From the NCBI RefSeq assembly GCF_030758295.1, contig NZ_CP132335.1, forward strand, positions 2,828,412 to 2,892,411: a stretch of DNA of 64,000 nucleotides, given 5' to 3'. The first letter of the stretch is position 1. The number at the start of each line of letters is the position of its first letter. This DNA is from Pararhizobium sp. IMCC21322 (GTDB lineage: Bacteria > Pseudomonadota > Alphaproteobacteria > Rhizobiales > GCA-2746425). Shown here in pieces: positions 1 to 64,000 of this stretch. The notes beneath the pieces are model-generated. The model was given only the letters and a program-made list of their open reading frames with translations, ran no database searches and was not told the DNA's origin. The translations under genes were made by a program, and so were the position numbers.

Positions 1-861
1 GCCAACAAGAAAGGCCCGGTTATCAGCCATTTTATCAGCGATTTGTGAAGACATTGGGAAGCTTTGTCGCGGACCCAGATCGCTTACCCGGCCAACCAGG
101 TGACGACCACGTTGCTCGATGTAGCGCGACAGCTCTGCATCGCTGACCGCCATCAATCGCTCTGCTTCATCAGGCGTCACGACACAGACCAGACTGGATC
201 TTTTTCCCTGAAGCGGCACCAGCGTAAATGGTCCGGTTTCAGTGTGAAACTCTGTTGAAATGTTCTGATGTGACTTTTCGTGATGAAAGTGAGTCACCAG
301 CGCGGTTTGTGGATAGTCCCATTGCCGCACCGCTATGCCAGCGGCTTGCCGAACTCTCGACTGCCGTCCATCGGCACCGACAACAAAGTCAGCCTGGATG
401 GTTTCGCCACTTTCCAGTGTGACAGTCACCTTATCGTCAAAGGAAATGTCCTGAGCGAGACCCGGTTTATACACAAAGTTAGAGTGGGTTGAGGCAACAT
501 CCTGAATCTGTTTGACAAGATTGCCAACTGGAATGTTGAGCGCGAAGAATGAATGCCCGATTTCGCCAGCTTGGAAGCTGACCTCCGGTGCACGTATCAG
601 GCGCGATGTCCCGTCAATCAGCCGCATTGTCTCCAGGGGTGTGGCATCACTGATCAATGACGCATCAACGCCAACTTCGTCCAAAAGTGCCAGTGAGCCC
701 TGCATCAGGGCGATTGTCCGCTGATCTTGCAGCGGGTTATCGCCCGCGACCAGAACCGTGTCCAAACCGGTCCGGGCCAGAGCCAGCGCAGACAACCAGC
801 CGACAGGACCGCCGCCTATGATGATGGCACGTGTTTGATTGTTGATTTCCGGCTGATCCAT
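1..861 (-). CDS. UbiH/UbiF/Coq6-family FAD-dependent monooxygenase (partial, C-terminus beyond window)
   Basis: Flavoprotein hydroxylase of the family that hydroxylates the aromatic ring of ubiquinone precursors at the membrane. I translated this from the minus strand: ATG at 861, 287 codons visible, running off the left edge. Residues 16-21 are the FAD-binding GGGPVG, and residues 162-171 give GADGRQSRVR, typical of this family. The frame is cut at FLVG (284-287), exactly where the second FAD motif (LVGDAAH in relatives) would begin. Start supported by AGGG just upstream. The next gene is divergent. Exact ring position cannot be assigned from the sequence; other class A flavin monooxygenases are possible but less likely. 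Confidence 0.8.
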   Translation of the reverse strand, partial: MDQPEINNQTRAIIIGGGPVGWLSALALARTGLDTVLVAGDNPLQDQRTIALMQGSLALLDEVGVDASLISDATPLETMRLIDGTSRLIRAPEVSFQAGEIGHSFFALNIPVGNLVKQIQDVASTHSNFVYKPGLAQDISFDDKVTVTLESGETIQADFVVGADGRQSRVRQAAGIAVRQWDYPQTALVTHFHHEKSHQNISTEFHTETGPFTLVPLQGKRSSLVCVVTPDEAERLMAVSDAELSRYIEQRGRHLVGRVSDLGPRQSFPMSSQIADKMADNRAFLVG

Positions 862-935
862 ATTACCCTATTGATCCCGACACACATGCGAAGATACGGT
901 CCCGCGCACTACCTTTGTTTACATATAGGGTAATA
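861..935. repeat. 11-bp inverted repeat over the divergent ubiH-like / MFS promoter
   Basis: TATTACCCTAT at 861-871 is repeated as its exact reverse complement ATAGGGTAATA at 925-935, 53 bp apart. The left arm overlaps the start codon and Shine-Dalgarno of the UbiH-like gene. It could be a regulator site pair or a long-range RNA hairpin; function unknown. Confidence 0.4.
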
Positions 936-1078
936 GGTGATGTCTGGCGATATGTCTGCGACAGGTGTCTGGAAATTTCACTCTGGCTGTGTTGGTACAG
1001 CGTTCTTAACTCTGGATTCTGAACCAAACGGTCAAAAATGGCTTCTTTCAATTTATCTCTTGGTTTAAAGCATTGGGC

Positions 1079-2236
1079 ATGACCACCGTACTTGCACCTT
1101 CCGCAAAATCTGCATCAGTTTGGAACATAAGGGCTTTGTTTTTGTGCGAAGCCGTTGTTCTGACATCAATCTTTCCGCGATTCCCCGATCTGAAAGAAAT
1201 GCTCGCTCTGGACCATGCCCAACTGGGCTTAAGCCTTCTGGGCCTGCCCTTGGGGACACTCCTGTCACTTGTTTTGGCCGGCGGTCTGGTGGATCGGTTG
1301 GGAACACGGAAGGCATCGTTGATTGGCATTAGCCTGGTGGCAATATCCATGATTCTGCCTACGTTGGCAGTTTCCATGATGGCTCTGTTCGTCGCATTGT
1401 TTGTGGTTGGACTGTCCCTGGCCCTCATCGAGATTGGTATGAATGTAGATGCCGACCGCGTTGAGAAATGGGCGTCGAAACCCATTATGAGTTCCTGTCA
1501 CGGTTTTTGGAGCGTTGGCGCACTCATTGGAACCGGTCTGGGCGCTTTGTGTGCCGGCATTGGGATTTCGCCGCTGCAGCAAATCCTGATTATTTCTCCG
1601 ATCTTCGGAATTGCGGGAATTCTGATTATCCAATTGCGCACGCCCATCCCGGTCCCTCCGCCCTCGGCCCAATTGGCACCGACATTTGCCTTGCCAACCA
1701 GAGCATTGCTGGGTGTTGCCGTATTTGCAGTCGGTTTGCAGATGTCAGAAGGAGCTGCTTTTGACTGGAGTGGTATCTATATGAAGGAAGTTGTGGGTGC
1801 CAACGCCACTTTCATCGGCATGGCCTATTTTTCTTTCACACTCCCTATGGCCATTGGGCGGTTCTTCGGTGACCATTTCCGCACGGTTTTGGGGCCAGTC
1901 AGGCTTGCGCGGATCACAACACTGATCGGCTGTTTGGGCTTGCTTATACTGGGGCTTACGGAAACAGCCATTGGTTCGATTGTGGCATGGGGGCTGGTGG
2001 GGCTTGGTGCCTCCATGGCTTTTCCTCTGGCTGTAACAGCGGCAGCAGAGCGTGATGATCGACCCGCAGCTGTGAATGTAGCCAGCGTGTTTCTGGTCGC
2101 TTTCACGGCATTTGTCATAGGCCCACCGCTTATCGGTTTCGTTTCCAAGTTGGTTGGTCTGCAAAATGGACTGATGGCGCTGCTTCCATTTTGCATTCTT
2201 GGGTATTTTTTGGCACCATCCCTAAAACCAAAATGA
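1079..2236 (+). CDS. MFS transporter, YbjJ-like
   Basis: Inner-membrane transporter of the major facilitator superfamily, about 385 residues with roughly 12 hydrophobic segments. Features shared with the YbjJ-type subgroup are the MNVDADRVEK stretch after TM4, the HGFWSVGALIG motif in TM5, and EGAAFDWSGIYM at the start of the second half. Substrate unknown; relatives are annotated as general or sugar efflux proteins. An in-frame TTG at 1073 is possible, but ATG 1079 is the more ordinary start; neither has a strong ribosome site. It lies 16 bp before the quinone reductase gene, so the two are probably cotranscribed. Confidence 0.75.
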   Translation: MTTVLAPSAKSASVWNIRALFLCEAVVLTSIFPRFPDLKEMLALDHAQLGLSLLGLPLGTLLSLVLAGGLVDRLGTRKASLIGISLVAISMILPTLAVSMMALFVALFVVGLSLALIEIGMNVDADRVEKWASKPIMSSCHGFWSVGALIGTGLGALCAGIGISPLQQILIISPIFGIAGILIIQLRTPIPVPPPSAQLAPTFALPTRALLGVAVFAVGLQMSEGAAFDWSGIYMKEVVGANATFIGMAYFSFTLPMAIGRFFGDHFRTVLGPVRLARITTLIGCLGLLILGLTETAIGSIVAWGLVGLGASMAFPLAVTAAAERDDRPAAVNVASVFLVAFTAFVIGPPLIGFVSKLVGLQNGLMALLPFCILGYFLAPSLKPK

Positions 2237-2252
2237 TTTTGAAGGAGACTTG

Positions 2253-3230
2253 ATGACAAAGGCAATTGTGGTCCGCGAAACCGGAGGCCCCGAGGTTCTG
2301 AACTATGAGACCATCGAATTGGCAGATCCGAAGGATGGCGAAGCGCTTGTTCGCCATGCCGCAATTGGTGTCAATTTCATTGATGTCTATTTCCGCTCCG
2401 GCCTTTATCCCTCGCCAACCGGAATGCCATTCATTCCGGGCAATGAAGGCGCAGGAATTGTGGAAGCGGTCGGGGCCGGCGTCTCGCATGTGAAAGCCGG
2501 AGATCGCGTCGCTTATGTAGGCCCCATCGGTTCTTATGCGGAAAGCCGAATTGTTCCGGCAGATCGGCTTGTGGCATTGCCCGACGATATTTCAGACAAG
2601 ACCGCTGCAGCCATGATGCTGAAAGGCATTACCGCGCAGTTCCTTCTATGCCGCACATTCAAGGTTGCTGAAGGGCACACCATTCTCTTCCATGCCGCGT
2701 CCGGAGGGGTTGGTCTGATCGCCTGTCAGTGGGCCAAAGCACTTGGCGCAACAATTATTGGAACTGTTGGGTCGGCTGAAAAAGCTGAACTGGCAAAAGC
2801 ACATGGTGCGCATCACACAATCAACTATCGAACCGAGGATTTTGTGGCCCGTGTTCAGGAAATCACAGGTGGCAAGGGTGTTGATGTTGTTTATGATTCC
2901 ATTGGGCAGGATACATATCCCGGATCGCTCGATAGTTTGAAGCCGCTCGGCATGTGGGTCTCATTTGGCCAGGCATCAGGCCCGATCACCAATTTCAACC
3001 TGGCCGATCTGGCCTTGAAAGGATCGTTATTCGCAACGCGCCCCACCATATTCAATTACATTGCGGAGCGGTCAGACCTGGAGCAAAGTGCGAATGATCT
3101 GTTCAACGTCGTATCATCTGGCCGTGTCAAAATTCCAATTCATCAGGAGTATGCACTGGCAGATGCGAGAGCGGCTCATGAAGCACTCGAAAGTCGTCGG
3201 ACCACAGGTGCCAGCATTCTGACCGTTTGA
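2253..3230 (+). CDS. qor: NADPH:quinone reductase, zinc-independent MDR family
   Basis: Cytoplasmic medium-chain dehydrogenase/reductase that reduces quinones with NADPH. It has 325 residues, the usual length of the Qor family. The N-terminal half has the GroES-like fold (GVNFIDVYFRSGLYP, PFIPGNEGAGIVEAVG), and the nucleotide-binding half has HAASGGVGLIACQWAKALGA near residues 145-165. The zinc-ligand cysteines of alcohol dehydrogenases are absent, as expected for this subgroup. ATG at 2253 is preceded by AAGGAGA at optimal distance. It follows the MFS gene closely and precedes the purine genes by 60 bp. Physiological substrate not deducible. Confidence 0.85.
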   Translation: MTKAIVVRETGGPEVLNYETIELADPKDGEALVRHAAIGVNFIDVYFRSGLYPSPTGMPFIPGNEGAGIVEAVGAGVSHVKAGDRVAYVGPIGSYAESRIVPADRLVALPDDISDKTAAAMMLKGITAQFLLCRTFKVAEGHTILFHAASGGVGLIACQWAKALGATIIGTVGSAEKAELAKAHGAHHTINYRTEDFVARVQEITGGKGVDVVYDSIGQDTYPGSLDSLKPLGMWVSFGQASGPITNFNLADLALKGSLFATRPTIFNYIAERSDLEQSANDLFNVVSSGRVKIPIHQEYALADARAAHEALESRRTTGASILTV

Positions 3231-3290
3231 AATGACTTAGCGACAAATGGACCTGATGCAGCTTGCACGGGCCAAATCTGAAAGAGAAGC

Positions 3291-3629
3291 ATGGCAGGAT
3301 TGACAACACATGTGCTTGATACGGCCACAGGTCTTCCTGTGTCTGGTCTCAAGATCGAATTATGGTCAGCAGACGGACAAAACCGTTTGGCCGAGCGGGT
3401 CACAAACTCCGATGGCCGCACGGACAAGCCATTGGTTGCAGCAGACGACGCAGAGGATGGATTTTACGAAATTCGGTTCTTCGTCGAGGATTATTTGAAG
3501 AGCTTTCCCAAAGAGTCGCCATTCTTTGATCTCATAAGCATCCGCTTCCGCTACAGCGCCGGGCGTCCACACCACCATGTGCCGTTGCTGCTCTCACCTT
3601 TCGGCTATTCCACCTATCGCGGGAGTTGA
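3291..3629 (+). CDS. uraH: 5-hydroxyisourate hydrolase (transthyretin-like)
   Basis: Hydrolyses 5-hydroxyisourate, the product of urate oxidation, to OHCU in the uricolytic pathway. The 112-residue length matches the family. Diagnostic pieces are THVLDTATGLP at the N-terminus (catalytic His), the internal RVTNSDGRTD region, PHHHVPLLLSPFGYSTYRGS at the end and especially the invariant C-terminal YRGS. It sits one base upstream of xdhA, so it is cotranscribed with the enzyme that makes urate. No urate oxidase or OHCU decarboxylase is in the window. Confidence 0.95.
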   Translation: MAGLTTHVLDTATGLPVSGLKIELWSADGQNRLAERVTNSDGRTDKPLVAADDAEDGFYEIRFFVEDYLKSFPKESPFFDLISIRFRYSAGRPHHHVPLLLSPFGYSTYRGS

Positions 3630-3630
3630 T

Positions 3631-5100
3631 ATGCTGCACGAACTTTGCTTTCGGCTGAATGATGAAGCCATCACGCTAAGCAATTTTGGTTCTACCGATA
3701 CGCTGCTCGACTTTATCCGCGAGCAGAAGAATCTGGCCGGTACAAAAGAAGGCTGCAATGAAGGCGATTGCGGCGCCTGTACAATCGCCATGGGCGAATT
3801 GGAAAATGGCGAACTGGTGTATCGCCCGGTCAATGCCTGTATCCAATTGCTCGGCATGGCCCATGGCAAACACGTGATTACCGTGGATCATCTTTCAAAA
3901 GAGGGCGAGGCTTTGCATCCGGTGCAGGATGCCATGGCCAGTCATCATGGCTCGCAATGCGGCTTCTGCACGCCAGGCATTGTGATGTCTTTGTACTGTC
4001 TGCATGAGGACCGCAAGGACCCGCCAACACGAGAAACTGTCAACACCTGGCTGGCAGGCAATCTGTGTCGGTGTACCGGTTACCGGCCGATTGTTGATGC
4101 CGCAATGGAAAGCTGTTTTGGACCTACTGTTCCTTCAAGCCATCCCACTGATGAGATGAGTGCAATTGACCCATCACAATCCCTGTTTGTTGGTAATGAT
4201 GACGCGTTTTTCGCAGCACCAGCCACATTGAAGGAAGCACTCGACTTATACGCAAAACATCCTGACGCAACGCCCGTTGCTGGCGCAACCGATGTCGGGC
4301 TATGGGTCACCAAACGATTGGATGAGCTTCCGAAAATCCTCTTTCTGGGCCGCATTCAGGGCTTTTCAGACATCGCGGTCGACACCGACGGGTTAACAAT
4401 GGGCGCTGGTGTGACCTATGAGGCGGCTCTGTCTCATCTGGCAGAAATAGATCCGGATATTGCTGAGCTGATTTTACGTATCGGCTCTCGTCAGGTCCGG
4501 GCAAGTGGCACCATTGGTGGCAACGTAGCGAACGGATCGCCCATCGGTGATACGCCGCCCTTGTTGATTGTGCTGGAGGCTGAAGTCGAATTGCAGAGTG
4601 CGGACAAAAAACGCTCCATGCCCATCGAAGAGTTTTTCATTGAGTATGGCAAGCAGGACCGCAAAGCCAGCGAACTGCTGACCTCAATCCAGGTTCCCGC
4701 ACTGAAGCCAGGCGAGCATTTGCGGTGCAGTAAAATCACCAAGCGTTTCGATCAGGATATTTCGGCCGTCATGGCTGCATTCAAGATCACATTGAAGGGC
4801 GACCGAATTGCTGCTGCACGGATAGCCTATGGTGGCATGGCCGGCACGCCAAAACGTGCAAACAGCGCGGAACAATTGCTGCAAGGCATTTCCATATCAG
4901 ATGAGGCTGCGTGGTCGCCTGCAATTGCAGCTTTGAGTGATGATTTTGCGCCCATGAGTGATATGCGTGCAAGTGCGTCCTACAGAATGACAGCAGCGCA
5001 AAATCTGCTGCGCAAAGCTTTGCTGGAAATTGGTGGAACATCCAGCGATGCAACACGGGTAACGATGACACGACCTGATGATCTGGAGGCTGCCGAATGA
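3631..5100 (+). CDS. xdhA: Xanthine dehydrogenase small subunit (2x [2Fe-2S], FAD)
   Basis: Electron-transfer subunit of molybdenum xanthine dehydrogenase, which oxidises hypoxanthine and xanthine to urate. The first iron-sulfur centre uses C42, C47, C50 and C70; the second uses C110, C113, C146 and C148 (GFCTPG and CRCTGY). The CO-dehydrogenase-type FAD domain follows (VAGATDVGLWVTK, then IGSRQVRASGTIGGNVANGSP). 489 residues is normal for a bacterial XdhA. ATG 3631 is chosen over an upstream in-frame codon because GGGAG lies 6 bases before it and it avoids overlap with uraH. The stop overlaps the xdhB start by 4 bp. Confidence 0.97.
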   Translation: MLHELCFRLNDEAITLSNFGSTDTLLDFIREQKNLAGTKEGCNEGDCGACTIAMGELENGELVYRPVNACIQLLGMAHGKHVITVDHLSKEGEALHPVQDAMASHHGSQCGFCTPGIVMSLYCLHEDRKDPPTRETVNTWLAGNLCRCTGYRPIVDAAMESCFGPTVPSSHPTDEMSAIDPSQSLFVGNDDAFFAAPATLKEALDLYAKHPDATPVAGATDVGLWVTKRLDELPKILFLGRIQGFSDIAVDTDGLTMGAGVTYEAALSHLAEIDPDIAELILRIGSRQVRASGTIGGNVANGSPIGDTPPLLIVLEAEVELQSADKKRSMPIEEFFIEYGKQDRKASELLTSIQVPALKPGEHLRCSKITKRFDQDISAVMAAFKITLKGDRIAAARIAYGGMAGTPKRANSAEQLLQGISISDEAAWSPAIAALSDDFAPMSDMRASASYRMTAAQNLLRKALLEIGGTSSDATRVTMTRPDDLEAAE

Positions 5101-7400
5101 CCAGCACCACAGCCACAGTTCATAAAGCCAAAAAACATGACAGCGGCATCAAACATGTCAGCGGCCGCGCCCGCTACATTGATGATGTACCGGAACCTGC
5201 AGGAACCTTGCATGTGGTTCCCGGTCTTGCCGCCATCGCAAGCGGTCAAATTAAAAGCATTGATTTGGATCCCGTGAAGCAGGCACCTGGCGTCATTGCC
5301 GTTTTAACGGTGGACCATATACGCGGTGTCAATGACACCAGCCCGGGAGGAATTGGCGATGACCCTGTTTTTGCCGAAAAAACCGTCACCTTCCACGGTC
5401 AGGCTTTGTTTGCAGTTGTCGCAACCAATCGTCTGGCTGCGCGTAAAGCGGCGCGTCTTGCAAAGGTGGTCTATGAGGCTGATGAAGCACCAATTGTCTC
5501 GGTTGCTGATGCCCGCAAAGTCGGCTCAGAGATGCTGGAAACCTACCAATTTTTGCGTGGAGAGCCGGTCGAAGCCATCAAGAATGCGCCGCATCGCCTG
5601 AAATCAGATATGAAAATCGGGGGTCAGGAACATTTCTATCTGGAAGGCCAGATTGCCATGGCTATTCCCGGAGAGGATGGCGATATGACCGTCTTGTCCT
5701 CCACCCAGCACCCGACAGAAGTTCAGCATGTTGTGGCTCATGTACTGCACGTGCCTCAGCACGCGGTGACGGTTGAAACGAGACGGATGGGCGGCGGTTT
5801 TGGCGGCAAGGAAAGTCAAGCCTCGCAATGGGCAGCTATTTCTGCACTCGCGGCACAGGTGACGGGTAAAGCCTGCAAGCTCCGGCTTGATCGCGATGAT
5901 GATATGATCATGACCGGCAAACGCCATGATTTTGAAGTCAGCTTTGAAGCCGGGTTTGAAGAAAACGGTCGGTTGACTGCCGTTGATACGGATCTGGCGA
6001 GCCGCTGCGGCCATTCGGCAGATTTGTCGCTAGGCGTCAACGACCGCGCCATGTTCCATTCCGACAACGCCTATTTCTATCCTGATGTGCGCATCAAGTC
6101 ACACCGGCTGCGCACCAATACCGTGTCTGCCACCGCCTTCCGCGGCTTTGGTGGACCCCAAGGGGTTTTGTTTGCCGAGCGTATGATGGATGAAATTGCC
6201 ATCGAAACGGGTTTGGACCCGCTGGATGTGCGAAAGGCCAATTTCTATGGTCATGACAGCCGCAACGTCACACCTTTCGGCATGGTCATTGAAGACAATA
6301 TTATCGATGATCTGGTCACTCAGTTGGAAAAGAGCAGCCACTATCGGCACAGACGTACGGAAATCGACGCTTTCAACCAAACCAGTCGCTTCCTGAAAAA
6401 GGGAATAGCGCTGACGCCGGTAAAATTCGGCATTGCCTTTACTTTGAACCATCTCAATCAGGCCGGGGCGCTGGTGCATGTCTATACGGACGGTTCGGTA
6501 TACCTCACCCATGCCGGGACCGAAATGGGGCAAGGGCTCTACATTAAAGTAGCGCAAGTCGTCGCCGAGGAATTCGGCATTGGTCTCGATCAGGTCAAAA
6601 TTGGTGCCACAGTCACAGACAAGGTGCCAAATACGGGGCCGACCGCCGCCTCTTCCGGGTCAGATTTGAACGGCATGGCGGCAAAGGTGGCTGCAGATCA
6701 GATAAAAGCGCGCATGCGTGCTTTTATGGCCGAACGCTTTCAAGCCCAGCCTGACGACGTGGTCTTTGCCGAAAACATGGTATCCGTCGGCGATGGCAGT
6801 ATGAAGTTCAGCGACCTTGCACAGGAAATGAATCTCGAGCGGATTTCGCTGTCTGCCTCCGGGTTTTATCGCACCCCAAAAGTCTCCTGGAATCGGGATG
6901 AGATCAAAGGCCGTCCGTTTTTCTATTTTGCCTATGGGGCGGCCTGCTCGGAAGTGCAGATCGATACCATGACCGGCGAGATGAAGGTCACGGCAGTTGA
7001 TATTCTGCATGATGTGGGGAAATCGCTCAATCCTGCTGTTGATATCGGCCAGATTGAGGGCGGTTTCGTGCAGGGGATGGGCTGGCTGACTACAGAAGAA
7101 CTGGTGTGGGATGAGAAGGGTCGACTGCGTACGCACGCGCCATCAACCTACAAGATCCCTTGCGCGTCTGATGTGCCGGAGCATTTTGTAACCAATCTCT
7201 ATGACAGTTCCGGCAATCAGGAAGACACAATCTATCGTTCCAAGGCGGTTGGTGAACCACCCCTGATGCTGGGCATATCTGTGTTCAGCGCCGTCTATCA
7301 TGCGATTGCCAGTATAAAGCCCGGTGCCAAACCGCAATTGGACGCTCCGGCGACGCCTGAGGCCATTTTGTCGGCAATTGCATCTTTGGAACCGTCGTAA
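5097..7400 (+). CDS. xdhB: Xanthine dehydrogenase molybdopterin-binding subunit
   Basis: Catalytic large subunit carrying the molybdenum-pterin cofactor. Its 767 residues match XdhB. Motifs seen are GQEHFYLEGQ (176-185), GGGFGGKES (232-240), TAFRGFGGPQG, GTEMGQGLYIK and near the C-terminus GEPPLMLG, which contains the catalytic Glu of this family. Starts at ATG overlapping the xdhA stop (ATGA), showing translational coupling. Forms a heteromultimer with XdhA; XdhC downstream supplies the sulfurated cofactor. Confidence 0.97.
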   Translation: MTSTTATVHKAKKHDSGIKHVSGRARYIDDVPEPAGTLHVVPGLAAIASGQIKSIDLDPVKQAPGVIAVLTVDHIRGVNDTSPGGIGDDPVFAEKTVTFHGQALFAVVATNRLAARKAARLAKVVYEADEAPIVSVADARKVGSEMLETYQFLRGEPVEAIKNAPHRLKSDMKIGGQEHFYLEGQIAMAIPGEDGDMTVLSSTQHPTEVQHVVAHVLHVPQHAVTVETRRMGGGFGGKESQASQWAAISALAAQVTGKACKLRLDRDDDMIMTGKRHDFEVSFEAGFEENGRLTAVDTDLASRCGHSADLSLGVNDRAMFHSDNAYFYPDVRIKSHRLRTNTVSATAFRGFGGPQGVLFAERMMDEIAIETGLDPLDVRKANFYGHDSRNVTPFGMVIEDNIIDDLVTQLEKSSHYRHRRTEIDAFNQTSRFLKKGIALTPVKFGIAFTLNHLNQAGALVHVYTDGSVYLTHAGTEMGQGLYIKVAQVVAEEFGIGLDQVKIGATVTDKVPNTGPTAASSGSDLNGMAAKVAADQIKARMRAFMAERFQAQPDDVVFAENMVSVGDGSMKFSDLAQEMNLERISLSASGFYRTPKVSWNRDEIKGRPFFYFAYGAACSEVQIDTMTGEMKVTAVDILHDVGKSLNPAVDIGQIEGGFVQGMGWLTTEELVWDEKGRLRTHAPSTYKIPCASDVPEHFVTNLYDSSGNQEDTIYRSKAVGEPPLMLGISVFSAVYHAIASIKPGAKPQLDAPATPEAILSAIASLEPS

Positions 7401-7419
7401 CGGTCATGGATTGTCACCC

Positions 7420-8340
7420 ATGAAGCTGTGGCAACCTCTCGCAAAATGCCTATCTGAAAATCAGCCAGTTGTTCTTGTGCTGGTTCAGGAGGCCCGAGGT
7501 TCGGTGCCCCGTGGTGTTGGCGCGGGGCTGGTCGTGCTTCCCAATGGCGAATTCTATGGAACGATTGGCGGCGGCGCACTTGAATGGAAGGCGCTGAGCC
7601 ATGCGACAACATTTACCGAATCGGGCAAAATGTTTGAACAACTGAATGTGCCTCTTGGTCCAAATCTGGGCCAGTGTTGCGGAGGGCATGTTTCTCTCAC
7701 ATACGAAGCATGGAATCCGGAACGCCTCGAGGAAGCAGGAGTTCTGGCACAGGCAGAATGCGCCGGACGCTTTGAAACTACACAATCACATACGAACACC
7801 GATCTCATTCACCGCACAATTGTGGAATCTGAAGGTACCGAACGCTTCGGCATCAACTCCGTTCCCGTTGCCATATTCGGGGCAGGGCACGTTGGAAAGG
7901 CGTTGATGAGGTCGCTGTCACTGCTGCCTGTGCGCATTGTCTGGGTCGACAGCCGTGCCGACATGTTTCCCGGCCTTGCGCCCGACAATGTCAGCATGCA
8001 TGCGCTTTCTGATCCGCGCACCATTCTCGCTGATCTGAGTTCTGAAACATCCATCATCATCCTGACACACAGCCACGCGCAGGACCTGGCCATATTGGAG
8101 GCAGCGTTGAAAGTAGGCTTTTCCTTCGTTGGCGTAATTGGCAGCAAGACCAAACGGGCAAGGTTCGAATCAATGCTGCTCAAAGCCGGGCTCAATGAGA
8201 ATCTAGCCAGAAGCTTTCATTGCCCAATCGGTATTCCCGGCCTTGAAAACAAGGAACCAAGCGTAATCGCTGCCTCCGTTTCTGCGCAGCTTTTTATGGG
8301 AAAACCCGCCAAAACCAAAAACGGAACTTGTTTTTTGTAA
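7420..8340 (+). CDS. xdhC: Xanthine dehydrogenase accessory protein XdhC
   Basis: Chaperone that binds the molybdenum cofactor, promotes its sulfuration and inserts it into XdhB. The N-terminal XdhC/CoxI domain is shown by VQEARGSVPRGVGAGLVV and GTIGGGALEWKA, and the C-terminal Rossmann domain by VAIFGAGHVGKALMRSL and FVGVIGSKTKRARFE. 306 residues from ATG 7420; the frame is open upstream into xdhB but no better start lies there. Last of the xdhABC genes, 44 bp before the ABC importer on the same strand. Confidence 0.93.
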   Translation: MKLWQPLAKCLSENQPVVLVLVQEARGSVPRGVGAGLVVLPNGEFYGTIGGGALEWKALSHATTFTESGKMFEQLNVPLGPNLGQCCGGHVSLTYEAWNPERLEEAGVLAQAECAGRFETTQSHTNTDLIHRTIVESEGTERFGINSVPVAIFGAGHVGKALMRSLSLLPVRIVWVDSRADMFPGLAPDNVSMHALSDPRTILADLSSETSIIILTHSHAQDLAILEAALKVGFSFVGVIGSKTKRARFESMLLKAGLNENLARSFHCPIGIPGLENKEPSVIAASVSAQLFMGKPAKTKNGTCFL

Positions 8341-8384
8341 GGCAACGCGCCCTAATACATCTCTGGATAGTGGGGTGAACGAAC

Positions 8385-9989
8385 TTGACAGACGAACAAT
8401 CGCATAGTGCAACACCGTTGTTGCAGGCCAGAGGTATCGTAAAACGCTTCGGATCCCTGACGGCAAATGATTATATCGACCTTTCTCTTTTTCCCGGCGA
8501 AATTCATGCCCTTTTGGGGGAAAACGGTGCCGGTAAATCCACATTCGTAAAAATGCTGTACGGCAGTCTGCGACCGGATGAAGGCACTCTGAGCTGGAAG
8601 GGGGCTGAGGTTTCCATCAAAAATCCGGCTATGGCCCGGCAATTGGGCATTGGGATGGTGTTCCAGCATTTCTCCCTGTTTGAAGCGCTCACCGTGGAAG
8701 AGAACATTCTGTTGGCGCTGCCGCCGCAACAGGCGAAAAATCTGCGACAACGTATTAAAACCGTATCGGCTGATTATGGCCTTCCGCTTGATCCAACAGC
8801 AACAATTGCGGACCTTTCGGTTGGTGAAAGGCAGCGGGTCGAGATCGTGAGATGCCTGCTTCAGGAGCCGGATCTCATTATCATGGATGAGCCGACATCA
8901 GTTTTGACTCCACAAGAAGCAGACGAGTTGTTTCTGGTTCTGGAAAAGCTGGCGTCCGAGCGTAAAAGCATTCTGTATATCAGCCACAGGCTGGATGAAG
9001 TGAAGCGGCTGTGCCACCGCGCCACCATTTTGCGTCATGGCAAACTCATTTCCGAATGCGATCCACAGCACGAGAACGCAAAAACGCTGGCTGCAATGAT
9101 GGTTGGCAGTGAAGTTGCAGACGTCAAACGTGTCCCGCAGGATTTGCATGACGCTAAAAAGTGCCTGGTGGTCAGAGCGCTGAATTTGGAACCTGAACTG
9201 AACACCGGAACCAGCCTGGTTGATGTGTCCTTCGACGTTGCAAAGGGCGAAATCCTCTGCATTGCCGGCATTGCCGGTAACGGCCAAGCCGAATTATTTG
9301 GCGCATTGTCGGGCGAAACGCCTGTCTCGGATGTTGGTGCGATTGTCTTTGAAGGATGGCCCTGTGGCGCTGATGGCATTGCGGAACGTCGCAGGCGCGG
9401 CGCGGCATTTGTGCCTGAAGAGCGCAATGGTCACGGCGCGCTGGCCAGTCTGAAGCTCAGCAAGAATATTCTTCTGTCGTGGAACAATGCCAATGATGGC
9501 ACCACCAGAAAGGGCATTATTGACCGTATGGCGCTGGCACGCCTGGAAGGGGCAATCACCGAGGCATTTGATGTGCGTATGGCGCATGCAGATGTGGAGG
9601 CCGGGGCTCTGTCCGGTGGCAATCTGCAAAAGTTTGTCATGGGCCGCGAAGTCAAGCGCAGACCGAAATTGCTGATTGTTTCCCAGCCGACATGGGGTGT
9701 GGATGCGGGAGCGGCCAGTCTGATCCGGCAAAAACTGGTGGATTTGTCTCGAAGTGGCACGACAATTGTCGTCATCAGCCAGGATCTGGATGAAATTTTT
9801 GAAATTGCCGATAACGTCGCCGTTATCTCTGAAGGTCACATGTCGAACATGTATCCGATTGATGAAGTGACACGGGAACAGATCGGACTATTGATGGGCG
9901 GCATGGACCCTAATGGTCCACCCGAAGTAACGGCGGAAGCCATGGCGCAGTCGCTGATGCGTGACAGGGAGGCGGAAGATGCCGTTTAA
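8385..9989 (+). CDS. ABC importer ATP-binding protein, BMP/nucleoside type (double NBD)
   Basis: Energy-coupling ATPase of a nucleoside or purine-type importer. It has two nucleotide-binding domains in 534 residues: the first with Walker A GENGAGKST, signature LSVGERQRVEIV and Walker B LIIMDEPTS; the second with a degenerate Walker A (GIAGNGQAELFG), signature LSGGNLQKFV and SQPTWGVD, the standard asymmetry of this class. Start is TTG 8385, with GGGG 10-13 bases upstream and no in-frame ATG nearby. Location behind xdhABC and ahead of two permeases and a BMP-family binding protein points to purines or purine nucleosides as substrate. Confidence 0.93.
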   Translation: MTDEQSHSATPLLQARGIVKRFGSLTANDYIDLSLFPGEIHALLGENGAGKSTFVKMLYGSLRPDEGTLSWKGAEVSIKNPAMARQLGIGMVFQHFSLFEALTVEENILLALPPQQAKNLRQRIKTVSADYGLPLDPTATIADLSVGERQRVEIVRCLLQEPDLIIMDEPTSVLTPQEADELFLVLEKLASERKSILYISHRLDEVKRLCHRATILRHGKLISECDPQHENAKTLAAMMVGSEVADVKRVPQDLHDAKKCLVVRALNLEPELNTGTSLVDVSFDVAKGEILCIAGIAGNGQAELFGALSGETPVSDVGAIVFEGWPCGADGIAERRRRGAAFVPEERNGHGALASLKLSKNILLSWNNANDGTTRKGIIDRMALARLEGAITEAFDVRMAHADVEAGALSGGNLQKFVMGREVKRRPKLLIVSQPTWGVDAGAASLIRQKLVDLSRSGTTIVVISQDLDEIFEIADNVAVISEGHMSNMYPIDEVTREQIGLLMGGMDPNGPPEVTAEAMAQSLMRDREAEDAV

Positions 9990-11055
9990 ACTACAACGCA
10001 GAGACGAGCATTCAGCGTGGATGGCGCTGTTTTCACCTTTGATCGCTGTCGCATTGATGCTGGCGACTGGTGCTGTGCTTTTTGCAAGTCTGGGCATTGA
10101 TCCAGTCAAAGGACTGAGTGTCTACTTTCTGGAACCGCTGCAAAGCGCCTGGTCGCTTCAGGAACTTGTGGTCAAGGCAACGCCTTTGATCCTGATCGGT
10201 ATCGGCCTGTCGATCTGTTATCGCGCCAATATCTGGAACATCGGAGCTGAAGGTCAATTTGTTGCCGGTGCTCTGGCTGGCTCCTATTTTCCTATCATGA
10301 TGGTTGGTTGGGAAGGCCCATTTGTCTTCCCCGCAATGATAGCAGCCGGCATGGCGGGTGGCGCTTTGTTCGCGCTTATTCCGGCAGCTTTAAAAATTCG
10401 TTTCGGCGCCAATGAAATCCTGACCAGCCTTTTGCTGGTTTATGTGGCCCAGTTTTTACTGGATTGGCTGGTACGCGGTCCGTGGCGGGATCCGGAAGGG
10501 TTCAATTTTCCGGAAAGCCGTCTGTTTCCCAGTGACGCGGTAACGCCGCTGATCGTCGAAGGCGGCCGGATGCATATCGGTTTTCCGATTGCGCTCATAA
10601 TAGCTCTGTTGGCGGCCTTCTATCTGGCCCGTACCATTCACGGCTTTCAGATACAGGTCATTGGTGAATCGCCTCGTGCCGCTCGATTTGCCGGTTTCAG
10701 CCAGAGCAAAATGATCGTTTTTGCCTTTGCTGTTTCCGGTGCTTTGGCTGGTTTAGCCGGTATTCTTGAGGTGGCTGGTCCCATCGGGCAATTGCGACCG
10801 GTTATTTCACCGGGCTATGGCTTTACCGCCATCATCGTAGCCTTTCTGGGCCGGTTGAACCCGATCGGAATCGTTATTGCTGGCTTTGTTCTGGCTCTGT
10901 CATATCTGGGCGGCGAGGCGGCACAGGTTACGCTTGGAATTTCGGACAAGATCGCGCGGGTTTTCCAGGGGCTGCTGCTGTTTTACGTGCTGGCGTGTGA
11001 CACATTCATTGTCTACACCTTCCGCCGCATTGGCGTTGCCAGGGAGGCAAGCTGA
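9979..11055 (+). CDS. ABC importer permease 1, nucleoside/purine type
   Basis: Integral membrane subunit of the branched-chain-like permease family used by BMP-dependent importers. 358 residues, about eight to ten hydrophobic segments; IGIGLSICYRANIWNIGAEG and RFGANEILTSLLLVYVA are characteristic of the first permease of nucleoside systems. ATG 9979 has GGAGG six bases upstream and overlaps the ATPase gene by 11 bp; an in-frame GTG at 9961 is less likely. Stop and next start overlap (TGATG). Confidence 0.92.
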   Translation: MPFKLQRRDEHSAWMALFSPLIAVALMLATGAVLFASLGIDPVKGLSVYFLEPLQSAWSLQELVVKATPLILIGIGLSICYRANIWNIGAEGQFVAGALAGSYFPIMMVGWEGPFVFPAMIAAGMAGGALFALIPAALKIRFGANEILTSLLLVYVAQFLLDWLVRGPWRDPEGFNFPESRLFPSDAVTPLIVEGGRMHIGFPIALIIALLAAFYLARTIHGFQIQVIGESPRAARFAGFSQSKMIVFAFAVSGALAGLAGILEVAGPIGQLRPVISPGYGFTAIIVAFLGRLNPIGIVIAGFVLALSYLGGEAAQVTLGISDKIARVFQGLLLFYVLACDTFIVYTFRRIGVAREAS

Positions 11056-11975
11056 TGGAAATGTATGAAGCCATAATCCTGACCATCATCACCGCTGCAA
11101 CGCCATTGCTGTTGGCAGCATGCGGGGAATTGGTTGCAGAGCGCGCCGGTATCCTGAATCTGGGTGTTGAAGGTATGATGATCATGGGTGCCGTGGGTGC
11201 CTTTGCCGTCGCGTTCACAACCGGGTCTCCCTATTTGGGAATAGCTGCGGGCATTGCAGCAGGTGCTGCTGCATCGCTCCCCTTTGCTTTCCTCACCATA
11301 TCCATGGTCACCAATCAGGTGGCAACAGGACTTGCGCTTACAATTTTGGGCCTTGGCCTGTCTGGGATGATCGGTGATGCCTATATCGGGCAACCCGGCG
11401 TCAAGCTGCCTCCAATCAGCGTTGAGGGGTTATCTGATCTTCCCTATGTTGGGAAAATCCTGTTTTCCCAGGACGTGATTGTCTATGCTTCGATCTTCCT
11501 GTTGCTGTTTGTTTGGATTTTTCTCTTTAAAACCCGTGCGGGATTGTCGCTGAGAGCGGTTGGCGACAGCCATTCCTCCGCTCACGCATTAGGTGTCTCC
11601 GTGCGCAAAGTGCGCTATCTGGCCGTCATCTTTGGCGGAGCCTGTGCCGGACTGGCCGGGGCCTATCTGTCGCTGGTCTATACGCCGCAATGGACAGAGG
11701 GCATGACCGCTGGTCGTGGCTGGATCGCGGTGGTTCTGGTTGTCTTTGCAACATGGATGCCAGGACGGCTTTTGGCCGGTGCCTATCTGTTTGGGGCTGT
11801 GGCGATCCTTCAACTGCACGCACAGGCTGCAGGGGTCAATATTCCATCGCAGTTCCTGTCCAGCTTGCCGTATCTTGCCACGATAATTGTGCTTGTTTTG
11901 ATTTCCAGGAATCGTACTCTTGTGAAAAAGAATTCACCCGCATGCCTTGGCAAACCCTTCGTGCCTGATGTCTAA
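11055..11975 (+). CDS. ABC importer permease 2, nucleoside/purine type
   Basis: Second membrane subunit of the same importer, 306 residues. ERAGILNLGVEGMMIMGA is the hallmark of the second permease of BMP-type systems. The ATG shares a base with the stop of permease 1, so the two are translated together in a 1:1 ratio. A 48-bp gap leads to the binding-protein gene. Confidence 0.93.
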   Translation: MEMYEAIILTIITAATPLLLAACGELVAERAGILNLGVEGMMIMGAVGAFAVAFTTGSPYLGIAAGIAAGAAASLPFAFLTISMVTNQVATGLALTILGLGLSGMIGDAYIGQPGVKLPPISVEGLSDLPYVGKILFSQDVIVYASIFLLLFVWIFLFKTRAGLSLRAVGDSHSSAHALGVSVRKVRYLAVIFGGACAGLAGAYLSLVYTPQWTEGMTAGRGWIAVVLVVFATWMPGRLLAGAYLFGAVAILQLHAQAAGVNIPSQFLSSLPYLATIIVLVLISRNRTLVKKNSPACLGKPFVPDV

Positions 11976-12023
11976 TGTCAGGTGGGCGGAGCCAATTACT
12001 CATTTAATCAGGGAAATTTCTCT

Positions 12024-13106
12024 ATGAATCGTATTGCAAAAATACTTGCAGGGGTCATTACGCTCTCTGCGCTTGCACTGGCCGGACCGGTCCTTGCGGC
12101 AAGCCACGGAAAAACCAAGATCGGCTTTATCTATGTCGGACCCGTAGGCGATCATGGTTGGTCCTACCAGCACAATCAGGGACGCCTCGCCATTGAAGAA
12201 GCCTTTGGCGACAAGGTCGAAACCACATATGTGGAAAATGTATCGGAAGGTCCCGACGCGGAGCGCGCCATTGAACGTCTCGCCCGTGAAGGGTTCAACA
12301 TGATTTTCACCACGTCATTCGGGTACATGAACCCGACTGTGAAAGTGGCCGCAAAGTTCCCGGACATCTATTTCGAACACGCCACTGGTTATAAGCGTGC
12401 CGACAATGTTTCCACCTATTCGTCCCGTTTCTATGAAGGCCGCTACATCATCGGCCAGATTGCTGCGAAGGTCTCTGAAACCGGAACAGCCGGTTACATC
12501 GCCTCATTCCCGATTCCCGAAGTTGTGCGTGGCATCAACGCATTCATGCTGGGTGCGCAATCTGTTAATCCGGATTTCAAATTGAAAGTGGTTTGGGTCA
12601 ACACATGGTTTGATCCGGGCAAGGAAGCTGATGCTGCCAAGGCTCTGATCGATCAGGGCGTTGACGTAATTTCCCAGCACACTGATTCACCAGCGCCCCT
12701 GCAAGTAGCTGCAGAGCGTGGCGTCAAGGGATTTGGTCAGGCATCTGACATGATCAGATTTGCACCGGAAGCCCAGTTGACGTCCATCGTGGATGTTTGG
12801 GATGCCTATTACGTATCCCGCGTGCAGGCAGCCATGGATGGCACATGGGAATCAACTGACACCTGGGGTGGCCTGGATGCCGATATGGTTGAAATGGCAG
12901 CTTACACAAACCTTCCAGACGACGTTGCTGCTGAGGCTGCTGTCACGCAGGAATCCATCCGCAGTGGCCAGTTTCATCCCTTCACCGGGCCGATCTACAA
13001 ACAGGACGGTTCCTTGCTGGTAGGCGAGGGAGAGATTGTTGATGATGGCACGCTGCTTGGTATGAACTTCTACGTAAAAGGCGTTGATGGGGATCTCCCG
13101 CAATAA
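12024..13106 (+). CDS. BMP-family periplasmic substrate-binding protein (purine/nucleoside)
   Basis: Periplasmic receptor of the importer encoded just upstream. Residues 1-22 form a Sec signal peptide (MNRIAKILAG... ending VLAAS) with no lipobox cysteine, so it is soluble rather than a lipoprotein. The mature part opens with KIGFIYVGPVGDHGWSYQHN, the BMP/PnrA-family opening. 360 residues from ATG 12024 (GGGAAA upstream); longer in-frame starts would bury the signal peptide. Together with xdhABC and uraH it suggests import of oxidised purines for use as nitrogen source. Confidence 0.93.
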   Translation: MNRIAKILAGVITLSALALAGPVLAASHGKTKIGFIYVGPVGDHGWSYQHNQGRLAIEEAFGDKVETTYVENVSEGPDAERAIERLAREGFNMIFTTSFGYMNPTVKVAAKFPDIYFEHATGYKRADNVSTYSSRFYEGRYIIGQIAAKVSETGTAGYIASFPIPEVVRGINAFMLGAQSVNPDFKLKVVWVNTWFDPGKEADAAKALIDQGVDVISQHTDSPAPLQVAAERGVKGFGQASDMIRFAPEAQLTSIVDVWDAYYVSRVQAAMDGTWESTDTWGGLDADMVEMAAYTNLPDDVAAEAAVTQESIRSGQFHPFTGPIYKQDGSLLVGEGEIVDDGTLLGMNFYVKGVDGDLPQ

Positions 13107-13130
13107 GCGCCTGACCTATTCGAAACTCTG

Positions 13131-13160
13131 GAAGCCGGCCACTTGGCCGGCTTCTTGCGA
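13131..13160 (+). terminator. Intrinsic terminator after the purine operon
   Basis: Perfect 10-bp stem GAAGCCGGCC / GGCCGGCTTC with a four-base loop, 25 bp after the binding-protein stop. The T tract after it is short and interrupted, so it may also act as a 3' mRNA-protecting hairpin. Confidence 0.8.
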
Positions 13161-13252
13161 TTTAGCGATAAGCTGACACAAAGCGGTGACAATTCTTACG
13201 AAACGCTCTAAGAACTCATTGTGACAAAGCATCTTTGGGGGGGGTGAATTTA

Positions 13253-14035
13253 ATGAGTCTTTGGAAGCGAATGATGGGACGGCGGCCTGAAATAGAGCCG
13301 GTTGTGCCCGCCAAACGTAGTGGCTCGAGAAGGCGTGTTCGCGAAGCTGATGACATAACCGACATTGCCGCAGAAGAAGCTTTTGACGGTGCTCTCACCG
13401 AAAGCATTCGCGCCCGCTGGACCTATTGGAACAAGCTTGGCGATCTCGCTCCTGATTTGATCGCCCCCCAGGTTAATTCCATATACAAAAATGTCCCCGC
13501 ATGGCCCTCGGATCGGCTTGCATTCCTGACCATCGAACGGGAAGCCTCAACAATAATGGCCACGGATGGGTTGTCCGACCCGTTTGAGGATCAGAACCGC
13601 AGTAATCAGGGCTTCCGTGTCGAGTTCTTTATGGACATCACGGAACGACCCTTATCTGAACAGTCGCGCCATATCGCAGTCGAAACACTAATGACCATTG
13701 CCTACAACACGGTTGCGCGGGGCGGTATCGAAGACCTCCTGGATGAACATGGTCTGATTTCCATGGAGATTCCTGAAAGTGATTTACCGGCAACGCATCT
13801 CACATCCGATGGCAGCGCCGGGATACTGCTTGGAGGCCCAAAGGCTGACTTTGAAACGCTGTATGTTGATGGCCCTTTGGGGGACATTGAACTCGTATCA
13901 CTCACACTTTTGACGGGCCGCGAGACAGACCTGATCCGCAAAAAAGGTGCCGGTGCAAGGGCTGACATTGCCCAAAACCTGCTGGAATCAGGTATTGGAC
14001 ACCGAACAATCATCGGTCGACCATCGATTATCTAA
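13253..14035 (+). CDS. Uncharacterised 260-residue protein
   Basis: Not recognised. ATG 13253 follows a run of eight Gs at a workable Shine-Dalgarno distance. The N-terminal 40 residues are very basic (MSLWKRMMGRRPE, then KRSGSRRRVRE) and probably disordered; the rest looks globular and acidic, with no signal peptide, membrane segment, or obvious catalytic motif. It is a real gene by length, codon pattern and ribosome site. It lies alone between the purine operon terminator and the convergent purU gene, so context says little. Confidence 0.65.
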   Translation: MSLWKRMMGRRPEIEPVVPAKRSGSRRRVREADDITDIAAEEAFDGALTESIRARWTYWNKLGDLAPDLIAPQVNSIYKNVPAWPSDRLAFLTIEREASTIMATDGLSDPFEDQNRSNQGFRVEFFMDITERPLSEQSRHIAVETLMTIAYNTVARGGIEDLLDEHGLISMEIPESDLPATHLTSDGSAGILLGGPKADFETLYVDGPLGDIELVSLTLLTGRETDLIRKKGAGARADIAQNLLESGIGHRTIIGRPSII

Positions 14036-14086
14036 CGCGTCGTTGTAGAATTTCCGTGGCTCCGGATGGCAGCCTGCATCACCAGT

Positions 14087-14959
14087 CTAGCGTTCGAACA
14101 CAACGGTGCGATGCTCATTTATGAAGACGCGGCGCTCCGCATGTAACTGAATTGCTGTCGACAGGACGCGTGCTTCAATTGCACGGCCTCTTGCCACCAG
14201 ATCATCGGCATTCAGGGCGTGTGTTACACGCTCCGCATCCTGTTCGATGATGGGTCCTTCATCCAGATCTGGCGTTACATAATGTGCCGTTGCACCAATC
14301 ATTTTCACACCTCGGTCATAGGCCCGGTGATAGGGTTTTGCGCCTTTGAAAGCGGGCAAAAACGAGTGGTGAATATTGATTATTTTGCCAAAATGTTTGG
14401 AACTGAAACTATCGGACAGGACTTGCATATATCGCGCAAGAACCACCAGTTCGGCCCCGGAGCGGGTCACAATGTCATCCAGCCGCATTTCCTGCTCGGT
14501 CTTGGTTTCCGGTGTGACTTTCAGCAAATGAAACGGAATTCCAAGACGTTCGACATCCGCCCGCGTTACGTCATGATTGGAGACAACTGCAACAATCTCG
14601 ATAGGCAGGACGCCGGTCTTTGTCCGGTAAAAGATATCCTGAAGGCAATGATCGAATTTGGACACCATGACGATACATTTGATTGGCGTCCCGTCCGTAA
14701 ACAGATGTGTTTCAGCATCAAATTTGTTAGCGAAACCAACGACCGCTTTTTGCAGATCTTCTAAAGAAACAGTGGCCGGTGCAGAAAATTCGACACGCAA
14801 AAAGAACTGTCCATTTCCATCTGCCCGTGTGGTTCCGGGGGCTGGTTGAAAGAACTGCGAGCTTTGGAGAATGTTGCATTCCCTGGCCGCCAGAATTTCA
14901 GACAAGCCAGCCACGATTCCAGGCCTGTCCGGACATGTCAGCGTCAATACGACGGTCAT
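14087..14959 (-). CDS. purU: Formyltetrahydrofolate deformylase
   Basis: Hydrolyses 10-formyl-tetrahydrofolate to formate and tetrahydrofolate, balancing one-carbon pools and supplying formate for purine synthesis. 290 residues: an N-terminal ACT-like regulatory domain (LTLTCPDRPGIVAGLSEIL) and a C-terminal formyltransferase fold with NIHHSFLPAFKGAKPYHRAY, ATAHYVTPDLDEGPII carrying the Asn, His and Asp of the active site. Start ATG 14959. Monocistronic by spacing. Could assist disposal of C1 units, but its distance from the moc-like genes makes that only a guess. Confidence 0.96.
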   Translation of the reverse strand: MTVVLTLTCPDRPGIVAGLSEILAARECNILQSSQFFQPAPGTTRADGNGQFFLRVEFSAPATVSLEDLQKAVVGFANKFDAETHLFTDGTPIKCIVMVSKFDHCLQDIFYRTKTGVLPIEIVAVVSNHDVTRADVERLGIPFHLLKVTPETKTEQEMRLDDIVTRSGAELVVLARYMQVLSDSFSSKHFGKIINIHHSFLPAFKGAKPYHRAYDRGVKMIGATAHYVTPDLDEGPIIEQDAERVTHALNADDLVARGRAIEARVLSTAIQLHAERRVFINEHRTVVFER

Positions 14960-15090
14960 AAGGTCTCTCTTTTGATCAGGAAATATGTGTTGGTCTTAAT
15001 GGAAAGCTCAGAAGAGTGCAAAAAATATCAACGGAAGAGTCCGCCCATTCTGTCTTTCTTTTCAAGACGATGCTGCAAAGGCCAAAACTG

Positions 15091-15104
15091 ATTTCAATTG
15101 AAAT
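15091..15104. promoter_or_regulatory. 14-bp palindrome upstream of purU
   Basis: ATTTCAATTGAAAT is perfectly self-complementary and lies 132 bp upstream of the purU start and just after the kinase gene end. Possible operator; A+T-rich palindromes also arise by chance. Confidence 0.25.
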
Positions 15105-15119
15105 TCAACTGCGATCCGC

Positions 15120-16628
15120 TCAAGGTTTTCTGGTGAGGGGCAGTGCATCAATTCTGTCATAGAATTGTTGTGAGGATTCATAGAGATCGGCGTAGACAGG
15201 CATCATTTCGTTGTAAAGTTCGGCCCATGCCGGTATCGGATTAAATTGCTGTCCGTAACGCACCATTCCACGCGTTGCGTCCTGGATGTCGGACTTGTTC
15301 CCGGATGCGACTGCCATCAGTATTGCCGCTCCAACAACGCCACATTCCAGCTCTTCGGGAACCAGATATGGTACGCCATACATACTGGCCTTTATGCTGA
15401 GCCAAAGCTCGGATTTTGCGCCGCCTGACGCGGCGACAATGCGATCCGGCCGTCCTGCGCCGCCTTCAACAGCCGGGAGCTTCTGCCGGACCGAAAAGGC
15501 AACACCTTCCAGAACAGCTCTATGTAAATCCGGCAGGTCGTGTGCCGCGGTCAATCCAAAAAACTGGGCGCGCGAATTGCTATGATTTCCAAACCGTTCT
15601 CCCGACAGGTAAGGCAGAAAGAAGAGGCCGTTAGAGCCTGCTTCTGCATGCGTGGCCAATTCTGCGACCTCTGCATAGTCTCTGCGATTGCCATGAAAGG
15701 CGCGTCTGGCCCAGCGCACAGCATCGCCGCCCGCATCAAGAAGCGTGAGGCTGCCCCAATTTCCCTCAACCGTTGCCACGTTTGACACTTCATCATTGAG
15801 CACGGGTGCGTCATGGACAAAGGTAATAATCGACGATGTGCCTGTGACATCAGAACCAAGGCCGGGCTTTGAGACACCTGACCCCAGTAAGGCCATCGGA
15901 TAATCCCCGGCACCCACCAAAACGGGAATTCCAGCCGGTAAACCCAAGAGCAGTGCGGTGTTTTGGTACAGCGTTCCAAGTACGTCTCCCGGGCTTTTGA
16001 TCTCTGGAAGCAGCCGTTTTGGAATGCCTGTCAATTTGATGAGTTGCTCTGACCAGGTCTTTGTTTTGCTGTCCATGAGATAACTCATGGAGGCTTCGGT
16101 AAAATCCTGCGCTCTTTCACCTGTCAATTTGAAATTAATCCAGTCTTTTGGCATTAAAACTGTGCTGGCCGATTCAATGGCCGCTGGGTCATTCTCCTGC
16201 AGCCAGAGCAGTTTGAACGCTGGCCAGGAGGTGGCTGGCATATTTGCTGTGATTGGGAGCAGATCAGCGGGGTGGACCCGAGCTGCAAATGCATCGACTT
16301 GGGGCTGTGTTCGTTTGTCATTCCAAAGCAGTGCTTCTGCCCGGGCCAGATTGCCATCATCGTCAATCAGAACTGAACCGTGCATTTGCCCACATGTACA
16401 TATGCATGCAACTCGGTCTGCAGCATTCTCAACTTTTGTCAGGACATCCTGAACACTCGCAATTGTGCCATCCCACCAATCCTGAGGACGTTGTTCGGAC
16501 CAGCCATGTTGAGGTACGATTTGCTCATGTTCCTTATGGCAAATCGCAACAATCTTGCCGGTCAGATCCACCAATGCTGCACGAATGCTTCCGGTGCCGA
16601 CATCAATTGCAAGATACAGATCACGCAT
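15120..16628 (-). CDS. FGGY-family carbohydrate kinase (xylulokinase-like)
   Basis: Cytoplasmic kinase phosphorylating a pentulose, polyol or related sugar. 502 residues as usual for XylB-like enzymes. Motifs: AIDVGTGSIRAALVD (phosphate-binding, residues 7-21), WSEQRPQDWW, CGQMHGSVLID, and near the C-terminus ASGGAKSELWLSIKA typical of FGGY signature 2. Start ATG 16628 overlaps the stop of a 31-codon ORF upstream (ATGCGTGA), implying coupled translation. Divergent from the cupin isomerase gene, with which it shares a promoter region containing two palindromic operators. D-xylulose is the default substrate guess, not shown. Confidence 0.85.
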   Translation of the reverse strand: MRDLYLAIDVGTGSIRAALVDLTGKIVAICHKEHEQIVPQHGWSEQRPQDWWDGTIASVQDVLTKVENAADRVACICTCGQMHGSVLIDDDGNLARAEALLWNDKRTQPQVDAFAARVHPADLLPITANMPATSWPAFKLLWLQENDPAAIESASTVLMPKDWINFKLTGERAQDFTEASMSYLMDSKTKTWSEQLIKLTGIPKRLLPEIKSPGDVLGTLYQNTALLLGLPAGIPVLVGAGDYPMALLGSGVSKPGLGSDVTGTSSIITFVHDAPVLNDEVSNVATVEGNWGSLTLLDAGGDAVRWARRAFHGNRRDYAEVAELATHAEAGSNGLFFLPYLSGERFGNHSNSRAQFFGLTAAHDLPDLHRAVLEGVAFSVRQKLPAVEGGAGRPDRIVAASGGAKSELWLSIKASMYGVPYLVPEELECGVVGAAILMAVASGNKSDIQDATRGMVRYGQQFNPIPAWAELYNEMMPVYADLYESSQQFYDRIDALPLTRKP

Positions 16629-16716
16629 CACTCAAAGCCTTTTTTGGTACGGCATCAAAGACACGAGTAAAAACTTTCTGATCATCTGTTTGTCCCGGAA
16701 ACGCGGCCATTGTCAT
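16621..16716 (-). CDS. 31-residue leader ORF coupled to the FGGY kinase
   Basis: Short frame with start ATG at 16716 and stop TGA at 16621-16623, the stop overlapping the kinase ATG. AGGGAG lies six bases before the start, a better ribosome site than any in front of the kinase. Encoded peptide begins MTMAAFPGQTDD and is not recognised. It could be a leader peptide that loads ribosomes for the kinase or the remnant of a lost gene. Confidence 0.5.
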   Translation of the reverse strand: MTMAAFPGQTDDQKVFTRVFDAVPKKALSDA

Positions 16717-16780
16717 GGCATTCTCCCTCACGTTTGAAGGCGACCATGACTCAAGGTTTCAGACAAATCAATCCGGATAT

Positions 16781-16793
16781 GTAGTTCAACTAC
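16781..16793. promoter_or_regulatory. Palindromic operator, copy 1 (kinase side)
   Basis: GTAGTTCAACTAC, a perfect 6-1-6 palindrome preceded by T, in the divergent promoter between the kinase and the cupin isomerase. Matches copy 2 at 16842. The form resembles sites of RpiR/HexR-type regulators, and an RpiR gene closes this module at 19528-20391. Confidence 0.65.
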
Positions 16794-16841
16794 TCTCACG
16801 TGCCTGAATAGGACACACATTGAATATTTCTGAAAATAAAT

Positions 16842-16854
16842 GTAGTAAAACTAC
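16842..16854. promoter_or_regulatory. Palindromic operator, copy 2 (isomerase side)
   Basis: GTAGTAAAACTAC, arms GTAGT and ACTAC around AAA, 17 bp before the cupin isomerase start. Its centre is 61 bp from copy 1, close to six helical turns, so one regulator could hold both sites in a loop. Confidence 0.65.
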
Positions 16855-16871
16855 GGATAATTGGAGGCGCT

Positions 16872-17492
16872 ATGTACATTGAACCAACCACTCACACCGT
16901 CGACAGCATGACGGGGAGCCTGTCCAATTCAACAGGGCGATATCAAAAGAAAATATCTGATCTCAAAGGGATATATGCGGACAATGTTACGTTCTCACGC
17001 ATGTGTGCCGATGATCCGGACAGGATTGTTTATGAGGTTTGCGAAGTGCGCCCGCAAGCTGAGTCAGGCGATCTGATTTTCGGAACGACCCACATGGAGC
17101 CCGGAATAGTTGGCAATGAGTTCTTCGTCACAAGAGGACACATCCACGCGCGCGCAAATCGGCCAGAAACCTATTACGGTGAAAGTGGGAATGGGCTCAT
17201 GCTGTTGGAATCGCCACACGGCGACATTCGGATTATGGAAGTCAAACCAAAGACCCTCATTTATGTTCCACCCATGTGGATTCATCGCTCAGTCAATGTT
17301 TGCAATACGCCATTGGTCATGAGCTTTTGTTACCCGGTTGATTCTGGGCAGGATTACGAAATTATCGCGCAGTCCGGAGGCATGGCTGTCCGTATCGTCG
17401 CGGATGGAAGCGGATGGAAGGCGATTGACAACACAGACTACAAGCCGCGCACTGAAGAACAAATTGAGACAATCCACGCGACCCGGGACTGA
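16872..17492 (+). CDS. Cupin-type glucose-6-phosphate isomerase
   Basis: Metal-dependent phosphosugar isomerase of the archaeal-type cupin family (PF06560 class), unrelated in fold to the usual Pgi. 206 residues. Metal ligands are visible in FVTRGHIHARANRPETYYG (H90, H92, E99) and VPPMWIHRSVN (H138). ATG 16872 is preceded by GGAGG. First gene of the + strand module and directly behind operator copy 2. In this context it may isomerise a pathway phosphosugar other than glucose 6-phosphate. Confidence 0.85.
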   Translation: MYIEPTTHTVDSMTGSLSNSTGRYQKKISDLKGIYADNVTFSRMCADDPDRIVYEVCEVRPQAESGDLIFGTTHMEPGIVGNEFFVTRGHIHARANRPETYYGESGNGLMLLESPHGDIRIMEVKPKTLIYVPPMWIHRSVNVCNTPLVMSFCYPVDSGQDYEIIAQSGGMAVRIVADGSGWKAIDNTDYKPRTEEQIETIHATRD

Positions 17493-17597
17493 CAAATGAT
17501 CGCTTTTGATGCGCTGCCAAACCATGATGTCGTTCCAGTCACTAGAAACCATTACCAAGGCGGCTTCTGATCTGATCGCTAAGCTTCGAGGCACCCT

Positions 17598-18548
17598 ATG
17601 AGCTACACACCCGCAGAGATCCCAACTTTCTATTTTATCGGAGTCACAACGCAGTTCTCATCAATCATGAAGGTCTTTCCGAAATGGGCTGCCCATCTGG
17701 GTCTGGGTGAAGTGGAAATCAAAGGCATCGATTTCCCACCTCATGACAAACCACAAAACTACAGAGATGCAGTCGCGTTCATTAAATCCGACCCGCTCTC
17801 TTTGGGAGCGCTTGTGACAACTCACAAACTTGATCTGTATGCTGCGTGCAAGGACATGTTCGACAATGTCGATAATCATGCTGATCTGATGGCAGAAACA
17901 AGCTGTCTTTCAAAATTGAATGACAAGTTGATCTGTCACGCGAAAGATCCCATTTCGTCCGGCCTGTCTCTTGATGGCTTCCTTGCCGAAAATCATTTTT
18001 CCAAAACGGGCGCAGAGGTTTTTTCGATGGGGGCAGGCGGCTCTACCATCGCTTTGACATGGCATCTTACGCAGCCTTCCAGAGGAGCTGACCGGCCGTC
18101 CCGGATTGTGATTTCAAACAGGTCGCAACCGAGAGTGGATCACGTTCGTAGTATTCATGAACAACTGGGACACGGCATTCCTGTTGAATATGTTTTGGCG
18201 ACAAGTCCGGACCATAATGATGAAATTCTGCACGGTTTAAAGCCTGGAAGTCTGGTGATCAATGCGACAGGCCTTGGGAAAGACGCCCCCGGCTCACCTT
18301 TATCCAATGCTGCTCGGTTTCCCGAAAACTCCATTGTTTGGGATCTCAACTACCGTGGCGAATTGGTGTTTCTGGATCAGGCACGAGCCCAAGCATCCGC
18401 AAATCAAATATCAATTGAAGATGGGTGGTCGTATTTCATTCACGGGTGGACACAGGTCATTGGTGAAGTTTTTCATATTTCGATACCGACGTCAGGGCCT
18501 GAGTTTGATAAAATCGCTGAAATTGCCTCTGCAGCCAGTGGACGGTAG
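17598..18548 (+). CDS. Shikimate-dehydrogenase-like NAD(P) oxidoreductase, divergent
   Basis: 316 residues with the AroE architecture: substrate-binding N-terminal half and Rossmann C-terminal half. GALVTTHKLDLY carries the catalytic-lysine position (VTxHK), CHAKDPISSG matches the Asp region, FSMGAGGSTIALTWHL is the dinucleotide loop and INATGLGKD replaces NATPLGM. Sequence around the shikimate carboxylate site differs from real AroE, and the neighbours are sugar genes, so the substrate is probably a carbohydrate acid or keto-polyol rather than shikimate. ATG 17598 with GAGGCACC upstream. 105 bp after the isomerase. Confidence 0.75.
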   Translation: MSYTPAEIPTFYFIGVTTQFSSIMKVFPKWAAHLGLGEVEIKGIDFPPHDKPQNYRDAVAFIKSDPLSLGALVTTHKLDLYAACKDMFDNVDNHADLMAETSCLSKLNDKLICHAKDPISSGLSLDGFLAENHFSKTGAEVFSMGAGGSTIALTWHLTQPSRGADRPSRIVISNRSQPRVDHVRSIHEQLGHGIPVEYVLATSPDHNDEILHGLKPGSLVINATGLGKDAPGSPLSNAARFPENSIVWDLNYRGELVFLDQARAQASANQISIEDGWSYFIHGWTQVIGEVFHISIPTSGPEFDKIAEIASAASGR

Positions 18549-18634
18549 TCACGATCTTTTACTCCTGAAGTAATCGATGGTGAACATCTGAAACAAACCC
18601 TCTGGCCAAAACGCGCTCAAAGGACTGAAAGCCA

Positions 18635-19507
18635 ATGCGGATTGAGGAGAATATCTGCTGGCCAAGTCCCGGCTCTGCCGGGCTTGTCTGGCTTGGCCAG
18701 GCAGGATTCTGGATTGAAACAGGTCAGCACAGAATCCTGGTCGATCCCTATTTATCCGACAGCCTGGCACAAAAATACAAAGGGGAGCCAAATGAGCATC
18801 AACGGATGATGCCACCCCCGTGCAGAATTGAGGACGTACCGCGCCCGGATATCATCCTGATTACACATGCACATACAGATCACATGGATCCCGACACGCT
18901 GGCACCCCTATGCACACGATACCCTGACGTCCCATTTGTTGTGCCGATATCCAGGTTTGAAGAAGCACAAAGTCGGATCGGGAAGAGCGCGAAACTTATT
19001 GGCGTTGATGCAGATGAAACGATCACACCCATTGACGGACTGACCCTAACTGTCTTTCCCGCAGCCCACGAAGAACGCACATATGACGATAACGGGCGCG
19101 ATGTCTTTTTGGGTTTCGGGATTGAATCAGATGGTCTCAAGATACTTCATCCAGGCGATACCATTCCATTTCCGGGACTTTTCGAACGGATCAGCAAGTT
19201 TGCGCCAGATATCGCCCTGCTTCCTGTCAATGGCCGGGACAAGACAAGGTTGGCGCAAGGAATTCCCGGCAATATGAGCCTTGCGGAAGCAATTGAGCTT
19301 GGTCGGAACATAGCGGTCATCATCCCACACCACTGGGGTATGTTTTCCTTCAACACCATTGATCCGGAATTGATCGTAGTGGCAGCAAATGAATGCACAA
19401 CGTTACAGATTGTGCTTCCGGTTTGTGGCAAGTTGCTGCGCATACACCCGGCAGATGCAGAGAACCGGCTCAGGGTCTCCATGGAGGTTTCCAGGAGCAA
19501 GACGTGA
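18635..19507 (+). CDS. Metallo-beta-lactamase-fold hydrolase, UlaG-like lactonase
   Basis: Cytoplasmic hydrolase of the UlaG group; UlaG itself opens L-ascorbate 6-phosphate lactone. 290 residues. The metal-binding HAHTDHMD is at 78-85, AAHEER, HPGDT and IIPHHWGMF supply the other ligands, and VWLGQAGFWIETG starts the fold. ATG 18635 with AGGACTG upstream. Last gene of the + strand module, ending 20 bp from the convergent RpiR gene. A sugar-phosphate lactone made by the dehydrogenase upstream would be a natural substrate; inferred. Confidence 0.8.
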   Translation: MRIEENICWPSPGSAGLVWLGQAGFWIETGQHRILVDPYLSDSLAQKYKGEPNEHQRMMPPPCRIEDVPRPDIILITHAHTDHMDPDTLAPLCTRYPDVPFVVPISRFEEAQSRIGKSAKLIGVDADETITPIDGLTLTVFPAAHEERTYDDNGRDVFLGFGIESDGLKILHPGDTIPFPGLFERISKFAPDIALLPVNGRDKTRLAQGIPGNMSLAEAIELGRNIAVIIPHHWGMFSFNTIDPELIVVAANECTTLQIVLPVCGKLLRIHPADAENRLRVSMEVSRSKT

Positions 19508-19527
19508 GCAATGGATCCGCTGCGGTT

Positions 19528-20391
19528 TTACAAAGTGTCGGTTGATCGGACATCAGCGAGAAACCGCTTCATGTCGGCTATGCGCAGCCTGTGATCGGGC
19601 GACTTCTTGAGCGCAACAATCGTTGATAGAATATCGACAATGACCAAGGCAGCCACGCGCGAAATTTGCGGTGTGTACTGATCTGTGTTTTCGAGTGTTT
19701 CGACAAGTAATCCGACATTACAAAATCGCAGCAATGGGCTGTTCGATCCGGTAATTCCAATTGTCTTTGCACCGTGTGCGCTGGCCGCCCGCATGGTTTG
19801 AGCGACCTCTTTGGTTGAGCCAGAGTTTGATATGGCAACCAAAACATCGCCGTCCCTCATCATGGAAGCGGCTATCAGCATCTGATGTGCATCGACTATT
19901 GCACTGCACGGAACGCCAAAAAGAGGGAATTTCTGCTGGGCATCCATAGCGACGATGGAGGACGCGCCCAAACCTATAAAGTGTATGTTTTTTGCATTGT
20001 GGAGAATGTCCACAGCTGCATCCAACGCCTTCAGATCCAGCCTGCTGCGCACCCAATCCAAACTCGTGAGATTGAAATCAAAGATCTTTCCCACGACCGT
20101 TTCAACATCGTCATCATCAGAGATCTCAGCTTGTGACGTGGACAAACCAAAAGCCAGAGATCGCGCCAGCTTGATTTTCATATCCTGAAATCCATCACAT
20201 CCGATGGCATTGCAGAACCGTATCACGGTGGGCTCGCTGACGTCAGCCAATTTCGCCAGATCAGCGAGTTTCAACTCAGTCGCGCTGTTCGGATCTTCCA
20301 GAATTTTTGCCGCAACTTTCCGGTCCGATTTGCGAAGTCTATCCAATGAGCGGGAGATGTGTTCCAGAAGGTTTGGCGAACCACTAATCAA
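19528..20391 (-). CDS. RpiR-family transcriptional regulator (HTH + SIS)
   Basis: DNA-binding repressor/activator with a phosphosugar-sensing SIS domain. 287 residues: N-terminal RpiR HTH (LADLAKLADVSEPTVIRFCNAIGCDGFQDM cut here into its parts: LADLAKLADVSEPT and VIRFCNAIGCDGF, about residues 40-72) and C-terminal SIS fold (FIGLGASSIVAMDAQQKF, AISNSGSTKEVAQTM). Start is TTG 20391 with GGGAG seven bases upstream; no in-frame ATG precedes it. Convergent with the lactonase gene and probably the regulator of the 15120-19507 genes through the GTAGT/ACTAC palindromes. Confidence 0.9.
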   Translation of the reverse strand: MISGSPNLLEHISRSLDRLRKSDRKVAAKILEDPNSATELKLADLAKLADVSEPTVIRFCNAIGCDGFQDMKIKLARSLAFGLSTSQAEISDDDDVETVVGKIFDFNLTSLDWVRSRLDLKALDAAVDILHNAKNIHFIGLGASSIVAMDAQQKFPLFGVPCSAIVDAHQMLIAASMMRDGDVLVAISNSGSTKEVAQTMRAASAHGAKTIGITGSNSPLLRFCNVGLLVETLENTDQYTPQISRVAALVIVDILSTIVALKKSPDHRLRIADMKRFLADVRSTDTL

Positions 20392-20408
20392 AATCGGCTC
20401 CCTTCATG

Positions 20409-20429
20409 GTTTCGTATATACACCGAAAC
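20409..20429. promoter_or_regulatory. Inverted repeat upstream of the RpiR gene
   Basis: GTTTCG and CGAAAC separated by nine A+T-rich bases, 18 bp upstream of the RpiR start. Candidate promoter-overlapping operator; the arms do not match the GTAGT/ACTAC sites, so another regulator or chance is possible. The rest of 20392-20619 shows nothing clear. Confidence 0.35.
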
Positions 20430-20619
20430 AATCACCATATTGGTCTGGAACTGTCAAAACAAAACAGGGTGCAATTTATGACGTTTCTTTTCCAATAGTC
20501 CAAAGTTCCAACGTACTCAAAACCAGCTTGCCTGATTTTGTATGCGCATTTCTATGGACTGAGGCGTTGAGCCCGATGCCAACAGTTTTATCATGGTAAA
20601 TGTGGTGCGGTAATCAGGG

Positions 20620-21423
20620 TTATTCGAGAGTTGTTCCATATGGCACGATAGTGGAAACGGACTGAAGAAATTCGGGCGTGCCACAGGCAAAACGAAGCTT
20701 GGATGTCAGATCTGTCTTGGTCCAGTCAACAGTGCTGTGAATGCCAATTTGCTCAAGAATCGGCAAAGCCGCCATCAAATCCCAGGTCGACTCGCCAATG
20801 CCGAGATACCCGTCGACCTGCCCAAGCGCCACCTCAATCAACGACACAGTGGCCGAGCCACAGCAACGGAACGACATGCGCGCGTCTTCCAGCACATAAC
20901 GGAGTGTTTGCAGCCGTTGTTCAACTGCAATCGTCGGATGAAAGCCAACGCCACATGCAGCGCGGTGTTCGTTCAGCCCGGCTCGCTGCTCCATCACGGC
21001 ACCGTTGAGCGTGCTGGGGTATCCAACGCCGCCAATCAATGTCTGAGACCGAACAGGCACGTGTATGACGCCGAAGGTGGGGCAATAATTCTCATAAAGA
21101 CCAATAGAAACGGCCCACTGATCGCCTCCGCGAACAAAGTTGAATGTGCCATCAATGGGATCTACCACCCAGACGCGGCCCGTTGTGCCCTGACGCGCGG
21201 CTCCCTCTTCGCCGAATATGCCATCGTCGGGGAAAGCCTGCCCAAGACGCTCGGTCAAAAAGCGTTCTACCTCCTGGTCTGCAGCGGTTACCAGGTCGAG
21301 ATGGCCCTTGGATTCAACGGGTACCGTTGCCAGTGTCTCGAAATGGGACATTGCAATGGCCCCCGCCTCGCGAGCCAGAGTTTCAACGATCGTGGCGTTA
21401 TCTTGCACAGAAGTTTGGGTCAA
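20620..21423 (-). CDS. Inositol-monophosphatase-family phosphatase
   Basis: Mg-dependent phosphomonoesterase, 267 residues. Metal-site motifs: GEE at 71-73, DPIDGTFNF at 88-96 and the C-terminal WDLMAALPILEQ. Start is TTG 21423, overlapping the stop of the phosphodiesterase gene (TTGA), so it is translationally coupled. Last gene of a seven-gene operon that begins with the DeoR regulator. Likely removes phosphate from the imported and cleaved compound (glycerol phosphate, inositol phosphate or similar); other IMPase-family activities such as histidinol phosphatase fit the context less well. Confidence 0.85.
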   Translation of the reverse strand: MTQTSVQDNATIVETLAREAGAIAMSHFETLATVPVESKGHLDLVTAADQEVERFLTERLGQAFPDDGIFGEEGAARQGTTGRVWVVDPIDGTFNFVRGGDQWAVSIGLYENYCPTFGVIHVPVRSQTLIGGVGYPSTLNGAVMEQRAGLNEHRAACGVGFHPTIAVEQRLQTLRYVLEDARMSFRCCGSATVSLIEVALGQVDGYLGIGESTWDLMAALPILEQIGIHSTVDWTKTDLTSKLRFACGTPEFLQSVSTIVPYGTTLE

Positions 21424-22199
21424 AGTTCAACATACCTTGTGTGAATGGAAACGTTTTTTTCATCCGATATCCGATGAATGAAGTAGGCGTAGGGCTCGTT
21501 TACTGTTGTGGGCTCGGGCTCGGCAGGATCAAGCGTCAACGCGTGCTGGAAAGCAGGGCCACCACTAACCGCGCAGAAAATGCCATTCCACAGCGTTTGA
21601 AACGGTCGATGAATATGCCCTGAAAGGATGCGAATTGGCCCTTGATGGGCCACGACCATGCGTTCAAACGCGTCGCGCCCGTCCTGCAAGGCCATGTGAT
21701 CAAGCGGAACCATGGTTGAAGGAAATGCGGGGTGGTGCATCAAAATCAGAGTCAGTTCACTAGAGGGTGCAGCCAGTCTTCCCTCAAGCCAGGAAAGCTG
21801 TGTCGGACTGAGCGCGCCCTGGACCTGGCCGTCCAACAGCGTATCGAGGGCGAGGATACGAATGTCTTTGAAGCGGGCTTCGTAGTTCAGAAAGGGGCCC
21901 GGTTCAAAGGGCAGCTTGTCCTTGAACATGGCGCGAAGGCCAGCGCGTTTGTCGTGGTTGCCAGGAACAACGAACATCGGAACATCGATCGGCGCCAGAA
22001 TGTCGGCCAAAAGCGCATAATCTTCACTGGACCCGCCATCAGTCAGGTCGCCCGTGAACATGATTGCCTCGATCTTCGGCGTGAACGCAGCAATATCAGC
22101 GATGACCTTGCGCGCGGCATCAGCCGCATCCGCGCGAACGACTGTTGTTTCCGCAGCATTCGCGAAGACATGGAAATCCGAGATATGTGCGATGAGCAT
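21420..22199 (-). CDS. Class III metallophosphodiesterase (GpdQ/CpdA-like)
   Basis: Two-metal calcineurin-like phosphodiesterase of 259 residues. All metal motifs are present: D8-x-H10 (ISDFH), GDLTD with D51, GNHD with N81 and H82, LMHHPAF and GHIHRP. The family hydrolyses glycerophosphodiesters or cyclic nucleotides; placed behind a Ugp-type importer and ahead of an IMPase-type phosphatase, glycerophosphodiester hydrolysis is the better guess. ATG 22199, 52 bp after the second permease. Confidence 0.85.
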   Translation of the reverse strand: MLIAHISDFHVFANAAETTVVRADAADAARKVIADIAAFTPKIEAIMFTGDLTDGGSSEDYALLADILAPIDVPMFVVPGNHDKRAGLRAMFKDKLPFEPGPFLNYEARFKDIRILALDTLLDGQVQGALSPTQLSWLEGRLAAPSSELTLILMHHPAFPSTMVPLDHMALQDGRDAFERMVVAHQGPIRILSGHIHRPFQTLWNGIFCAVSGGPAFQHALTLDPAEPEPTTVNEPYAYFIHRISDEKNVSIHTRYVEL

Positions 22200-22251
22200 A
22201 CCGTGATCCTGATTGTTTGTTTATGCGCGCCACAAGCGGTGCATAGGACGC

Positions 22252-23064
22252 CTATTTGATGCCTGCACGCATGAAATTAGCCACGAATTGGCGTTGGAAG
22301 ATTATGAACGCAATGATCAATGGCGCGGTCGTCATAAGCGTGGCCGCATTGACCAGTGACCATTCGACACCACTATCCACGGTCGCGAAAACGCTCAGTC
22401 CGACCGTCAGAGGCCGCACTTCGGGCGAATTCGTGACAATCAGCGGCCAGAGAAAATTGTTCCAGTGAAAACTGATCGAAACCAGAGAATAGGCAAGATA
22501 AATTGGCCAGGCCAAGGGAACGTAGATATTCCACAGCACTCGCCAGGCTCCAGCGCCTTCGATCTGGGCAGCTTCGTCCAGAGATTTCGGCACGGTGAGA
22601 AACGTTTGTCGCAGCAGAAATATGCCGAACGCTGACGTCAAGTAGGGCAGGGCGATACCGATGATTGTGTCGGTCAGTCCGACGCGCGACAATGTCAGAT
22701 AGTTTTCGACGATCAGGATTTCAGGTGAGATCAGCAGCTGAACCATGATCAGGGCAAACAGAAAGCCAGCCCATCTGAATTTATAGCGCACGAAGGCGTA
22801 CGCGACGAGCGTACACAGAACCAGATTGGCGATAAGAATGATGGTGATCAGGATCAGCGTATTGAAGAAATATACTGAAAAAGGTGCTGCCTGCCAGGCC
22901 TCCAGGAAATTCGCGATGGTCCATGGCGCATCCCACTGAAAATTAGCTGAGTATTTTTCATCATGAAACGCTGTCCAGACAGAATAAATGAAAGGCAGCG
23001 CCCAGAGCGCAGCGATGACTGCCGCAAATGTCGACAGCAGGATTTTGTTCAAACCATTGCTCAT
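22252..23064 (-). CDS. ABC importer permease, UgpE/MalG type
   Basis: Second inner-membrane subunit of a carbohydrate-class-1 importer, 270 residues, six hydrophobic segments. The EAA loop that docks the ATPase is EAAQIEGAGAWRVLWNIYVPL (read as EAAQIEGAGAWRVLW then NIYVPL), around residues 174-194. ATG overlaps the stop of the first permease (ATGA). Same operon as the regulator, ATPase and binding protein upstream. Confidence 0.92.
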   Translation of the reverse strand: MSNGLNKILLSTFAAVIAALWALPFIYSVWTAFHDEKYSANFQWDAPWTIANFLEAWQAAPFSVYFFNTLILITIILIANLVLCTLVAYAFVRYKFRWAGFLFALIMVQLLISPEILIVENYLTLSRVGLTDTIIGIALPYLTSAFGIFLLRQTFLTVPKSLDEAAQIEGAGAWRVLWNIYVPLAWPIYLAYSLVSISFHWNNFLWPLIVTNSPEVRPLTVGLSVFATVDSGVEWSLVNAATLMTTAPLIIAFIIFQRQFVANFMRAGIK

Positions 23065-23936
23065 TGATAATGCGCCTTCCTGTTCAAAACCCAGAATTGG
23101 AAGATAGCTAGAATTCCAAGCATGATGACCATCAACACCGTCAAAGTGGCGCCATAAGCAAAGTCTCTTTGGCGGAATGTGACTTCGTAAATGTAGTAGA
23201 GCAGCAGCGCGCTTGAGTTGTTGGGGCCGCCCTCTGTCATGACAATGACGTGGTCGACAAGACGGAAGGCATTGATGAGCGCATTGACCGCTACGAAAAT
23301 CGTTGTAGGGCGGAGCAGAGGCAGGACAACATCTATGAAAATCCGGACGGAACCAGCGCCTTCAAGTTTTGCCGCGTCCTTCAGGTTTGTGGGTACTGAC
23401 TGCAAAGCTGCCAGATAGAATATCATGAACAGGCCTGCCTCTTTCCAGACAGCCACAAACATCATCGAGGCCAAAGACGTTTCGGTGCTGCCGAGAAAAT
23501 TGATAGACGGCAATCCGAAGATACCCAGTATCTGGGATGCAAGCCCGATACCCGGCGCGTAGAAGAACAGCCAGATGTTTGCGACAGCAATCATTGGCAA
23601 CATGGTTGGCATGAAGAATGACAAGCGCATCAGTGTTGTACCGGGGAGCCTTGAATTTACCAGCAACGCCATCCCGATCGCCAAGCCAATTGCCAGCGGT
23701 ATCGTTCCCAGCGCATAGATCGTGCTGTTCACAAGCACTTGTGCAAGCCTGTCGTCTTCAAAAAGTGCCTGATAGTTCTCAGCCCCGACGAAACGCGACG
23801 GACGGCGCGAACTGGCGTTGTTCCAAAATGAATTGATCAGGGCCTGAATGGCGGGATAATGCGTGAACGCCACCAGCAGGGAGCACGGAACGCCCAGCAT
23901 GATGATTGCCAGCCCTATGGGCAGTCGTTTATTCAT
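23061..23936 (-). CDS. ABC importer permease, UgpA/MalF type
   Basis: First inner-membrane subunit of the importer, 291 residues with six membrane segments; the ATPase-docking loop is KDAAKLEGAGSVRIF, about residues 183-197. ATG 23936 lies 156 bp after the binding-protein stop, and that gap contains a 10-bp hairpin, so permease expression is probably lower than that of the binding protein. Confidence 0.92.
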   Translation of the reverse strand: MNKRLPIGLAIIMLGVPCSLLVAFTHYPAIQALINSFWNNASSRRPSRFVGAENYQALFEDDRLAQVLVNSTIYALGTIPLAIGLAIGMALLVNSRLPGTTLMRLSFFMPTMLPMIAVANIWLFFYAPGIGLASQILGIFGLPSINFLGSTETSLASMMFVAVWKEAGLFMIFYLAALQSVPTNLKDAAKLEGAGSVRIFIDVVLPLLRPTTIFVAVNALINAFRLVDHVIVMTEGGPNNSSALLLYYIYEVTFRQRDFAYGATLTVLMVIMLGILAIFQFWVLNRKAHYQ

Positions 23937-24042
23937 GATGCGCCGCCTGGTGCAGATTTCATGATTGTTGAGTCATTCTCAAATGGTTCAATAATCATAA
24001 AACATGCCCCGGATTCCTAATAAGTTACATGATGAAAGAAAT

Positions 24043-24071
24043 GCTCCGCGCACGCTTCATATGCGCGGAGC
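24043..24071 (-). terminator. Intercistronic hairpin between binding protein and permease genes
   Basis: Stem GCTCCGCGCA / TGCGCGGAGC (10 bp, 9-base loop) followed on the minus strand by ATTTCTTTC. Placed directly after the binding-protein gene, it likely trims readthrough and protects the upstream mRNA rather than ending the operon. Confidence 0.7.
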
Positions 24072-24092
24072 CTGTTTCGTCAGATGTCAGCC

Positions 24093-25379
24093 TTACTGAT
24101 ATTCGCCAAGCACCTTGTCGGCGCCCTCTTGAGCCTCTGCCAGAGCGGCCGCTGGTTCAGCGTTGCCAGTGACGGCACTCTCGATTGCGTCGACCAGATA
24201 TTGCGTCACCTTGGCGCGCTGGAAGGTTGCGAACTCACGTTCGGCATATGCAAGTTGGTCCAACGCGACCAGCGCCTGTGGCAAGCGTTCGGTGTATGCC
24301 TTCATCGCTGGCGTTTCCCAAGTGTCAGGACGCGGGGCTACATAGCCAGTTGCGATGCTCCAGCGAGCTGCACTTTCGGGCGATGTCATGAAACGGATAA
24401 AGTCCATTGCCGCTTCGCGCTCCTCATCTGTTGTTTCCTTGAAGATGTAAAAATTACCGCCGCCGATTGGTGCGCCGGGCCCATCTCCACCTGGAAGAAA
24501 GCCAACACCCCAGTCAAACTCAGCGTTTTCCTCAATGAAGGCCAAATTACCGGTCGACGTCCACATGGAGGCCGTCTGCCCTTCGAGGAACGCTTTTGGT
24601 GTGTCACCCCAGGTGATGCCGCCCGGTGCCATGACTTCCTGCTTCGCCAACTCCAGCAGGAATTCCAGCGAAGCGACTGTTGCAGGTGTGTTGATGCGGG
24701 CTTCTGTTCCTGTCTCTGTCGTCAGAACATCACCTTTGGATACTACCAAACCGCCAAAGAGCCATGCGCCACCAAGACCCAACGTTGGAATGCGTGTGCC
24801 CCAGCGGGTCACGTTTCCGTTGTCGTCCTTGACTGTCAGTGCCTTGCCAGCCTCAATCATCTCATCCCATGTGGCAGGCGGTGCCTCGGGGTCCAGACCG
24901 GCTTCGCGGAACGCATCTTTATTATAGTAAAACACGGGTGTTGAGCGCTGAAACGGGATTGCGTAGGTCTTGCCCTCGAACTGGGCATCCTTCATGAAAC
25001 CCGGGTAGAAACCGGCCATCCATTCCTTGTCTGCGTCCGACGTCGCAACATCGGAAATTGGAAGGATCACATCCTCTTCGATCAGCGTGAAAAGATCGAT
25101 GGAAAGCAATACGGCAACCTGTGGCGGTTGTCCTGCATTTGCGGCGGTCAATGCTTTGGTCGTCGTCTCTTCATAATTGCCCGCGTAAACCGCCTTCACT
25201 GTGTGCTGGGGATTCTTCGCTGCCCATTCGTCGGTCAATTCCTGAATGGTTGCAACCGCAGGCGCGTTTACGCCAACTGGAAAGTAGAATTCAAGATCGG
25301 CTGCAAAAAGAGCTGTAGAGCTAACCCCCATAAGGCCAGCGATGCCGAACGTTATTGCATGGGAATTCCGGAGTTTCAT
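24093..25379 (-). CDS. ABC importer substrate-binding protein, UgpB-like
   Basis: Periplasmic receptor, 428 residues, with a Sec signal peptide ending around ALFAADLEF. Family features of the glycerol-3-phosphate-binding UgpB group: YAGNYEETTTKALTAANAG near the start and PFQRSTPVFYYNKDAFREAG (a substrate-contact region), then PPATWDEMIEAGKAL. Start ATG 25379 with GAGGAAAC upstream. Order regulator-ATPase-receptor-permease-permease-phosphodiesterase-phosphatase suggests the ligand is glycerol 3-phosphate, a glycerophosphodiester or a related phosphate ester. Confidence 0.9.
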   Translation of the reverse strand: MKLRNSHAITFGIAGLMGVSSTALFAADLEFYFPVGVNAPAVATIQELTDEWAAKNPQHTVKAVYAGNYEETTTKALTAANAGQPPQVAVLLSIDLFTLIEEDVILPISDVATSDADKEWMAGFYPGFMKDAQFEGKTYAIPFQRSTPVFYYNKDAFREAGLDPEAPPATWDEMIEAGKALTVKDDNGNVTRWGTRIPTLGLGGAWLFGGLVVSKGDVLTTETGTEARINTPATVASLEFLLELAKQEVMAPGGITWGDTPKAFLEGQTASMWTSTGNLAFIEENAEFDWGVGFLPGGDGPGAPIGGGNFYIFKETTDEEREAAMDFIRFMTSPESAARWSIATGYVAPRPDTWETPAMKAYTERLPQALVALDQLAYAEREFATFQRAKVTQYLVDAIESAVTGNAEPAAALAEAQEGADKVLGEYQ

Positions 25380-25430
25380 TGTTGTTTCCTCTTCTTTTTC
25401 TGAATCGTCGGCGGTTTGTCCACCGATCTT

Positions 25431-26495
25431 TTATGTTTCGAACGGGACACGTCTCCCGGTAGATTTTGAAAACAGATGCGTTGCCGATCTGTCCCAACCC
25501 ACAACGATTTCTGTGCCCTGTGCCGGCACGTCTTCGCCTGTATGTGATAAAATGAACTTTGACCCGGATGGTGAAACCAGATGGACAAGGAACACGCTGC
25601 CTTCATATTCAACGCTTGCGACCCGGCAGGTGGCAGAAAAGTCCAGGTCCTGTCCCGGAAAAATCAGGCTCTCCGGCCGCACACCGATAAGAAAGTCGGA
25701 TGGATTTGCAGAGGTTGTTGTCACAAATTCTGGGGGCATAGTGACGTCTGGCGCCTTTAACAGGTTCATCGGCGGCGTTCCGATGAAACCGGCGGCAAAA
25801 ACCGAGGCAGGATTGTCATAAAGCTCTTTTGGCGTGCCAATTTGTTCCGCCCGTCCTGAATTCATCAAGACCACGGTATCGGACATCGACAATGCTTCGC
25901 TTTGATCGTGGGTCACATAGACAATTGTGATCCCCAGTTCCTTGTTCAGCGCCCTGATCTCGCTACGAATTTCCGTACGCAGCTTTGCATCCAGGTTCGA
26001 AAGTGGCTCGTCCATGAGCACCAGGGGGCGTTCTGAAACCAGAACGCGCGCAAGCGCAACTCGCTGCTGTTGGCCTCCAGAGAGCTGTGCCGGCTTGCGG
26101 TCCAGAAGCGGGCCAAGCGCCATAAGGTCGGCCACGCGATCAACCGACTTTTCTCGGACCTGCTTCGCGACCTTTCGAACTTTGAGACCGTAGGCGATGT
26201 TATCGGCCACGGTCATATGCGGAAATAACGCGTAGTTCTGAAAGACCATTCCGATGTTTCGTTGATCTGCCGGAAGGCGCGATACGTCTTTCCCGTCGAT
26301 CAGGATTTTGCCATCGCTCATCTCATCAAGACCGGAAATCAATCGCAATGCTGTGCTTTTGCCGCACCCTGACGGGCCGAGGAGAGTCAGGAACCCACCT
26401 GGTGCAATCTGAAAATCGATGCCCGTAAGAACTTCGATGTGGCCCCAGTGCTTCCGCAAATTCTGGACATTCAATGAAACGCCGGTGTTTGTCAT
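25431..26495 (-). CDS. ABC importer ATP-binding protein, UgpC/MalK type
   Basis: 354-residue ATPase of the CUT1 class. Walker [10 protein letters not shown], signature [13 protein letters not shown], Walker [16 protein letters not shown]-loop YVTHDQSEA, then a C-terminal TOBE/MalK regulatory domain ([18 protein letters not shown]). ATG overlaps the DeoR stop (ATGA). 51 bp separate it from the receptor gene. Confidence 0.93.
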
Positions 26496-27271
26496 ACTAA
26501 CAGGAGCTCCAGATTTGCCTGCGTTACCTGGGCAGCCGTAGCCTCATCCAGTTCGACGTTGGTGATGATGCCGGAAATTTCATCGAACCGCGCCGTGCGC
26601 ATGAAAGCATTGGATTTGAATTTGCTGCTGTCAGCCACCACAAAACGCCTTCGGCTGTTCAGGATGACTTCTTTCTGAACCTGAGAATAGGCTTCGCTGG
26701 CGACGCTGATCGAGCTCTTATGTACGTCGACCGCTGAACAGCACAAAAAGGCTATGTCGAATGAAAGGCCTCTCAGTGCAGAGATTGCGAGCGTACCGGT
26801 AAAGGAGTCGTTCACCGGCTGGTACGCCCCTCCGATCATGTAAAAATTGGAAATCCCTTGCGCTTGTAACTGATTGGCAACGCCAAGAGAGGTGGTGACA
26901 TAATTGCATCCTGGCTTCTTGTGGGCATGGGCTGCAACCGCATGAGCAGTCGTTCCGGCATCCAGAAAGACCACCTCGTCGCCAGAAAGCATTTCTATGG
27001 CGGCTGCGCCGATACGACGCTTTTCTTCGGCGCCGACCGACTTTCGCTCTTCGTTTGGAAGATCGACCATGACGTTTGAGTTGACCAAAACGCCGCCATG
27101 GGTTCGGACAACGACACCTCCGTCGTCGAGCGCCTTAAGATCGCGCCGAATCGTGGCCTCGGAGACTCCAAACTGATCACTGAGATCCCGAATGCCCATT
27201 GATCCACGAGCGCGGACAACTACGGCAATTTTCTGCCTCCGGACCGCTGCTAAATCTAGATGTTCAGACAT
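26492..27271 (-). CDS. DeoR/GlpR-family transcriptional regulator
   Basis: 259-residue repressor. N-terminal DeoR HTH: IRDLSDQFGVSEATIRRDLK followed by TRGG-like VRTHGGVLV, residues about 26-63; C-terminal DeoR-C effector domain with FLDAGTTAHAVAAH and IGGAYQP, which binds a phosphorylated sugar or polyol. First gene of the operon running to 20620 and most likely its own regulator. ATG 27271 chosen; an in-frame GTG six bases upstream is the alternative. Confidence 0.9.
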   Translation of the reverse strand: MSEHLDLAAVRRQKIAVVVRARGSMGIRDLSDQFGVSEATIRRDLKALDDGGVVVRTHGGVLVNSNVMVDLPNEERKSVGAEEKRRIGAAAIEMLSGDEVVFLDAGTTAHAVAAHAHKKPGCNYVTTSLGVANQLQAQGISNFYMIGGAYQPVNDSFTGTLAISALRGLSFDIAFLCCSAVDVHKSSISVASEAYSQVQKEVILNSRRRFVVADSSKFKSNAFMRTARFDEISGIITNVELDEATAAQVTQANLELLLV

Positions 27272-27858
27272 TTTCACCTCACCGGGTACTCCTCTGAGGC
27301 GAGGAGAATTTCGTCAATTTTTTGCAAGTTTAAGCAGATATAAACATAAGTGATCATAATAGTGCATCTTCAATCACGCAAGACAAATCTCGCCGAACTG
27401 TTGTTGTGGTGCCAGGGCGCGGCATTCAGGGCGGGGTAATCTGGCTCACTCTCACCACACGCCACGCACCAAAAGCCGCACAGGGCTTCGCGTGTCGGAA
27501 CATTGAAAAAATCATGATGTGTGCTTGCAAAGCGAACTTGAAGAGATTGAGTTCCCGGCGCAGTGCTTTAGTTGTGGTGACATCTTCTGCTCACTAATGG
27601 TTGAGCTTAGGCAAGCATTCAGGTGCCGATATACAATCGACATTCCCACATAAAAACGCTGAGGTAGTCTGCTTGGGATTCATCCACCTGAGGTGGTCAC
27701 AGACGCTGATGGCGATGAATGGTTAGCAATTTCCAAGATTGCATTTTTGATTTTTCTTTTCCATAGTCGGTGAGGCAGTGAGTGTGTTCGCAGATCGAAA
27801 GACGTAGGTTTTGAGAAACAGACACTCTGCCATTGCCGCTTTCACATGGGAGAAAACT
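27272..27858. other. 587-bp divergent intergenic region
   Basis: Divergent promoters for the DeoR operon (left) and the first ribose-type importer (right). No convincing gene. Contains a perfect palindrome CCACCTGAGGTGG at 27684-27696 that sits between ATTCATC (27678-27684) and GATGAAT (27714-27720), and a short GCAAT/ATTGC hairpin followed by Ts at 27726-27748. A 63-codon frame at 27406-27597 has no ribosome site or recognisable product. Confidence 0.5.
27684..27696. promoter_or_regulatory. 13-bp palindrome upstream of the first ribose-type importer
   Basis: CCACCT-G-AGGTGG, 162 bp before the binding-protein start. Candidate operator; the regulator could be the RpiR protein at 33804 or the LacI protein at 43458. 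No second copy was noticed. Confidence 0.35.
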
Positions 27859-28800
27859 ATGATGTTAAATAAACTGAAAATTCTGGCCGCAACGGCTTTG
27901 TTGGCGGTTGCCATGCCCGTTGGTGCAGCCCAGGCCGAGAAAACCTTTTTCTGGGTTTCGCATGGCTCACCGGCTGATCCGGTATGGACTTATTTTCTGG
28001 ATGGCGCCAAGCAATGGGGCGAGGACACTGGCAACAATGTTAATACGTCGTTCCACAGTGGCGATGTGCCATCTCACCAGGAAGCAATCCGTGCCGCCAT
28101 CGCAAGTGGCGCAGATGGCATTGTGACCTCAAGTCCTGATCCAGGCAGTCTGGTAGAAGTGGCAAAAGAAGCCAACGATGCCGGTATCCCGATCATCAAC
28201 ATGAATACACCTGACCCATCAGCCAGCTTTGACGCCTATGTAGGCGGCGATCTGGTGGTTTACGGACGCAGCTGGGCTCAATACCTCGTTGACAATGATT
28301 TGGTCAAAGAAGGCGACTTTGTCTGGATGCCTGTTGAAGTACCTGGTGCGACATATGGTGTTCAGGAAGAAGAGGGCATTGCCAGCGTCTTTGAGCCAAT
28401 GAACATCACTTGGGAAGTCACCGATGCGACGCTTGACCAAGGTGAAATCATCACACGCATGACTGACTACATGACAGCCAATGGCGATAAGATTGATGCG
28501 ATCATCGGTCTTGGCGATTTGGTGACCGGATCAGTGCGCCGGGTCTTTGACCAGGTTGGCGTCAAAGCCGGCGACATTCCAGTTGTGGGTTGGGGCAATT
28601 CGCTTGATACCACGCAGTCTGTGCTTGCTGGATATGTGAATGCTGCGCAATGGCAGGATCCTCAGGCAACAAGTTATGTGGCCCTTTCATTGGCAGCCAT
28701 GGCCGCCAGTGGCATTCCTCCTGGCTTTGATATCATCACAGGTGCGCTGTACGAGAAAGACACAGCACAGGTCTATGATGACGTCCTGAGCGGGAACTAA
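27859..28800 (+). CDS. Ribose-type ABC importer substrate-binding protein (A)
   Basis: Periplasmic receptor of 313 residues, type I binding-protein fold. Residues 1-25 are a Sec signal peptide (LLAVAMPVGAAQA then EKTFF). SHGSPADPVWTYFLDGAKQWG and ASGADGIVTSSPDPGSL match the sugar-receptor family related to MocB and RbsB. ATG 27859 (a second ATG follows) with GGGAG upstream. Followed by a 14-bp hairpin and then the permease and ATPase genes. Ligand unknown; neighbours suggest a cyclitol or modified sugar. Confidence 0.9.
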   Translation: MMLNKLKILAATALLAVAMPVGAAQAEKTFFWVSHGSPADPVWTYFLDGAKQWGEDTGNNVNTSFHSGDVPSHQEAIRAAIASGADGIVTSSPDPGSLVEVAKEANDAGIPIINMNTPDPSASFDAYVGGDLVVYGRSWAQYLVDNDLVKEGDFVWMPVEVPGATYGVQEEEGIASVFEPMNITWEVTDATLDQGEIITRMTDYMTANGDKIDAIIGLGDLVTGSVRRVFDQVGVKAGDIPVVGWGNSLDTTQSVLAGYVNAAQWQDPQATSYVALSLAAMAASGIPPGFDIITGALYEKDTAQVYDDVLSGN

Positions 28801-28805
28801 AACAG

Positions 28806-28848
28806 AATGCCAGCGCCCAAAAAAATGGGCGCTGGCATTTGCATTTTT
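28806..28848 (+). terminator. Strong hairpin after binding-protein gene A
   Basis: Perfect 14-bp stem starting AATGCCAGCGCCCA at 28806-28819, six-A loop, then second arm 28826-28839 and TGCATTTTT. Either partial terminator or mRNA stabiliser, reducing permease/ATPase expression relative to the receptor. Confidence 0.85.
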
Positions 28849-28915
28849 GGCGAAGTACCCAGCGCCACCTGTCCTGAATGCCTTAAAGTCTCTTTTTGAA
28901 AGTAGTCATGAGCTC

Positions 28916-29896
28916 ATGGGAAAGTTGTCTAAGCTTCTGAGTGTCAGACCAGAGGTGGGGCCAGCCGTATTGCTGGTTTTGCTGGTCGTTATATTTACCT
29001 CCATCAATCCAAAATTCCTGTCTATTTTGAATATCAGCAACACACTCGCGTTCACCGTTGAACTTGGTTTGATCGCGTTGGCCATGACCCTCCTGATGAC
29101 ATCAGGCGAGTTTGATTTGTCCGTGGGGTCTGTATTCGGTCTGACGCCCGTTATCATGTGGGCGCTTTTCAACGGCACAGATATTCCGCTGGCGTTTGCC
29201 TTTCTGTTCGCGATGGCAATTGCGATTTGCATTGGTCTGATCAATGGATGGTTTGTCACATATCTTAAAATCCCGTCCTTTCTGGTTACGCTCGGTATGT
29301 TGCTTGTGGCGCGCGGCACCGCGCTTTACATCACGGATGGTTTTCCTCAACGGACCTGGAATGCAAGCGACGAGTGGTTGTCAGCAGTTTTAGTTGGCGA
29401 TATCCAGATTGGCGCGCTGCGGCTCTATATGTCGCTTTTCTGGTTCGTTTTGGCCGCTGTCCTGCTGCACTACACGCTGCAAAAGACAAAATTTGGCAAC
29501 TGGATTCAAGCGTCCGGCGGCAACGCCCATGCGGCCCGCGCACGTGGCGTGAGGGTGGATGCGACAAAGATCAAACTTTTCGTCTTAAGCTCTGCTTTGG
29601 CCGGTTTTGCCGGTATCATCAGCTCCATACGTACGTCCGCCGCTAACCCGAACAGCGGTACAGGCTATGAATTGGAAGTGATTGCTATGGTCGTCATCGG
29701 CGGCACAGCTCTTATGGGCGGGCGCGGCACGATTGTTGGCACAGTCATAGGTATCTTTATCCTGCGCCTGATGCGCAATGGCATCGTGATGATTGGAGTG
29801 CCGGGCCTGGCTTATAACATTTTTATCGGTGCAATTATTCTGGCAATGATGGCCCTTCATTCATGGCTTGATCGCCGCAATCATTCGGGAGGCTAA
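28916..29896 (+). CDS. Ribose-type ABC importer permease (A)
   Basis: Membrane subunit of the RbsC/FrcC family, 326 residues from ATG 28916. Diagnostic: GLIALAMTLLMTSGEFDLSVGSVFGL (see LLMTSGEFDLSVGS, residues about 58-71), GGNAHAARARGV and GGTALMGGRGTIVGT. Longer in-frame readings begin at TTG 28847 inside the hairpin tail and are unlikely; the chosen start has only a weak ribosome site. Works with the receptor upstream and the ATPase downstream. Confidence 0.9.
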   Translation: MGKLSKLLSVRPEVGPAVLLVLLVVIFTSINPKFLSILNISNTLAFTVELGLIALAMTLLMTSGEFDLSVGSVFGLTPVIMWALFNGTDIPLAFAFLFAMAIAICIGLINGWFVTYLKIPSFLVTLGMLLVARGTALYITDGFPQRTWNASDEWLSAVLVGDIQIGALRLYMSLFWFVLAAVLLHYTLQKTKFGNWIQASGGNAHAARARGVRVDATKIKLFVLSSALAGFAGIISSIRTSAANPNSGTGYELEVIAMVVIGGTALMGGRGTIVGTVIGIFILRLMRNGIVMIGVPGLAYNIFIGAIILAMMALHSWLDRRNHSGG

Positions 29897-29901
29897 GTCA
29901 G

Positions 29902-30651
29902 ATGTCGGAATTACTTGTGCAGATGGACAATGTGTCCAAAAGCTACGGACCGATAAATGCCCTCGGCGGCGTTAATCTGTCGGTCTATCGCGGCGAAGTG
30001 GTTGGCTTGTTGGGTGACAATGGTGCGGGAAAATCCACTTTGATCAAGGTGCTTTCCGGCGCTGTCAGGGCAACAGGTGGAACCATCTCGATCAAGGGCA
30101 AACAGGTGGAAATGAACAGCACCACCGATGCGATCGACAATGGCATTGAGACCATTTATCAGGACTCCGCGCTGGTAACCCAGCTTTCGATTGCGCGAAA
30201 TCTTTTTCTCGGTCGCGAGCCGATCAAAGGCTCAAAACTTTTTGGCCGGATGGATGAGGAGAAGATGGAGGCAGTCGCCTCTGAGCTTCTAAAAGAAGTT
30301 GGTATTTCGAAAAATATTCCACCAACAACCCCAATCAGTGCTTTGTCGGGCGGTGAACGACAGGCGGTGGCGATCGCCCGCGCCATGCACTTTGAAAGTG
30401 ATTTGATTATCCTGGATGAGCCGACCAACAATCTTGGCGTTGCTGAAACGCAGGGTGTTTTGCAATTTGTTCGCAATGCCAAAGCGTCCGGCCATTCCTG
30501 CATTTTCATCGCTCACAACATCCATCACGTTTTCCAGGTGGTCGACCGCATTGTTGTCATGCGGCGCGGCGAGATTGTTGCCGATGACATTGATCCCAAA
30601 ACGACAACGGTGGATGCGGTTGAACGCATCATCACCGGAATGGACAGTTAA
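29902..30651 (+). CDS. Ribose-type ABC importer ATPase, single domain (A)
   Basis: 249 residues with one nucleotide-binding domain, like FrcA rather than the double-domain RbsA. Walker A GDNGAGKST, signature LSGGERQAVAIAR, Walker B LIILDEPTNNLG, H-loop IFIAHNIHH. Begins five bases after the permease stop. Two copies would be needed per transporter. Confidence 0.93.
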   Translation: MSELLVQMDNVSKSYGPINALGGVNLSVYRGEVVGLLGDNGAGKSTLIKVLSGAVRATGGTISIKGKQVEMNSTTDAIDNGIETIYQDSALVTQLSIARNLFLGREPIKGSKLFGRMDEEKMEAVASELLKEVGISKNIPPTTPISALSGGERQAVAIARAMHFESDLIILDEPTNNLGVAETQGVLQFVRNAKASGHSCIFIAHNIHHVFQVVDRIVVMRRGEIVADDIDPKTTTVDAVERIITGMDS

Positions 30652-30660
30652 GAGGCCTGA

Positions 30661-31689
30661 ATGAACGACCTACGCCCCCTTGTCATCAGTGCGCCGGACC
30701 CGCGCGATCTTGATTTGATCTTCACGAAAGACGCACGCCAAGCCTTGTTCGACACCTACCGTATTGTGGAGTGCGAAGCGGATGAGCTGAACCAGCTTGA
30801 TCCAGCCATTTTGAGCGAAGCAAGTTACGTGTTGGGTCAGCCGCCAATTTCGGACGAACTGCTCGGCAAGCTGACATCCTTGCGCGCGGTGCTCAATGTC
30901 GAGGGCAATCTGTTTGACAACATGCCCTATGACACTTTGTTTGCACGCGGCATTCATGTGCTGACCACCATGGCGGTGTTTGCAGAACCCGTCGCGGAAC
31001 TTGGTCTTGCTATGGCTTTGAATTTGGCGCGCCGCATTATTGATGCAGATCAGGCGTTTAATACTGGGGATGAAAAATGGGGACTGGAAGGCAACCATAA
31101 TACAAAATTATTGTCGGGCGCCGATGTGGGCTTTGTCGGCTTTGGCGAGTTGGGCAAGGCCATCAATAAACTGCTGACCGGTTTTCAACCCAATGTCATT
31201 GCCTATGATCCCTGGCTCCCTGCGTCTGTGTTAAAGCAGCAGGGCGTGAGACCTGCCAGCCTGGAAGCTGTGCTGAAAGACAGTGACTTTGTGTTTGTGG
31301 TCGCGTCCGTCACAAGCGAGAATGAAGGTTTTCTGAGCGCGAAAGAGTTTGCGTCAATGCGCGCCGGTGCGGCGCTCATTTTGGTCAGCCGTGCCGCTGT
31401 GGTCAATTTCGATGATTTAATTGACGCTGTGGAATCTGGCCATATTGGTGCGGCCAGTGATGTGTTTCCCGAAGAGCCATTGTCGCAAAATCATAGAGTG
31501 CGCAAGACCAAAAATTTCATTCGCTCGGCGCACCGGGCGGGCGCCATGGACGTCGCTTTCAAGCGCATGGGTTATATGGTTCTTGAAGATATGGCATTGA
31601 TGGATCGCGGCTTACCGCCGATGCGGTGCAAGCGCGCTGAACGTGAGACAGTTGGCATGATGCGGTCAAAACCGGTGGACAAAAGCTGA
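30661..31689 (+). CDS. D-isomer-specific 2-hydroxyacid dehydrogenase family protein
   Basis: NAD(P)-dependent oxidoreductase of 342 residues. The nucleotide-binding GFGELGKAI follows LSGADVGFV; catalytic residues are recognisable as Arg in LVSRAAVV, Glu in DVFPEEPL and His in RSAHRAGAMD. Starts nine bases after the ATPase stop, so part of the importer operon. Substrate would be a 2-hydroxy or 2-keto acid made in the pathway; not identifiable. Confidence 0.85.
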   Translation: MNDLRPLVISAPDPRDLDLIFTKDARQALFDTYRIVECEADELNQLDPAILSEASYVLGQPPISDELLGKLTSLRAVLNVEGNLFDNMPYDTLFARGIHVLTTMAVFAEPVAELGLAMALNLARRIIDADQAFNTGDEKWGLEGNHNTKLLSGADVGFVGFGELGKAINKLLTGFQPNVIAYDPWLPASVLKQQGVRPASLEAVLKDSDFVFVVASVTSENEGFLSAKEFASMRAGAALILVSRAAVVNFDDLIDAVESGHIGAASDVFPEEPLSQNHRVRKTKNFIRSAHRAGAMDVAFKRMGYMVLEDMALMDRGLPPMRCKRAERETVGMMRSKPVDKS

Positions 31690-31779
31690 CATGTCTATGT
31701 AGCGGATGGTTCGCTGCGAAATTTGGCGCATTCCGGCGGCACTGCGTACCAAGTGATAGCAAGCGAAGGAGGGTGCCTT

Positions 31780-32850
31780 GTGACTGATCAGGCGAGAACA
31801 GTGCGGGTATTGGTAGTGGGGCTTGGCACCATGGGGGAAAGCCATGCGCTAGCCTATCACACAAATCCAGGCTTTGAGATTGTCGGCTTGGTCAATCGCA
31901 GTGGTCGAGCACCGTCGACAGTGTTAGCAAATTATCCGCTTTTCACTGATTTCGACAAAGCATTGTCTGCCGTAGAGCCTGATCTTGTGGCTATCGCGAC
32001 CTATCCGGATACCCATGCGTCCTATGCAATATCTGCCATGGAGGCGGGGGCTCATGTCTTCCTGGAAAAACCCATTGCCACCACTGCGCGTGACGCAAAC
32101 CGAGTTGTCGAGGCTGCTGAGCAACATAATCGGAAATTGGTTGTGGGATATATCCTGCGGCATCATCCCTCATGGATGCGGCTGATTGATGAGGCAAGGG
32201 CACTTGGCGGTCCTTATGTGTTTCGTCTGAACCTCAATCAGCAGTCTTTTGCAGAGACATGGGAGGCGCACAAGAATCTCATGCGCTCTTTGTCACCCAT
32301 CGTTGATTGCGGTGTGCATTATGTGGATGTGATGTGCCAGATTACCGATGCCAAACCCGTTAGCGTGCGCGGTATGGGCGTGCGTTTATCCGAGGAAATC
32401 GCGGCGGACATGTATAATTACGGTCATTTTCAGGTGGTCTTCGACGATGGGTCCGTGGGCTGGTACGAGGCGGGCTGGGGGCCAATGATGTCTGAAACCG
32501 CACACTTCGTGAAAGACATTGTGTCGCCGAACGGCGCTGTATCCATCGTGCCAGATCCCGCCGCCGATTCTCAATCCATCGATAATCATACCAAGGCAAG
32601 CCACATCCAGCTCCACCGCGCCGCTTTGGACAAGGACGGGAATTTCGTTCAAGCGGATCATGTCATGGAGATGGAAAGCGAACCAGGCCACCAGGGATTG
32701 TGTGACCGGGAGCAGGCTTTCATGCTCAAGGCAATTAAAGATGATCTGGATTTGTCGCGTCATATGAACGATGCTGTGCAGTCGCTCAAAATATGTCTTG
32801 CAGCGGACGAAAGCATCCGCATGGGGCACGAGGTGATTTTAGCGGAATAG
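31780..32850 (+). CDS. Gfo/Idh/MocA-family oxidoreductase 1
   Basis: NAD(P)-dependent sugar or cyclitol dehydrogenase, 356 residues. Rossmann loop GLGTMGESHALAYH at the N-terminus, EKPIATT (the family EKP motif) and DCGVHYVDVMCQ in the second domain with the usual Asp/His pair. Start is GTG 31780, preceded by AGGAGGG at ideal distance. First of four members of this family within 18 kb. Confidence 0.88.
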   Translation: MTDQARTVRVLVVGLGTMGESHALAYHTNPGFEIVGLVNRSGRAPSTVLANYPLFTDFDKALSAVEPDLVAIATYPDTHASYAISAMEAGAHVFLEKPIATTARDANRVVEAAEQHNRKLVVGYILRHHPSWMRLIDEARALGGPYVFRLNLNQQSFAETWEAHKNLMRSLSPIVDCGVHYVDVMCQITDAKPVSVRGMGVRLSEEIAADMYNYGHFQVVFDDGSVGWYEAGWGPMMSETAHFVKDIVSPNGAVSIVPDPAADSQSIDNHTKASHIQLHRAALDKDGNFVQADHVMEMESEPGHQGLCDREQAFMLKAIKDDLDLSRHMNDAVQSLKICLAADESIRMGHEVILAE

Positions 32851-32916
32851 AGCGGCTAGGGACAAGAAGTCCGGGCTTGATGCTGATATGAATTGCGCCA
32901 ATGAAAAGGGACGACA

Positions 32917-33702
32917 ATGGACATAAATGTGAATGGCAAAGTGGTCCTGGTAACAGGGTCAACGCAAGGGATTGGCCAAGCGGTTGCCATGGAATGCGCG
33001 CGGAGCGGCGCTGCAGGTATTATCATCACCGGGCGTAGAGCTGATGCTGGTAAAGCGGTCGTTGAAGAGATCGAGAAGCTTGGCGTGAAGGCAAGTATGG
33101 TGGCTGCAGACTTGCTGGCTGAGCAGGCAGGCGAACGCATTTTTGATCACGCTTTATCCGCATTCGGACGGGTGGACGCGTTGGTTAACTGTGCAGGTCT
33201 GACGACCCGAGCCGGGGCAGAAGATGCGGATCGCGCCACATGGCAGGCCCTGTTCAAAGTAAACACCGAAGAAGCATTTTTTCTGATGCAGCGGATGATT
33301 CAGCACTTGAAAGCTGAAAAGCGCAGCGGATCCATCGTCAATATATTATCCATCAACATGCATGGGGGCAGAAAGGACCTGACTGTCTATTCAGCCACCA
33401 AAGCGGCGCTGGCCCTGATCACCAAGAATGTCGCGCAGCATCACAGATGGGATCGCATTCGTGCAAATGGGATAAATGTGGGCTGGGCAGATACGCCGGG
33501 AGAACGGATCATGCAGGCGCAAACTCTGGGTCATGGCGATGGATGGTTAGAGGAGGCGGAGGCAAAGCAGCCCTTCGGCAAATTGCTTCATGCGGACGAT
33601 ATCGCCCGGTTGGCGGTCTACCTCATCAGCGAAACCTCATCGCCCATGACCGGTGCAATTATCGATCAGGAACAATCGGTCGCAGGGGGGCTTGATGCAT
33701 AA
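32917..33702 (+). CDS. Short-chain dehydrogenase/reductase 1
   Basis: 261-residue classical SDR. TGSTQGIGQA nucleotide loop, NCAG in place of NNAG, catalytic Ser in ILSINMHGG and YSATK (Tyr-x-x-x-Lys). Follows Gfo/Idh 1 by 66 bp, same operon. Oxidises or reduces a pathway hydroxyl; substrate unknown. Confidence 0.88.
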   Translation: MDINVNGKVVLVTGSTQGIGQAVAMECARSGAAGIIITGRRADAGKAVVEEIEKLGVKASMVAADLLAEQAGERIFDHALSAFGRVDALVNCAGLTTRAGAEDADRATWQALFKVNTEEAFFLMQRMIQHLKAEKRSGSIVNILSINMHGGRKDLTVYSATKAALALITKNVAQHHRWDRIRANGINVGWADTPGERIMQAQTLGHGDGWLEEAEAKQPFGKLLHADDIARLAVYLISETSSPMTGAIIDQEQSVAGGLDA

Positions 33703-33803
33703 TTTGGAACTTGTTCTGCAATCAGCCCAATATCGTGTTAAAAGTGTGTTGCTGATCGGCGAAACACCTTCCGCATCAAATCACAACAAGGTGCTCAACT
33801 GAT

Positions 33804-34679
33804 ATGTCTTCCAAAAGGCCCGACATTGAGGCCGCAGAACTTGCCATAGATTTTGCCAAGCTGGTGGATATTCTGGTGGAGCGTCAATCGAGTCTGCCCA
33901 AACGGCTTCGTGAGTTCGCTCAATTTTGTCTGAACAATCCTGAAGATATTGCGATGTACAATATTGTGAGCCTGTCACAATTGGCAGGTGTGCCCGCCGC
34001 GACCATAACCCGCTTTGCCAAGGAAATGGGGTTTGCCGGCTTTACCGAGTTGCAGGCTGTGTTTCGCCAGCGCCTGATCGGACCACGCATGACCTATGCT
34101 GACCGTATCAAAGCCCTGGGTGATGCAAGTGCACAGCGGGACGGGGTCAATGTTGATCTTGAGCATCCACGAGCAATTTTGGATACGTTTTTTCAAACCG
34201 GAGTGGACTCGCTTTTGCGGCTGCGCGACGATGTTCAAGAACAGCCTCTGGAAGCTTTTATTGATTGTTTGGCCGGTGCTGCAGCCGTTCATATTGCCGC
34301 AGCGCGTGGTGCCTACGGGGTAGGTGCCTATTGCTTTTACGGGTTTTCCAAAACCGGAAAACGCGCGCATATGATTGATAATCTGGGCGCAATGCGCGAG
34401 CAGCAGGTTGGTGCCATCCGCAATGATGAAGTGGTATTGGTGCTGACCTTTGATGACTACTCGGCAGAAACTGTCGATGTTGCCACGATGGCGGTCCAGC
34501 AAAACAAGACCGTCATCGCCATTACCGACAATGAGCTAAGTCCGGTGGTCAAGCTGGCCAAACATGTCCTTTATGTCAAAGAGGCACGTCTGGGCCATTT
34601 CAGATCACAGGTGCCAGCGCTTGTACTTTGCCAGTCGATCATTGTCAGTGTTGGCCAGCGTCAGGATGGGGTTAATTGA
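33804..34679 (+). CDS. RpiR-family transcriptional regulator (HTH + SIS)
   Basis: 291 residues. HTH region about residues 30-90: IVSLSQLAGVPAATITRFAK then EMGFAGFTELQ. SIS domain from about 150, with AAARGAYGVGAYCFYGFSKTG cut by the effector site and VLTFDDYSAETVDVA. The serine-rich SIS phosphate loop is changed here (LTFDDYSAET), so the effector may not be a simple phosphosugar. Sits in the middle of the catabolic cluster with the same orientation, likely its regulator. Confidence 0.88.
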   Translation: MSSKRPDIEAAELAIDFAKLVDILVERQSSLPKRLREFAQFCLNNPEDIAMYNIVSLSQLAGVPAATITRFAKEMGFAGFTELQAVFRQRLIGPRMTYADRIKALGDASAQRDGVNVDLEHPRAILDTFFQTGVDSLLRLRDDVQEQPLEAFIDCLAGAAAVHIAAARGAYGVGAYCFYGFSKTGKRAHMIDNLGAMREQQVGAIRNDEVVLVLTFDDYSAETVDVATMAVQQNKTVIAITDNELSPVVKLAKHVLYVKEARLGHFRSQVPALVLCQSIIVSVGQRQDGVN

Positions 34680-34799
34680 GCATTCTGCCGATTACTTCAT
34701 AACCATTTTGAACAGATATTTCTAAAATTCAAATAATGAAAATCGCCTTGCGTTTTGCCAAACCCCATGGAAGACTGTGTCCGCCGGGGAGCAAATTAT

Positions 34800-35528
34800 A
34801 TGGAACCATCAGGGTTTTTTGACTTTTCAAATCAAAGAGTTCTTGTCGTTGGCGCAAGTCGTGGCGGCATCGGATCGGCCATCGCCGCTGCGTTCAAGGC
34901 TGCCTCTGCCGACGTGACTATAACTGGCGTAGAGCCGGAGCCCGCACCGGCAGACCGAGGCGTCTATTCATACAGGCAATTTGATGTCACCGATGGTGCG
35001 TCGATCGATAAGATCGCAGGCGAAATCGATGCCCTGGACATTCTGGTGAATTGTGCCTCCATCACCTCGCGGGGCGAGGAGATGAACCCTGACTTTTTTT
35101 CCAAGGTCATAGAGGTTAATCTGGAGGGTACGTTTCGCGTGAGCGCCGCGCTGCTGGATCAGTTGAAAAGATCGAAGGGCAAGGTGATCAATATCTCCTC
35201 GATGTATGGTTCGTTTGGCAGTCCGATGAACCCCGCTTATGGCGCTTCCAAAGCCGCCGTCAAACAGCTCACGAAATCGCTGGCAATCGCCTGGGCTGAG
35301 CACGATATTCGTGTCAACTGCATTGCACCCGGTTTTATTATCACGGAACAATCAGCCAAAAGTCGAGCAAATCCAGCGCATGTCGAAGCGGTCAATGCGC
35401 GCACACCTATGAAGCGTTGGGGACAGCCTCAGGATTTGGCGGGTCCCACCCTGTTTCTTGCTTCACCCGCATCAGCATTCATGACAGGCACATGTTTGAA
35501 CGTCGATGGAGGTTACTCAGTTGTTTAG
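34800..35528 (+). CDS. Short-chain dehydrogenase/reductase 2
   Basis: 242-residue classical SDR. GASRGGIGSAIAAAF loop, VNCASITS in place of the NNAG motif, ISSMYGSFG with the catalytic Ser and YGASK. ATG 34800 has GGGGAG eight bases upstream; in-frame TTG 34755 and ATG 34767 are weaker. A 120-bp gap after the RpiR gene may hold a promoter. Confidence 0.86.
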   Translation: MEPSGFFDFSNQRVLVVGASRGGIGSAIAAAFKAASADVTITGVEPEPAPADRGVYSYRQFDVTDGASIDKIAGEIDALDILVNCASITSRGEEMNPDFFSKVIEVNLEGTFRVSAALLDQLKRSKGKVINISSMYGSFGSPMNPAYGASKAAVKQLTKSLAIAWAEHDIRVNCIAPGFIITEQSAKSRANPAHVEAVNARTPMKRWGQPQDLAGPTLFLASPASAFMTGTCLNVDGGYSVV

Positions 35529-35563
35529 AGATCGATATGCCATTGGCAAAATGGAGCATGTGA

Positions 35564-36730
35564 ATGGTTAGCCCTGGGTCAATTGGTGCTGCGGTTATTG
35601 GCACAGGTTTCATCGGCACGGTCCACGTTCAGGCGCTTCGGCGGCTGGGCGTCCATGTCCTGGGCGTGTTGGGCTCAAGTGCTGCGCGGGGCGCAGAGGC
35701 TGCACAAACGATAGGTGTCCCAAAAGCATATGCTTCTCTGGAAGAATTGCTCGCGGACGCCGACGTGAAAGTTGTACATGTTACTTCGCCCAATCAGTTC
35801 CATTTCTCGCAGGTTAAGCAGATTTTGGCTGCTGGACGGCATGTAGTGTGTGAAAAACCGCTGACGATGACCTCGGCTGAGGCTATTGAACTGGTCGCAC
35901 TTGCGAAAGCCAGCAATCTCATCACGGCCGTGAATTACAACATTCGTTACTATCCGTTGAACCAGCACAGTCGCGCCATGGTGGCGGCTGGCGACTTGGG
36001 TGATGTGCGTTTGATTACCGGCCACTACATGCAGGACTGGTTGTTATTCGACACAGACTGGAACTGGCGGCTGGAAGCTGACAAGGGCGGCCTTCTGCGT
36101 GCCTTTGGCGACATCGGCACCCATTGGATTGACCTCACCAGTTTTATCAGCGGCCTTAAAATCACATCTGTTATGGCAGAATTATCGACCTTCGTGAAAA
36201 CCCGCCAACAGCCCGTTGGTCCAGTTGAAACATTCTCGCAAGATCGTTCGGGCGAAACCGTTGCCAGAAACATTACAACCGAAGACAGTGCGCTATTGCT
36301 GCTGCGGTATGAAAATGGTGCGCGCGGCTCTGTGGTCGTCAGCCAGGTAAGCCCGGGCAAGAAAAACTCTTTGTGCTGGCAAATCGACGGTTCAAAATCG
36401 TCAGCAGCCTGGGATTCTGAAAAACCGGATCACTTGCCCATTGGTCATCGTGACAAGCCAAATCAAACATTGCAACGTGATGCGGCTTTGATGAACGCGG
36501 CGGGTGCTGCCGCAGCCGCTTTGCCGGGTGGTCACGTCGAGGGTTTCGCAGATTCCTTTTTCGCGCTGTTTCGTGAGATCTATGGGGCGATTGAGGCAGG
36601 TCAGCCGCCAGAAAACCCCGGTTATGCCAGCTTTGCAGATGGTTGTTACGAAATGTATGTATGTGATGCCGTTTTGGAAAGCGCGCGGCTTGGGCGTTGG
36701 GTAGACCTCAAATCAGAAGCAAGTTCTTGA
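35564..36730 (+). CDS. Gfo/Idh/MocA-family oxidoreductase 2
   Basis: 388 residues. IGTGFIGTVHVQALRRLGV nucleotide loop, CEKPLTMT (EKP motif), RAFGDIGTHWIDLTSFI with the catalytic Asp/His pair. Resembles members that act on sugar derivatives before a TIM-barrel isomerase; the next gene is one. Starts 35 bp after SDR 2. Confidence 0.88.
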   Translation: MVSPGSIGAAVIGTGFIGTVHVQALRRLGVHVLGVLGSSAARGAEAAQTIGVPKAYASLEELLADADVKVVHVTSPNQFHFSQVKQILAAGRHVVCEKPLTMTSAEAIELVALAKASNLITAVNYNIRYYPLNQHSRAMVAAGDLGDVRLITGHYMQDWLLFDTDWNWRLEADKGGLLRAFGDIGTHWIDLTSFISGLKITSVMAELSTFVKTRQQPVGPVETFSQDRSGETVARNITTEDSALLLLRYENGARGSVVVSQVSPGKKNSLCWQIDGSKSSAAWDSEKPDHLPIGHRDKPNQTLQRDAALMNAAGAAAAALPGGHVEGFADSFFALFREIYGAIEAGQPPENPGYASFADGCYEMYVCDAVLESARLGRWVDLKSEASS

Positions 36731-36746
36731 AACAAAGAGAGGTGAC

Positions 36747-37661
36747 ATGCAGCTTGGAATATTGACCGCACCGTTCCCCGAAACGGATTTGATGGATGTG
36801 GCAGATTGGGCCGCTTCATCAGGCTTTACGGCGCTCGAAGTGGCGTGTTGGCCTGTGGCCGATGGGCCTGTCAGGCGTTATGCGGGAACCACGCATATTG
36901 ATGTGGCCAACATCACTGCGGTGCAGGGCTCTGACATTGTGGCTGAATTATCGGGCAAGGGTGTCTCTATATCGGGGCTTGGCTACTATCCAAATCCCTT
37001 GCACCCGGACGCGGCGCATCGTGACGTGGTGTTGGCGCATTTGAAGTCGGTGATTGATGGTGCGTCCAAGATGGGCGTTCAGGTGGTCAACACATTTTGC
37101 GGTGGGGATGCATCGGTTAATATTGATGAAAACTGGGCACGCGCACAGACCATTTGGCCAGATATTATCAGTTATGCCCGCGACAAGGGCGTGAAGATTG
37201 CATTTGAAAACTGTCCCATGATCTTTAGCCACGATGAATGGCCAGGCGGACACAATATTGCCTATTCACCCTATATCTGGCGGCGCATCCTGGAAGCTTG
37301 GGGTGGCGATGTCGGCATGAATTTCGATCCAAGCCATTTGGTTTGGCAAATGATAGACCAACGTCGTTTTGTGCGTGAATTTGGTGCACATATGCTTCAT
37401 GTTCATGCCAAGGATTTAATGATTGACCATGATGGACTTTATGAACGCGGCATCATGTCTGGTGGAATGGGCTGGCAGGTGCCTCGGATGCCAGGTCTTG
37501 GCGATGTGAACTGGGGTCATTTTTTCGCCGATCTGTACCGTGCAGGCTATGATGGCCCTGTCATCATTGAGCATGAGGATCGTGATTTTGAAGGTGACGA
37601 CGCTGGCATAAAGCGTGGCTTTTTGCTGGCCCGTGATACATTGCAGCCATACATTCATTGA
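36747..37661 (+). CDS. Sugar phosphate isomerase/epimerase-family protein (TIM barrel, MocC/IolE-like)
   Basis: 304 residues of the xylose-isomerase-like barrel family. Metal-site pieces: AFENCPMI (Glu), MNFDPSHLVWQ (Asp, His), HVHAKD (His) and PVIIEHEDRD (Glu). Families with this fold include MocC of rhizopine catabolism and inosose dehydratase IolE. ATG 36747 with GAGAGGTG upstream, 16 bp after Gfo/Idh 2, so they probably act in sequence. Confidence 0.85.
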   Translation: MQLGILTAPFPETDLMDVADWAASSGFTALEVACWPVADGPVRRYAGTTHIDVANITAVQGSDIVAELSGKGVSISGLGYYPNPLHPDAAHRDVVLAHLKSVIDGASKMGVQVVNTFCGGDASVNIDENWARAQTIWPDIISYARDKGVKIAFENCPMIFSHDEWPGGHNIAYSPYIWRRILEAWGGDVGMNFDPSHLVWQMIDQRRFVREFGAHMLHVHAKDLMIDHDGLYERGIMSGGMGWQVPRMPGLGDVNWGHFFADLYRAGYDGPVIIEHEDRDFEGDDAGIKRGFLLARDTLQPYIH

Positions 37662-37756
37662 TGCGGTGTCTGCAATGCAATGACTGAAATACGATGACTG
37701 GAATTTGAATTCGGGGCTAACCGCCCGGAGTGGACTGGAAATGAGGAGAAATCAAA

Positions 37757-38800
37757 ATGGGAGAAATGAATATGAGCAACAGATTATTTAAAGGCGCACT
37801 TTTGGGTGCATTCACGCTTGGCTTGATGTCAACCGCGATGGCAGCTGATTATACCATCGGCATATCCAATACAGTGCAAGGCAATGGCTGGCGTGAAGAG
37901 ATGGTTTGCGCCATGAAAGCGGAAGCTCTGGCTTCCGGTAAAGTTAAATCGCTCAACATCGCGCACCGCAATACCGACGCAGCCGGACAAATTGAGGACA
38001 TCAACAACCTCATTCAAGCTGGCGTGGACGCGATTGTGGTCAATCCTTCCAACCCTGATGGCATCAAATCTGCCGTGAAAGCTGCGACCGATCGTGGCAT
38101 CGTGGTGGTGGCCGTTGACCAAGCGGTGAATGAAGATTCCGCGTACGTGCTGTCGAACAACCAGGAGCAATATGCCTATTTGGGCGCAAAATGGTTGTTC
38201 GAGCAAATCGACGGAAAGGGAACTGTTGTCTATATGCGCGGCGCTGCTGGCGCATCTGCTGATGATGACCGCGATAAGGGCTTCAAAAAAGCATTGGCGG
38301 AATTTCCCGATGTCAGCGTTGCGTTGGAAGTTTTCACCGGTTGGCAACAGGATCAGGGAAAACAGCAAATTCTGGATTACATCGCGACTGGAATTCCGTT
38401 TGATGGAGTTTGGACTTCGGGCATCGATAATGTGATTGTCGACGCGTTTGTTGAATCCGATACACCGCTCGTACCAATCGTCGGTGCGGATAATGCCGGT
38501 TTTGTTGGCCAGCTTAACTCCGTGGACGGACTGGTCGGTGCTGCCGTCACCAACCCAGGTTCTGTCGGTGGTGCAGGTGTAGCCCTCGCTATCCGGTTGC
38601 TGGAAGGTGAAAAACCAGCAGACCGCGTGGTCCTGGTTGATCCTGAATTGTGGGAAAATGCCACCGATGCAGGAAAAGCCAAGTTGCAAGCTGCAGCTGA
38701 TCCATCGCTGGATCCGGAATGGCCCGTCTCCATCATGATCCCCGAATGGACAAACTACACCAAAGCGCAGATCATCGCTTGTAAAGGTCCTGGCGAGTAA
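37757..38800 (+). CDS. Ribose-type ABC importer substrate-binding protein (B, MocB-like)
   Basis: 347-residue periplasmic sugar receptor with Sec signal peptide (about residues 1-29, GLMSTAMAADYTIG). GISNTVQGNGWREEMVCAMK and VDAIVVNPSNPDGI are typical of the cluster-B sugar receptors to which the rhizopine receptor MocB belongs. ATG 37757 has AGGAG eight bases before it; ATGs at 37766 and 37772 are possible alternatives. Followed by a 15-bp hairpin and an ATPase and two permeases. Confidence 0.9.
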   Translation: MGEMNMSNRLFKGALLGAFTLGLMSTAMAADYTIGISNTVQGNGWREEMVCAMKAEALASGKVKSLNIAHRNTDAAGQIEDINNLIQAGVDAIVVNPSNPDGIKSAVKAATDRGIVVVAVDQAVNEDSAYVLSNNQEQYAYLGAKWLFEQIDGKGTVVYMRGAAGASADDDRDKGFKKALAEFPDVSVALEVFTGWQQDQGKQQILDYIATGIPFDGVWTSGIDNVIVDAFVESDTPLVPIVGADNAGFVGQLNSVDGLVGAAVTNPGSVGGAGVALAIRLLEGEKPADRVVLVDPELWENATDAGKAKLQAAADPSLDPEWPVSIMIPEWTNYTKAQIIACKGPGE

Positions 38801-38812
38801 CCTTCGCCCGGC

Positions 38813-38847
38813 TGCGGGTCGCTGGCGTTTGTCGCCAGCGACCCGCA
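38813..38847 (+). terminator. Strong hairpin after binding-protein gene B
   Basis: 15-bp perfect stem starting TGCGGGTCGCTGGCG at 38813, loop TTTGT, second arm 38833-38847. No T tract, so it looks like an mRNA-protecting element between the receptor and the membrane components. Confidence 0.75.
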
Positions 38848-38879
38848 CGCTTGTTTATGGTCTGAGGGGACTTTGACAT

Positions 38880-40400
38880 ATGGCGCTAAGCCCAATTTTG
38901 AGCGCGCGGCACGTGGCCAAAAACTATGGTGCGGTTGCTGCGCTCAAGGATGCGTCACTCGATGTCGCACCCGGTGAAGTCATTGCGCTTATGGGTGCAA
39001 ATGGTGCGGGAAAATCCACTCTCGTTAAAATTCTGACCGGCGCAATCAGTCCAAGCGCCGGGGAAATCACCATCCGCGGGAACCGTTTCAAAGTCAGCTC
39101 TCCAGCGGATGCACGCCGTGCAGGACTGGTACCGGTCTACCAGGAGCCGTCCCTCATTCCTGATTTGAACATTCTGGACAATTTGAAACTTGGCGCTACG
39201 CCGGTTGAACCTTTTCGTCATTGGCTTGGCGAATTGGGTGTGCCTGATGTGGATTTGATGGAGCTGGCGCGGCATCAGCCATTGGCGGTGCAGCGCGTGA
39301 TTGACCTGGCCCGCGCGCTTGCCAGCGAGCCAGCCATTTTATTGCTGGATGAAATGACAGCTGCGCTGCCAGCAAATCTTGTCGACCGCGTGCTTGATGT
39401 CGTGAAGCAGCAAAAGCCATTGGAACGCTCGGTTATATATATTTCCCACCGGTTTCCCGAAATTGCAGCGGTTTGCGACCGCGCTATGGTGCTGCGTGAT
39501 GGTAAGACTGTGGGCGACCTGCCCATCACTGAGGGGGTTGAAGAGGAAATCGTGGAGTTGATGCTGGGCGATGCCATCAAAGCCCAGAAGAGGGCCTATG
39601 CAACAGCATCTGTAAGCGAAGCATTGAAACCGCGACTGGAAGTATCGCAATTAGCCGCTGGTTCAAAACTGACCGATGTCTCATTTGATCTACGTGCTGG
39701 CGAGGTGCTCGGCGTCGTCGCCCTTGAAGGACAGGGGCAAGATGAGCTGTTTGAAGTTTTAGCAGGTATGGCCCAGCCCGACGGCGGCGGGTTTTCAATC
39801 GATGGCACGCCATGCCGATTTAAACATCCGGCCGATGCAATTGCAGCAGGCCATGTCTATGTGCCGGGCGACCGCGCCGAGGCATTGCTGATGCAGCGCT
39901 CGGTGCGCGAGAATATAGCCATTCCATTCCACACCAGGCCCTCACAATGGGGCTTGATTGATATGGCAGCGGAAAAGGCAAAAGTGGACGCTGCGATTGA
40001 GCGACTGCAGATAGATACCCGGGCGCAGGGCGAAGTGCAGCGGTTGTCTGGTGGTAACCAGCAAAAAGTGACGATTGCCCGCTGGTTAGCCATGGGGTTT
40101 CAGACGATCCTGTGTTTTGACCCCACCCGCGGGATTGATGTGCGAACAAAACATCAGATTTACCCGCTGTTGCGCGAACTTGCCGAGCAAGGCTCATCGG
40201 TTTTGTTTTACACATCTGAATTGGCCGAAGTGCAGCAGGCCTGTGACCGTGTCGTTGTCATTTTCAATGGCCGGGTGGTGGACCAGATGGACGCCGAGCA
40301 CGCAGATGAACCAACTTTGATGCGCGCAGCCTACGGATTAACCGCAGATGATACTCTGCCTGAGGCTGCACAGACTGCTGCGCCGGGGCCGGTTATTTGA
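38880..40400 (+). CDS. Ribose-type ABC importer ATPase, double domain (B)
   Basis: 506-residue RbsA-class ATPase. Domain 1 has Walker A GANGAGKST and a YISHRFPE H-loop, but the signature LSGGQ is replaced by ARHQPLAVQRV and Walker B ends DEMTAAL instead of DEPTSAL. Domain 2 has a degenerate Walker A (LEGQGQDELFE) and an intact LSGGNQQKVTIAR with CFDPTRGID. ATG 38880 with GAGGGGA upstream. Stop shares a base with the next start. Confidence 0.9.
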   Translation: MALSPILSARHVAKNYGAVAALKDASLDVAPGEVIALMGANGAGKSTLVKILTGAISPSAGEITIRGNRFKVSSPADARRAGLVPVYQEPSLIPDLNILDNLKLGATPVEPFRHWLGELGVPDVDLMELARHQPLAVQRVIDLARALASEPAILLLDEMTAALPANLVDRVLDVVKQQKPLERSVIYISHRFPEIAAVCDRAMVLRDGKTVGDLPITEGVEEEIVELMLGDAIKAQKRAYATASVSEALKPRLEVSQLAAGSKLTDVSFDLRAGEVLGVVALEGQGQDELFEVLAGMAQPDGGGFSIDGTPCRFKHPADAIAAGHVYVPGDRAEALLMQRSVRENIAIPFHTRPSQWGLIDMAAEKAKVDAAIERLQIDTRAQGEVQRLSGGNQQKVTIARWLAMGFQTILCFDPTRGIDVRTKHQIYPLLRELAEQGSSVLFYTSELAEVQQACDRVVVIFNGRVVDQMDAEHADEPTLMRAAYGLTADDTLPEAAQTAAPGPVI

Positions 40401-41374
40401 TGTTCCGTTTTTTGCGCAAACACTATTGGACTTTCGGCCTGCTGCTGATTCTGATCGCGCTGCTGATTTTCACCCGCGTGATCCAACCCAATTTTGGCAC
40501 GTTCGGATTGGAAGCCCTGACACGGGCCGCATTGCCGTTTGCTTTTGCAACGGCAGCACAGGCGATTGTCGTGATTGCAGGCGGTATTGATCTGTCAATT
40601 GCATCCATGATGGCCGTTTCCAGCGTCACCGCTGCTGTCCTGATGGATGGCGCGAGCGAGCAATTCGCATTTCTTGTGATCCCCATCGTACTGCTGGTCG
40701 GCGCGACCATGGGGGCTATTAACGGGTTTTTGATCGTCATCACCCGTGTCCCGGACATTGTGGTGACGCTTGCCATGTTGTTTGTGTGGGAAGGGGTTGC
40801 CTTGATAATTTTGAATTCACCCGGTGGTGGTTCTGCCCAGTGGGTTCAAGGCATGCTGATTGGCCCGATTGTATTGGGGTTTATTCCCGATGTCGTGACG
40901 CAATGGGTTCCCAAAGCGTTCATCGTGATGGTGATATGTTTGTGTATTGTGTGGATACCGCTGCGCAGGTCGAATTTCGGCCTGTCGGTTTATGCGATCG
41001 GTTCATCTGACATGGCGGCCTTCCGGTCCGGCGTCAATGTCAACCGAACCAAGATTTCTGCCTATGCAATTTGCGGATTGTTTGCAGCGATGGGCGGTTT
41101 GGTGCTGACGGCCAGCACAGGCATCGGAGCGCCCATTCCCGGTCCTTATCTGTTGGCCAGCGTTGCAGCTGTCGTGCTGGGCGGTGTAACTTTGGGCGGC
41201 GGCGTGGGCGGTCTGCTCGGACCCATTATTGCAGTATTGATATTGCGTTTGATCCGAACGGACCTCACGCTCTTGTCGGTCGATCCCAACATTACAACCA
41301 TTGTTGAAGGGACCATCATGGTGATTGTGGTGATGGCAGGCGGATTTATGGCATCCAGGCGGCAGATAAAATGA
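40400..41374 (+). CDS. Ribose-type ABC importer permease 1 (B)
   Basis: 324-residue RbsC-family membrane protein; AIVVIAGGIDLSIASMMAVS is the family signature and GGVTLGGGVGGLLGP lies near the C-terminus. ATG overlaps the ATPase stop (TGATG) and its own stop overlaps the next ATG. Confidence 0.92.
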   Translation: MFRFLRKHYWTFGLLLILIALLIFTRVIQPNFGTFGLEALTRAALPFAFATAAQAIVVIAGGIDLSIASMMAVSSVTAAVLMDGASEQFAFLVIPIVLLVGATMGAINGFLIVITRVPDIVVTLAMLFVWEGVALIILNSPGGGSAQWVQGMLIGPIVLGFIPDVVTQWVPKAFIVMVICLCIVWIPLRRSNFGLSVYAIGSSDMAAFRSGVNVNRTKISAYAICGLFAAMGGLVLTASTGIGAPIPGPYLLASVAAVVLGGVTLGGGVGGLLGPIIAVLILRLIRTDLTLLSVDPNITTIVEGTIMVIVVMAGGFMASRRQIK

Positions 41375-42351
41375 CTTCTGTATCCAGCAGTTCAAATAAT
41401 TGGTTGAAATCCCTGCGTACCTTTGTGCGGGACTATCCCATTATTCCGTTGATCATCCTGTTGCTAGGTCTTGTGGTTGCCCTTGAGGTGATGCGGCCCG
41501 GCATCATCAACGAACGCTGGATGGCAAACACAATCAAGTTTGCAATTCCGCTCGCCATGCTTGCCGCCTGCCAAACCTTGACGATGCTCACAGGCGGCAT
41601 TGATCTGTCCGTCGGAGTGGCAGCGACTGTTAGTGCTTTTGTTGCTGCAAGCCAATTAACGGTTCTTGGGCCAACGGGGGCCATTCTTGTCGCGCTTGTT
41701 CCACCGCTGCTCATTGGCCTGGTCAATGGGGTAGGGGTTGCACTGTTTCGGGTGCATCCGTTGATCATGACCTTGGGGACAGGCCTGATAGGTACGGGTT
41801 GCTTGCTGGTTTACCAGCGCACAGTTATTGCATCCGGCTCATCAGTTCCCGATATCCTGTCCTGGCTGGGAACCGGGTTGAGTTACGGGGTTCCAAACTC
41901 GTTGATCATCTTCGTGCCTCTGGCGGTTATCATCATTGTAGGGCTACGCCGCACCGGGTTTGGACGGTTGCTTTACGCTGTGGGTGAAAACGAAGACGCA
42001 GCCCGTTTGGCCGGTGTGCGCACATGGCAAGTGCTTATCACGCTGTATGTCATTTCAGGCTTTATCGCCGGTATCACTGGCCTGCTTTATCTTGGGTTGA
42101 TCAAAGCGCCATCGCTGTCGCTTGTTGAACCGCGGGTTTTGCCCTCGGTCGCTGCTGCTGTTATCGGCGGGACATCGATTTTCGGTGGCCGTGGCGGCTA
42201 TTCAGGTACAATTGTCGGCGCGTTGATCCTCACCGTTTTGGCCACCATGCTCACGGTCATGCAGATACCTGAAGGCACACGTCGCATTTTCTTCGGCCTC
42301 ATCATTTTGGGTGTTACCGCGATCTATGTGCGTCTGACTCAGGACCGATGA
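41371..42351 (+). CDS. Ribose-type ABC importer permease 2 (B)
   Basis: 326-residue RbsC-family membrane protein with LTMLTGGIDLSVGVAATVS, GENEDAARLAGVRT and GGTSIFGGRGGYSGT. Paired with permease 1 as a heterodimer, translated from an ATGA overlap. Abuts the convergent mutarotase-like gene with no spacer. Confidence 0.92.
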   Translation: MTSVSSSSNNWLKSLRTFVRDYPIIPLIILLLGLVVALEVMRPGIINERWMANTIKFAIPLAMLAACQTLTMLTGGIDLSVGVAATVSAFVAASQLTVLGPTGAILVALVPPLLIGLVNGVGVALFRVHPLIMTLGTGLIGTGCLLVYQRTVIASGSSVPDILSWLGTGLSYGVPNSLIIFVPLAVIIIVGLRRTGFGRLLYAVGENEDAARLAGVRTWQVLITLYVISGFIAGITGLLYLGLIKAPSLSLVEPRVLPSVAAAVIGGTSIFGGRGGYSGTIVGALILTVLATMLTVMQIPEGTRRIFFGLIILGVTAIYVRLTQDR

Positions 42352-43461
42352 TCACAGCCCAAAATGGGCGCCATGAAATGTCACAGACCGCGTATCGCCA
42401 CTGACGTCCAGAAGAACAAGATGATCGGCATTGATCTGGATATCACTGATTTTCGTCCATCCACTTGGCGGCGCAATCGCACCAAATGCATAATTGATGG
42501 TGGCCACACGATCCGTTGATAATGCAAGACCCTGTGGCAGCCCATAGGGCGACCGCTCAACTGCGCTGGCGAAGACACCGTTGTTATGGCAACTGGTGGC
42601 AACTTCCTCGATGCCAAGCACATGCTTGTGCCTGCTCAGCCAAGGCGCATAGTTGCGCCCGCCATTGCTCATCCATAGCAATGTTTCCGGCAATGCCGTG
42701 GCATCCTTGATTGCAAAAAACAGAAAACCGTCCCGCTGGGCCAGGGCCGCTGTCCAGCCAAGTCGCGCAGAGGGGCGTTCTGCCATGATGACCAGATCTT
42801 CATGGTTTTCAGCAAATGGGTAATTGCAAAAGTCGACCCGTTCGCCAGATTGCATTTCCAACGGTCCAGGGCCGTCGATCTTCTGCGGGTACTTTAACAG
42901 GGACGTGCCCCTCGACGCATCAGGCTCGGGTGCCTGCGCCGGAGTTGCTGCAAACTGCTTTTCCGAAAAACTCAAACTTGCGCCGCCAGGCACACAAATC
43001 ATGGCATGGTGGCCAACGGGCAAATGGCCTTCTCCGCCGCTAAACTGATGGCGTTGATAGAGCAGTGGATCGCCGGGATGAAGTTCAAATTGCTTTGTAA
43101 CAACAGCGCCCTTCACCTTTTTACGCAGTTGATAGGCGGCAGATATCGCATTATCGGGCGCGCTATCAGGTGCCGGGGGCAGTGGGCTCCAATGTCCGTT
43201 GGCAGTGTTGCCATGGATCGGTTCTGCTCCACCGCCACCAAATGGCGCGCAGAAAAAATCGCCTGAAAGCTTTTGTTCGACCAAAGAGATATCGTCAAAA
43301 ATCTCAACCGGGTCCAACGCCCATGGCGCCGTATGCAGCGGTTTTATCGCAGCACCTGTTGGGGATGTCATAGTGAAGTTTCTAATCATGCCGCCGTGAC
43401 GGTCAAATTCAAAAGAAACAGGCGTGTTTGTCATTGCTTCATTGCTGATTGTGTCGGTCAT
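42352..43461 (-). CDS. Aldose-1-epimerase-like beta-sandwich protein
   Basis: 369 residues with features of galactose-mutarotase-like folds: GGMIRNFTMTSP, APWALDPVEI, LHPGDPLLYQRHQFSGGEG and GHHAMICVPGG. The catalytic His/Glu set of GalM cannot be placed with certainty, so activity as an epimerase is not proved; it may bind or epimerise the cyclitol/sugar carried by importer B. ATG overlaps the LacI stop (ATGA), so the two form an operon. Confidence 0.6.
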   Translation of the reverse strand: MTDTISNEAMTNTPVSFEFDRHGGMIRNFTMTSPTGAAIKPLHTAPWALDPVEIFDDISLVEQKLSGDFFCAPFGGGGAEPIHGNTANGHWSPLPPAPDSAPDNAISAAYQLRKKVKGAVVTKQFELHPGDPLLYQRHQFSGGEGHLPVGHHAMICVPGGASLSFSEKQFAATPAQAPEPDASRGTSLLKYPQKIDGPGPLEMQSGERVDFCNYPFAENHEDLVIMAERPSARLGWTAALAQRDGFLFFAIKDATALPETLLWMSNGGRNYAPWLSRHKHVLGIEEVATSCHNNGVFASAVERSPYGLPQGLALSTDRVATINYAFGAIAPPSGWTKISDIQINADHLVLLDVSGDTRSVTFHGAHFGL

Positions 43462-44489
43462 AGCGGTATGTTTTCCGGAAAGATTGCCTGAATGGCAATG
43501 GATGGCGGTGCTGGTTGCGTGTGGCCGCGTGCCGCGGCAACCAAATGATCAACGGCGGAGCGCGCCTCCTCTTCGGCATCCTCGTTAATAATCGCATCCA
43601 TGGCACCATCAATGAGATATTGCCGCGTATCATCGGTAAGGCCATGACCGATGACGGTTATGCTCTGAGCTTTATCAGTGATGTTCAGTGCATCAATGAT
43701 GCCGGTTTGACCGGCCCCGATGCAATAGATGCCGTTAAGATCCGGATGGATTTTGAGCAGTTCAAGCAAAGTGTCACGCGCACAGATGTTGTCTTCAGCC
43801 ACCTCATGTTCTGCCACGATTTTTACGTGCGGAAATTGATCGCGCAGAACGCTTCTGAAACCCATCTCACGCTCCTCATGGCCCAAATAGGCGCGAAGCC
43901 CCAAAATGATAGCCGTTTTGGCGCGCGGCGCGACGATCAGCTTGCCCATCAAATAGCCGGCAAGGCGGCCAGCCGCATAATTGTCTATGCCGATATAGGC
44001 GCGGCGGTTTATCTGGCGGATATCAGAGGCAAGCGTCACGACTGGGATGTTGCGTGCGTCGAGGCCGCGAAGCGCATGGCGCACTTTGGCCGTGTCCACG
44101 CCAATAATACCGACACCGTCGGACGCATCGCTTATCTTGTTTATCGCTTGTAGCACGGCCGCTTCGGTGGCGCTGGTCAGGTGGTGAGTTGTCACCGACA
44201 CACCTTCAATTGAACGGCAGTAGCTCTCAATATGATGCGCCTGATCGGCCAAAAATGGGTTGCGATAATCGGGGAAAACAAAGTCGAGTTCTACAGTTTC
44301 ATGAAGACCTGTCGGCGTGGTCGGATCATCGCCGTTTAGTTGACGCACAGTAGACAAAACGTGCTGCCTTGTGTGCAGCTGGACGCCGTCCCGGCCGTTG
44401 AGCACCCGGTCCACGGTAGCTTTGGACACACCGGCGCGCTTGGCGATCTCTGCGACTGTGGTTTTGGTTTGGCGGGGCCTTGTCAACAT
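43458..44489 (-). CDS. LacI-family transcriptional regulator (moc-like cluster)
   Basis: 343 residues. N-terminal HTH TVAEIAKRAGVSKATVDRVL then NGRDGV (residues 10-36), followed by a periplasmic-binding-protein-like effector domain (FVFPDYRNPFLADQAHHIES as its start). ATG 44489 has AAGGAAG upstream; ATG 44501 is in frame and possible. Divergent from the MocD-like gene. The ribose-type effector domain fits sensing of a free sugar or cyclitol. Confidence 0.88.
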   Translation of the reverse strand: MLTRPRQTKTTVAEIAKRAGVSKATVDRVLNGRDGVQLHTRQHVLSTVRQLNGDDPTTPTGLHETVELDFVFPDYRNPFLADQAHHIESYCRSIEGVSVTTHHLTSATEAAVLQAINKISDASDGVGIIGVDTAKVRHALRGLDARNIPVVTLASDIRQINRRAYIGIDNYAAGRLAGYLMGKLIVAPRAKTAIILGLRAYLGHEEREMGFRSVLRDQFPHVKIVAEHEVAEDNICARDTLLELLKIHPDLNGIYCIGAGQTGIIDALNITDKAQSITVIGHGLTDDTRQYLIDGAMDAIINEDAEEEARSAVDHLVAAARGHTQPAPPSIAIQAIFPENIPL

Positions 44490-44514
44490 TGCTTCCTTCA
44501 TACAACGTAATAAA

Positions 44515-44529
44515 ACCTCATTTTGAGGT
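44515..44529. promoter_or_regulatory. Palindromic operator between LacI and MocD-like genes
   Basis: ACCTCA-TTT-TGAGGT, perfect 6-bp arms, 26 bp upstream of the LacI start and 124 bp upstream of the MocD-like start. Good candidate for autoregulation by the LacI protein. Confidence 0.5.
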
Positions 44530-44652
44530 CTTATCAAGAAAAATTGTCAGAAAGCCTGCGATTTGGTCGAAATTTGCGCGAAAAACCCTTGACCAAGTCG
44601 TTATCTGCGCTGACGATGAGCGCAAGACACATCAATTTGATGGATTATTGTC

Positions 44653-45732
44653 ATGACACCAACCCCACGCGATTACAGCCTTGTAGGCCGCGATTCCGAA
44701 CTCGCCGAACAAAACGGCCTTGTGGCTGCCGATTGGTATTCAGTGGATATTGATCGCAAGCAAATCAAACGTCTCATGCGGAGATCGGATGGTCCGGCCA
44801 TTCGTGACACCCTTATCTGGCTTGGGCTCTTGCTGGCCTCCGGTGCAGGCGGCGTGTACTTTTGGGGTACGTGGTGGTGCGTCCCGTTTTTTCTGGTCTA
44901 TGGTGTTCTGTACGGCTCTTCATCAGACAGTCGCTGGCATGAATCCGGCCACGGAACCGCGTTTAAAACCCGATGGATGAACAGCGCCCTGTATTATTTT
45001 TCCAGCTTTATGATTTTGCGCGAGCCTACCATCTGGCTCTGGAGCCATACGCGCCATCATACCGATACAATCATTGTCGGGCGTGATCCTGAGATTGCAA
45101 CTCCGCGACCGCCTGATATCAAGGCGCTGCTGCTGAATATCTTTGCTCTCGTCAGCACATGGAAAACCATGAAATCACTCTTCCTGCATGCGGGCGGGAA
45201 ACTCACGCCCAACGAGGCGACATTTGTGCCGGAGGGCGAGCGGTCCAAAGTCTATTTGTTTGCTCGTATATATATCGCAATTTTGCTTGGTGTTGTCGTG
45301 GCGTGCATCGCTACCGGGTCAATTTTACCAGCTATGCTGGTCGGTCTGCCTACCATCTATGGCGGGTTCATGACAATTTATTTTGGTCTGACACAGCATG
45401 CTGGTCTGGCAGAGGATGTGCTCGACCACCGATTGAATTCCCGCACGGTTTATATGAACCCGGTCTTCCGCTTTTTATATTGGAACATGAACTATCATAT
45501 CGAGCATCACATGTTTCCGATGGTGCCGTTTCATGCGCTGCCGCAATTGCATGAGGCCATCAAGCATGATTGTCCTGAACCTTATCCAAGTACGATCGCC
45601 GCTTACCATGAGATAATTCCGACGCTCCTGCGGCAGTTAAAAGAACCGGGTTATTTTGTGCGCCGCAGTTTGCCCAGTGGCGTTGAGGCAGTTCCACACA
45701 ACCCGGGCGCTGTCTTTCAAACTTCTGCCTAA
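44653..45732 (+). CDS. mocD: MocD-like di-iron membrane oxygenase (fatty-acid-desaturase superfamily)
   Basis: 359-residue integral membrane protein with the three histidine boxes of the desaturase/hydroxylase superfamily: HESGH (96-100), HTRHH (132-136) and HIEHH (282-286), plus hydrophobic segments at about 53-90 and 203-245. Family relatives include MocD, needed with the ferredoxin MocE to use the rhizopine 3-O-methyl-scyllo-inosamine. The next gene encodes the matching Rieske protein, 19 bp away. Likely oxidative demethylation or hydroxylation of the imported compound. A true fatty acid desaturase is the alternative, but the context of sugar genes argues against it. Confidence 0.75.
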   Translation: MTPTPRDYSLVGRDSELAEQNGLVAADWYSVDIDRKQIKRLMRRSDGPAIRDTLIWLGLLLASGAGGVYFWGTWWCVPFFLVYGVLYGSSSDSRWHESGHGTAFKTRWMNSALYYFSSFMILREPTIWLWSHTRHHTDTIIVGRDPEIATPRPPDIKALLLNIFALVSTWKTMKSLFLHAGGKLTPNEATFVPEGERSKVYLFARIYIAILLGVVVACIATGSILPAMLVGLPTIYGGFMTIYFGLTQHAGLAEDVLDHRLNSRTVYMNPVFRFLYWNMNYHIEHHMFPMVPFHALPQLHEAIKHDCPEPYPSTIAAYHEIIPTLLRQLKEPGYFVRRSLPSGVEAVPHNPGAVFQTSA

Positions 45733-45750
45733 CAAACGAGGACGACAGGA

Positions 45751-46065
45751 ATGAGTGATTGGATCGATGCATGCGCGCTGGACGATATCGACGAGGAAGA
45801 CGCGATTACGTTCAAGCATGATGGTGGGTATTATGCGCTTTACCGAACTGAAGATGACCAATATTTTGTGACGGACGGTCTGTGTACGCATGAGCGGGTG
45901 CCGCTTGCCAATGGTCTTGTCATGGGCAAAATTATTGAATGCCCCAAACACAATGGCCGTTTTGATTTTACCACAGGCGAAGCAAAGGGCGCACCGGTGT
46001 GCGTCAATTTGAAAACCTATGAGACCGACATTCGGGGCGACCGTTTGTTTTTCAAACTGGGTTGA
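45751..46065 (+). CDS. mocE: MocE-type Rieske [2Fe-2S] ferredoxin
   Basis: 104-residue soluble Rieske protein. Cluster ligands are C45-x-H47 (CTHERVPL) and C64-x-x-H67 (CPKHNGRF), the ferredoxin-type spacing. Delivers electrons to the MocD-like oxygenase. ATG 45751 with GAGGACGAC upstream. A dedicated reductase (MocF in rhizobia) is not found in the window, so a general ferredoxin reductase would be needed. Confidence 0.88.
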   Translation: MSDWIDACALDDIDEEDAITFKHDGGYYALYRTEDDQYFVTDGLCTHERVPLANGLVMGKIIECPKHNGRFDFTTGEAKGAPVCVNLKTYETDIRGDRLFFKLG

Positions 46066-46127
46066 TGCCGACATGCGTCCAAACCAATGTTTGACGTCAC
46101 TTTATCTTCTAAGCTGAAGGAATTCAT

Positions 46128-46928
46128 ATGGCCAATCTGCCCCTGAGTGTTGCAGAAATTCTAGCGTTAAATGGCGTTCGGCAACTGACCAAATTGCGCG
46201 TGGAGACAATGGACGATGCAGCGGCGGCCCAAGCCGCAGGCATTGACATGTTGTCGGTACCGCCAGAGCTTTTGCTCCTGCCTGAATTCCGGCAGATTTG
46301 CCCCAGCCCATTTGTGGTTGGTGGCCTGGAGCCCGGCCTGTTTGTGACTGAGGAAGACTATCTGCGCATTGCCTTCAAGCTGCTGAATGCGGGGGCAAAT
46401 GCGGTCTATTGCGGAGCAAGTCTTCCCATTGTTCGGCGGCTGCGCGATGAGGGGATTCCGGTTGTCGGCCATGTTGGTCTCATCCCGTCACGCCGAACAT
46501 GGACTGGCGGGTTCAAGGCTGTGGGCAAAACTCCTGAAAGCGCCGTTTGGATATTAGAGGAGACAAAAGCGCTGGAAGAAGCAGGCGCTTTTGCGGCCGA
46601 GATAGAAGTCGTGCCGCCAGCGGTCGCCAAAGCCATTTCAGCTCAAACCGCGATGTTGATGATTTCAATGGGGGCGGGCAGTGGATGCAATGCGCAATAT
46701 CTGTTCGCATGTGATGTGCTCGGGGAACATGATGGGCATTATCCACGCCATGCCAGGCGATACGCCGATTTACAATCGGAATATCAGAAGCTTCAAGCCA
46801 TGCGCATCAAGGCTTTCCAAGACTTCTCCGCTGACGTGTCTTCAGGCGCTTTTCCGGTCGCGGACGAGCTTGTTCCACTGGCCGATGATGCCCAGAAAGC
46901 AGTTTTAGAGGCGCTTGAAAAGAAATAA
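46128..46928 (+). CDS. PanB-fold protein lacking the PanB metal ligands
   Basis: 266 residues, recognisable as a homologue of ketopantoate hydroxymethyltransferase by GHVGLIPS (114-121), TGGFKAVGKTPESAV, IEVVPPAVAKAI with the conserved catalytic Glu (E160) and MGAGSGCNAQYLFACDVLG. The Mg-binding positions of PanB are changed: the Asp-Ser of the first loop is VPPEL (44-48), the second Asp is in GGLEPG (65-70), and the Lys/Glu of KxEGG is YCGAS (94-98). It is therefore unlikely to make ketopantoate. Position after mocDE suggests a role in the demethylation or ring-cleavage chemistry; unproved. Confidence 0.75.
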   Translation: MANLPLSVAEILALNGVRQLTKLRVETMDDAAAAQAAGIDMLSVPPELLLLPEFRQICPSPFVVGGLEPGLFVTEEDYLRIAFKLLNAGANAVYCGASLPIVRRLRDEGIPVVGHVGLIPSRRTWTGGFKAVGKTPESAVWILEETKALEEAGAFAAEIEVVPPAVAKAISAQTAMLMISMGAGSGCNAQYLFACDVLGEHDGHYPRHARRYADLQSEYQKLQAMRIKAFQDFSADVSSGAFPVADELVPLADDAQKAVLEALEKK

Positions 46929-46964
46929 GATCGAAAAAAAACGGCATAAAAGGGGGAGAGTTCT

Positions 46965-48041
46965 ATGACCAGGTTTCGGGTAACTGGTATAAATTTTGAT
47001 CACATGCATATGGGTGACCTGTTGCGTTTGGTGGATGATCATCCCAACGCTGAAATTGTTGGTATCTACGATAAATCGCCGGATAAAATGGCACAGGCTA
47101 TCGCCGATTTTGCCATTCCCGAAGATGCCGTATTCACGGATCTTGATGCGTGCTTAGCACAAACGAAACCGGATCTGGCGATCCTGTGTGCGGCCACCGC
47201 CGAACATGCAGATCATGTCGAAGCTCTGGCAAAGCATAATGTTCACATCCATGTGGAAAAACCCTTTGCCGCTTCTGCAGCGGAAGCAAAGCGCATGATG
47301 GCGGCAATGGCACCGACCGGAAAGCTGATGGCGATCAATTGGCCTTTGGCATGGTACCCAAGTCACAACACATGCAAGCGGTTGATCGATGATGGCGTTA
47401 TTGGCGATTTGATTGAAGTTCATCACTATGGCGGCAATCGCGGACCGCTCTATCATCTGGCCGACAAGGTGGAAGTATCGGCAGAGCAAGTTGAGCAGCA
47501 AAAGTCTGATTCATGGTGGTACAAGAAAGCGTCGGGGGGCGGCAGCCTGTTGGACTACCTTGGTTATGGCGCCACACTTGGCACATGGTTCATGGACGGT
47601 CGTGCGCCGCTCGAAGTCACTTGTGTGGTGGACCAGACGGCTGGTATTGAGGTCGACCAACATTCCATCACGATCTGCCGATATGAGCAGGGTCTTTCCA
47701 AGATGGAAACACGCTGGGGCACGTTCACCGACCCCTGGGTAACGCAGCCACAGCCGCAATGCGGCTTTGTTGTTGTGGGCACTGGCGGCACAATTTCCAG
47801 CTATGATTATGATGACTTTGTAACAGTGCAGACAGAAGCCGAACCGGACCACAAGAAAGTACCGGTTGATGTGCTGAAGCCCGGACGCACAAATCCCATC
47901 GAATATATGTTGAATTGTATTGAGAACGGCACGCCCATTGAGGGACCATTGGCGCCGGATCTGTGCCTCACTGCGCAGCGCATTGTGGATACCGCCTACT
48001 TGTCTGCCCAGCAGAAAAAAACTCTGGCGCTTGTTTCATGA
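46965..48041 (+). CDS. Gfo/Idh/MocA-family oxidoreductase 3
   Basis: 358 residues. N-terminal TGINFDHMHMGDLLRL is an unusual nucleotide loop lacking the GxGxxG run, followed by YDKSPDKM, VEKPFAAS (EKP motif) and GGGSLLDYLGYG, the second-domain Asp/Tyr region. WW-rich stretch DSWWYKK precedes it. The missing glycine loop suggests changed cofactor binding. ATG 46965 with GGGGGAGAG upstream; stop overlaps the start of oxidoreductase 4. Confidence 0.82.
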   Translation: MTRFRVTGINFDHMHMGDLLRLVDDHPNAEIVGIYDKSPDKMAQAIADFAIPEDAVFTDLDACLAQTKPDLAILCAATAEHADHVEALAKHNVHIHVEKPFAASAAEAKRMMAAMAPTGKLMAINWPLAWYPSHNTCKRLIDDGVIGDLIEVHHYGGNRGPLYHLADKVEVSAEQVEQQKSDSWWYKKASGGGSLLDYLGYGATLGTWFMDGRAPLEVTCVVDQTAGIEVDQHSITICRYEQGLSKMETRWGTFTDPWVTQPQPQCGFVVVGTGGTISSYDYDDFVTVQTEAEPDHKKVPVDVLKPGRTNPIEYMLNCIENGTPIEGPLAPDLCLTAQRIVDTAYLSAQQKKTLALVS

Positions 48042-49150
48042 GTGGCGAAACACCGGATGCAGATACCTATGCGCTACGCGTTGCTGATGCGCCAATTATC
48101 GACGCGCCGTCACTAAATTACACGCCGCCCATGCCGCAATCCTATCGGCCGCGCATTGCTCTTGTTGGCGCAGGCGGAATTGCTTCCGCGCATCTTGATG
48201 CCTACCGCAAAGCGGGCTTTGATATTGCCGCCATATGCAACCGCACGCTTTCAAAAGCAGAGGCTTTGCGCGCAGAATTTTTCCCCAACGCAGCTGTCAC
48301 AGACAAATATGACGACCTGCTCACCGACCCGTCCATTGCCGTCTTTGACATCACGCCGCACCCTGAAGTGCGCTTTGGTATGATGGAAAAAGCGTTGGCT
48401 GCAGGCAAGCATGTGCTGTCGCAAAAACCCTTTGTGACGGACCTTGATGCAGGAGAGGCGTTGGTGAAATTGGCCCATGACAATGGTGTGCGGCTTGCCG
48501 TCAATCAAAATGGGCGCTGGGCACCCCATATGGCCTATATGCGTGAAGCGGTTCGTACGGGACTGATCGGTGAAGTGACAAGCAGCCATGCGCACATGCA
48601 CTGGGATCACAGTTGGATCGCACACACGCCCTTTAACGATATTCATGATCTGATTTTATACGATTTTGGGGTCCACTGGTTCGATTTCATGTCCAGCCTT
48701 CTGGGTGACCGGATGCAAACTGTATTTGCAACGCAGGCCCGCGCCAAAGATCAAAGCGCCAAGCCACCGCTTCTAAGCCAGGCCCTGATTCAGTTTGAAG
48801 GTGGGCAGTCGTCTCTGGTCTTTGACGGCAGTGTCAAACATGGCGCGCTGGACAGCTCTTTCATCGGTGGCACAAAAGGCAGCCTTTACAGCGTTGGAAA
48901 AGATCTGAACGCGCAGAGTGTGACCCTGACGACCGAGCGTGGCCAAGCGCACCCCGACCTTGTGGGAACATGGTTCAATGATGGGTTTGCCGGCACTATG
49001 GGCGAGCTTTTGAGCGCTATCGAACAAGACCGGGAACCAGAAAATGACGCAAAAGGAAATCTGCGAAGCCTCGCGCTCACATTCGCAGCCATGAAATCAG
49101 CTCACACTGGAACACCGATTGAGATTGGAACAGTTCGCGCCTTACCGTGA
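48038..49150 (+). CDS. Gfo/Idh/MocA-family oxidoreductase 4
   Basis: 370 residues with a roughly 38-residue N-terminal extension before the Rossmann loop LVGAGGIASAHLDAYRKAG. The EKP motif is QKPFVTD. Second domain has DFGVHWFDFMSS (Asp, His). ATG overlaps the previous stop (ATGA); the pair may work as successive or complementary dehydrogenases. Last gene of the moc-like cluster; a gap of 350 bp follows. Confidence 0.85.
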   Translation: MSGETPDADTYALRVADAPIIDAPSLNYTPPMPQSYRPRIALVGAGGIASAHLDAYRKAGFDIAAICNRTLSKAEALRAEFFPNAAVTDKYDDLLTDPSIAVFDITPHPEVRFGMMEKALAAGKHVLSQKPFVTDLDAGEALVKLAHDNGVRLAVNQNGRWAPHMAYMREAVRTGLIGEVTSSHAHMHWDHSWIAHTPFNDIHDLILYDFGVHWFDFMSSLLGDRMQTVFATQARAKDQSAKPPLLSQALIQFEGGQSSLVFDGSVKHGALDSSFIGGTKGSLYSVGKDLNAQSVTLTTERGQAHPDLVGTWFNDGFAGTMGELLSAIEQDREPENDAKGNLRSLALTFAAMKSAHTGTPIEIGTVRALP

Positions 49151-49500
49151 TTATCGCAGATCCCAAATTTCAAGCTCCAGACCCGAGGAGTTTTTGCGAT
49201 AATCAAGGCACAAGAAGCCGGGCAAAAGCGTGGCTTGGAATATAAGGCGGTATTTCTACTCTGGGTCTGGATATGGTCGGCGCGATCAATCGTGGAACGA
49301 AACTGCCGCCGCCGAAGCAATCGCGCGGCACTTCGATTAGGCGATCCTGTGGATCTTGAACCATGAGGCTGGCGATGAAATCTGACACTCATTTCTGAGG
49401 CTTCTCGCTTAGAGTAGTCAGGTGGTTCAGTCAGTCACCGATACTTGGCAATGGTGGGAACGCGCCGCTAAGGTATCAACTCAATTGGAGAGACATTGAA
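49151..49500. other. 350-bp intergenic region at a composition change
   Basis: No convincing gene. Minus-strand frames of 61 and 96 codons exist but match nothing I recognise and lack clear ribosome sites. The + strand sequence to the right is visibly more G+C-rich than the genes to the left. GGAGAG at 49485-49490 serves the SDR gene. Confidence 0.5.
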
Positions 49501-50256
49501 ATGAACGAACTGGGTTGCCTGAGCAAAAAGCACGCTGTTGTCACCGGTGGCGGGACTGGACTTGGGCTTGGTGTTGCGAAAGCGATGGTCGAGGCCGGGG
49601 CGCTCGTCACCATCGTCGGCCGCCGCCGTGATGTCCTGGAGAGTGCAATCGAAGAGATCGGCGACGATGCCGGCTTTGAGGTCGCAGACATCGCGGAGCT
49701 TGCGGGTATCCAGGATCTGGTTCGACGGCTGGAATCCCGTGCGCCAATTGATATCCTGGTCAACAATGCAGGCACACATCACAAGGCGCCAACGCTGGAC
49801 ACCGACGACGCAGACTTCGCGCGCGTGATCGAGACCAACCTCTTCGGATCCTTTGCCCTGACGCGGGACATCGCGCGCTGTATGGCAGAGCGTGGAGAGG
49901 GCAGTATGGTGATGATCACGTCCATGGCGGCCATCCTCGGATTGCCGCAGGTTGCCTCCTACACCGCCTCAAAATCCGCCTTGCAGGGATTGACGCGGCA
50001 ACTTGCGGTCGAGTTCGGTCCCCTCGGTATCCGCGTCAACGCGGTCGCACCCGGCTTTATCGAAACGGATATGAATCGGGGCATCTTCGAAAAAGACCCG
50101 GAGCGACTTCAGCGAATCCTCGCCCGAACTCCGCTCGGCGGCCTTGGCTCGTCTTCCGATGTGGCAGGGGCGGTAGTCTATCTTTCCTCGCCCACAGCAC
50201 GTTTTGTCACAGGGGTTTGCCTGCCGGTGGATGGCGGACTCTCGATTGGATTCTGA
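49501..50256 (+). CDS. Short-chain dehydrogenase/reductase (gluconate-5-dehydrogenase-like)
   Basis: 251-residue classical SDR: TGGGTGLGLGVAKAM nucleotide loop, NNAGTHH, catalytic Ser in ITSMAAILG, YTASK, and C-terminal DGGLSIGF. Similar to enzymes that oxidise sugar acids. ATG 49501, GGAGAG upstream. Convergent with the rhamnose mutarotase gene; cotranscription with other genes in the window is not possible. Confidence 0.88.
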   Translation: MNELGCLSKKHAVVTGGGTGLGLGVAKAMVEAGALVTIVGRRRDVLESAIEEIGDDAGFEVADIAELAGIQDLVRRLESRAPIDILVNNAGTHHKAPTLDTDDADFARVIETNLFGSFALTRDIARCMAERGEGSMVMITSMAAILGLPQVASYTASKSALQGLTRQLAVEFGPLGIRVNAVAPGFIETDMNRGIFEKDPERLQRILARTPLGGLGSSSDVAGAVVYLSSPTARFVTGVCLPVDGGLSIGF

Positions 50257-50418
50257 GGGGCAGCATCGGCTCGCCCGTATATGCGGGGCCACCTATGCGC
50301 TTCTGTACCTGGTGGACTGATTAAAGTCCGGCCGGGAAGGTCGTTCGAACCAATTTGACGAGAGATCGCCCTGGGATGGGTTCCGGATGTGATTCTACGC
50401 GTTGATTGCCAACATCAT

Positions 50419-50748
50419 TCAATCCATATGAAATACGGAAGGCATCATTGCCCACCATTCCCCCGGTTCTCGATGAGCCATGGGTTCCTGGCAGGGGTCG
50501 GTGACTGCGAGCCACTCTCTTGTTTTGGGGCATTCCGAAATTCTTTGCGCGGCCTCCGAATAGTTCTGGCCGTGGTACTCAAAATACCCGAACAACAGAT
50601 TTTCGGGTTCCTTCAGGAAGATCGAGAAGTTTTGAACACCGTTGCGCGACAAAGTCGCCAGAACATCTGGCCAAACCGCAGCGTGCAAACGTTTATACTC
50701 GTCAATTTTGTCGGGCTTTACCCCAATGACCATTCCATAGCGTTTCAT
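50419..50748 (-). CDS. rhaM: L-rhamnose mutarotase
   Basis: 109 residues, the RhaM/RhaU length. Opens MKRYGMVIGVKPDKIDEYKR (catalytic-domain start), then HAAVWPDVL with the catalytic His, NFSIFL, LFGYFEYHG and CQEPM near the C-terminus, all standard for the family. ATG 50748 with GAGGAT upstream; a longer frame to 50832 overlaps the ATPase gene and is unlikely. Lies 35 bp after the dppF-like gene, so the importer upstream may carry rhamnose-containing or similar L-sugars. Confidence 0.92.
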   Translation of the reverse strand: MKRYGMVIGVKPDKIDEYKRLHAAVWPDVLATLSRNGVQNFSIFLKEPENLLFGYFEYHGQNYSEAAQRISECPKTREWLAVTDPCQEPMAHREPGEWWAMMPSVFHMD

Positions 50749-50783
50749 AGCATCCTCATTTGAAGTCTTGACTGCCCATCGCA

Positions 50784-51782
50784 TCAGCCATTTTGCGAAG
50801 GTGCAACCCCCAATTCCTCTGCGCGGTGGCAAGCCACCAGATGACCTTGATCAATTGGCGCCAGGGGTGGTTGGCTTTGCGCGCACACTTCGGCAGCATG
50901 CGGACAGCGATTGCGAAACTTACACCCGGTCGTAGGCTCGTCCACGCCCACTTCGCCCTCAATCACGGCCATATCGTCACGGCGGCCAGGTTTCGGTTGC
51001 GGGGCCGAAGCGATGAGAGCACGGGAATATGGATGCCGGGGGGAAGCAAAGAATTTTTCAGCGCTGGCCTGCTCGATGATCCGGCCAAGATACATGACGC
51101 AAACATGATCGCTGATCCGGTCGACAAGACCCAAATCGTGCGAAATAAAGAAATATGCAAGGCCGAGATCGCGCTGAAGCTGCATCAAAAGGTTGATGAT
51201 CTGAGCGCGAACGGACACGTCGAGAGCTGAGACTGGCTCGTCGCAAATAATGACCCGCGGACGCGTTGCGATGGCCCGGGCGATGCTAACACGCTGGCGC
51301 TGACCACCTGACAATTCATGGGGAAATCTGTCGGCCAGCGCGGATTCGAGTCCGACGCTTTCCAACAGTTCGGCGACTCGCTTCTTGATTTCCTCGCCAG
51401 ATACAATCCGGTGTATACGCAATGGTTCGGCGACCAGTGTTTCGACACGGAAATGCGGCGTCAAGGACCCGTAGGGATCCTGGAAAACCATCTGGACATT
51501 ACGCCGATAGACAAGAAGATCTTTGCGCCCGATCTTTTCAATGACTTTTCCATCGAACGAAACCTTGCCCGACTCAAGCGGTTCGAGCTGCATGAGGATC
51601 TTGGCGAGGGTGGATTTCCCGCAGCCTGACTCCCCGACGATGGCGATAGTTTCCCCAGCGTTCACATCAAGCGAGACATTGTCGACCGCAGTGATCTTGC
51701 GGGTCGCACCGGTGACGGTGCGCAGGCTGTAGCTTTTGACAAGGTTTTGAACCCGAAGAAGAGGAGCTTGAGCAGTATTCAT
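50784..51782 (-). CDS. Dipeptide/oligosaccharide-type ABC ATPase (DppF/OppF-like)
   Basis: 332-residue ATPase: Walker A GESGCGKST, signature LSGGQRQRVSIARA, Walker B VIICDEPVSALDV, H-loop FISHDLGL and the C-terminal oligopeptide-transporter domain CRFR-like region (CKFRNRCPHA) that binds an iron-sulfur cluster in some relatives. ATG overlaps the stop of the dppD-like gene (ATGA). Confidence 0.93.
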   Translation of the reverse strand: MNTAQAPLLRVQNLVKSYSLRTVTGATRKITAVDNVSLDVNAGETIAIVGESGCGKSTLAKILMQLEPLESGKVSFDGKVIEKIGRKDLLVYRRNVQMVFQDPYGSLTPHFRVETLVAEPLRIHRIVSGEEIKKRVAELLESVGLESALADRFPHELSGGQRQRVSIARAIATRPRVIICDEPVSALDVSVRAQIINLLMQLQRDLGLAYFFISHDLGLVDRISDHVCVMYLGRIIEQASAEKFFASPRHPYSRALIASAPQPKPGRRDDMAVIEGEVGVDEPTTGCKFRNRCPHAAEVCAQSQPPLAPIDQGHLVACHRAEELGVAPSQNG

Positions 51783-52834
51783 GGAACCAGTACCTGTTGC
51801 TTCACCTGTCCGGCAAGCTCGCTCCAGCGATGGCACCTCACGGAGCGCCCTGCAGAGGCTTGTTCCAGCAGGGGCTGGACAGTCTGGCATTGATCGTTGT
51901 CGCCAAAGGCGCAGCGGGCAGCGAAAGCGCATCCACGACGCACATCAAAGGGCGATGGCACAGAGCCCTCAATCGACGGAAAATCCGATTTTCGGGGTGC
52001 GTTTCCTATCTCGGGCAGGGACGCCAGAAGGCCTTTTGTGTAGGGATGAAGTGGCTCTTCGAACAAATCCACAACCGGGGCCACCTCCACAATCTCTCCG
52101 GCATACATGACTGCCACCCGATGGGCCGTCTGCGCAACGACGCCCAGATCATGTGTGATCAGCAGCATCGACATTTTCTGTTTTTTCTGAAGTTTGACGA
52201 ACAGATCAAGGATCTGCGCCTGAATCGTCACATCAAGGGCGGTGGTAGGTTCGTCAGCGATCAGCAGTTCGACCCTTTGGCAAATCAGGGCCATTGCAAT
52301 GGCGACACGCTGTCTCAGACCGCCCGAAAGTTGGTGCGGATACTGTGCAAGCCTCTCTCGTGCGTATCGGATGCCGACGAGATCCAGCATCTCGGTTGCA
52401 AAGTCGACTTTCTCTTTGCGTCCCAGATCAGGCCTGTGGACATCAAGGACCTCTGTCAGTTGACGTCCAATGCGGATTCCCGGATTGAGGCTGGTCATCG
52501 GTTCCTGAGGTACGAAAGCTATCCGGTTACCCCGCAGCCTGCGCAGTTCGCGCGGCGAGAGCGCCTGAAGATCCTGGTTTGCAAATGTGACCCGGCCGCT
52601 GATAATGGCAGCCGTTGGCGGCAATATTCCAAGAATTGCGCGGGCCAGTATTGACTTGCCGCTGCCGGATTCCCCGACAAGCCCAACCACTTCGCTCGGC
52701 CGAATTGCAAGGTCTGCGCCGCGCACCACCCGCACGTCATCGGTGCCACCCTTGAAGGCCACGGTAAGATCTTCAACGTCTAACAGATTGTCTGCCTTCT
52801 GCTGTGAGACTGCAGGGTGTTCAACATTGCTCAT
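51779..52834 (-). CDS. Dipeptide/oligosaccharide-type ABC ATPase (DppD/OppD-like)
   Basis: 351 residues. Walker A GESGSGKSI (unusual final Ile in place of Thr/Ser at the last position of GKS[T/S]), signature LSGGLRQRVAIAMAL, Walker B LLIADEPTTALDV, H-loop LITHDLGV, C-terminal CAFAARCAFG cysteines. ATG overlaps the permease stop (ATGA). Confidence 0.93.
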   Translation of the reverse strand: MSNVEHPAVSQQKADNLLDVEDLTVAFKGGTDDVRVVRGADLAIRPSEVVGLVGESGSGKSILARAILGILPPTAAIISGRVTFANQDLQALSPRELRRLRGNRIAFVPQEPMTSLNPGIRIGRQLTEVLDVHRPDLGRKEKVDFATEMLDLVGIRYARERLAQYPHQLSGGLRQRVAIAMALICQRVELLIADEPTTALDVTIQAQILDLFVKLQKKQKMSMLLITHDLGVVAQTAHRVAVMYAGEIVEVAPVVDLFEEPLHPYTKGLLASLPEIGNAPRKSDFPSIEGSVPSPFDVRRGCAFAARCAFGDNDQCQTVQPLLEQASAGRSVRCHRWSELAGQVKQQVLVP

Positions 52835-53694
52835 CGGTCTGCTGACCTTCGTGTCCGTGGATCGAACATGTCCCGCAACCCGTCGCCAATCAGGTTAAGG
52901 CCAAGCACGGTAACTGTAATCAGAACGCCCGGCGCAATCATCAACCAGGGTGCAGATCTGATAAATTCCCGGGCGTTAGAGATCATGTTGCCCCATGTTG
53001 GGGCAGGGGGCGGCGCCCCTAATCCCAGGAAGCTGAGGCCCGCCTCGACAAGAATGGCCGAGGAAAAGCCAAGCGAAAGCTGCACCATGATTGGTCCTAT
53101 TGCCCGTGGAAAAATGTGCAATGCAAGGATACGCGGGGTGCTTGCTCCGATTGAGCGCGCAGCGGCTACGAAATCTGCGTCTCTGTATTCCAACACCGAC
53201 GCCCGCACAGTGCGGATAACCCTAGGCACATAAAGTACGAAAACGGCGAGAATGACATTCGCCTGGGATGGGCCGAGGGCAGCCAAAATCATGATTGCGA
53301 GAACAACTCCGGGGAAAATCAACAGAGCGTCCGAGAATTGACTGATAATGATGTCGAGTTTTGGAAATTGGCCCGCGATCATTCCCAGACCGATGCCAAA
53401 TATAGCCGTCAGTAATGTTGCGGAGATCGCTATGCTGAGCGAGATATGTGTGCCGACGACCAGTCGAGACAACGCGTCACGGCCAAGAGCATCGGTGCCC
53501 ATTGGATGCATGAAACTGGGCGGCTGCAATTTCTCGGTAGCGGATATCGAATAGGGATCGAGCGACATGAAGGTCGGCACCAACACTGCGAATGCAGCGA
53601 CCAAAAACAAGATCACAATTCCAGAACCGAGCATTGGATTCTGGAGCATCCAACGCCAAAATCTGCCAACGACCGTGCCGCGATCCGTTTTCAT
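52831..53694 (-). CDS. ABC permease, DppC/OppC-like
   Basis: 287-residue membrane protein. HPMGTDALGRDALSRLVVGTH is the OppC signature (HPMGTDALGRD at about 63-73), with AAARSIGASTPRIL as ATPase-docking loop and ILVEAGLSFLGLG near the end. ATG 53694 overlaps the stop of permease B. Confidence 0.93.
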   Translation of the reverse strand: MKTDRGTVVGRFWRWMLQNPMLGSGIVILFLVAAFAVLVPTFMSLDPYSISATEKLQPPSFMHPMGTDALGRDALSRLVVGTHISLSIAISATLLTAIFGIGLGMIAGQFPKLDIIISQFSDALLIFPGVVLAIMILAALGPSQANVILAVFVLYVPRVIRTVRASVLEYRDADFVAAARSIGASTPRILALHIFPRAIGPIMVQLSLGFSSAILVEAGLSFLGLGAPPPAPTWGNMISNAREFIRSAPWLMIAPGVLITVTVLGLNLIGDGLRDMFDPRTRRSADR

Positions 53695-54638
53695 CGCAGG
53701 GTCACTCGGGGATTGAAGTATGCATAAGAGATGTCCACCAAAAGGTTCACCAAAAGCGCCGCCAGCGTGAGATAGAGTATTCCGCCTTCCAGCATTGGAT
53801 AGTCGCGCCTGATCGCCGCGGTTGTGATGAGTTCGCCCAATCCAGGCAGAGCGAACACCTGCTCAATGATCACAGAACCACCAAGTCCCAGCGCAAATAG
53901 CAATCCGATAGCGGTGATGATCTGAACCATGGCATTGCGCAACGCATGGCGTATAATTACGATGTATTCAGGCATGCCCTTGGCGCGCGCCATGCCGACA
54001 TATTCTGCTTCTAGAACTTCGAGCATGGTCGAGCGAGTCATGCGCACGAGAAGCCCGATCTGCGACAGGCTGAGGGCAATTGTCGGCAGGATCAACCGGC
54101 TGAACCACTGCCATAACCCCATTTCAGGCGGCCGATAGCCCGAAGACGGGAGCCACTTCATCTCGACTGCGAAGATGAGGATCAACATGAAACCAAGCCA
54201 GAAGGGCGGGACTGCCATTCCAATACTGGACAGGACATTGCCGAGATAATCGAGGAAACTCCCTCGCTTGATCGCGGACAGGACGCCCAGGGGCACACCT
54301 ATCAAAATTGTCAAAATCAGAGCGAAAAGCGTCAGAGACAATGTCACCGGGAAACGCTGTAGAAGAACTTCGGAAACCGACTTCTTGAAAAACATCGACT
54401 GGCCAAGGTCGCCAGTCAGGATGTTGGGCAGCCACTCAATATACTGGACAAGTATCGGCCGATCATAACCCAGTTGCCGACTGATTTCGTCCAGCGTTGC
54501 CGAATTGACGGATTGTCCGCCCAGAAGCGTAGAAACCGGGCTACCGGGAAGGGTTCTTGTAATTATGAAAATCAGGGTCAGCGTTATGAACAATGCCGGG
54601 ATAAAAGCCAGGATCCGGCGCAGCGAGTAATACAGCAT
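53691..54638 (-). CDS. ABC permease, DppB/OppB-like
   Basis: 315-residue membrane protein: LGGQSVNSATLDEISRQLGYD after TM1, ARAKGMPEYIVIIRHALRNA as docking loop, then LLFALGLGGSVIIEQVFALP (OppB signature). First membrane gene after the binding protein, 108 bp downstream of it across a hairpin. Confidence 0.93.
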   Translation of the reverse strand: MLYYSLRRILAFIPALFITLTLIFIITRTLPGSPVSTLLGGQSVNSATLDEISRQLGYDRPILVQYIEWLPNILTGDLGQSMFFKKSVSEVLLQRFPVTLSLTLFALILTILIGVPLGVLSAIKRGSFLDYLGNVLSSIGMAVPPFWLGFMLILIFAVEMKWLPSSGYRPPEMGLWQWFSRLILPTIALSLSQIGLLVRMTRSTMLEVLEAEYVGMARAKGMPEYIVIIRHALRNAMVQIITAIGLLFALGLGGSVIIEQVFALPGLGELITTAAIRRDYPMLEGGILYLTLAALLVNLLVDISYAYFNPRVTLR

Positions 54639-54660
54639 AAGGCCCTCTTGGTATTAGGGC

Positions 54661-54725
54661 CTGAATTCAACTTACGAATTGAGTTCAGACCCCAGGCATC
54701 CGCACCGTTGCTCTGACGCGGATGC
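54661..54725 (-). terminator. Hairpins between the binding-protein and permease genes
   Basis: Two stem-loops: GCATCCGC / GCGGATGC (54696-54703 with 54718-54725) and CTGAATTCAA with TTGAGTTCAG (54661-54670 with 54679-54688, one G-T pair). Probably an attenuating or mRNA-protecting element. Confidence 0.6.
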
Positions 54726-54746
54726 AGTCGTCGTAAGAGCTCTGGA

Positions 54747-56342
54747 TTATTCGGCCAAACCGACACCGTTGAGCGTCAGATTGCCGAGCGCGAGGTTCCC
54801 GTACGGGTCGAGGACATTCTTGCGCTTTGCCACCAGCCGATACGTGTAACCGAGATTAATCATAGCGACCTGTTCAAAGAAAGACCTTTGTAGATCGTCT
54901 CCGAGTTTCTTGCGCTCGTCGAATTCGGTTGCACCGGCAAGGCCTGCAAAAATGGTTTCAGTCTCATCGCTGATGAAGCCGACTTCCGGTGATGGAAATG
55001 TTCCATTGAACTCAGCATGCCACAACGACGGATCGACCCAGTAACCGCCAGAGGTATAGATATTTAGCGCATCCGGATCACGGCGCCGCGCAACCCAGGT
55101 GTTGAGGTCATAGGACGCAATCTCGAGGACCAACCCGGCCCGCGCCGCTTGTTCGACCAGCACGACAGCCACATTCTCTTGCAATCCATTGCCGGAGATA
55201 ACCTGAATACTGATCGGCTCGCCCGCATAACCCGCTTCTTCCAGATATTTTTTCGCGGCCTCAATATCGCCGGGCGTAAAGAGGTCAGAGCCAGAATCGG
55301 TGTTGTAAGCGCTCTCAGGCGCATAAATACTTGTGTTGGCCGCCGCAAAAGCCTGGTCGGCCACTGCGATAGACGCAATTTCGATCGGATCAATGATCGA
55401 TTGAAGCGCCTTTCGGATCAACTTGTTGGAAGTCGGGCCCTTCTTGTGATTGAACATCATATACATCAGGACGCCCGGACCATTCTTGATGGCGTCAACA
55501 TCAGGGCTTGCATCCAGCCGCTGAAATTCTGTGTCGGGCACATCCGTAATGATATCGAATTCGCCTGATTCAAGACCAGCAATACGCGTGGTCGCTTCGG
55601 TCACGATCCAGAAGTACATTTCATCGACGTTGGCGACTTTTTTGCCGGCCTGATAGTTGGGCGCGTCGTCTCTCGCCACGTAGTCATCGAATTTTTCGAG
55701 CTTCACATACTGGTCTTCGTTGTATTCAACGAATTTGTAAGGTCCAGTGCCTACGACCTCGGTCAGTTGCCCTGGCGTGGTTGAGGCCTCAGCAATTTCC
55801 TTGGGCATAATCACGGCCTTGTTTTCGTCCGAGCCGATTAACAAAAGCAGAAAACGCCCCATTGGCGCGTTGAAATTCATGACAACGGTGTTGGCGTCTG
55901 GTGCCTCGACTGAAGTCAGCGACGAAAGGCCCTGTCCCTTTGGGCCCACCGCGCGCCAGCGTTCGAGCGACGCTTTGACATCGCCGGAATCCATCGTGTC
56001 ACCATTGTGAAAAAGCACGCCTTCGCGCAGCTTAAATGTCCACTTCATGCCGTCTGGCGTGGCTTCAGCGCTTGACGCCAGTTCCGGTGCTGCGTTGAAA
56101 TCTGCGCCAAATCCGAAAAGTCCCTCGAACACCGGGCCCATTACATGCGGCAGAGGGTGTGAAACGGTCGATTGCCAGTCCAATGTGCTTAAAGGGACAT
56201 GCAGTCCGATGTTAAGCACGCCTCCCATTTTCGGTGCATCCTGCGCATGGGCCGCACCCATTGAACCAACATTTCCGATTAAGAGGGAAGACAACGCTGC
56301 CGCCCCTGCAAGACCACTTATAATTTGACGACGATTGAACAT
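54747..56342 (-). CDS. Dipeptide-type ABC importer substrate-binding protein (DppA/OppA-like)
   Basis: 531-residue SBP family 5 receptor. N-terminus NRRQIISGLAG ... AAHAQDAP looks like a twin-arginine-type or Sec signal peptide with cleavage after about residue 33. Motifs: GLHVPLSTLDWQ, FKLREGVLFHNGD and YKFVEYNEDQYVKLEKFDDY (partial). First gene of the importer operon; a palindromic LacI-type operator lies 13-27 bp upstream of its start. Ligand undetermined; rhaM downstream suggests a saccharide. Confidence 0.92.
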   Translation of the reverse strand: MFNRRQIISGLAGAAALSSLLIGNVGSMGAAHAQDAPKMGGVLNIGLHVPLSTLDWQSTVSHPLPHVMGPVFEGLFGFGADFNAAPELASSAEATPDGMKWTFKLREGVLFHNGDTMDSGDVKASLERWRAVGPKGQGLSSLTSVEAPDANTVVMNFNAPMGRFLLLLIGSDENKAVIMPKEIAEASTTPGQLTEVVGTGPYKFVEYNEDQYVKLEKFDDYVARDDAPNYQAGKKVANVDEMYFWIVTEATTRIAGLESGEFDIITDVPDTEFQRLDASPDVDAIKNGPGVLMYMMFNHKKGPTSNKLIRKALQSIIDPIEIASIAVADQAFAAANTSIYAPESAYNTDSGSDLFTPGDIEAAKKYLEEAGYAGEPISIQVISGNGLQENVAVVLVEQAARAGLVLEIASYDLNTWVARRRDPDALNIYTSGGYWVDPSLWHAEFNGTFPSPEVGFISDETETIFAGLAGATEFDERKKLGDDLQRSFFEQVAMINLGYTYRLVAKRKNVLDPYGNLALGNLTLNGVGLAE

Positions 56343-56355
56343 TCGGACCTCCTAA

Positions 56356-56369
56356 GTATAACGTTATAC
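56356..56369. promoter_or_regulatory. LacI-type operator before the importer operon
   Basis: GTATAACGTTATAC, a perfect 14-bp palindrome with the central CG typical of LacI-family sites, just upstream of the binding-protein start. Matches the site at 58701 in 12 of 14 positions. Confidence 0.75.
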
Positions 56370-56471
56370 CTAAACCATAACTCCAAAATCGGTGGTGCGC
56401 AAGCTGCGATAATTGCGCGATCCGGTAAAAGCCGCCAATTTTTCGATGCAGCACGGAAATTCGATATCTGT

Positions 56472-57515
56472 TTATTTTAAGGGGCGGAAACTCTGGGCAA
56501 AATCGTCGTCCAGCGTCAGGCCCAGACCGACTGCTTGCCTAAGCGTGGCGACTCCGGCGGTGATATCAATGCCAGATGCGATCCCCTTTTCTGGATGAAT
56601 TGGAAATTGATCCAGGCATATGGGAAAGCAATCATGTTGTGCCGAAGCCAGATGAACCACGGCAGCTGCGCCAATCATCGTGCGCGAGAATCCGCCAGCC
56701 ATAGCTCCGATTGCAGCGGATTCGGCAATCGAGAGGACGCGCATCGCCTCTCGCAGCCCGCCGATACGGTCAATATTTACAATCACGCGATCCGCCGCGC
56801 GCGCCCGCACGATCTGCGCCATATGCCGGGCCGACTGCACGGATGCATCCAGGATAATTGGAATTGGCAAGCTTGAGCGCAGCGCTGTATGACCAATGAA
56901 ATCGAATTCGCTCAGGGGCTGAACAAGTGCGATGTTTGATCGGAATTTTTCGGATAAAAGCCCCTCAATAAATGTCCGCGCGAGCGACGAATTGTCAAAT
57001 CCACCTGAAACATCGATGTCGATTTGCATGTCAGGTGGAAGCTCATCCAGCACCATATTGAGTTCGTTTGTGCCAGCATTGCGTTCCTGCAGGTGAGTCA
57101 GCCTAATTGACGTGAAGGACTTCAGCGAGGCGGCGTCCACATCCTTGCTATCCACAGTCTGGCTCAGGCTGACAGTATCGCGATAATTACCGCCCAAGAT
57201 CATGTGCACCGGTACGCCGCGCCGCTTACCGATTAAGTCATGCAGCGCAACATCAAAAGCACTTTGGACGGCGGACCCGTAAGTGGGATTGCCATCGGTC
57301 ACCTGCGACACGGCGTCGAGAGTTGCGTTCAGATTTTGCACGTCCAATTGTTGCAAAATTGCTTCGCAGCCAACGAGCAAATCCAGAATATCCTGCCCGG
57401 ATGTTGCGGAGGCAATCTCGCCCACTCCATACATCTCCGACTGATCCGCAATCATCAAAATGGTGGCCTGACTGCCATCCACGCCTTCGTCCGCAGTTCT
57501 CCAAAGCAGTTTCAT
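56472..57515 (-). CDS. Degenerate enolase-superfamily protein (probable pseudoenzyme)
   Basis: 347 residues, clearly of the mandelate racemase/muconate lactonising enzyme fold (AVQSAFDVALHDLIGKRRGVP, VIVNIDRIGGL). Compared with the intact paralogue at 58749, the catalytic residues are gone: KLK becomes RLT (138-140), the second metal ligand Glu becomes Val (LVQP, V198), the third Glu becomes Ala (ILDAS, A224), and the later Lys becomes Asn (N247). Only the first Asp (D166 or D168) remains. No stop or frameshift breaks the frame, so it is kept under selection, perhaps as a sensor or scaffold. ATG overlaps the LacI stop (ATGA). Confidence 0.8.
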   Translation of the reverse strand: MKLLWRTADEGVDGSQATILMIADQSEMYGVGEIASATSGQDILDLLVGCEAILQQLDVQNLNATLDAVSQVTDGNPTYGSAVQSAFDVALHDLIGKRRGVPVHMILGGNYRDTVSLSQTVDSKDVDAASLKSFTSIRLTHLQERNAGTNELNMVLDELPPDMQIDIDVSGGFDNSSLARTFIEGLLSEKFRSNIALVQPLSEFDFIGHTALRSSLPIPIILDASVQSARHMAQIVRARAADRVIVNIDRIGGLREAMRVLSIAESAAIGAMAGGFSRTMIGAAAVVHLASAQHDCFPICLDQFPIHPEKGIASGIDITAGVATLRQAVGLGLTLDDDFAQSFRPLK

Positions 57516-58624
57516 GACCCATACCTCGGCGGCACCAAATCTGCAGTTTCTGGTTTTGATGCCGTTGGAACCACATTTCTTATCGTCAAGCCAGAGACGC
57601 GCGGCGGCGCGCAAGAGGCCCGAACGACAAGCTGTGTGCGCAGCGCAATCGGGGCAGGTGCGCGCGACATCTGCGTCTGCTCAACCGTGGTCAAAAGTGC
57701 ATCGCAGGCCAGTTTGCCCATATAGTAGCGCTCTTCACGAAGTGTTGTGATTGCGGGCATATAGAAACTTGCCCAATCAGGATCATCGAATCCGACCAGG
57801 CTCATATCATCTGGTATCTTGATTGAATGTTCATGCATGCACTGCAAAACGGCCCCGGTCATTGATTCATTGCAAACCAGAAGTGCTGTCGGAGGGGCAT
57901 CCCTTTTAATGAGGTCACTGGCTGCGGCATAAGCCTCATCGTGCCGATAGTTGCCATAGGTTATGAGGGACTCGTCAATCGCAAGTCCGTTTTCCCTCAA
58001 CCCAAGTTTGTAGCTTTCAAGCCGAACCCGACCACTTTCGATTGCTTGATCGCCCGCGACCAGTCCAATGCGCCGATGTCCCAGTGAATGTAGATAAGCG
58101 ACCGCATCTGCGCCTGCGCGCCGGTCGTCAGAGCGAACAACTGTCCCCTTTGTACTTTGGGTGTTCACGTTCACAGTGACCAGGGGGAAGCCCGAATCTG
58201 CGACTTGTTTGAAAGATTTGATGTTCGGGTCGAGCGGAGATGCAATGATGCCATCCATGCCACGCTCGCGCAGATCCTGCAAATAGGTCAGCTCACGTTT
58301 CGCGTCATCGCCGGTGTTCGCCAGGATTACACCGTAACCTGCCTGTCGCGCCGATTCCTCCACGCCCTGAACGAAAGTCGTCCAGTGATAGCTGCTTATC
58401 TGACTGACAAGCACGCCGATGGTTTTGGTGCGTTGCAACCGCAACGACCGAGCGACCCCGTTCGTGCGATAGTTCAGCTTGGCCGCTGCTGCAACTACAG
58501 CGATTTGCGACTTCTCGCTGTACGAGCCGTAATTAGCCAGCACGCGACTCGCAATGGCAACAGAAACACCGGCCTCGTTTGCCACGTGTTTCAATGTAAC
58601 CCTTTGCCTGCCTTGTTGGTCCAT
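57512..58624 (-). CDS. LacI-family transcriptional regulator
   Basis: 370 residues. HTH: VTLKHVANEAGVSVAIASRV followed by LANYGSYSEKS (residues 8-38), then effector domain IGVLVSQISSYHWTTFVQGV. ATG 58624 has GAGGACCC upstream; an earlier in-frame GTG at 58699 would overlap the operator. Divergent from the intact enolase gene and cotranscribed with the degenerate one. Probable ligand-responsive repressor of both and of the importer at 56342. Confidence 0.9.
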   Translation of the reverse strand: MDQQGRQRVTLKHVANEAGVSVAIASRVLANYGSYSEKSQIAVVAAAAKLNYRTNGVARSLRLQRTKTIGVLVSQISSYHWTTFVQGVEESARQAGYGVILANTGDDAKRELTYLQDLRERGMDGIIASPLDPNIKSFKQVADSGFPLVTVNVNTQSTKGTVVRSDDRRAGADAVAYLHSLGHRRIGLVAGDQAIESGRVRLESYKLGLRENGLAIDESLITYGNYRHDEAYAAASDLIKRDAPPTALLVCNESMTGAVLQCMHEHSIKIPDDMSLVGFDDPDWASFYMPAITTLREERYYMGKLACDALLTTVEQTQMSRAPAPIALRTQLVVRASCAPPRVSGLTIRNVVPTASKPETADLVPPRYGS

Positions 58625-58700
58625 ATGGGTCCTCGTAGCCCGTCTTTGCTTTTCTGTTTCTCTAGTCACGGGATAGTCCGAGGCGGGCTCGACAGTCAAT

Positions 58701-58714
58701 GTATATCGTTATAT
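58701..58714. promoter_or_regulatory. LacI-type operator in the LacI/enolase divergent promoter
   Basis: GTATATCGTTATAT, near-palindrome with central CG, matching GTATAACGTTATAC at 56356 in 12 of 14 positions. Lies between the LacI start (58624) and the enolase start (58749), so it can control both directions. Confidence 0.7.
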
Positions 58715-58748
58715 TAAGTTGCGTGAGCAAACAGGATTTGTCGAAAAT

Positions 58749-59951
58749 ATGAAAATTGCTGCCGTTGATTTCTTCCCGATGTACCTAGAGGCTCCATCCG
58801 ATGCGGGCACCGATGGGCCACGACAATCTCAGCTCGACTTCACGCCTGAAAAGCTTGCCGCACGACGGTATAAACCGCCCGAGAGCGTGTTTGTCCGGTT
58901 GATTTCTGATGACGGGATTGAAGGCTACGGTGATGGCGCCACGCTGCCTCATTACCTGGGACATGGAATCGGCAGCATGCTTGACTGGCTCGGCCGTTTC
59001 CGTGAGGTCCTCATCGGCGAGGAACCTCGCAATATCGCGTCAATACACCAACGGATGGAGTTGGTCGCCAGCATTGGCGTGCCCGGTTGTCGACCAGCGC
59101 AGGCGGCAATCGACATGGCTGTTCATGATCTGGCCGCGAAGTCGTTTGGATGCCCTGTCTACGAACTGCTTGGTGGCAGCTATCGAGACACGCTTGAGTT
59201 GCAAACCCAGATGCATGGCCACACAGTGGAACAACTGCTTGGTGTTTGCCAACATTATATCGGGCAAGGGTTTACAGGACTTAAGCTGAAGATCGGCGCT
59301 GAACTGCGCCAACATGGATTCTCCAAGGGTCGGTTCGATGAGGACGCAGATAAGGTCGCGGGCGTCATTGCTTCCTTACCTGATCATATTCAGGTCGATG
59401 TTGATGCAAATCAGGGCATCATGAACCCAAAAATGGCGATCGCGATGTTTGAACGAATTCGACGTGAGGCGTTCCATCCGAACATGGCGATTGAACAACC
59501 ACTGCACCATCTCGACCTTGAGGGACACGCCCTGATCCGAAAGATGTTGCCGTTTCCAGTGGTTCTCGATGAGGCCGTGACCTCGCCTGTTGCCGTGCTT
59601 CAGATTGCGCGCATGGGGGCTGCAGACCGTGTGGTTTTAAAACCAAACCGCGTGGGAGGGCTTTGGCCCGCCAGAAAAATAGTAGATATCTGTGAAGCCA
59701 ACGGCATAGGTGTAAGCTTGGATACAATGCCGTTTTCTCTGCTAGGAGACACGATGCTCTGTCACTTGGGCGCTTCAATCAAGCGGCACTACCCGCTGGA
59801 TGCGCAAGGCCACACTTTCTTCGCCGGATCGCCATTCGAAGGCGGGATTACACTTTCAGATGGTCTGGCAAGGTTAAGTGATGCACCTGGATTTGGTGTT
59901 TCCGTTAGCTCCAGTTTTATTGCCGAAGGCCTTAAATCTGTCCCCAACTAG
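58749..59951 (+). CDS. Enolase-superfamily enzyme (MLE/MR type)
   Basis: 400-residue metalloenzyme abstracting a proton alpha to a carboxylate. Catalytic pieces are complete: K179-x-K181 (LKLKIG), metal ligands D217 or D219 (VDVDANQG), E249 (IEQP) and D274-E275 (VVLDEAV), and K298 (LKPNRVGG), which together point to the muconate-cycloisomerase-like subgroup (cycloisomerase, epimerase, racemase or dehydratase). ATG 58749 preferred; TTG 58719 possible. Substrate probably a sugar acid, uronate lactone or amino-acid betaine. Confidence 0.85.
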   Translation: MKIAAVDFFPMYLEAPSDAGTDGPRQSQLDFTPEKLAARRYKPPESVFVRLISDDGIEGYGDGATLPHYLGHGIGSMLDWLGRFREVLIGEEPRNIASIHQRMELVASIGVPGCRPAQAAIDMAVHDLAAKSFGCPVYELLGGSYRDTLELQTQMHGHTVEQLLGVCQHYIGQGFTGLKLKIGAELRQHGFSKGRFDEDADKVAGVIASLPDHIQVDVDANQGIMNPKMAIAMFERIRREAFHPNMAIEQPLHHLDLEGHALIRKMLPFPVVLDEAVTSPVAVLQIARMGAADRVVLKPNRVGGLWPARKIVDICEANGIGVSLDTMPFSLLGDTMLCHLGASIKRHYPLDAQGHTFFAGSPFEGGITLSDGLARLSDAPGFGVSVSSSFIAEGLKSVPN

Positions 59952-60241
59952 AACAAACCGGGTGTCGTAAACAGGCCCATGATATCGGCAGGTCGCAAGA
60001 GAACCTGCGGTTCGCGCGCTATCTTGACCGGATCTACTCGAAATTCAGCTGAACGATGGTTCCCAGCGGGCGCATACACGCTACGGCCGTGCGTTGGAAC
60101 CGGAAGGAAGGCGCCTCGGTTTTGCATCAATTTCAAACAACCATTCTGGACTTCAAAGTCAGCCGCACTTAACGTCTGGAAGATGATTGTTGTTCAAGTT
60201 TTACTTCGAACTTTCCAGTATCAGAATCGAGGAGATGTATG

Positions 60242-60754
60242 ATGGAAATTGACCAATTCAAACTTGATGACGATGGCAAAGTGCCCAATCATTCCAAGTT
60301 CCCTCTGCTCATCTATCACGGGCCGTTTCTGCAGTCAGGTTCGGTTTTGTCGAGTTCGAAGGTGATCGATACCTTCACCGCGAATGGCTGGCGCGGGACG
60401 TGGGAAAACGGTATTTTCCCGTATCATCATTATCACGCGCGGTCACACGAAGTTCTTGCCAATGTCGGCGGGCCTGTCGAGGTGCAGTTTGGCGGTAGCT
60501 CCGGCCCGGTCCTGACATTTCATCCAGGTGCAGTTGTCATCATCCCAGCCGGCGTTGGCCACTGCCGCATATCTAACGATGGCGCTCTGGCTATTGTTGG
60601 CGCCTATCCAGCAGGACAGGAAAATTGCGATATCAAGAGTGCTGACAATCCTGCGCATTATGAGTTGGCAAAACAGGAAATCTTGCAGGTTGCGCTCCCT
60701 GACCAGGATCCAGTGACCGGCAAAAAAGGGCCACTGCTGGACCATTGGATTTGA
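60242..60754 (+). CDS. Cupin-domain protein, YjlB-like
   Basis: 170-residue single-domain cupin similar to YjlB. Metal-binding stretch HHYHARSHEVLANVGG (His, His, Glu) about residues 60-76, second cupin motif VVIIPAGVGHCRI about 98-110. ATG 60242 with GAGGAG seven bases upstream. 290 bp after the enolase gene with no obvious terminator between. May bind or isomerise a sugar derivative; function unknown in the family. Confidence 0.8.
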   Translation: MEIDQFKLDDDGKVPNHSKFPLLIYHGPFLQSGSVLSSSKVIDTFTANGWRGTWENGIFPYHHYHARSHEVLANVGGPVEVQFGGSSGPVLTFHPGAVVIIPAGVGHCRISNDGALAIVGAYPAGQENCDIKSADNPAHYELAKQEILQVALPDQDPVTGKKGPLLDHWI

Positions 60755-60963
60755 GGTTTTGGTCGACCGCAACAGAACGTCTTCTTTGCCCAAGCTTTTA
60801 CCATTTGCGAAAGACTGAGATTTTCCACGATTCCGATCAAATTCTCAGTATTATCATCCTCTACCCAATATCATTTTTTAGCTGCTTCACATTCAATCTA
60901 TGTCTGGCCAGGCATTTCCGTCACCAAAGCTGAGGCTTTTGATCTGCTTGTCGACGACGGAAA

Positions 60964-62079
60964 TTACCATTGTGGCAGATCAACATTTCGAATGAGTGCT
61001 TTTCCGGTAGAATCAAACAAGTGGCACTCGTTCGCCGGTATCCAGATCGGTACAGTGCATTCTTCGTTCAAGGACGCATGGGAGACGCCTGACGCGGTAA
61101 CTTCCATCTCCTTCTGAGCGCCGACCGCCACACTTCCATACACATTGGTCAATGCGCCCAAATGCTCCACCAAATCCGTTTTCAGGTTTAGTTCCAGTGC
61201 ATCAAAATCGGGTTTTGAAAAGGACACATTCTCCGGGCGAAATCCCAGATTCAGTTCGCCTTCGGGCGCGTCTCCAATTGGCAATGTCACCTCGAAGCCT
61301 TCCCCGACGCTAATCCGAGTGGTTGTCTTTTCGCCCGATAGAGACCGACAGGGCAGAATGTTCATCTGTGGCGCCCCGATGAAGCTGGCCACAAATTGGT
61401 TTGCGGGCCGGTAGTACAGTTCGTGAGGTGTGCCGACCTGTTCGATCCGCCCATCGCGTAACACCACGATGCGGTCAGCCATGGTCATGGCTTCGACCTG
61501 ATCGTGCGTCACATAGATGATAGTATTGAGCAGCTTGCGATGCAGTTTGACGATCTCAACCCGCATCTTGATGCGCAATTCGGCGTCGAGATTTGACAGG
61601 GGCTCGTCAAACAGGAAAACTTTGGGTTCCTTCACGATCGCGCGCCCGATTGCAACCCGCTGTCTCTGTCCGCCGGATAATTCGGAAGGTTTGCGGTCAA
61701 GCAGTTCTTCGATGTGCAGTAGCTGCCCCGCTTTGGCAACACGCTGGTTGATATCTTCCATTGTCTGGCCCGCAATTTTCAATGGAAATTCAAGGTTCGC
61801 GCGACAGGACATGTGCGGAAAGAGCGCGTAATTCTGAAACACCATTGAAAGGTCACGATCCGCCGGATCGATGTTCGTCACATCCTCGCCGCCGATACAC
61901 ACCTTTCCGCCCGCAATCGGTTCTAACCCGGCAATGCTGCGCAGCAAGGTCGATTTGCCCGAACCAGAGGGCCCGACGAATACGATGAACTCTCTGTCCT
62001 TGATGTCCAGATTAATGCCGTGCAGGGCCGTCCAGCCACCGTATTTCTTGACCAGATCGGAAACGATGACGTCAGCCAT
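60964..62079 (-). CDS. ABC importer ATP-binding protein, UgpC/MalK type
   Basis: 371-residue CUT1-class ATPase. Walker A GPSGSGKST, signature LSGGQRQRVAIGRA, Walker [15 protein letters not shown]-loop YVTHDQVEA, MalK-like C-terminal domain (FIGAPQMNIL, GFRPENVSF). Overlaps the HAD gene by 8 bp. No permeases or receptor of this class lie beside it, so the remaining subunits should be upstream beyond 64000. Confidence 0.93.
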   Translation of the reverse strand: MADVIVSDLVKKYGGWTALHGINLDIKDREFIVFVGPSGSGKSTLLRSIAGLEPIAGGKVCIGGEDVTNIDPADRDLSMVFQNYALFPHMSCRANLEFPLKIAGQTMEDINQRVAKAGQLLHIEELLDRKPSELSGGQRQRVAIGRAIVKEPKVFLFDEPLSNLDAELRIKMRVEIVKLHRKLLNTIIYVTHDQVEAMTMADRIVVLRDGRIEQVGTPHELYYRPANQFVASFIGAPQMNILPCRSLSGEKTTTRISVGEGFEVTLPIGDAPEGELNLGFRPENVSFSKPDFDALELNLKTDLVEHLGALTNVYGSVAVGAQKEMEVTASGVSHASLNEECTVPIWIPANECHLFDSTGKALIRNVDLPQW

Positions 62080-62872
62080 TTAACACTCCTAAAGTCGTTT
62101 TTGCTGGCACTGGAATGGCCCCGAGATCATCAATGTCGAAATCTGGTTCAACAGAGAATGGCCCGGATTCCTGAACACCTGTTCTTACAAGTATGGTCGG
62201 CAATCCTGCGGCATGACCTGCCGCAATATCGGTCATGACCTGGTCACCGACCATAAATGTTGTTCGTGCCGGGGTTCCCAGCAAGTCCAGCGCCATAGTC
62301 ACCAGATCGGGCTGTGGTTTGCCAATAATGATCGGTGGCACGCCGGAAGCCGTCTCGATTGCTTTCAGGATCGAGCCCGCACCCGGCTCAAACCCAGTGC
62401 CATGGGGAAGCATGTGATCCGGGTTCGTTCCGATGAAGATCGCGCCAGACATCAGCGCGGCCTGTGCCTTGGCAAGCTTTTCGTACGTAAAGTGCCGATC
62501 AAGACCGGCCACCACAGCGGACACGTCGCTATCGGCCAGTTCAAACCCTTGAGCGACAACTGCGTCCGACAAGGCACTGGCGCCGATCACCATAACTCGC
62601 GCGCCAGCAGGCAGAAGTTCCTTTACGCGCATCGCTGCAACGGCACAGGTCGTCACAATCCGGTCCGGCGTGGTCGGGATGCCAAAACCATTCAGTTTTT
62701 CACTGAATTCTCGAGCTGTTTTTGTGGAATTATTAGTGACAAAAGCATAGGGCAGTCCTGCCACATTCCACGCTTGGAAAGCCTTTACCGCACTTGGAAT
62801 CGGATCGTCACCGCGGTAGGTGACACCATCCAGGTCACTGATGATACCTGATATTTCTGGCCAGTTTTTCAT
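62072..62872 (-). CDS. HAD-superfamily IIA phosphatase, NagD-like
   Basis: 266 residues. Nucleophile D13 and D15 in SDLDGVTYRGDDPIPSA, substrate loop TNNSTKTAREFS, GKPQPDLV and the metal-binding VGDQVMTDIAAGHAAG. Family members dephosphorylate sugar phosphates or glycerol phosphate. In an operon with a sugar kinase, an SDR and an importer ATPase. Confidence 0.88.
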   Translation of the reverse strand: MKNWPEISGIISDLDGVTYRGDDPIPSAVKAFQAWNVAGLPYAFVTNNSTKTAREFSEKLNGFGIPTTPDRIVTTCAVAAMRVKELLPAGARVMVIGASALSDAVVAQGFELADSDVSAVVAGLDRHFTYEKLAKAQAALMSGAIFIGTNPDHMLPHGTGFEPGAGSILKAIETASGVPPIIIGKPQPDLVTMALDLLGTPARTTFMVGDQVMTDIAAGHAAGLPTILVRTGVQESGPFSVEPDFDIDDLGAIPVPAKTTLGVLNG

Positions 62873-62879
62873 AATGTTC

Positions 62880-63638
62880 TCAATCGCTCATGACCATGCC
62901 GCCATTCACGTGCAAGACCTGACCGGTAATGTACGCTGCGGCATCGGATGCCAGAAAAATCGTGGCGCCAACTATATCGTCAGGTAGGCCAATCCGACCC
63001 AGTGGAATGCGGCCAGCATGACGGGCCGCGGTCTCTTCGGCCGGGCGGCCATGCATCGGCGTATGAATGATACCAGGTGCTATGGCGTTCACAGTCACGT
63101 TCTGCGGCGCGGCCTCATAGGCCAACAATTGCGTGAGATCGTGCACGATCGCCTTTGAATAACAGTAATCGGCGCCACCGGCTTGATAGTTTAACACCGC
63201 ACCTCGCGAGGAAATTGATGAGCCAATATTGAGGATGCGGCCACCATGATCTTTCAGGGAGTCGGCATAGACTGCACGTGTCAGGTTCAACACGGCATCA
63301 GTGTTGACGGCCAAGGTGCGTGTAATCTTGGACCTGTCACCATCGAACAGTCGTTCCGCGGATTTGATACCAGCATTATTGACCAAAACCTCCACCGGTC
63401 CGAACCGCTCCCGGGTGGCTTTGAGCATATCTTCAATGCCCGCCTCATCGGTGACGTCAAGCGCAATACAAAGAACATTGTTTCGCGCCTCCATTGCTGC
63501 ATCAACCCGCGACGGATCCAGATCTGCGGCGACGACATTTGCGCCGGCATCTGCAAAGCCCTTGACCAATGCCATACCGATGCCACCCGACGCACCCGTA
63601 ATCACAACTATTTTTCCTTTGATATTAAAGATACTCAC
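62880..63638 (-). CDS. Short-chain dehydrogenase/reductase
   Basis: 252-residue classical SDR. TGASGGIGMALVKGF, NNAGIKS, ISSRG with the catalytic Ser and YCYSK with Tyr and Lys, C-terminal NGGMVMSD. Start is GTG 63638, two bases after the kinase stop; it ends seven bases before the HAD gene. Likely sugar or polyol dehydrogenase. Confidence 0.88.
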   Translation of the reverse strand: MSIFNIKGKIVVITGASGGIGMALVKGFADAGANVVAADLDPSRVDAAMEARNNVLCIALDVTDEAGIEDMLKATRERFGPVEVLVNNAGIKSAERLFDGDRSKITRTLAVNTDAVLNLTRAVYADSLKDHGGRILNIGSSISSRGAVLNYQAGGADYCYSKAIVHDLTQLLAYEAAPQNVTVNAIAPGIIHTPMHGRPAEETAARHAGRIPLGRIGLPDDIVGATIFLASDAAAYITGQVLHVNGGMVMSD

Positions 63639-63639
63639 T

Positions 63640-64000
63640 TCAGGCGGCTCCTTCTTTTGCCAGGAATGCCCTGACCTCTTTTTCGGTTGGCATGGATTGT
63701 TGTGCGCCCTTTCGGGTTACGCTGACGCTCGCTGTTGCGACGGCAAAACTCAGTGCGTCCTCGATAGGCATGTTCCGTGTGATGGCCACCGCAAGCCCGC
63801 TGTTGAAGGCGTCCCCGGCGGCGGTCGTATCAACAACGTCCACCTGATAAGCAGATTGGTGGATGGACTTTTCTGCATCAAGATAGACGACACCCTCTCC
63901 ACCAAGGGTGATTGCCACAGCCTTGATGCCGCGATCATGGAGAAGTTTCGCAGCCTCAAATGCCGTGGTGGGCGAATCGATGGTGATACCCGTCAGCTCT
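63640..64000 (-). CDS. PfkB-family sugar kinase (partial, N-terminus beyond window)
   Basis: The last 119 residues of a ribokinase-type kinase. DTTAAGDAFNSGLAVAI is the PfkB signature 2 with the catalytic Asp, and AITLGGEGVVYLD precedes it by the normal distance. The frame is open to the right edge. First visible gene of the kinase-SDR-HAD-ATPase operon. Substrate not deducible (ketose, deoxy-keto-sugar acid or similar). Confidence 0.88.
   Translation of the reverse strand, partial: ELTGITIDSPTTAFEAAKLLHDRGIKAVAITLGGEGVVYLDAEKSIHQSAYQVDVVDTTAAGDAFNSGLAVAITRNMPIEDALSFAVATASVSVTRKGAQQSMPTEKEVRAFLAKEGAA

Follow-up and report, generated by a model that had tools for sequence, protein, structure and literature searches.

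The closest described counterparts of the proteins of this locus belong to separate systems. The Entner-Doudoroff pathway (Zwf, Pgl, Edd, Eda) converts a sugar-6-phosphate to a lactone, hydrolyzes the lactone and splits a six-carbon phospho-keto acid with a KDPG-type aldolase, and the scheme that we propose below would share these three features. The Ula pathway includes the L-ascorbate-6-phosphate lactonase UlaG, and a phospho-furanose lactonase of the phosphotriesterase family is represented by model NF045706. Shikimate dehydrogenases (AroE) reduce a ring ketone and share their fold with a 5-ketofructose reductase. Cupin-type phosphoglucose isomerases (PGIs) are represented by those of Pyrococcus and Thermococcus, and HexR-type proteins are found among the RpiR regulators.

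The first-pass annotation placed five genes at positions 15120–20391 of the window, the 64,000-nucleotide stretch of Pararhizobium sp. IMCC21322 DNA that was analysed; these positions are correct and all five open reading frames are intact. The region is organized as follows:

15120..16631, minus strand: FGGY-family sugar kinase (FGGY_N 198.9 bits, FGGY_C 90.2)
16632..16871, no strand: divergent promoter region of 240 bp, separating the kinase and isomerase operons
16780..16793, plus strand: operator-like palindrome TGTAGTTCAACTAC, a perfect match to TGTAGTNNAACTAC
16841..16854, plus strand: operator-like palindrome TGTAGTAAAACTAC, a perfect match to TGTAGTNNAACTAC, about 30 bp upstream of the isomerase start
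16872..17492, plus strand: cupin-type phosphoglucose-isomerase family protein (cupin GPI; PF06560, 187.8 bits)
17496..17543, plus strand: N-terminal remnant of a KDPG-type aldolase gene, 16 codons (MIAFDALPNHDVVPVT vs. MNIFDTLSNHGVVPVI)
17598..18548, plus strand: AroE-like protein (shikimate-dehydrogenase fold), by fold and residues a putative NADP-dependent sugar-phosphate dehydrogenase
18635..19507, plus strand: UlaG-fold metallo-beta-lactamase (MBL) hydrolase, putative phospholactonase (Lactamase_B_2, 79.1 bits)
19528..20391, minus strand: RpiR/HexR-like regulator (HTH_6 and SIS domains)

The divergent promoter that had been ascribed to the whole set is indeed shared by the kinase and the isomerase operon, but the RpiR gene, which is convergent with the MBL gene, lies outside its reach. 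An IMPase, a phosphodiesterase and a Ugp-like ABC system adjoin the module in the window.

Relatives of the AroE-like protein (46–89% identity) occur across about ten phyla, in 80 named genome contigs that represent bacteria and one archaeal draft genome; the phylum tally rests on the organism names in the records. Together with six plasmids and the window these form 87 loci. The AroE-like gene is accompanied by a GPI gene in 70 of them (in 60 of the 87 loci the two are no more than 1.5 kb apart), by a D-2-hydroxyacid dehydrogenase (D2H) in 58, by an FGGY kinase in 57 and by a KDPG-type aldolase in 43. Counting only the fetched loci that span 17 kb or more, 45 in all, the corresponding numbers are GPI 44, FGGY kinase 39, D2H 38, a lactonase 35 and aldolase 28; within the fetched flanks, neither lactonase was found in 10 and no aldolase in 17 of these 45. 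Carriers of the module span rhizobia, roseobacters, gut Lachnospiraceae, Treponema metagenome-assembled genomes and Planctomycetes. This recurrence goes against the refuting case named in the first-pass annotation, a grouping confined to close strains. A search of the open-access literature gave no description of the gene set.

We consider it plausible, rather than probable, that the window holds, in reduced form, a widespread and undescribed module for phosphosugar oxidation, for which we infer the substrate, reaction order, position oxidized, cofactor, regulator binding and effector. The FGGY kinase would phosphorylate a ketose at its terminal hydroxyl, and in many relatives this ketose would be made from polyols or other sugars by neighboring dehydrogenases. 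The cupin PGI-family enzyme would convert the ketose-6-phosphate to an aldose-6-phosphate, the AroE-like protein would oxidize C1 with NADP+ to yield an aldonolactone-6-phosphate, and the UlaG-fold hydrolase (a phosphotriesterase-family (PTE) protein in Bacillota) would hydrolyze this lactone, giving the aldonate-6-phosphate. Where the module is complete, D2H would then oxidize C2 to give a 2-keto-aldonate-6-phosphate, from which the KDPG-type aldolase would release glyceraldehyde-3-phosphate and a three-carbon keto acid; the latter would be hydroxypyruvate if the C3 hydroxyl is kept, assuming that a KDPG-type aldolase can release it. The wider occurrence of D2H compared with the lactonase would also suit a different reaction order.

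The AroE-like protein has no Pfam match at E ≤ 0.001, and its matches to shikimate-dehydrogenase NCBIfam models are weak (30.7–41.4 bits vs. cut-offs of 200–413). By score it was rejected as a true AroE (TIGR00507, 31.8 bits vs. a cut-off of 200.2); with this model, the AroE that the genome encodes at 359073 reaches 207.3 bits. Relatives are labelled 'shikimate dehydrogenase' in six plasmid records. The AlphaFold model (pLDDT 94.1) has shikimate dehydrogenases as its top PDB folds. In an alignment with the AroE paralogues of the genome, Lys77 and Asp117, present in 42 of 42 sequences, correspond to AroE Lys65/Asp102, which we take to be the catalytic pair. Among the AroE residues presumed to bind shikimate, Ser14 is retained as Ser21, and Ser16 and Asn86 are replaced by Ile23 and Ser102, respectively (each 42/42). 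The protein keeps the catalytic dyad of shikimate dehydrogenases and has lost shikimate-binding residues. An NRS motif (positions 174–176) presumably fits NADP(H). The likeness to AroE and to 5-ketofructose reductase lies in the fold, the Lys/Asp pair and the NRS motif, whereas the scores far under the AroE cut-offs, the replaced HSxSP and Asn86 positions and the invariant Lys228 and Arg253 set the protein apart.

The same fold would suit a keto-sugar (phosphate) reductase or secondary-alcohol dehydrogenase resembling 5-ketofructose reductase. Its target would be a ketone in a ring, as for shikimate dehydrogenases, or in a chain; it would make no lactone, and the hydrolase would use an ester or lactone from another enzyme. 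The 5-ketofructose reductase 7cok, a sugar-acting precedent in this fold that also favors the main scheme, was recovered at rank 6 in the fold search and also as a profile match. One such enzyme, TM-KFR, is reported to depend on NADPH and to be related to shikimate dehydrogenases (PMC7954740). Identity to 7cok is, however, 17–18%, not above that to the other listed shikimate-dehydrogenase folds (13–19%). A Clostridium pasteurianum relative of this reductase type is reported to be inactive on 5-ketofructose (PMC7954740), so that sugar activity is not general in the fold, a point against the sugar-phosphate role of the main scheme. Zwf had no match in 9 of 20 chosen module genomes, where the lactonase would therefore need another source of sugar-phosphate lactone. 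On balance, we regard a ketone as the substrate of the AroE-like protein as unlikely.

For the hydrolase, the top fold match (rank 1) is UlaG 2wym, and residues H78, H80, D82, H83, H145, D175 and H233, which form HxHxDH and the later His/Asp ligands, are invariant in 21 of 21 sequences. The protein has the UlaG-type MBL fold and ligand set, and its lactonase role is putative. As UlaG itself the protein was rejected by score (23.5 bits vs. a curated cut-off of 306), and the other nine proteins scanned match no Ula enzyme model. The labels 'UlaG-like' and 'AroE-like' thus hold at the level of the fold, with neither protein reaching the curated cut-offs. For the Bacillota PTE-type hydrolase, phospho-furanose lactonase is the closest named model and PDB 3pnz the closest solved structure; in the one module member scanned this top model scored 108.5 bits, under its cut-off of 630. 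MBL occurs in 28 and PTE in 27 of the 87 loci, and both together in none. All PTE loci except L094 belong to Bacillota, as named in the records, and the exclusivity is largely phylogenetic. Two unrelated hydrolases, each related to phospholactonases, interchange in one module.

The MBL protein might instead open a carbocyclic ring. In a cyclitol (inositol-type) pathway, modelled on that of Thermotoga, MocA and a Zn-dehydrogenase would produce a diketocyclitol, and the kinase would phosphorylate the product of ring opening. MocA and a Zn-ADH adjoin the kinase and AroE-like genes in L035, an arrangement that recurs in many loci, and the IMPase, phosphodiesterase and Ugp-like genes beside the window module would suit such a role. 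Against this, neither MocA nor Zn-ADH was matched in the window region, MocA was matched in 0 of 6 plasmid copies, and no IolN model matched the MBL protein, in a profile library that may not include IolN. The PTE-family swap, the cupin PGI and the aldolase would all be unaccounted for, and we find this pathway very unlikely. By score, the L035 MocA was rejected as IolG (279 vs. 355 bits) and its Zn-ADH as IolM (170.2 vs. 450 bits).

The closest model to the FGGY kinase is xylulokinase XylB (352.5 bits, below the cut-off of 380.25), and kinases 54–68% identical to it adjoin the module in five other loci (L017, L018, L019, L021 and L032). The cupin GPI passes PF06560 (cut-off 20.7 bits) and matches cupin PGIs in the PDB with E-values down to 4.4e-43. 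Residues H90, H92, E99 and H138, by alignment with Pyrococcus PGI presumably the metal ligands, are unchanged in 23 of 23 aligned sequences, and Thr87, Gly89 and Tyr101, which we take to be the phosphate site, are also conserved. It differs from the Pyrococcus and Thermococcus enzymes in coexisting with a PF00342 PGI, which is over the cut-off in all 20 chosen module-bearing genomes (with low scores, 61–84 bits, in 12), and it is therefore unlikely to be the housekeeping PGI.

In the window region examined, the operon contains no D2H or aldolase gene. The aldolase remnant lies between the isomerase and the AroE-like gene, where eda starts in L017, L019 and L032, and its best ungapped score was matched by 1 of 1000 base shuffles. 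In module aldolases, Lys128, Glu40 and the TGG motif are invariant (22 of 22 aligned). Compared with the larger conserved module, the window set has been trimmed. The last two steps are thus not claimable here as a function of the operon; they have left it in the lineage of the window and its two close relatives, L015 and L016, where paralogues or Entner-Doudoroff enzymes elsewhere would supply them. The best D2H paralogue in the window genome is 37% identical and the best Eda 47%. The logic first put forward, phosphorylation, isomerization, oxidation and lactone opening, fits the retained AroE dyad with lost shikimate recognition, the PTE swap and the invariant cupin ligands, but a phospho-sugar acid is probably not its end product, in view of the D2H in 58 and the aldolase in 43 of the 87 loci.

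The shortened aldolase and the loss of D2H, together with the presence of the AroE-like gene in only 3 of 5 same-genus genomes listed, could alternatively mark the operon in this genus as a decaying remnant devoid of pathway function. This is most unlikely, as the five retained genes are intact and under purifying selection relative to L015 and L016 (dN 0.02–0.15, dS 0.32–1.46), which also retain both operators.

Compared with the Entner-Doudoroff pathway, in our proposed module the AroE-like protein and the UlaG/PTE-type hydrolase would replace Zwf and Pgl, and D2H would take the slot of Edd. The operon could nevertheless feed the ordinary pathway, by way of fructose-6-phosphate, glucose-6-phosphate and 6-phosphogluconate to Edd and Eda: in the window genome Zwf, Edd and Pgi adjoin near 4.573–4.578 Mb, a generic Eda is present, the operon has lost its own aldolase and the regulator is HexR-like. 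Such a feeder is distinctly unlikely, since Edd is over the cut-off in only 3 of the 20 chosen genomes (the window genome among them) and 15 of the other 17 carry the module aldolase. The PF00342 PGI in 20 of 20 would make a second PGI and a second dehydrogenase and lactonase redundant, and D2H would have no role. As a point against the proposed scheme, all 17 genomes encode lower-scoring IlvD/Edd-family proteins, and phosphosugar-acid dehydratases could be among these.

A bolder version of the proposed scheme, which we consider unlikely, is an Entner-Doudoroff-like route that needs no dehydratase. In it, an AroE-fold sugar-6-phosphate 1-dehydrogenase and a phospholactonase would make an aldonate-6-phosphate, D2H would oxidize its C2, and a KDPG-type aldolase would split the resulting 3-hydroxy-2-keto acid into hydroxypyruvate and glyceraldehyde-3-phosphate. 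As the C2 stereocentre would be oxidized away and C3 and C4 separated by cleavage, rare ketohexoses and polyols could all be channelled through this one route in about ten phyla. In favor of the proposed scheme, a glycerate kinase from one or the other of two families is present in 19 of 20 module genomes vs. 9 of 14 controls, a weak contrast (Fisher p = 0.03) with controls unmatched by taxonomy.

If the proposed scheme is true, a catabolic module reaching from rhizobia to Planctomycetes would run a pathway for which the open-access literature searched gave no description. A clade of the shikimate-dehydrogenase fold would gain a sugar-phosphate function, and the second, cupin-type PGI would have a role next to the usual enzyme. 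There would also be a testable rare-sugar or polyol route in those of the chosen genomes that yielded no Edd over the cut-off and, in 9 of 20, no Zwf match.

The RpiR regulator has HexR as its best model (255.1 bits, under the curated cut-off of 296), and the palindrome TGTAGTNNNACTACA resembles the HexR box. The regulator would repress both divergent units via the two palindromes. Unlike in HexR-type systems, these are the only perfect matches to TGTAGTNNAACTAC in the 5.25-Mb genome, both in the divergent promoter. Similar sites lie 27 to 49 bp upstream of the GPI match in L015–L021, L107, L108 and L112, and the operator precedes GPI in 10 of the 14 loci with an RpiR relative.

The five genes that the first-pass annotation had grouped as a sugar module are all intact in the window: an FGGY kinase (15120–16631, minus strand), a cupin-type phosphoglucose isomerase (16872–17492, plus), an AroE-like protein (17598–18548, plus), a UlaG-fold metallo-beta-lactamase (MBL) hydrolase (18635–19507, plus) and an RpiR regulator (19528–20391, minus). 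The families named there agree with our searches, with two qualifications. The AroE-like protein gave no match in a Pfam search and weak scores against the NCBIfam shikimate dehydrogenase models (30.7–41.4 bits, cut-offs 200–413), and the MBL protein scored far under the cut-off of the UlaG model (23.5 bits, cut-off 306). At the level of the predicted fold both assignments hold, and it is structure that settles them. The model of the AroE-like protein (pLDDT 94.1) matched shikimate dehydrogenases and 5-ketofructose reductase, and that of the MBL protein (pLDDT 89.9) ranked UlaG first, with NAPE-PLD and UPF0173 hydrolases close behind. Elsewhere, the window genome encodes a separate AroE above the curated cut-off, two more AroE paralogues and a phosphoglucose isomerase of the PF00342 family.

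Relatives of the AroE-like gene were confirmed in 99 named genome contigs, 80 of which were retained (46–89% identity). By record title these belong to Alpha- and Gammaproteobacteria, Planctomycetota, Hydrogenedentes, Bacteroidota (Cyclobacteriaceae), Spirochaetes, Bacillota, Chloroflexi, Truepera, Microbacterium and one Lokiarchaeia metagenome-assembled genome (MAG); many of the contigs are MAGs, and lone odd taxa may reflect binning errors. The gene is also present on 15 plasmid records. It occurs in 6 of 289 genomes of the class of the window organism and in 13 of 199 of its order, a sporadic pattern of the kind that an accessory catabolic operon would show.

Neighborhoods were compared for 87 loci (the 80 retained contigs, six of the 15 plasmid records and the window) using tblastn with family queries (E ≤ 1e-8), discarding matches that covered < 40% of the query. 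The proposed grouping extends well beyond close strains, as the module genes co-occur across these loci in many phyla. Besides the AroE-like gene (87), we found the cupin isomerase in 70 loci, a D-2-hydroxyacid dehydrogenase in 58, FGGY kinase in 57, a KDPG-type aldolase in 43, zinc alcohol dehydrogenase in 37, MBL in 28, a phosphotriesterase-family (PTE) hydrolase in 27, Gfo/Idh/MocA in 25 and RpiR in 14; the loci are phylogenetically non-independent and many derive from MAGs. Of the fetched loci, 45 span 17 kb or more; 44 of these carry the cupin isomerase, 39 FGGY, 38 the D-2-hydroxyacid dehydrogenase, 35 either MBL or PTE and 28 the aldolase. Annotated plasmid copies (Rhizobium, Sinorhizobium, Pararhizobium, Lichenicola, Marinovum) share the order cupin, eda, "shikimate dehydrogenase", dehydrogenase (mostly annotated as phosphoglycerate dehydrogenase), MBL and SIS-type regulator, with eda absent from one (L108); the Pararhizobium qamdonense plasmid operon is an example of a complete rhizobial set. 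These plasmid loci also hold a sugar ABC transporter and an FGGY kinase, usually divergent, and GldA-like or SDR dehydrogenases are often nearby in the rhizobial ones. No description of this gene set was found in the open-licence literature; subscription papers could still hold one.

The MBL and PTE hydrolases were never found in the same locus (0 of 87). As the PTE loci are, by record title, all Bacillota with the exception of L094, this exclusion is largely phylogenetic. UlaG is a phospho-lactone hydrolase, and the nearest named model for the PTE protein that was scanned is phospho-furanose lactonase (108.5 bits, cut-off 630). A lactonase step is best supported by this alternation, within a single module, of two unrelated hydrolases that each point to phospholactones. 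A role of the MBL protein as a ketoinositol ring-opening enzyme was considered and put aside.

Across 42 aligned AroE-like sequences, the counterparts of the AroE catalytic pair, Lys77 and Asp117, never vary, and neither do Lys228 and Arg253. The positions aligned with Ser16 and Asn86, which contact shikimate in AroE, are Ile and Ser. An NRS motif (Asn174 in 38/42, Arg175 in 42/42, Ser176 in 41/42) resembles the NADP-binding NRT motif of AroE. Since the catalytic pair is kept, the shikimate contacts are replaced and the NRS motif is present, the AroE-like protein is probably a dehydrogenase of the shikimate-dehydrogenase fold with a different substrate. A pyranose-6-phosphate may be mapped onto shikimate, with C5-CH2OP, O5, C1-OH, C2-OH and C3-OH taking the places of C1-COO, C2, C3-OH, C4-OH and C5-OH; oxidation of the equivalent hydroxyl would then yield a lactone. 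5-Ketofructose reductase is an instance of sugar activity in this fold, and a related C. pasteurianum protein is reported to be inactive on the sugar of that enzyme (PMC7954740).

The window copy of the module is trimmed. Between the cupin and AroE-like genes, in the slot occupied by eda in relatives, lies an in-frame aldolase remnant of 16 codons (17496–17543), of which 10 of 16 residues are identical to the start of the aldolase of another module locus (L017); when the bases of the gap were shuffled 1000 times, its score was equalled just once. Of the two close relatives, L015 has a fainter aldolase trace, and none was recognized in the corresponding gap of L016. The D-2-hydroxyacid dehydrogenase gene, located between the AroE-like and MBL genes in relatives, is missing from the window, and we do not claim a remnant of it in 18549–18634, where the best ungapped score was matched by 11 of 300 shuffles. 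The best stand-ins elsewhere in the window genome are an Eda of 47% identity and D-2-hydroxyacid dehydrogenase family proteins of at most 37%. Because all five remaining genes are intact and show purifying selection when compared with L015 and L016, this shortened operon is probably still in use.

Genome content was assessed in 20 module-carrying genomes (that of the window plus 19 more) selected by hand rather than at random. Edd scored above cut-off in three, all Alphaproteobacteria and including the window genome; the remaining 17 have IlvD/Edd-family proteins at lower scores only, and 15 of these 17 carry the module aldolase. No match to Zwf (PF02781) was found in 9 of the 20 genomes. A PF00342 phosphoglucose isomerase is above cut-off in all 20, with low scores (61–84 bits) in 12. 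Of the 20, 19 encode a glycerate kinase from one or other of two families, versus 9 of 14 unmatched controls (p = 0.03). This content fits a dehydration-free route that releases a three-carbon hydroxy-keto acid, though the lower-scoring dehydratases could still act. The first-pass annotation had proposed phosphorylation, isomerization, oxidation to a lactone and lactone opening as a plausible logic; its observation is confirmed, and its interpretation is supported in part and here extended. We read the system as a so far undescribed form of oxidative phosphosugar catabolism, in which dehydratase-free cleavage, the substrate and the order of reactions are putative.

Known routes were also weighed. 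The L-ascorbate pathway was ruled out on score. Levoglucosan and psicose routes would be suggested by an LgdA-like dehydrogenase or a psicose 3-epimerase in some loci, but neither is common to all. A levoglucosan-dehydrogenase-like MocA protein lies near the module in L029 (6661–8691; 394.4 bits, cut-off 650), with homologues of 62–74% in L024, L031, L035, L040, L065 and L092, often with an AP_endonuc_2 family partner; entry from 3-keto-glycosides is possible. In L035, a D-psicose 3-epimerase directly follows the MBL gene (14050–14922; 402.7 bits, above the cut-off of 300), and its cluster is present in seven loci. A Dorea MAG carries a split transketolase pair beside the module (L037, 14196–15985).

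The palindrome TGTAGTNNAACTAC occurs without mismatches twice in the 5.25 Mb genome, both times in the divergent promoter between kinase and cupin, 61 bp apart. Allowing one mismatch adds two places; judged by eye from the sequences, their neighbors are genes for transporters and regulators with no relation to the module, and as second regulon sites these places were treated as chance. A reversed-pattern control with at most one mismatch gave 63 matches versus 6, so the one-mismatch sites were given no weight. Within the window, 6 sites fit the pattern with no more than two mismatches, where 1.07 would be expected. Among the 14 loci in which an RpiR relative was detected, 10 have similar palindromes (≤ 2 mismatches) in the 450 bp preceding the cupin match, with at most one site elsewhere in each of the 10. 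In the other four (L032, L109, L110 and L111) the region upstream of this match contains no such site; L109 has palindromes at other positions, and one of these precedes the first gene of the isomerase-containing operon by 42 bp. Palindromes are also present upstream of the cupin gene in L018, where no RpiR was detected. The argument for a candidate operator rests on the two perfect copies, the window count and conservation across loci. The window regulator is HexR-like (255.1 bits, cut-off 296). HexR responds to KDPG, and the likeness hints at a phospho-keto acid effector.

The genes at 8385–13106 (plus strand), upstream of the module, encode an ABC system whose binding protein belongs to the Bmp family (PF02608, 196.7 bits); similar genes adjoin the module in L015, not in L016. 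Beyond RpiR and on its strand, 20620–27277 (minus) encodes an IMPase, a calcineurin-like phosphodiesterase, an Ugp-like ABC transporter (UgpB-like binding protein 155.9 bits, cut-off 411; UgpE-like permease 113.9 bits, cut-off 297) and a regulator:

26492–27277, minus strand, DeoR/GlpR-type regulator

This set is retained in L015 and L016. It may serve uptake of a phosphorylated or phosphodiester substrate, and a tie to the module is speculative. In Shinella (L111, 15511–17231), an RpiR regulator and an IMPase follow the module, a neighbor pair also seen in the window, with identities of 28 and 33%.
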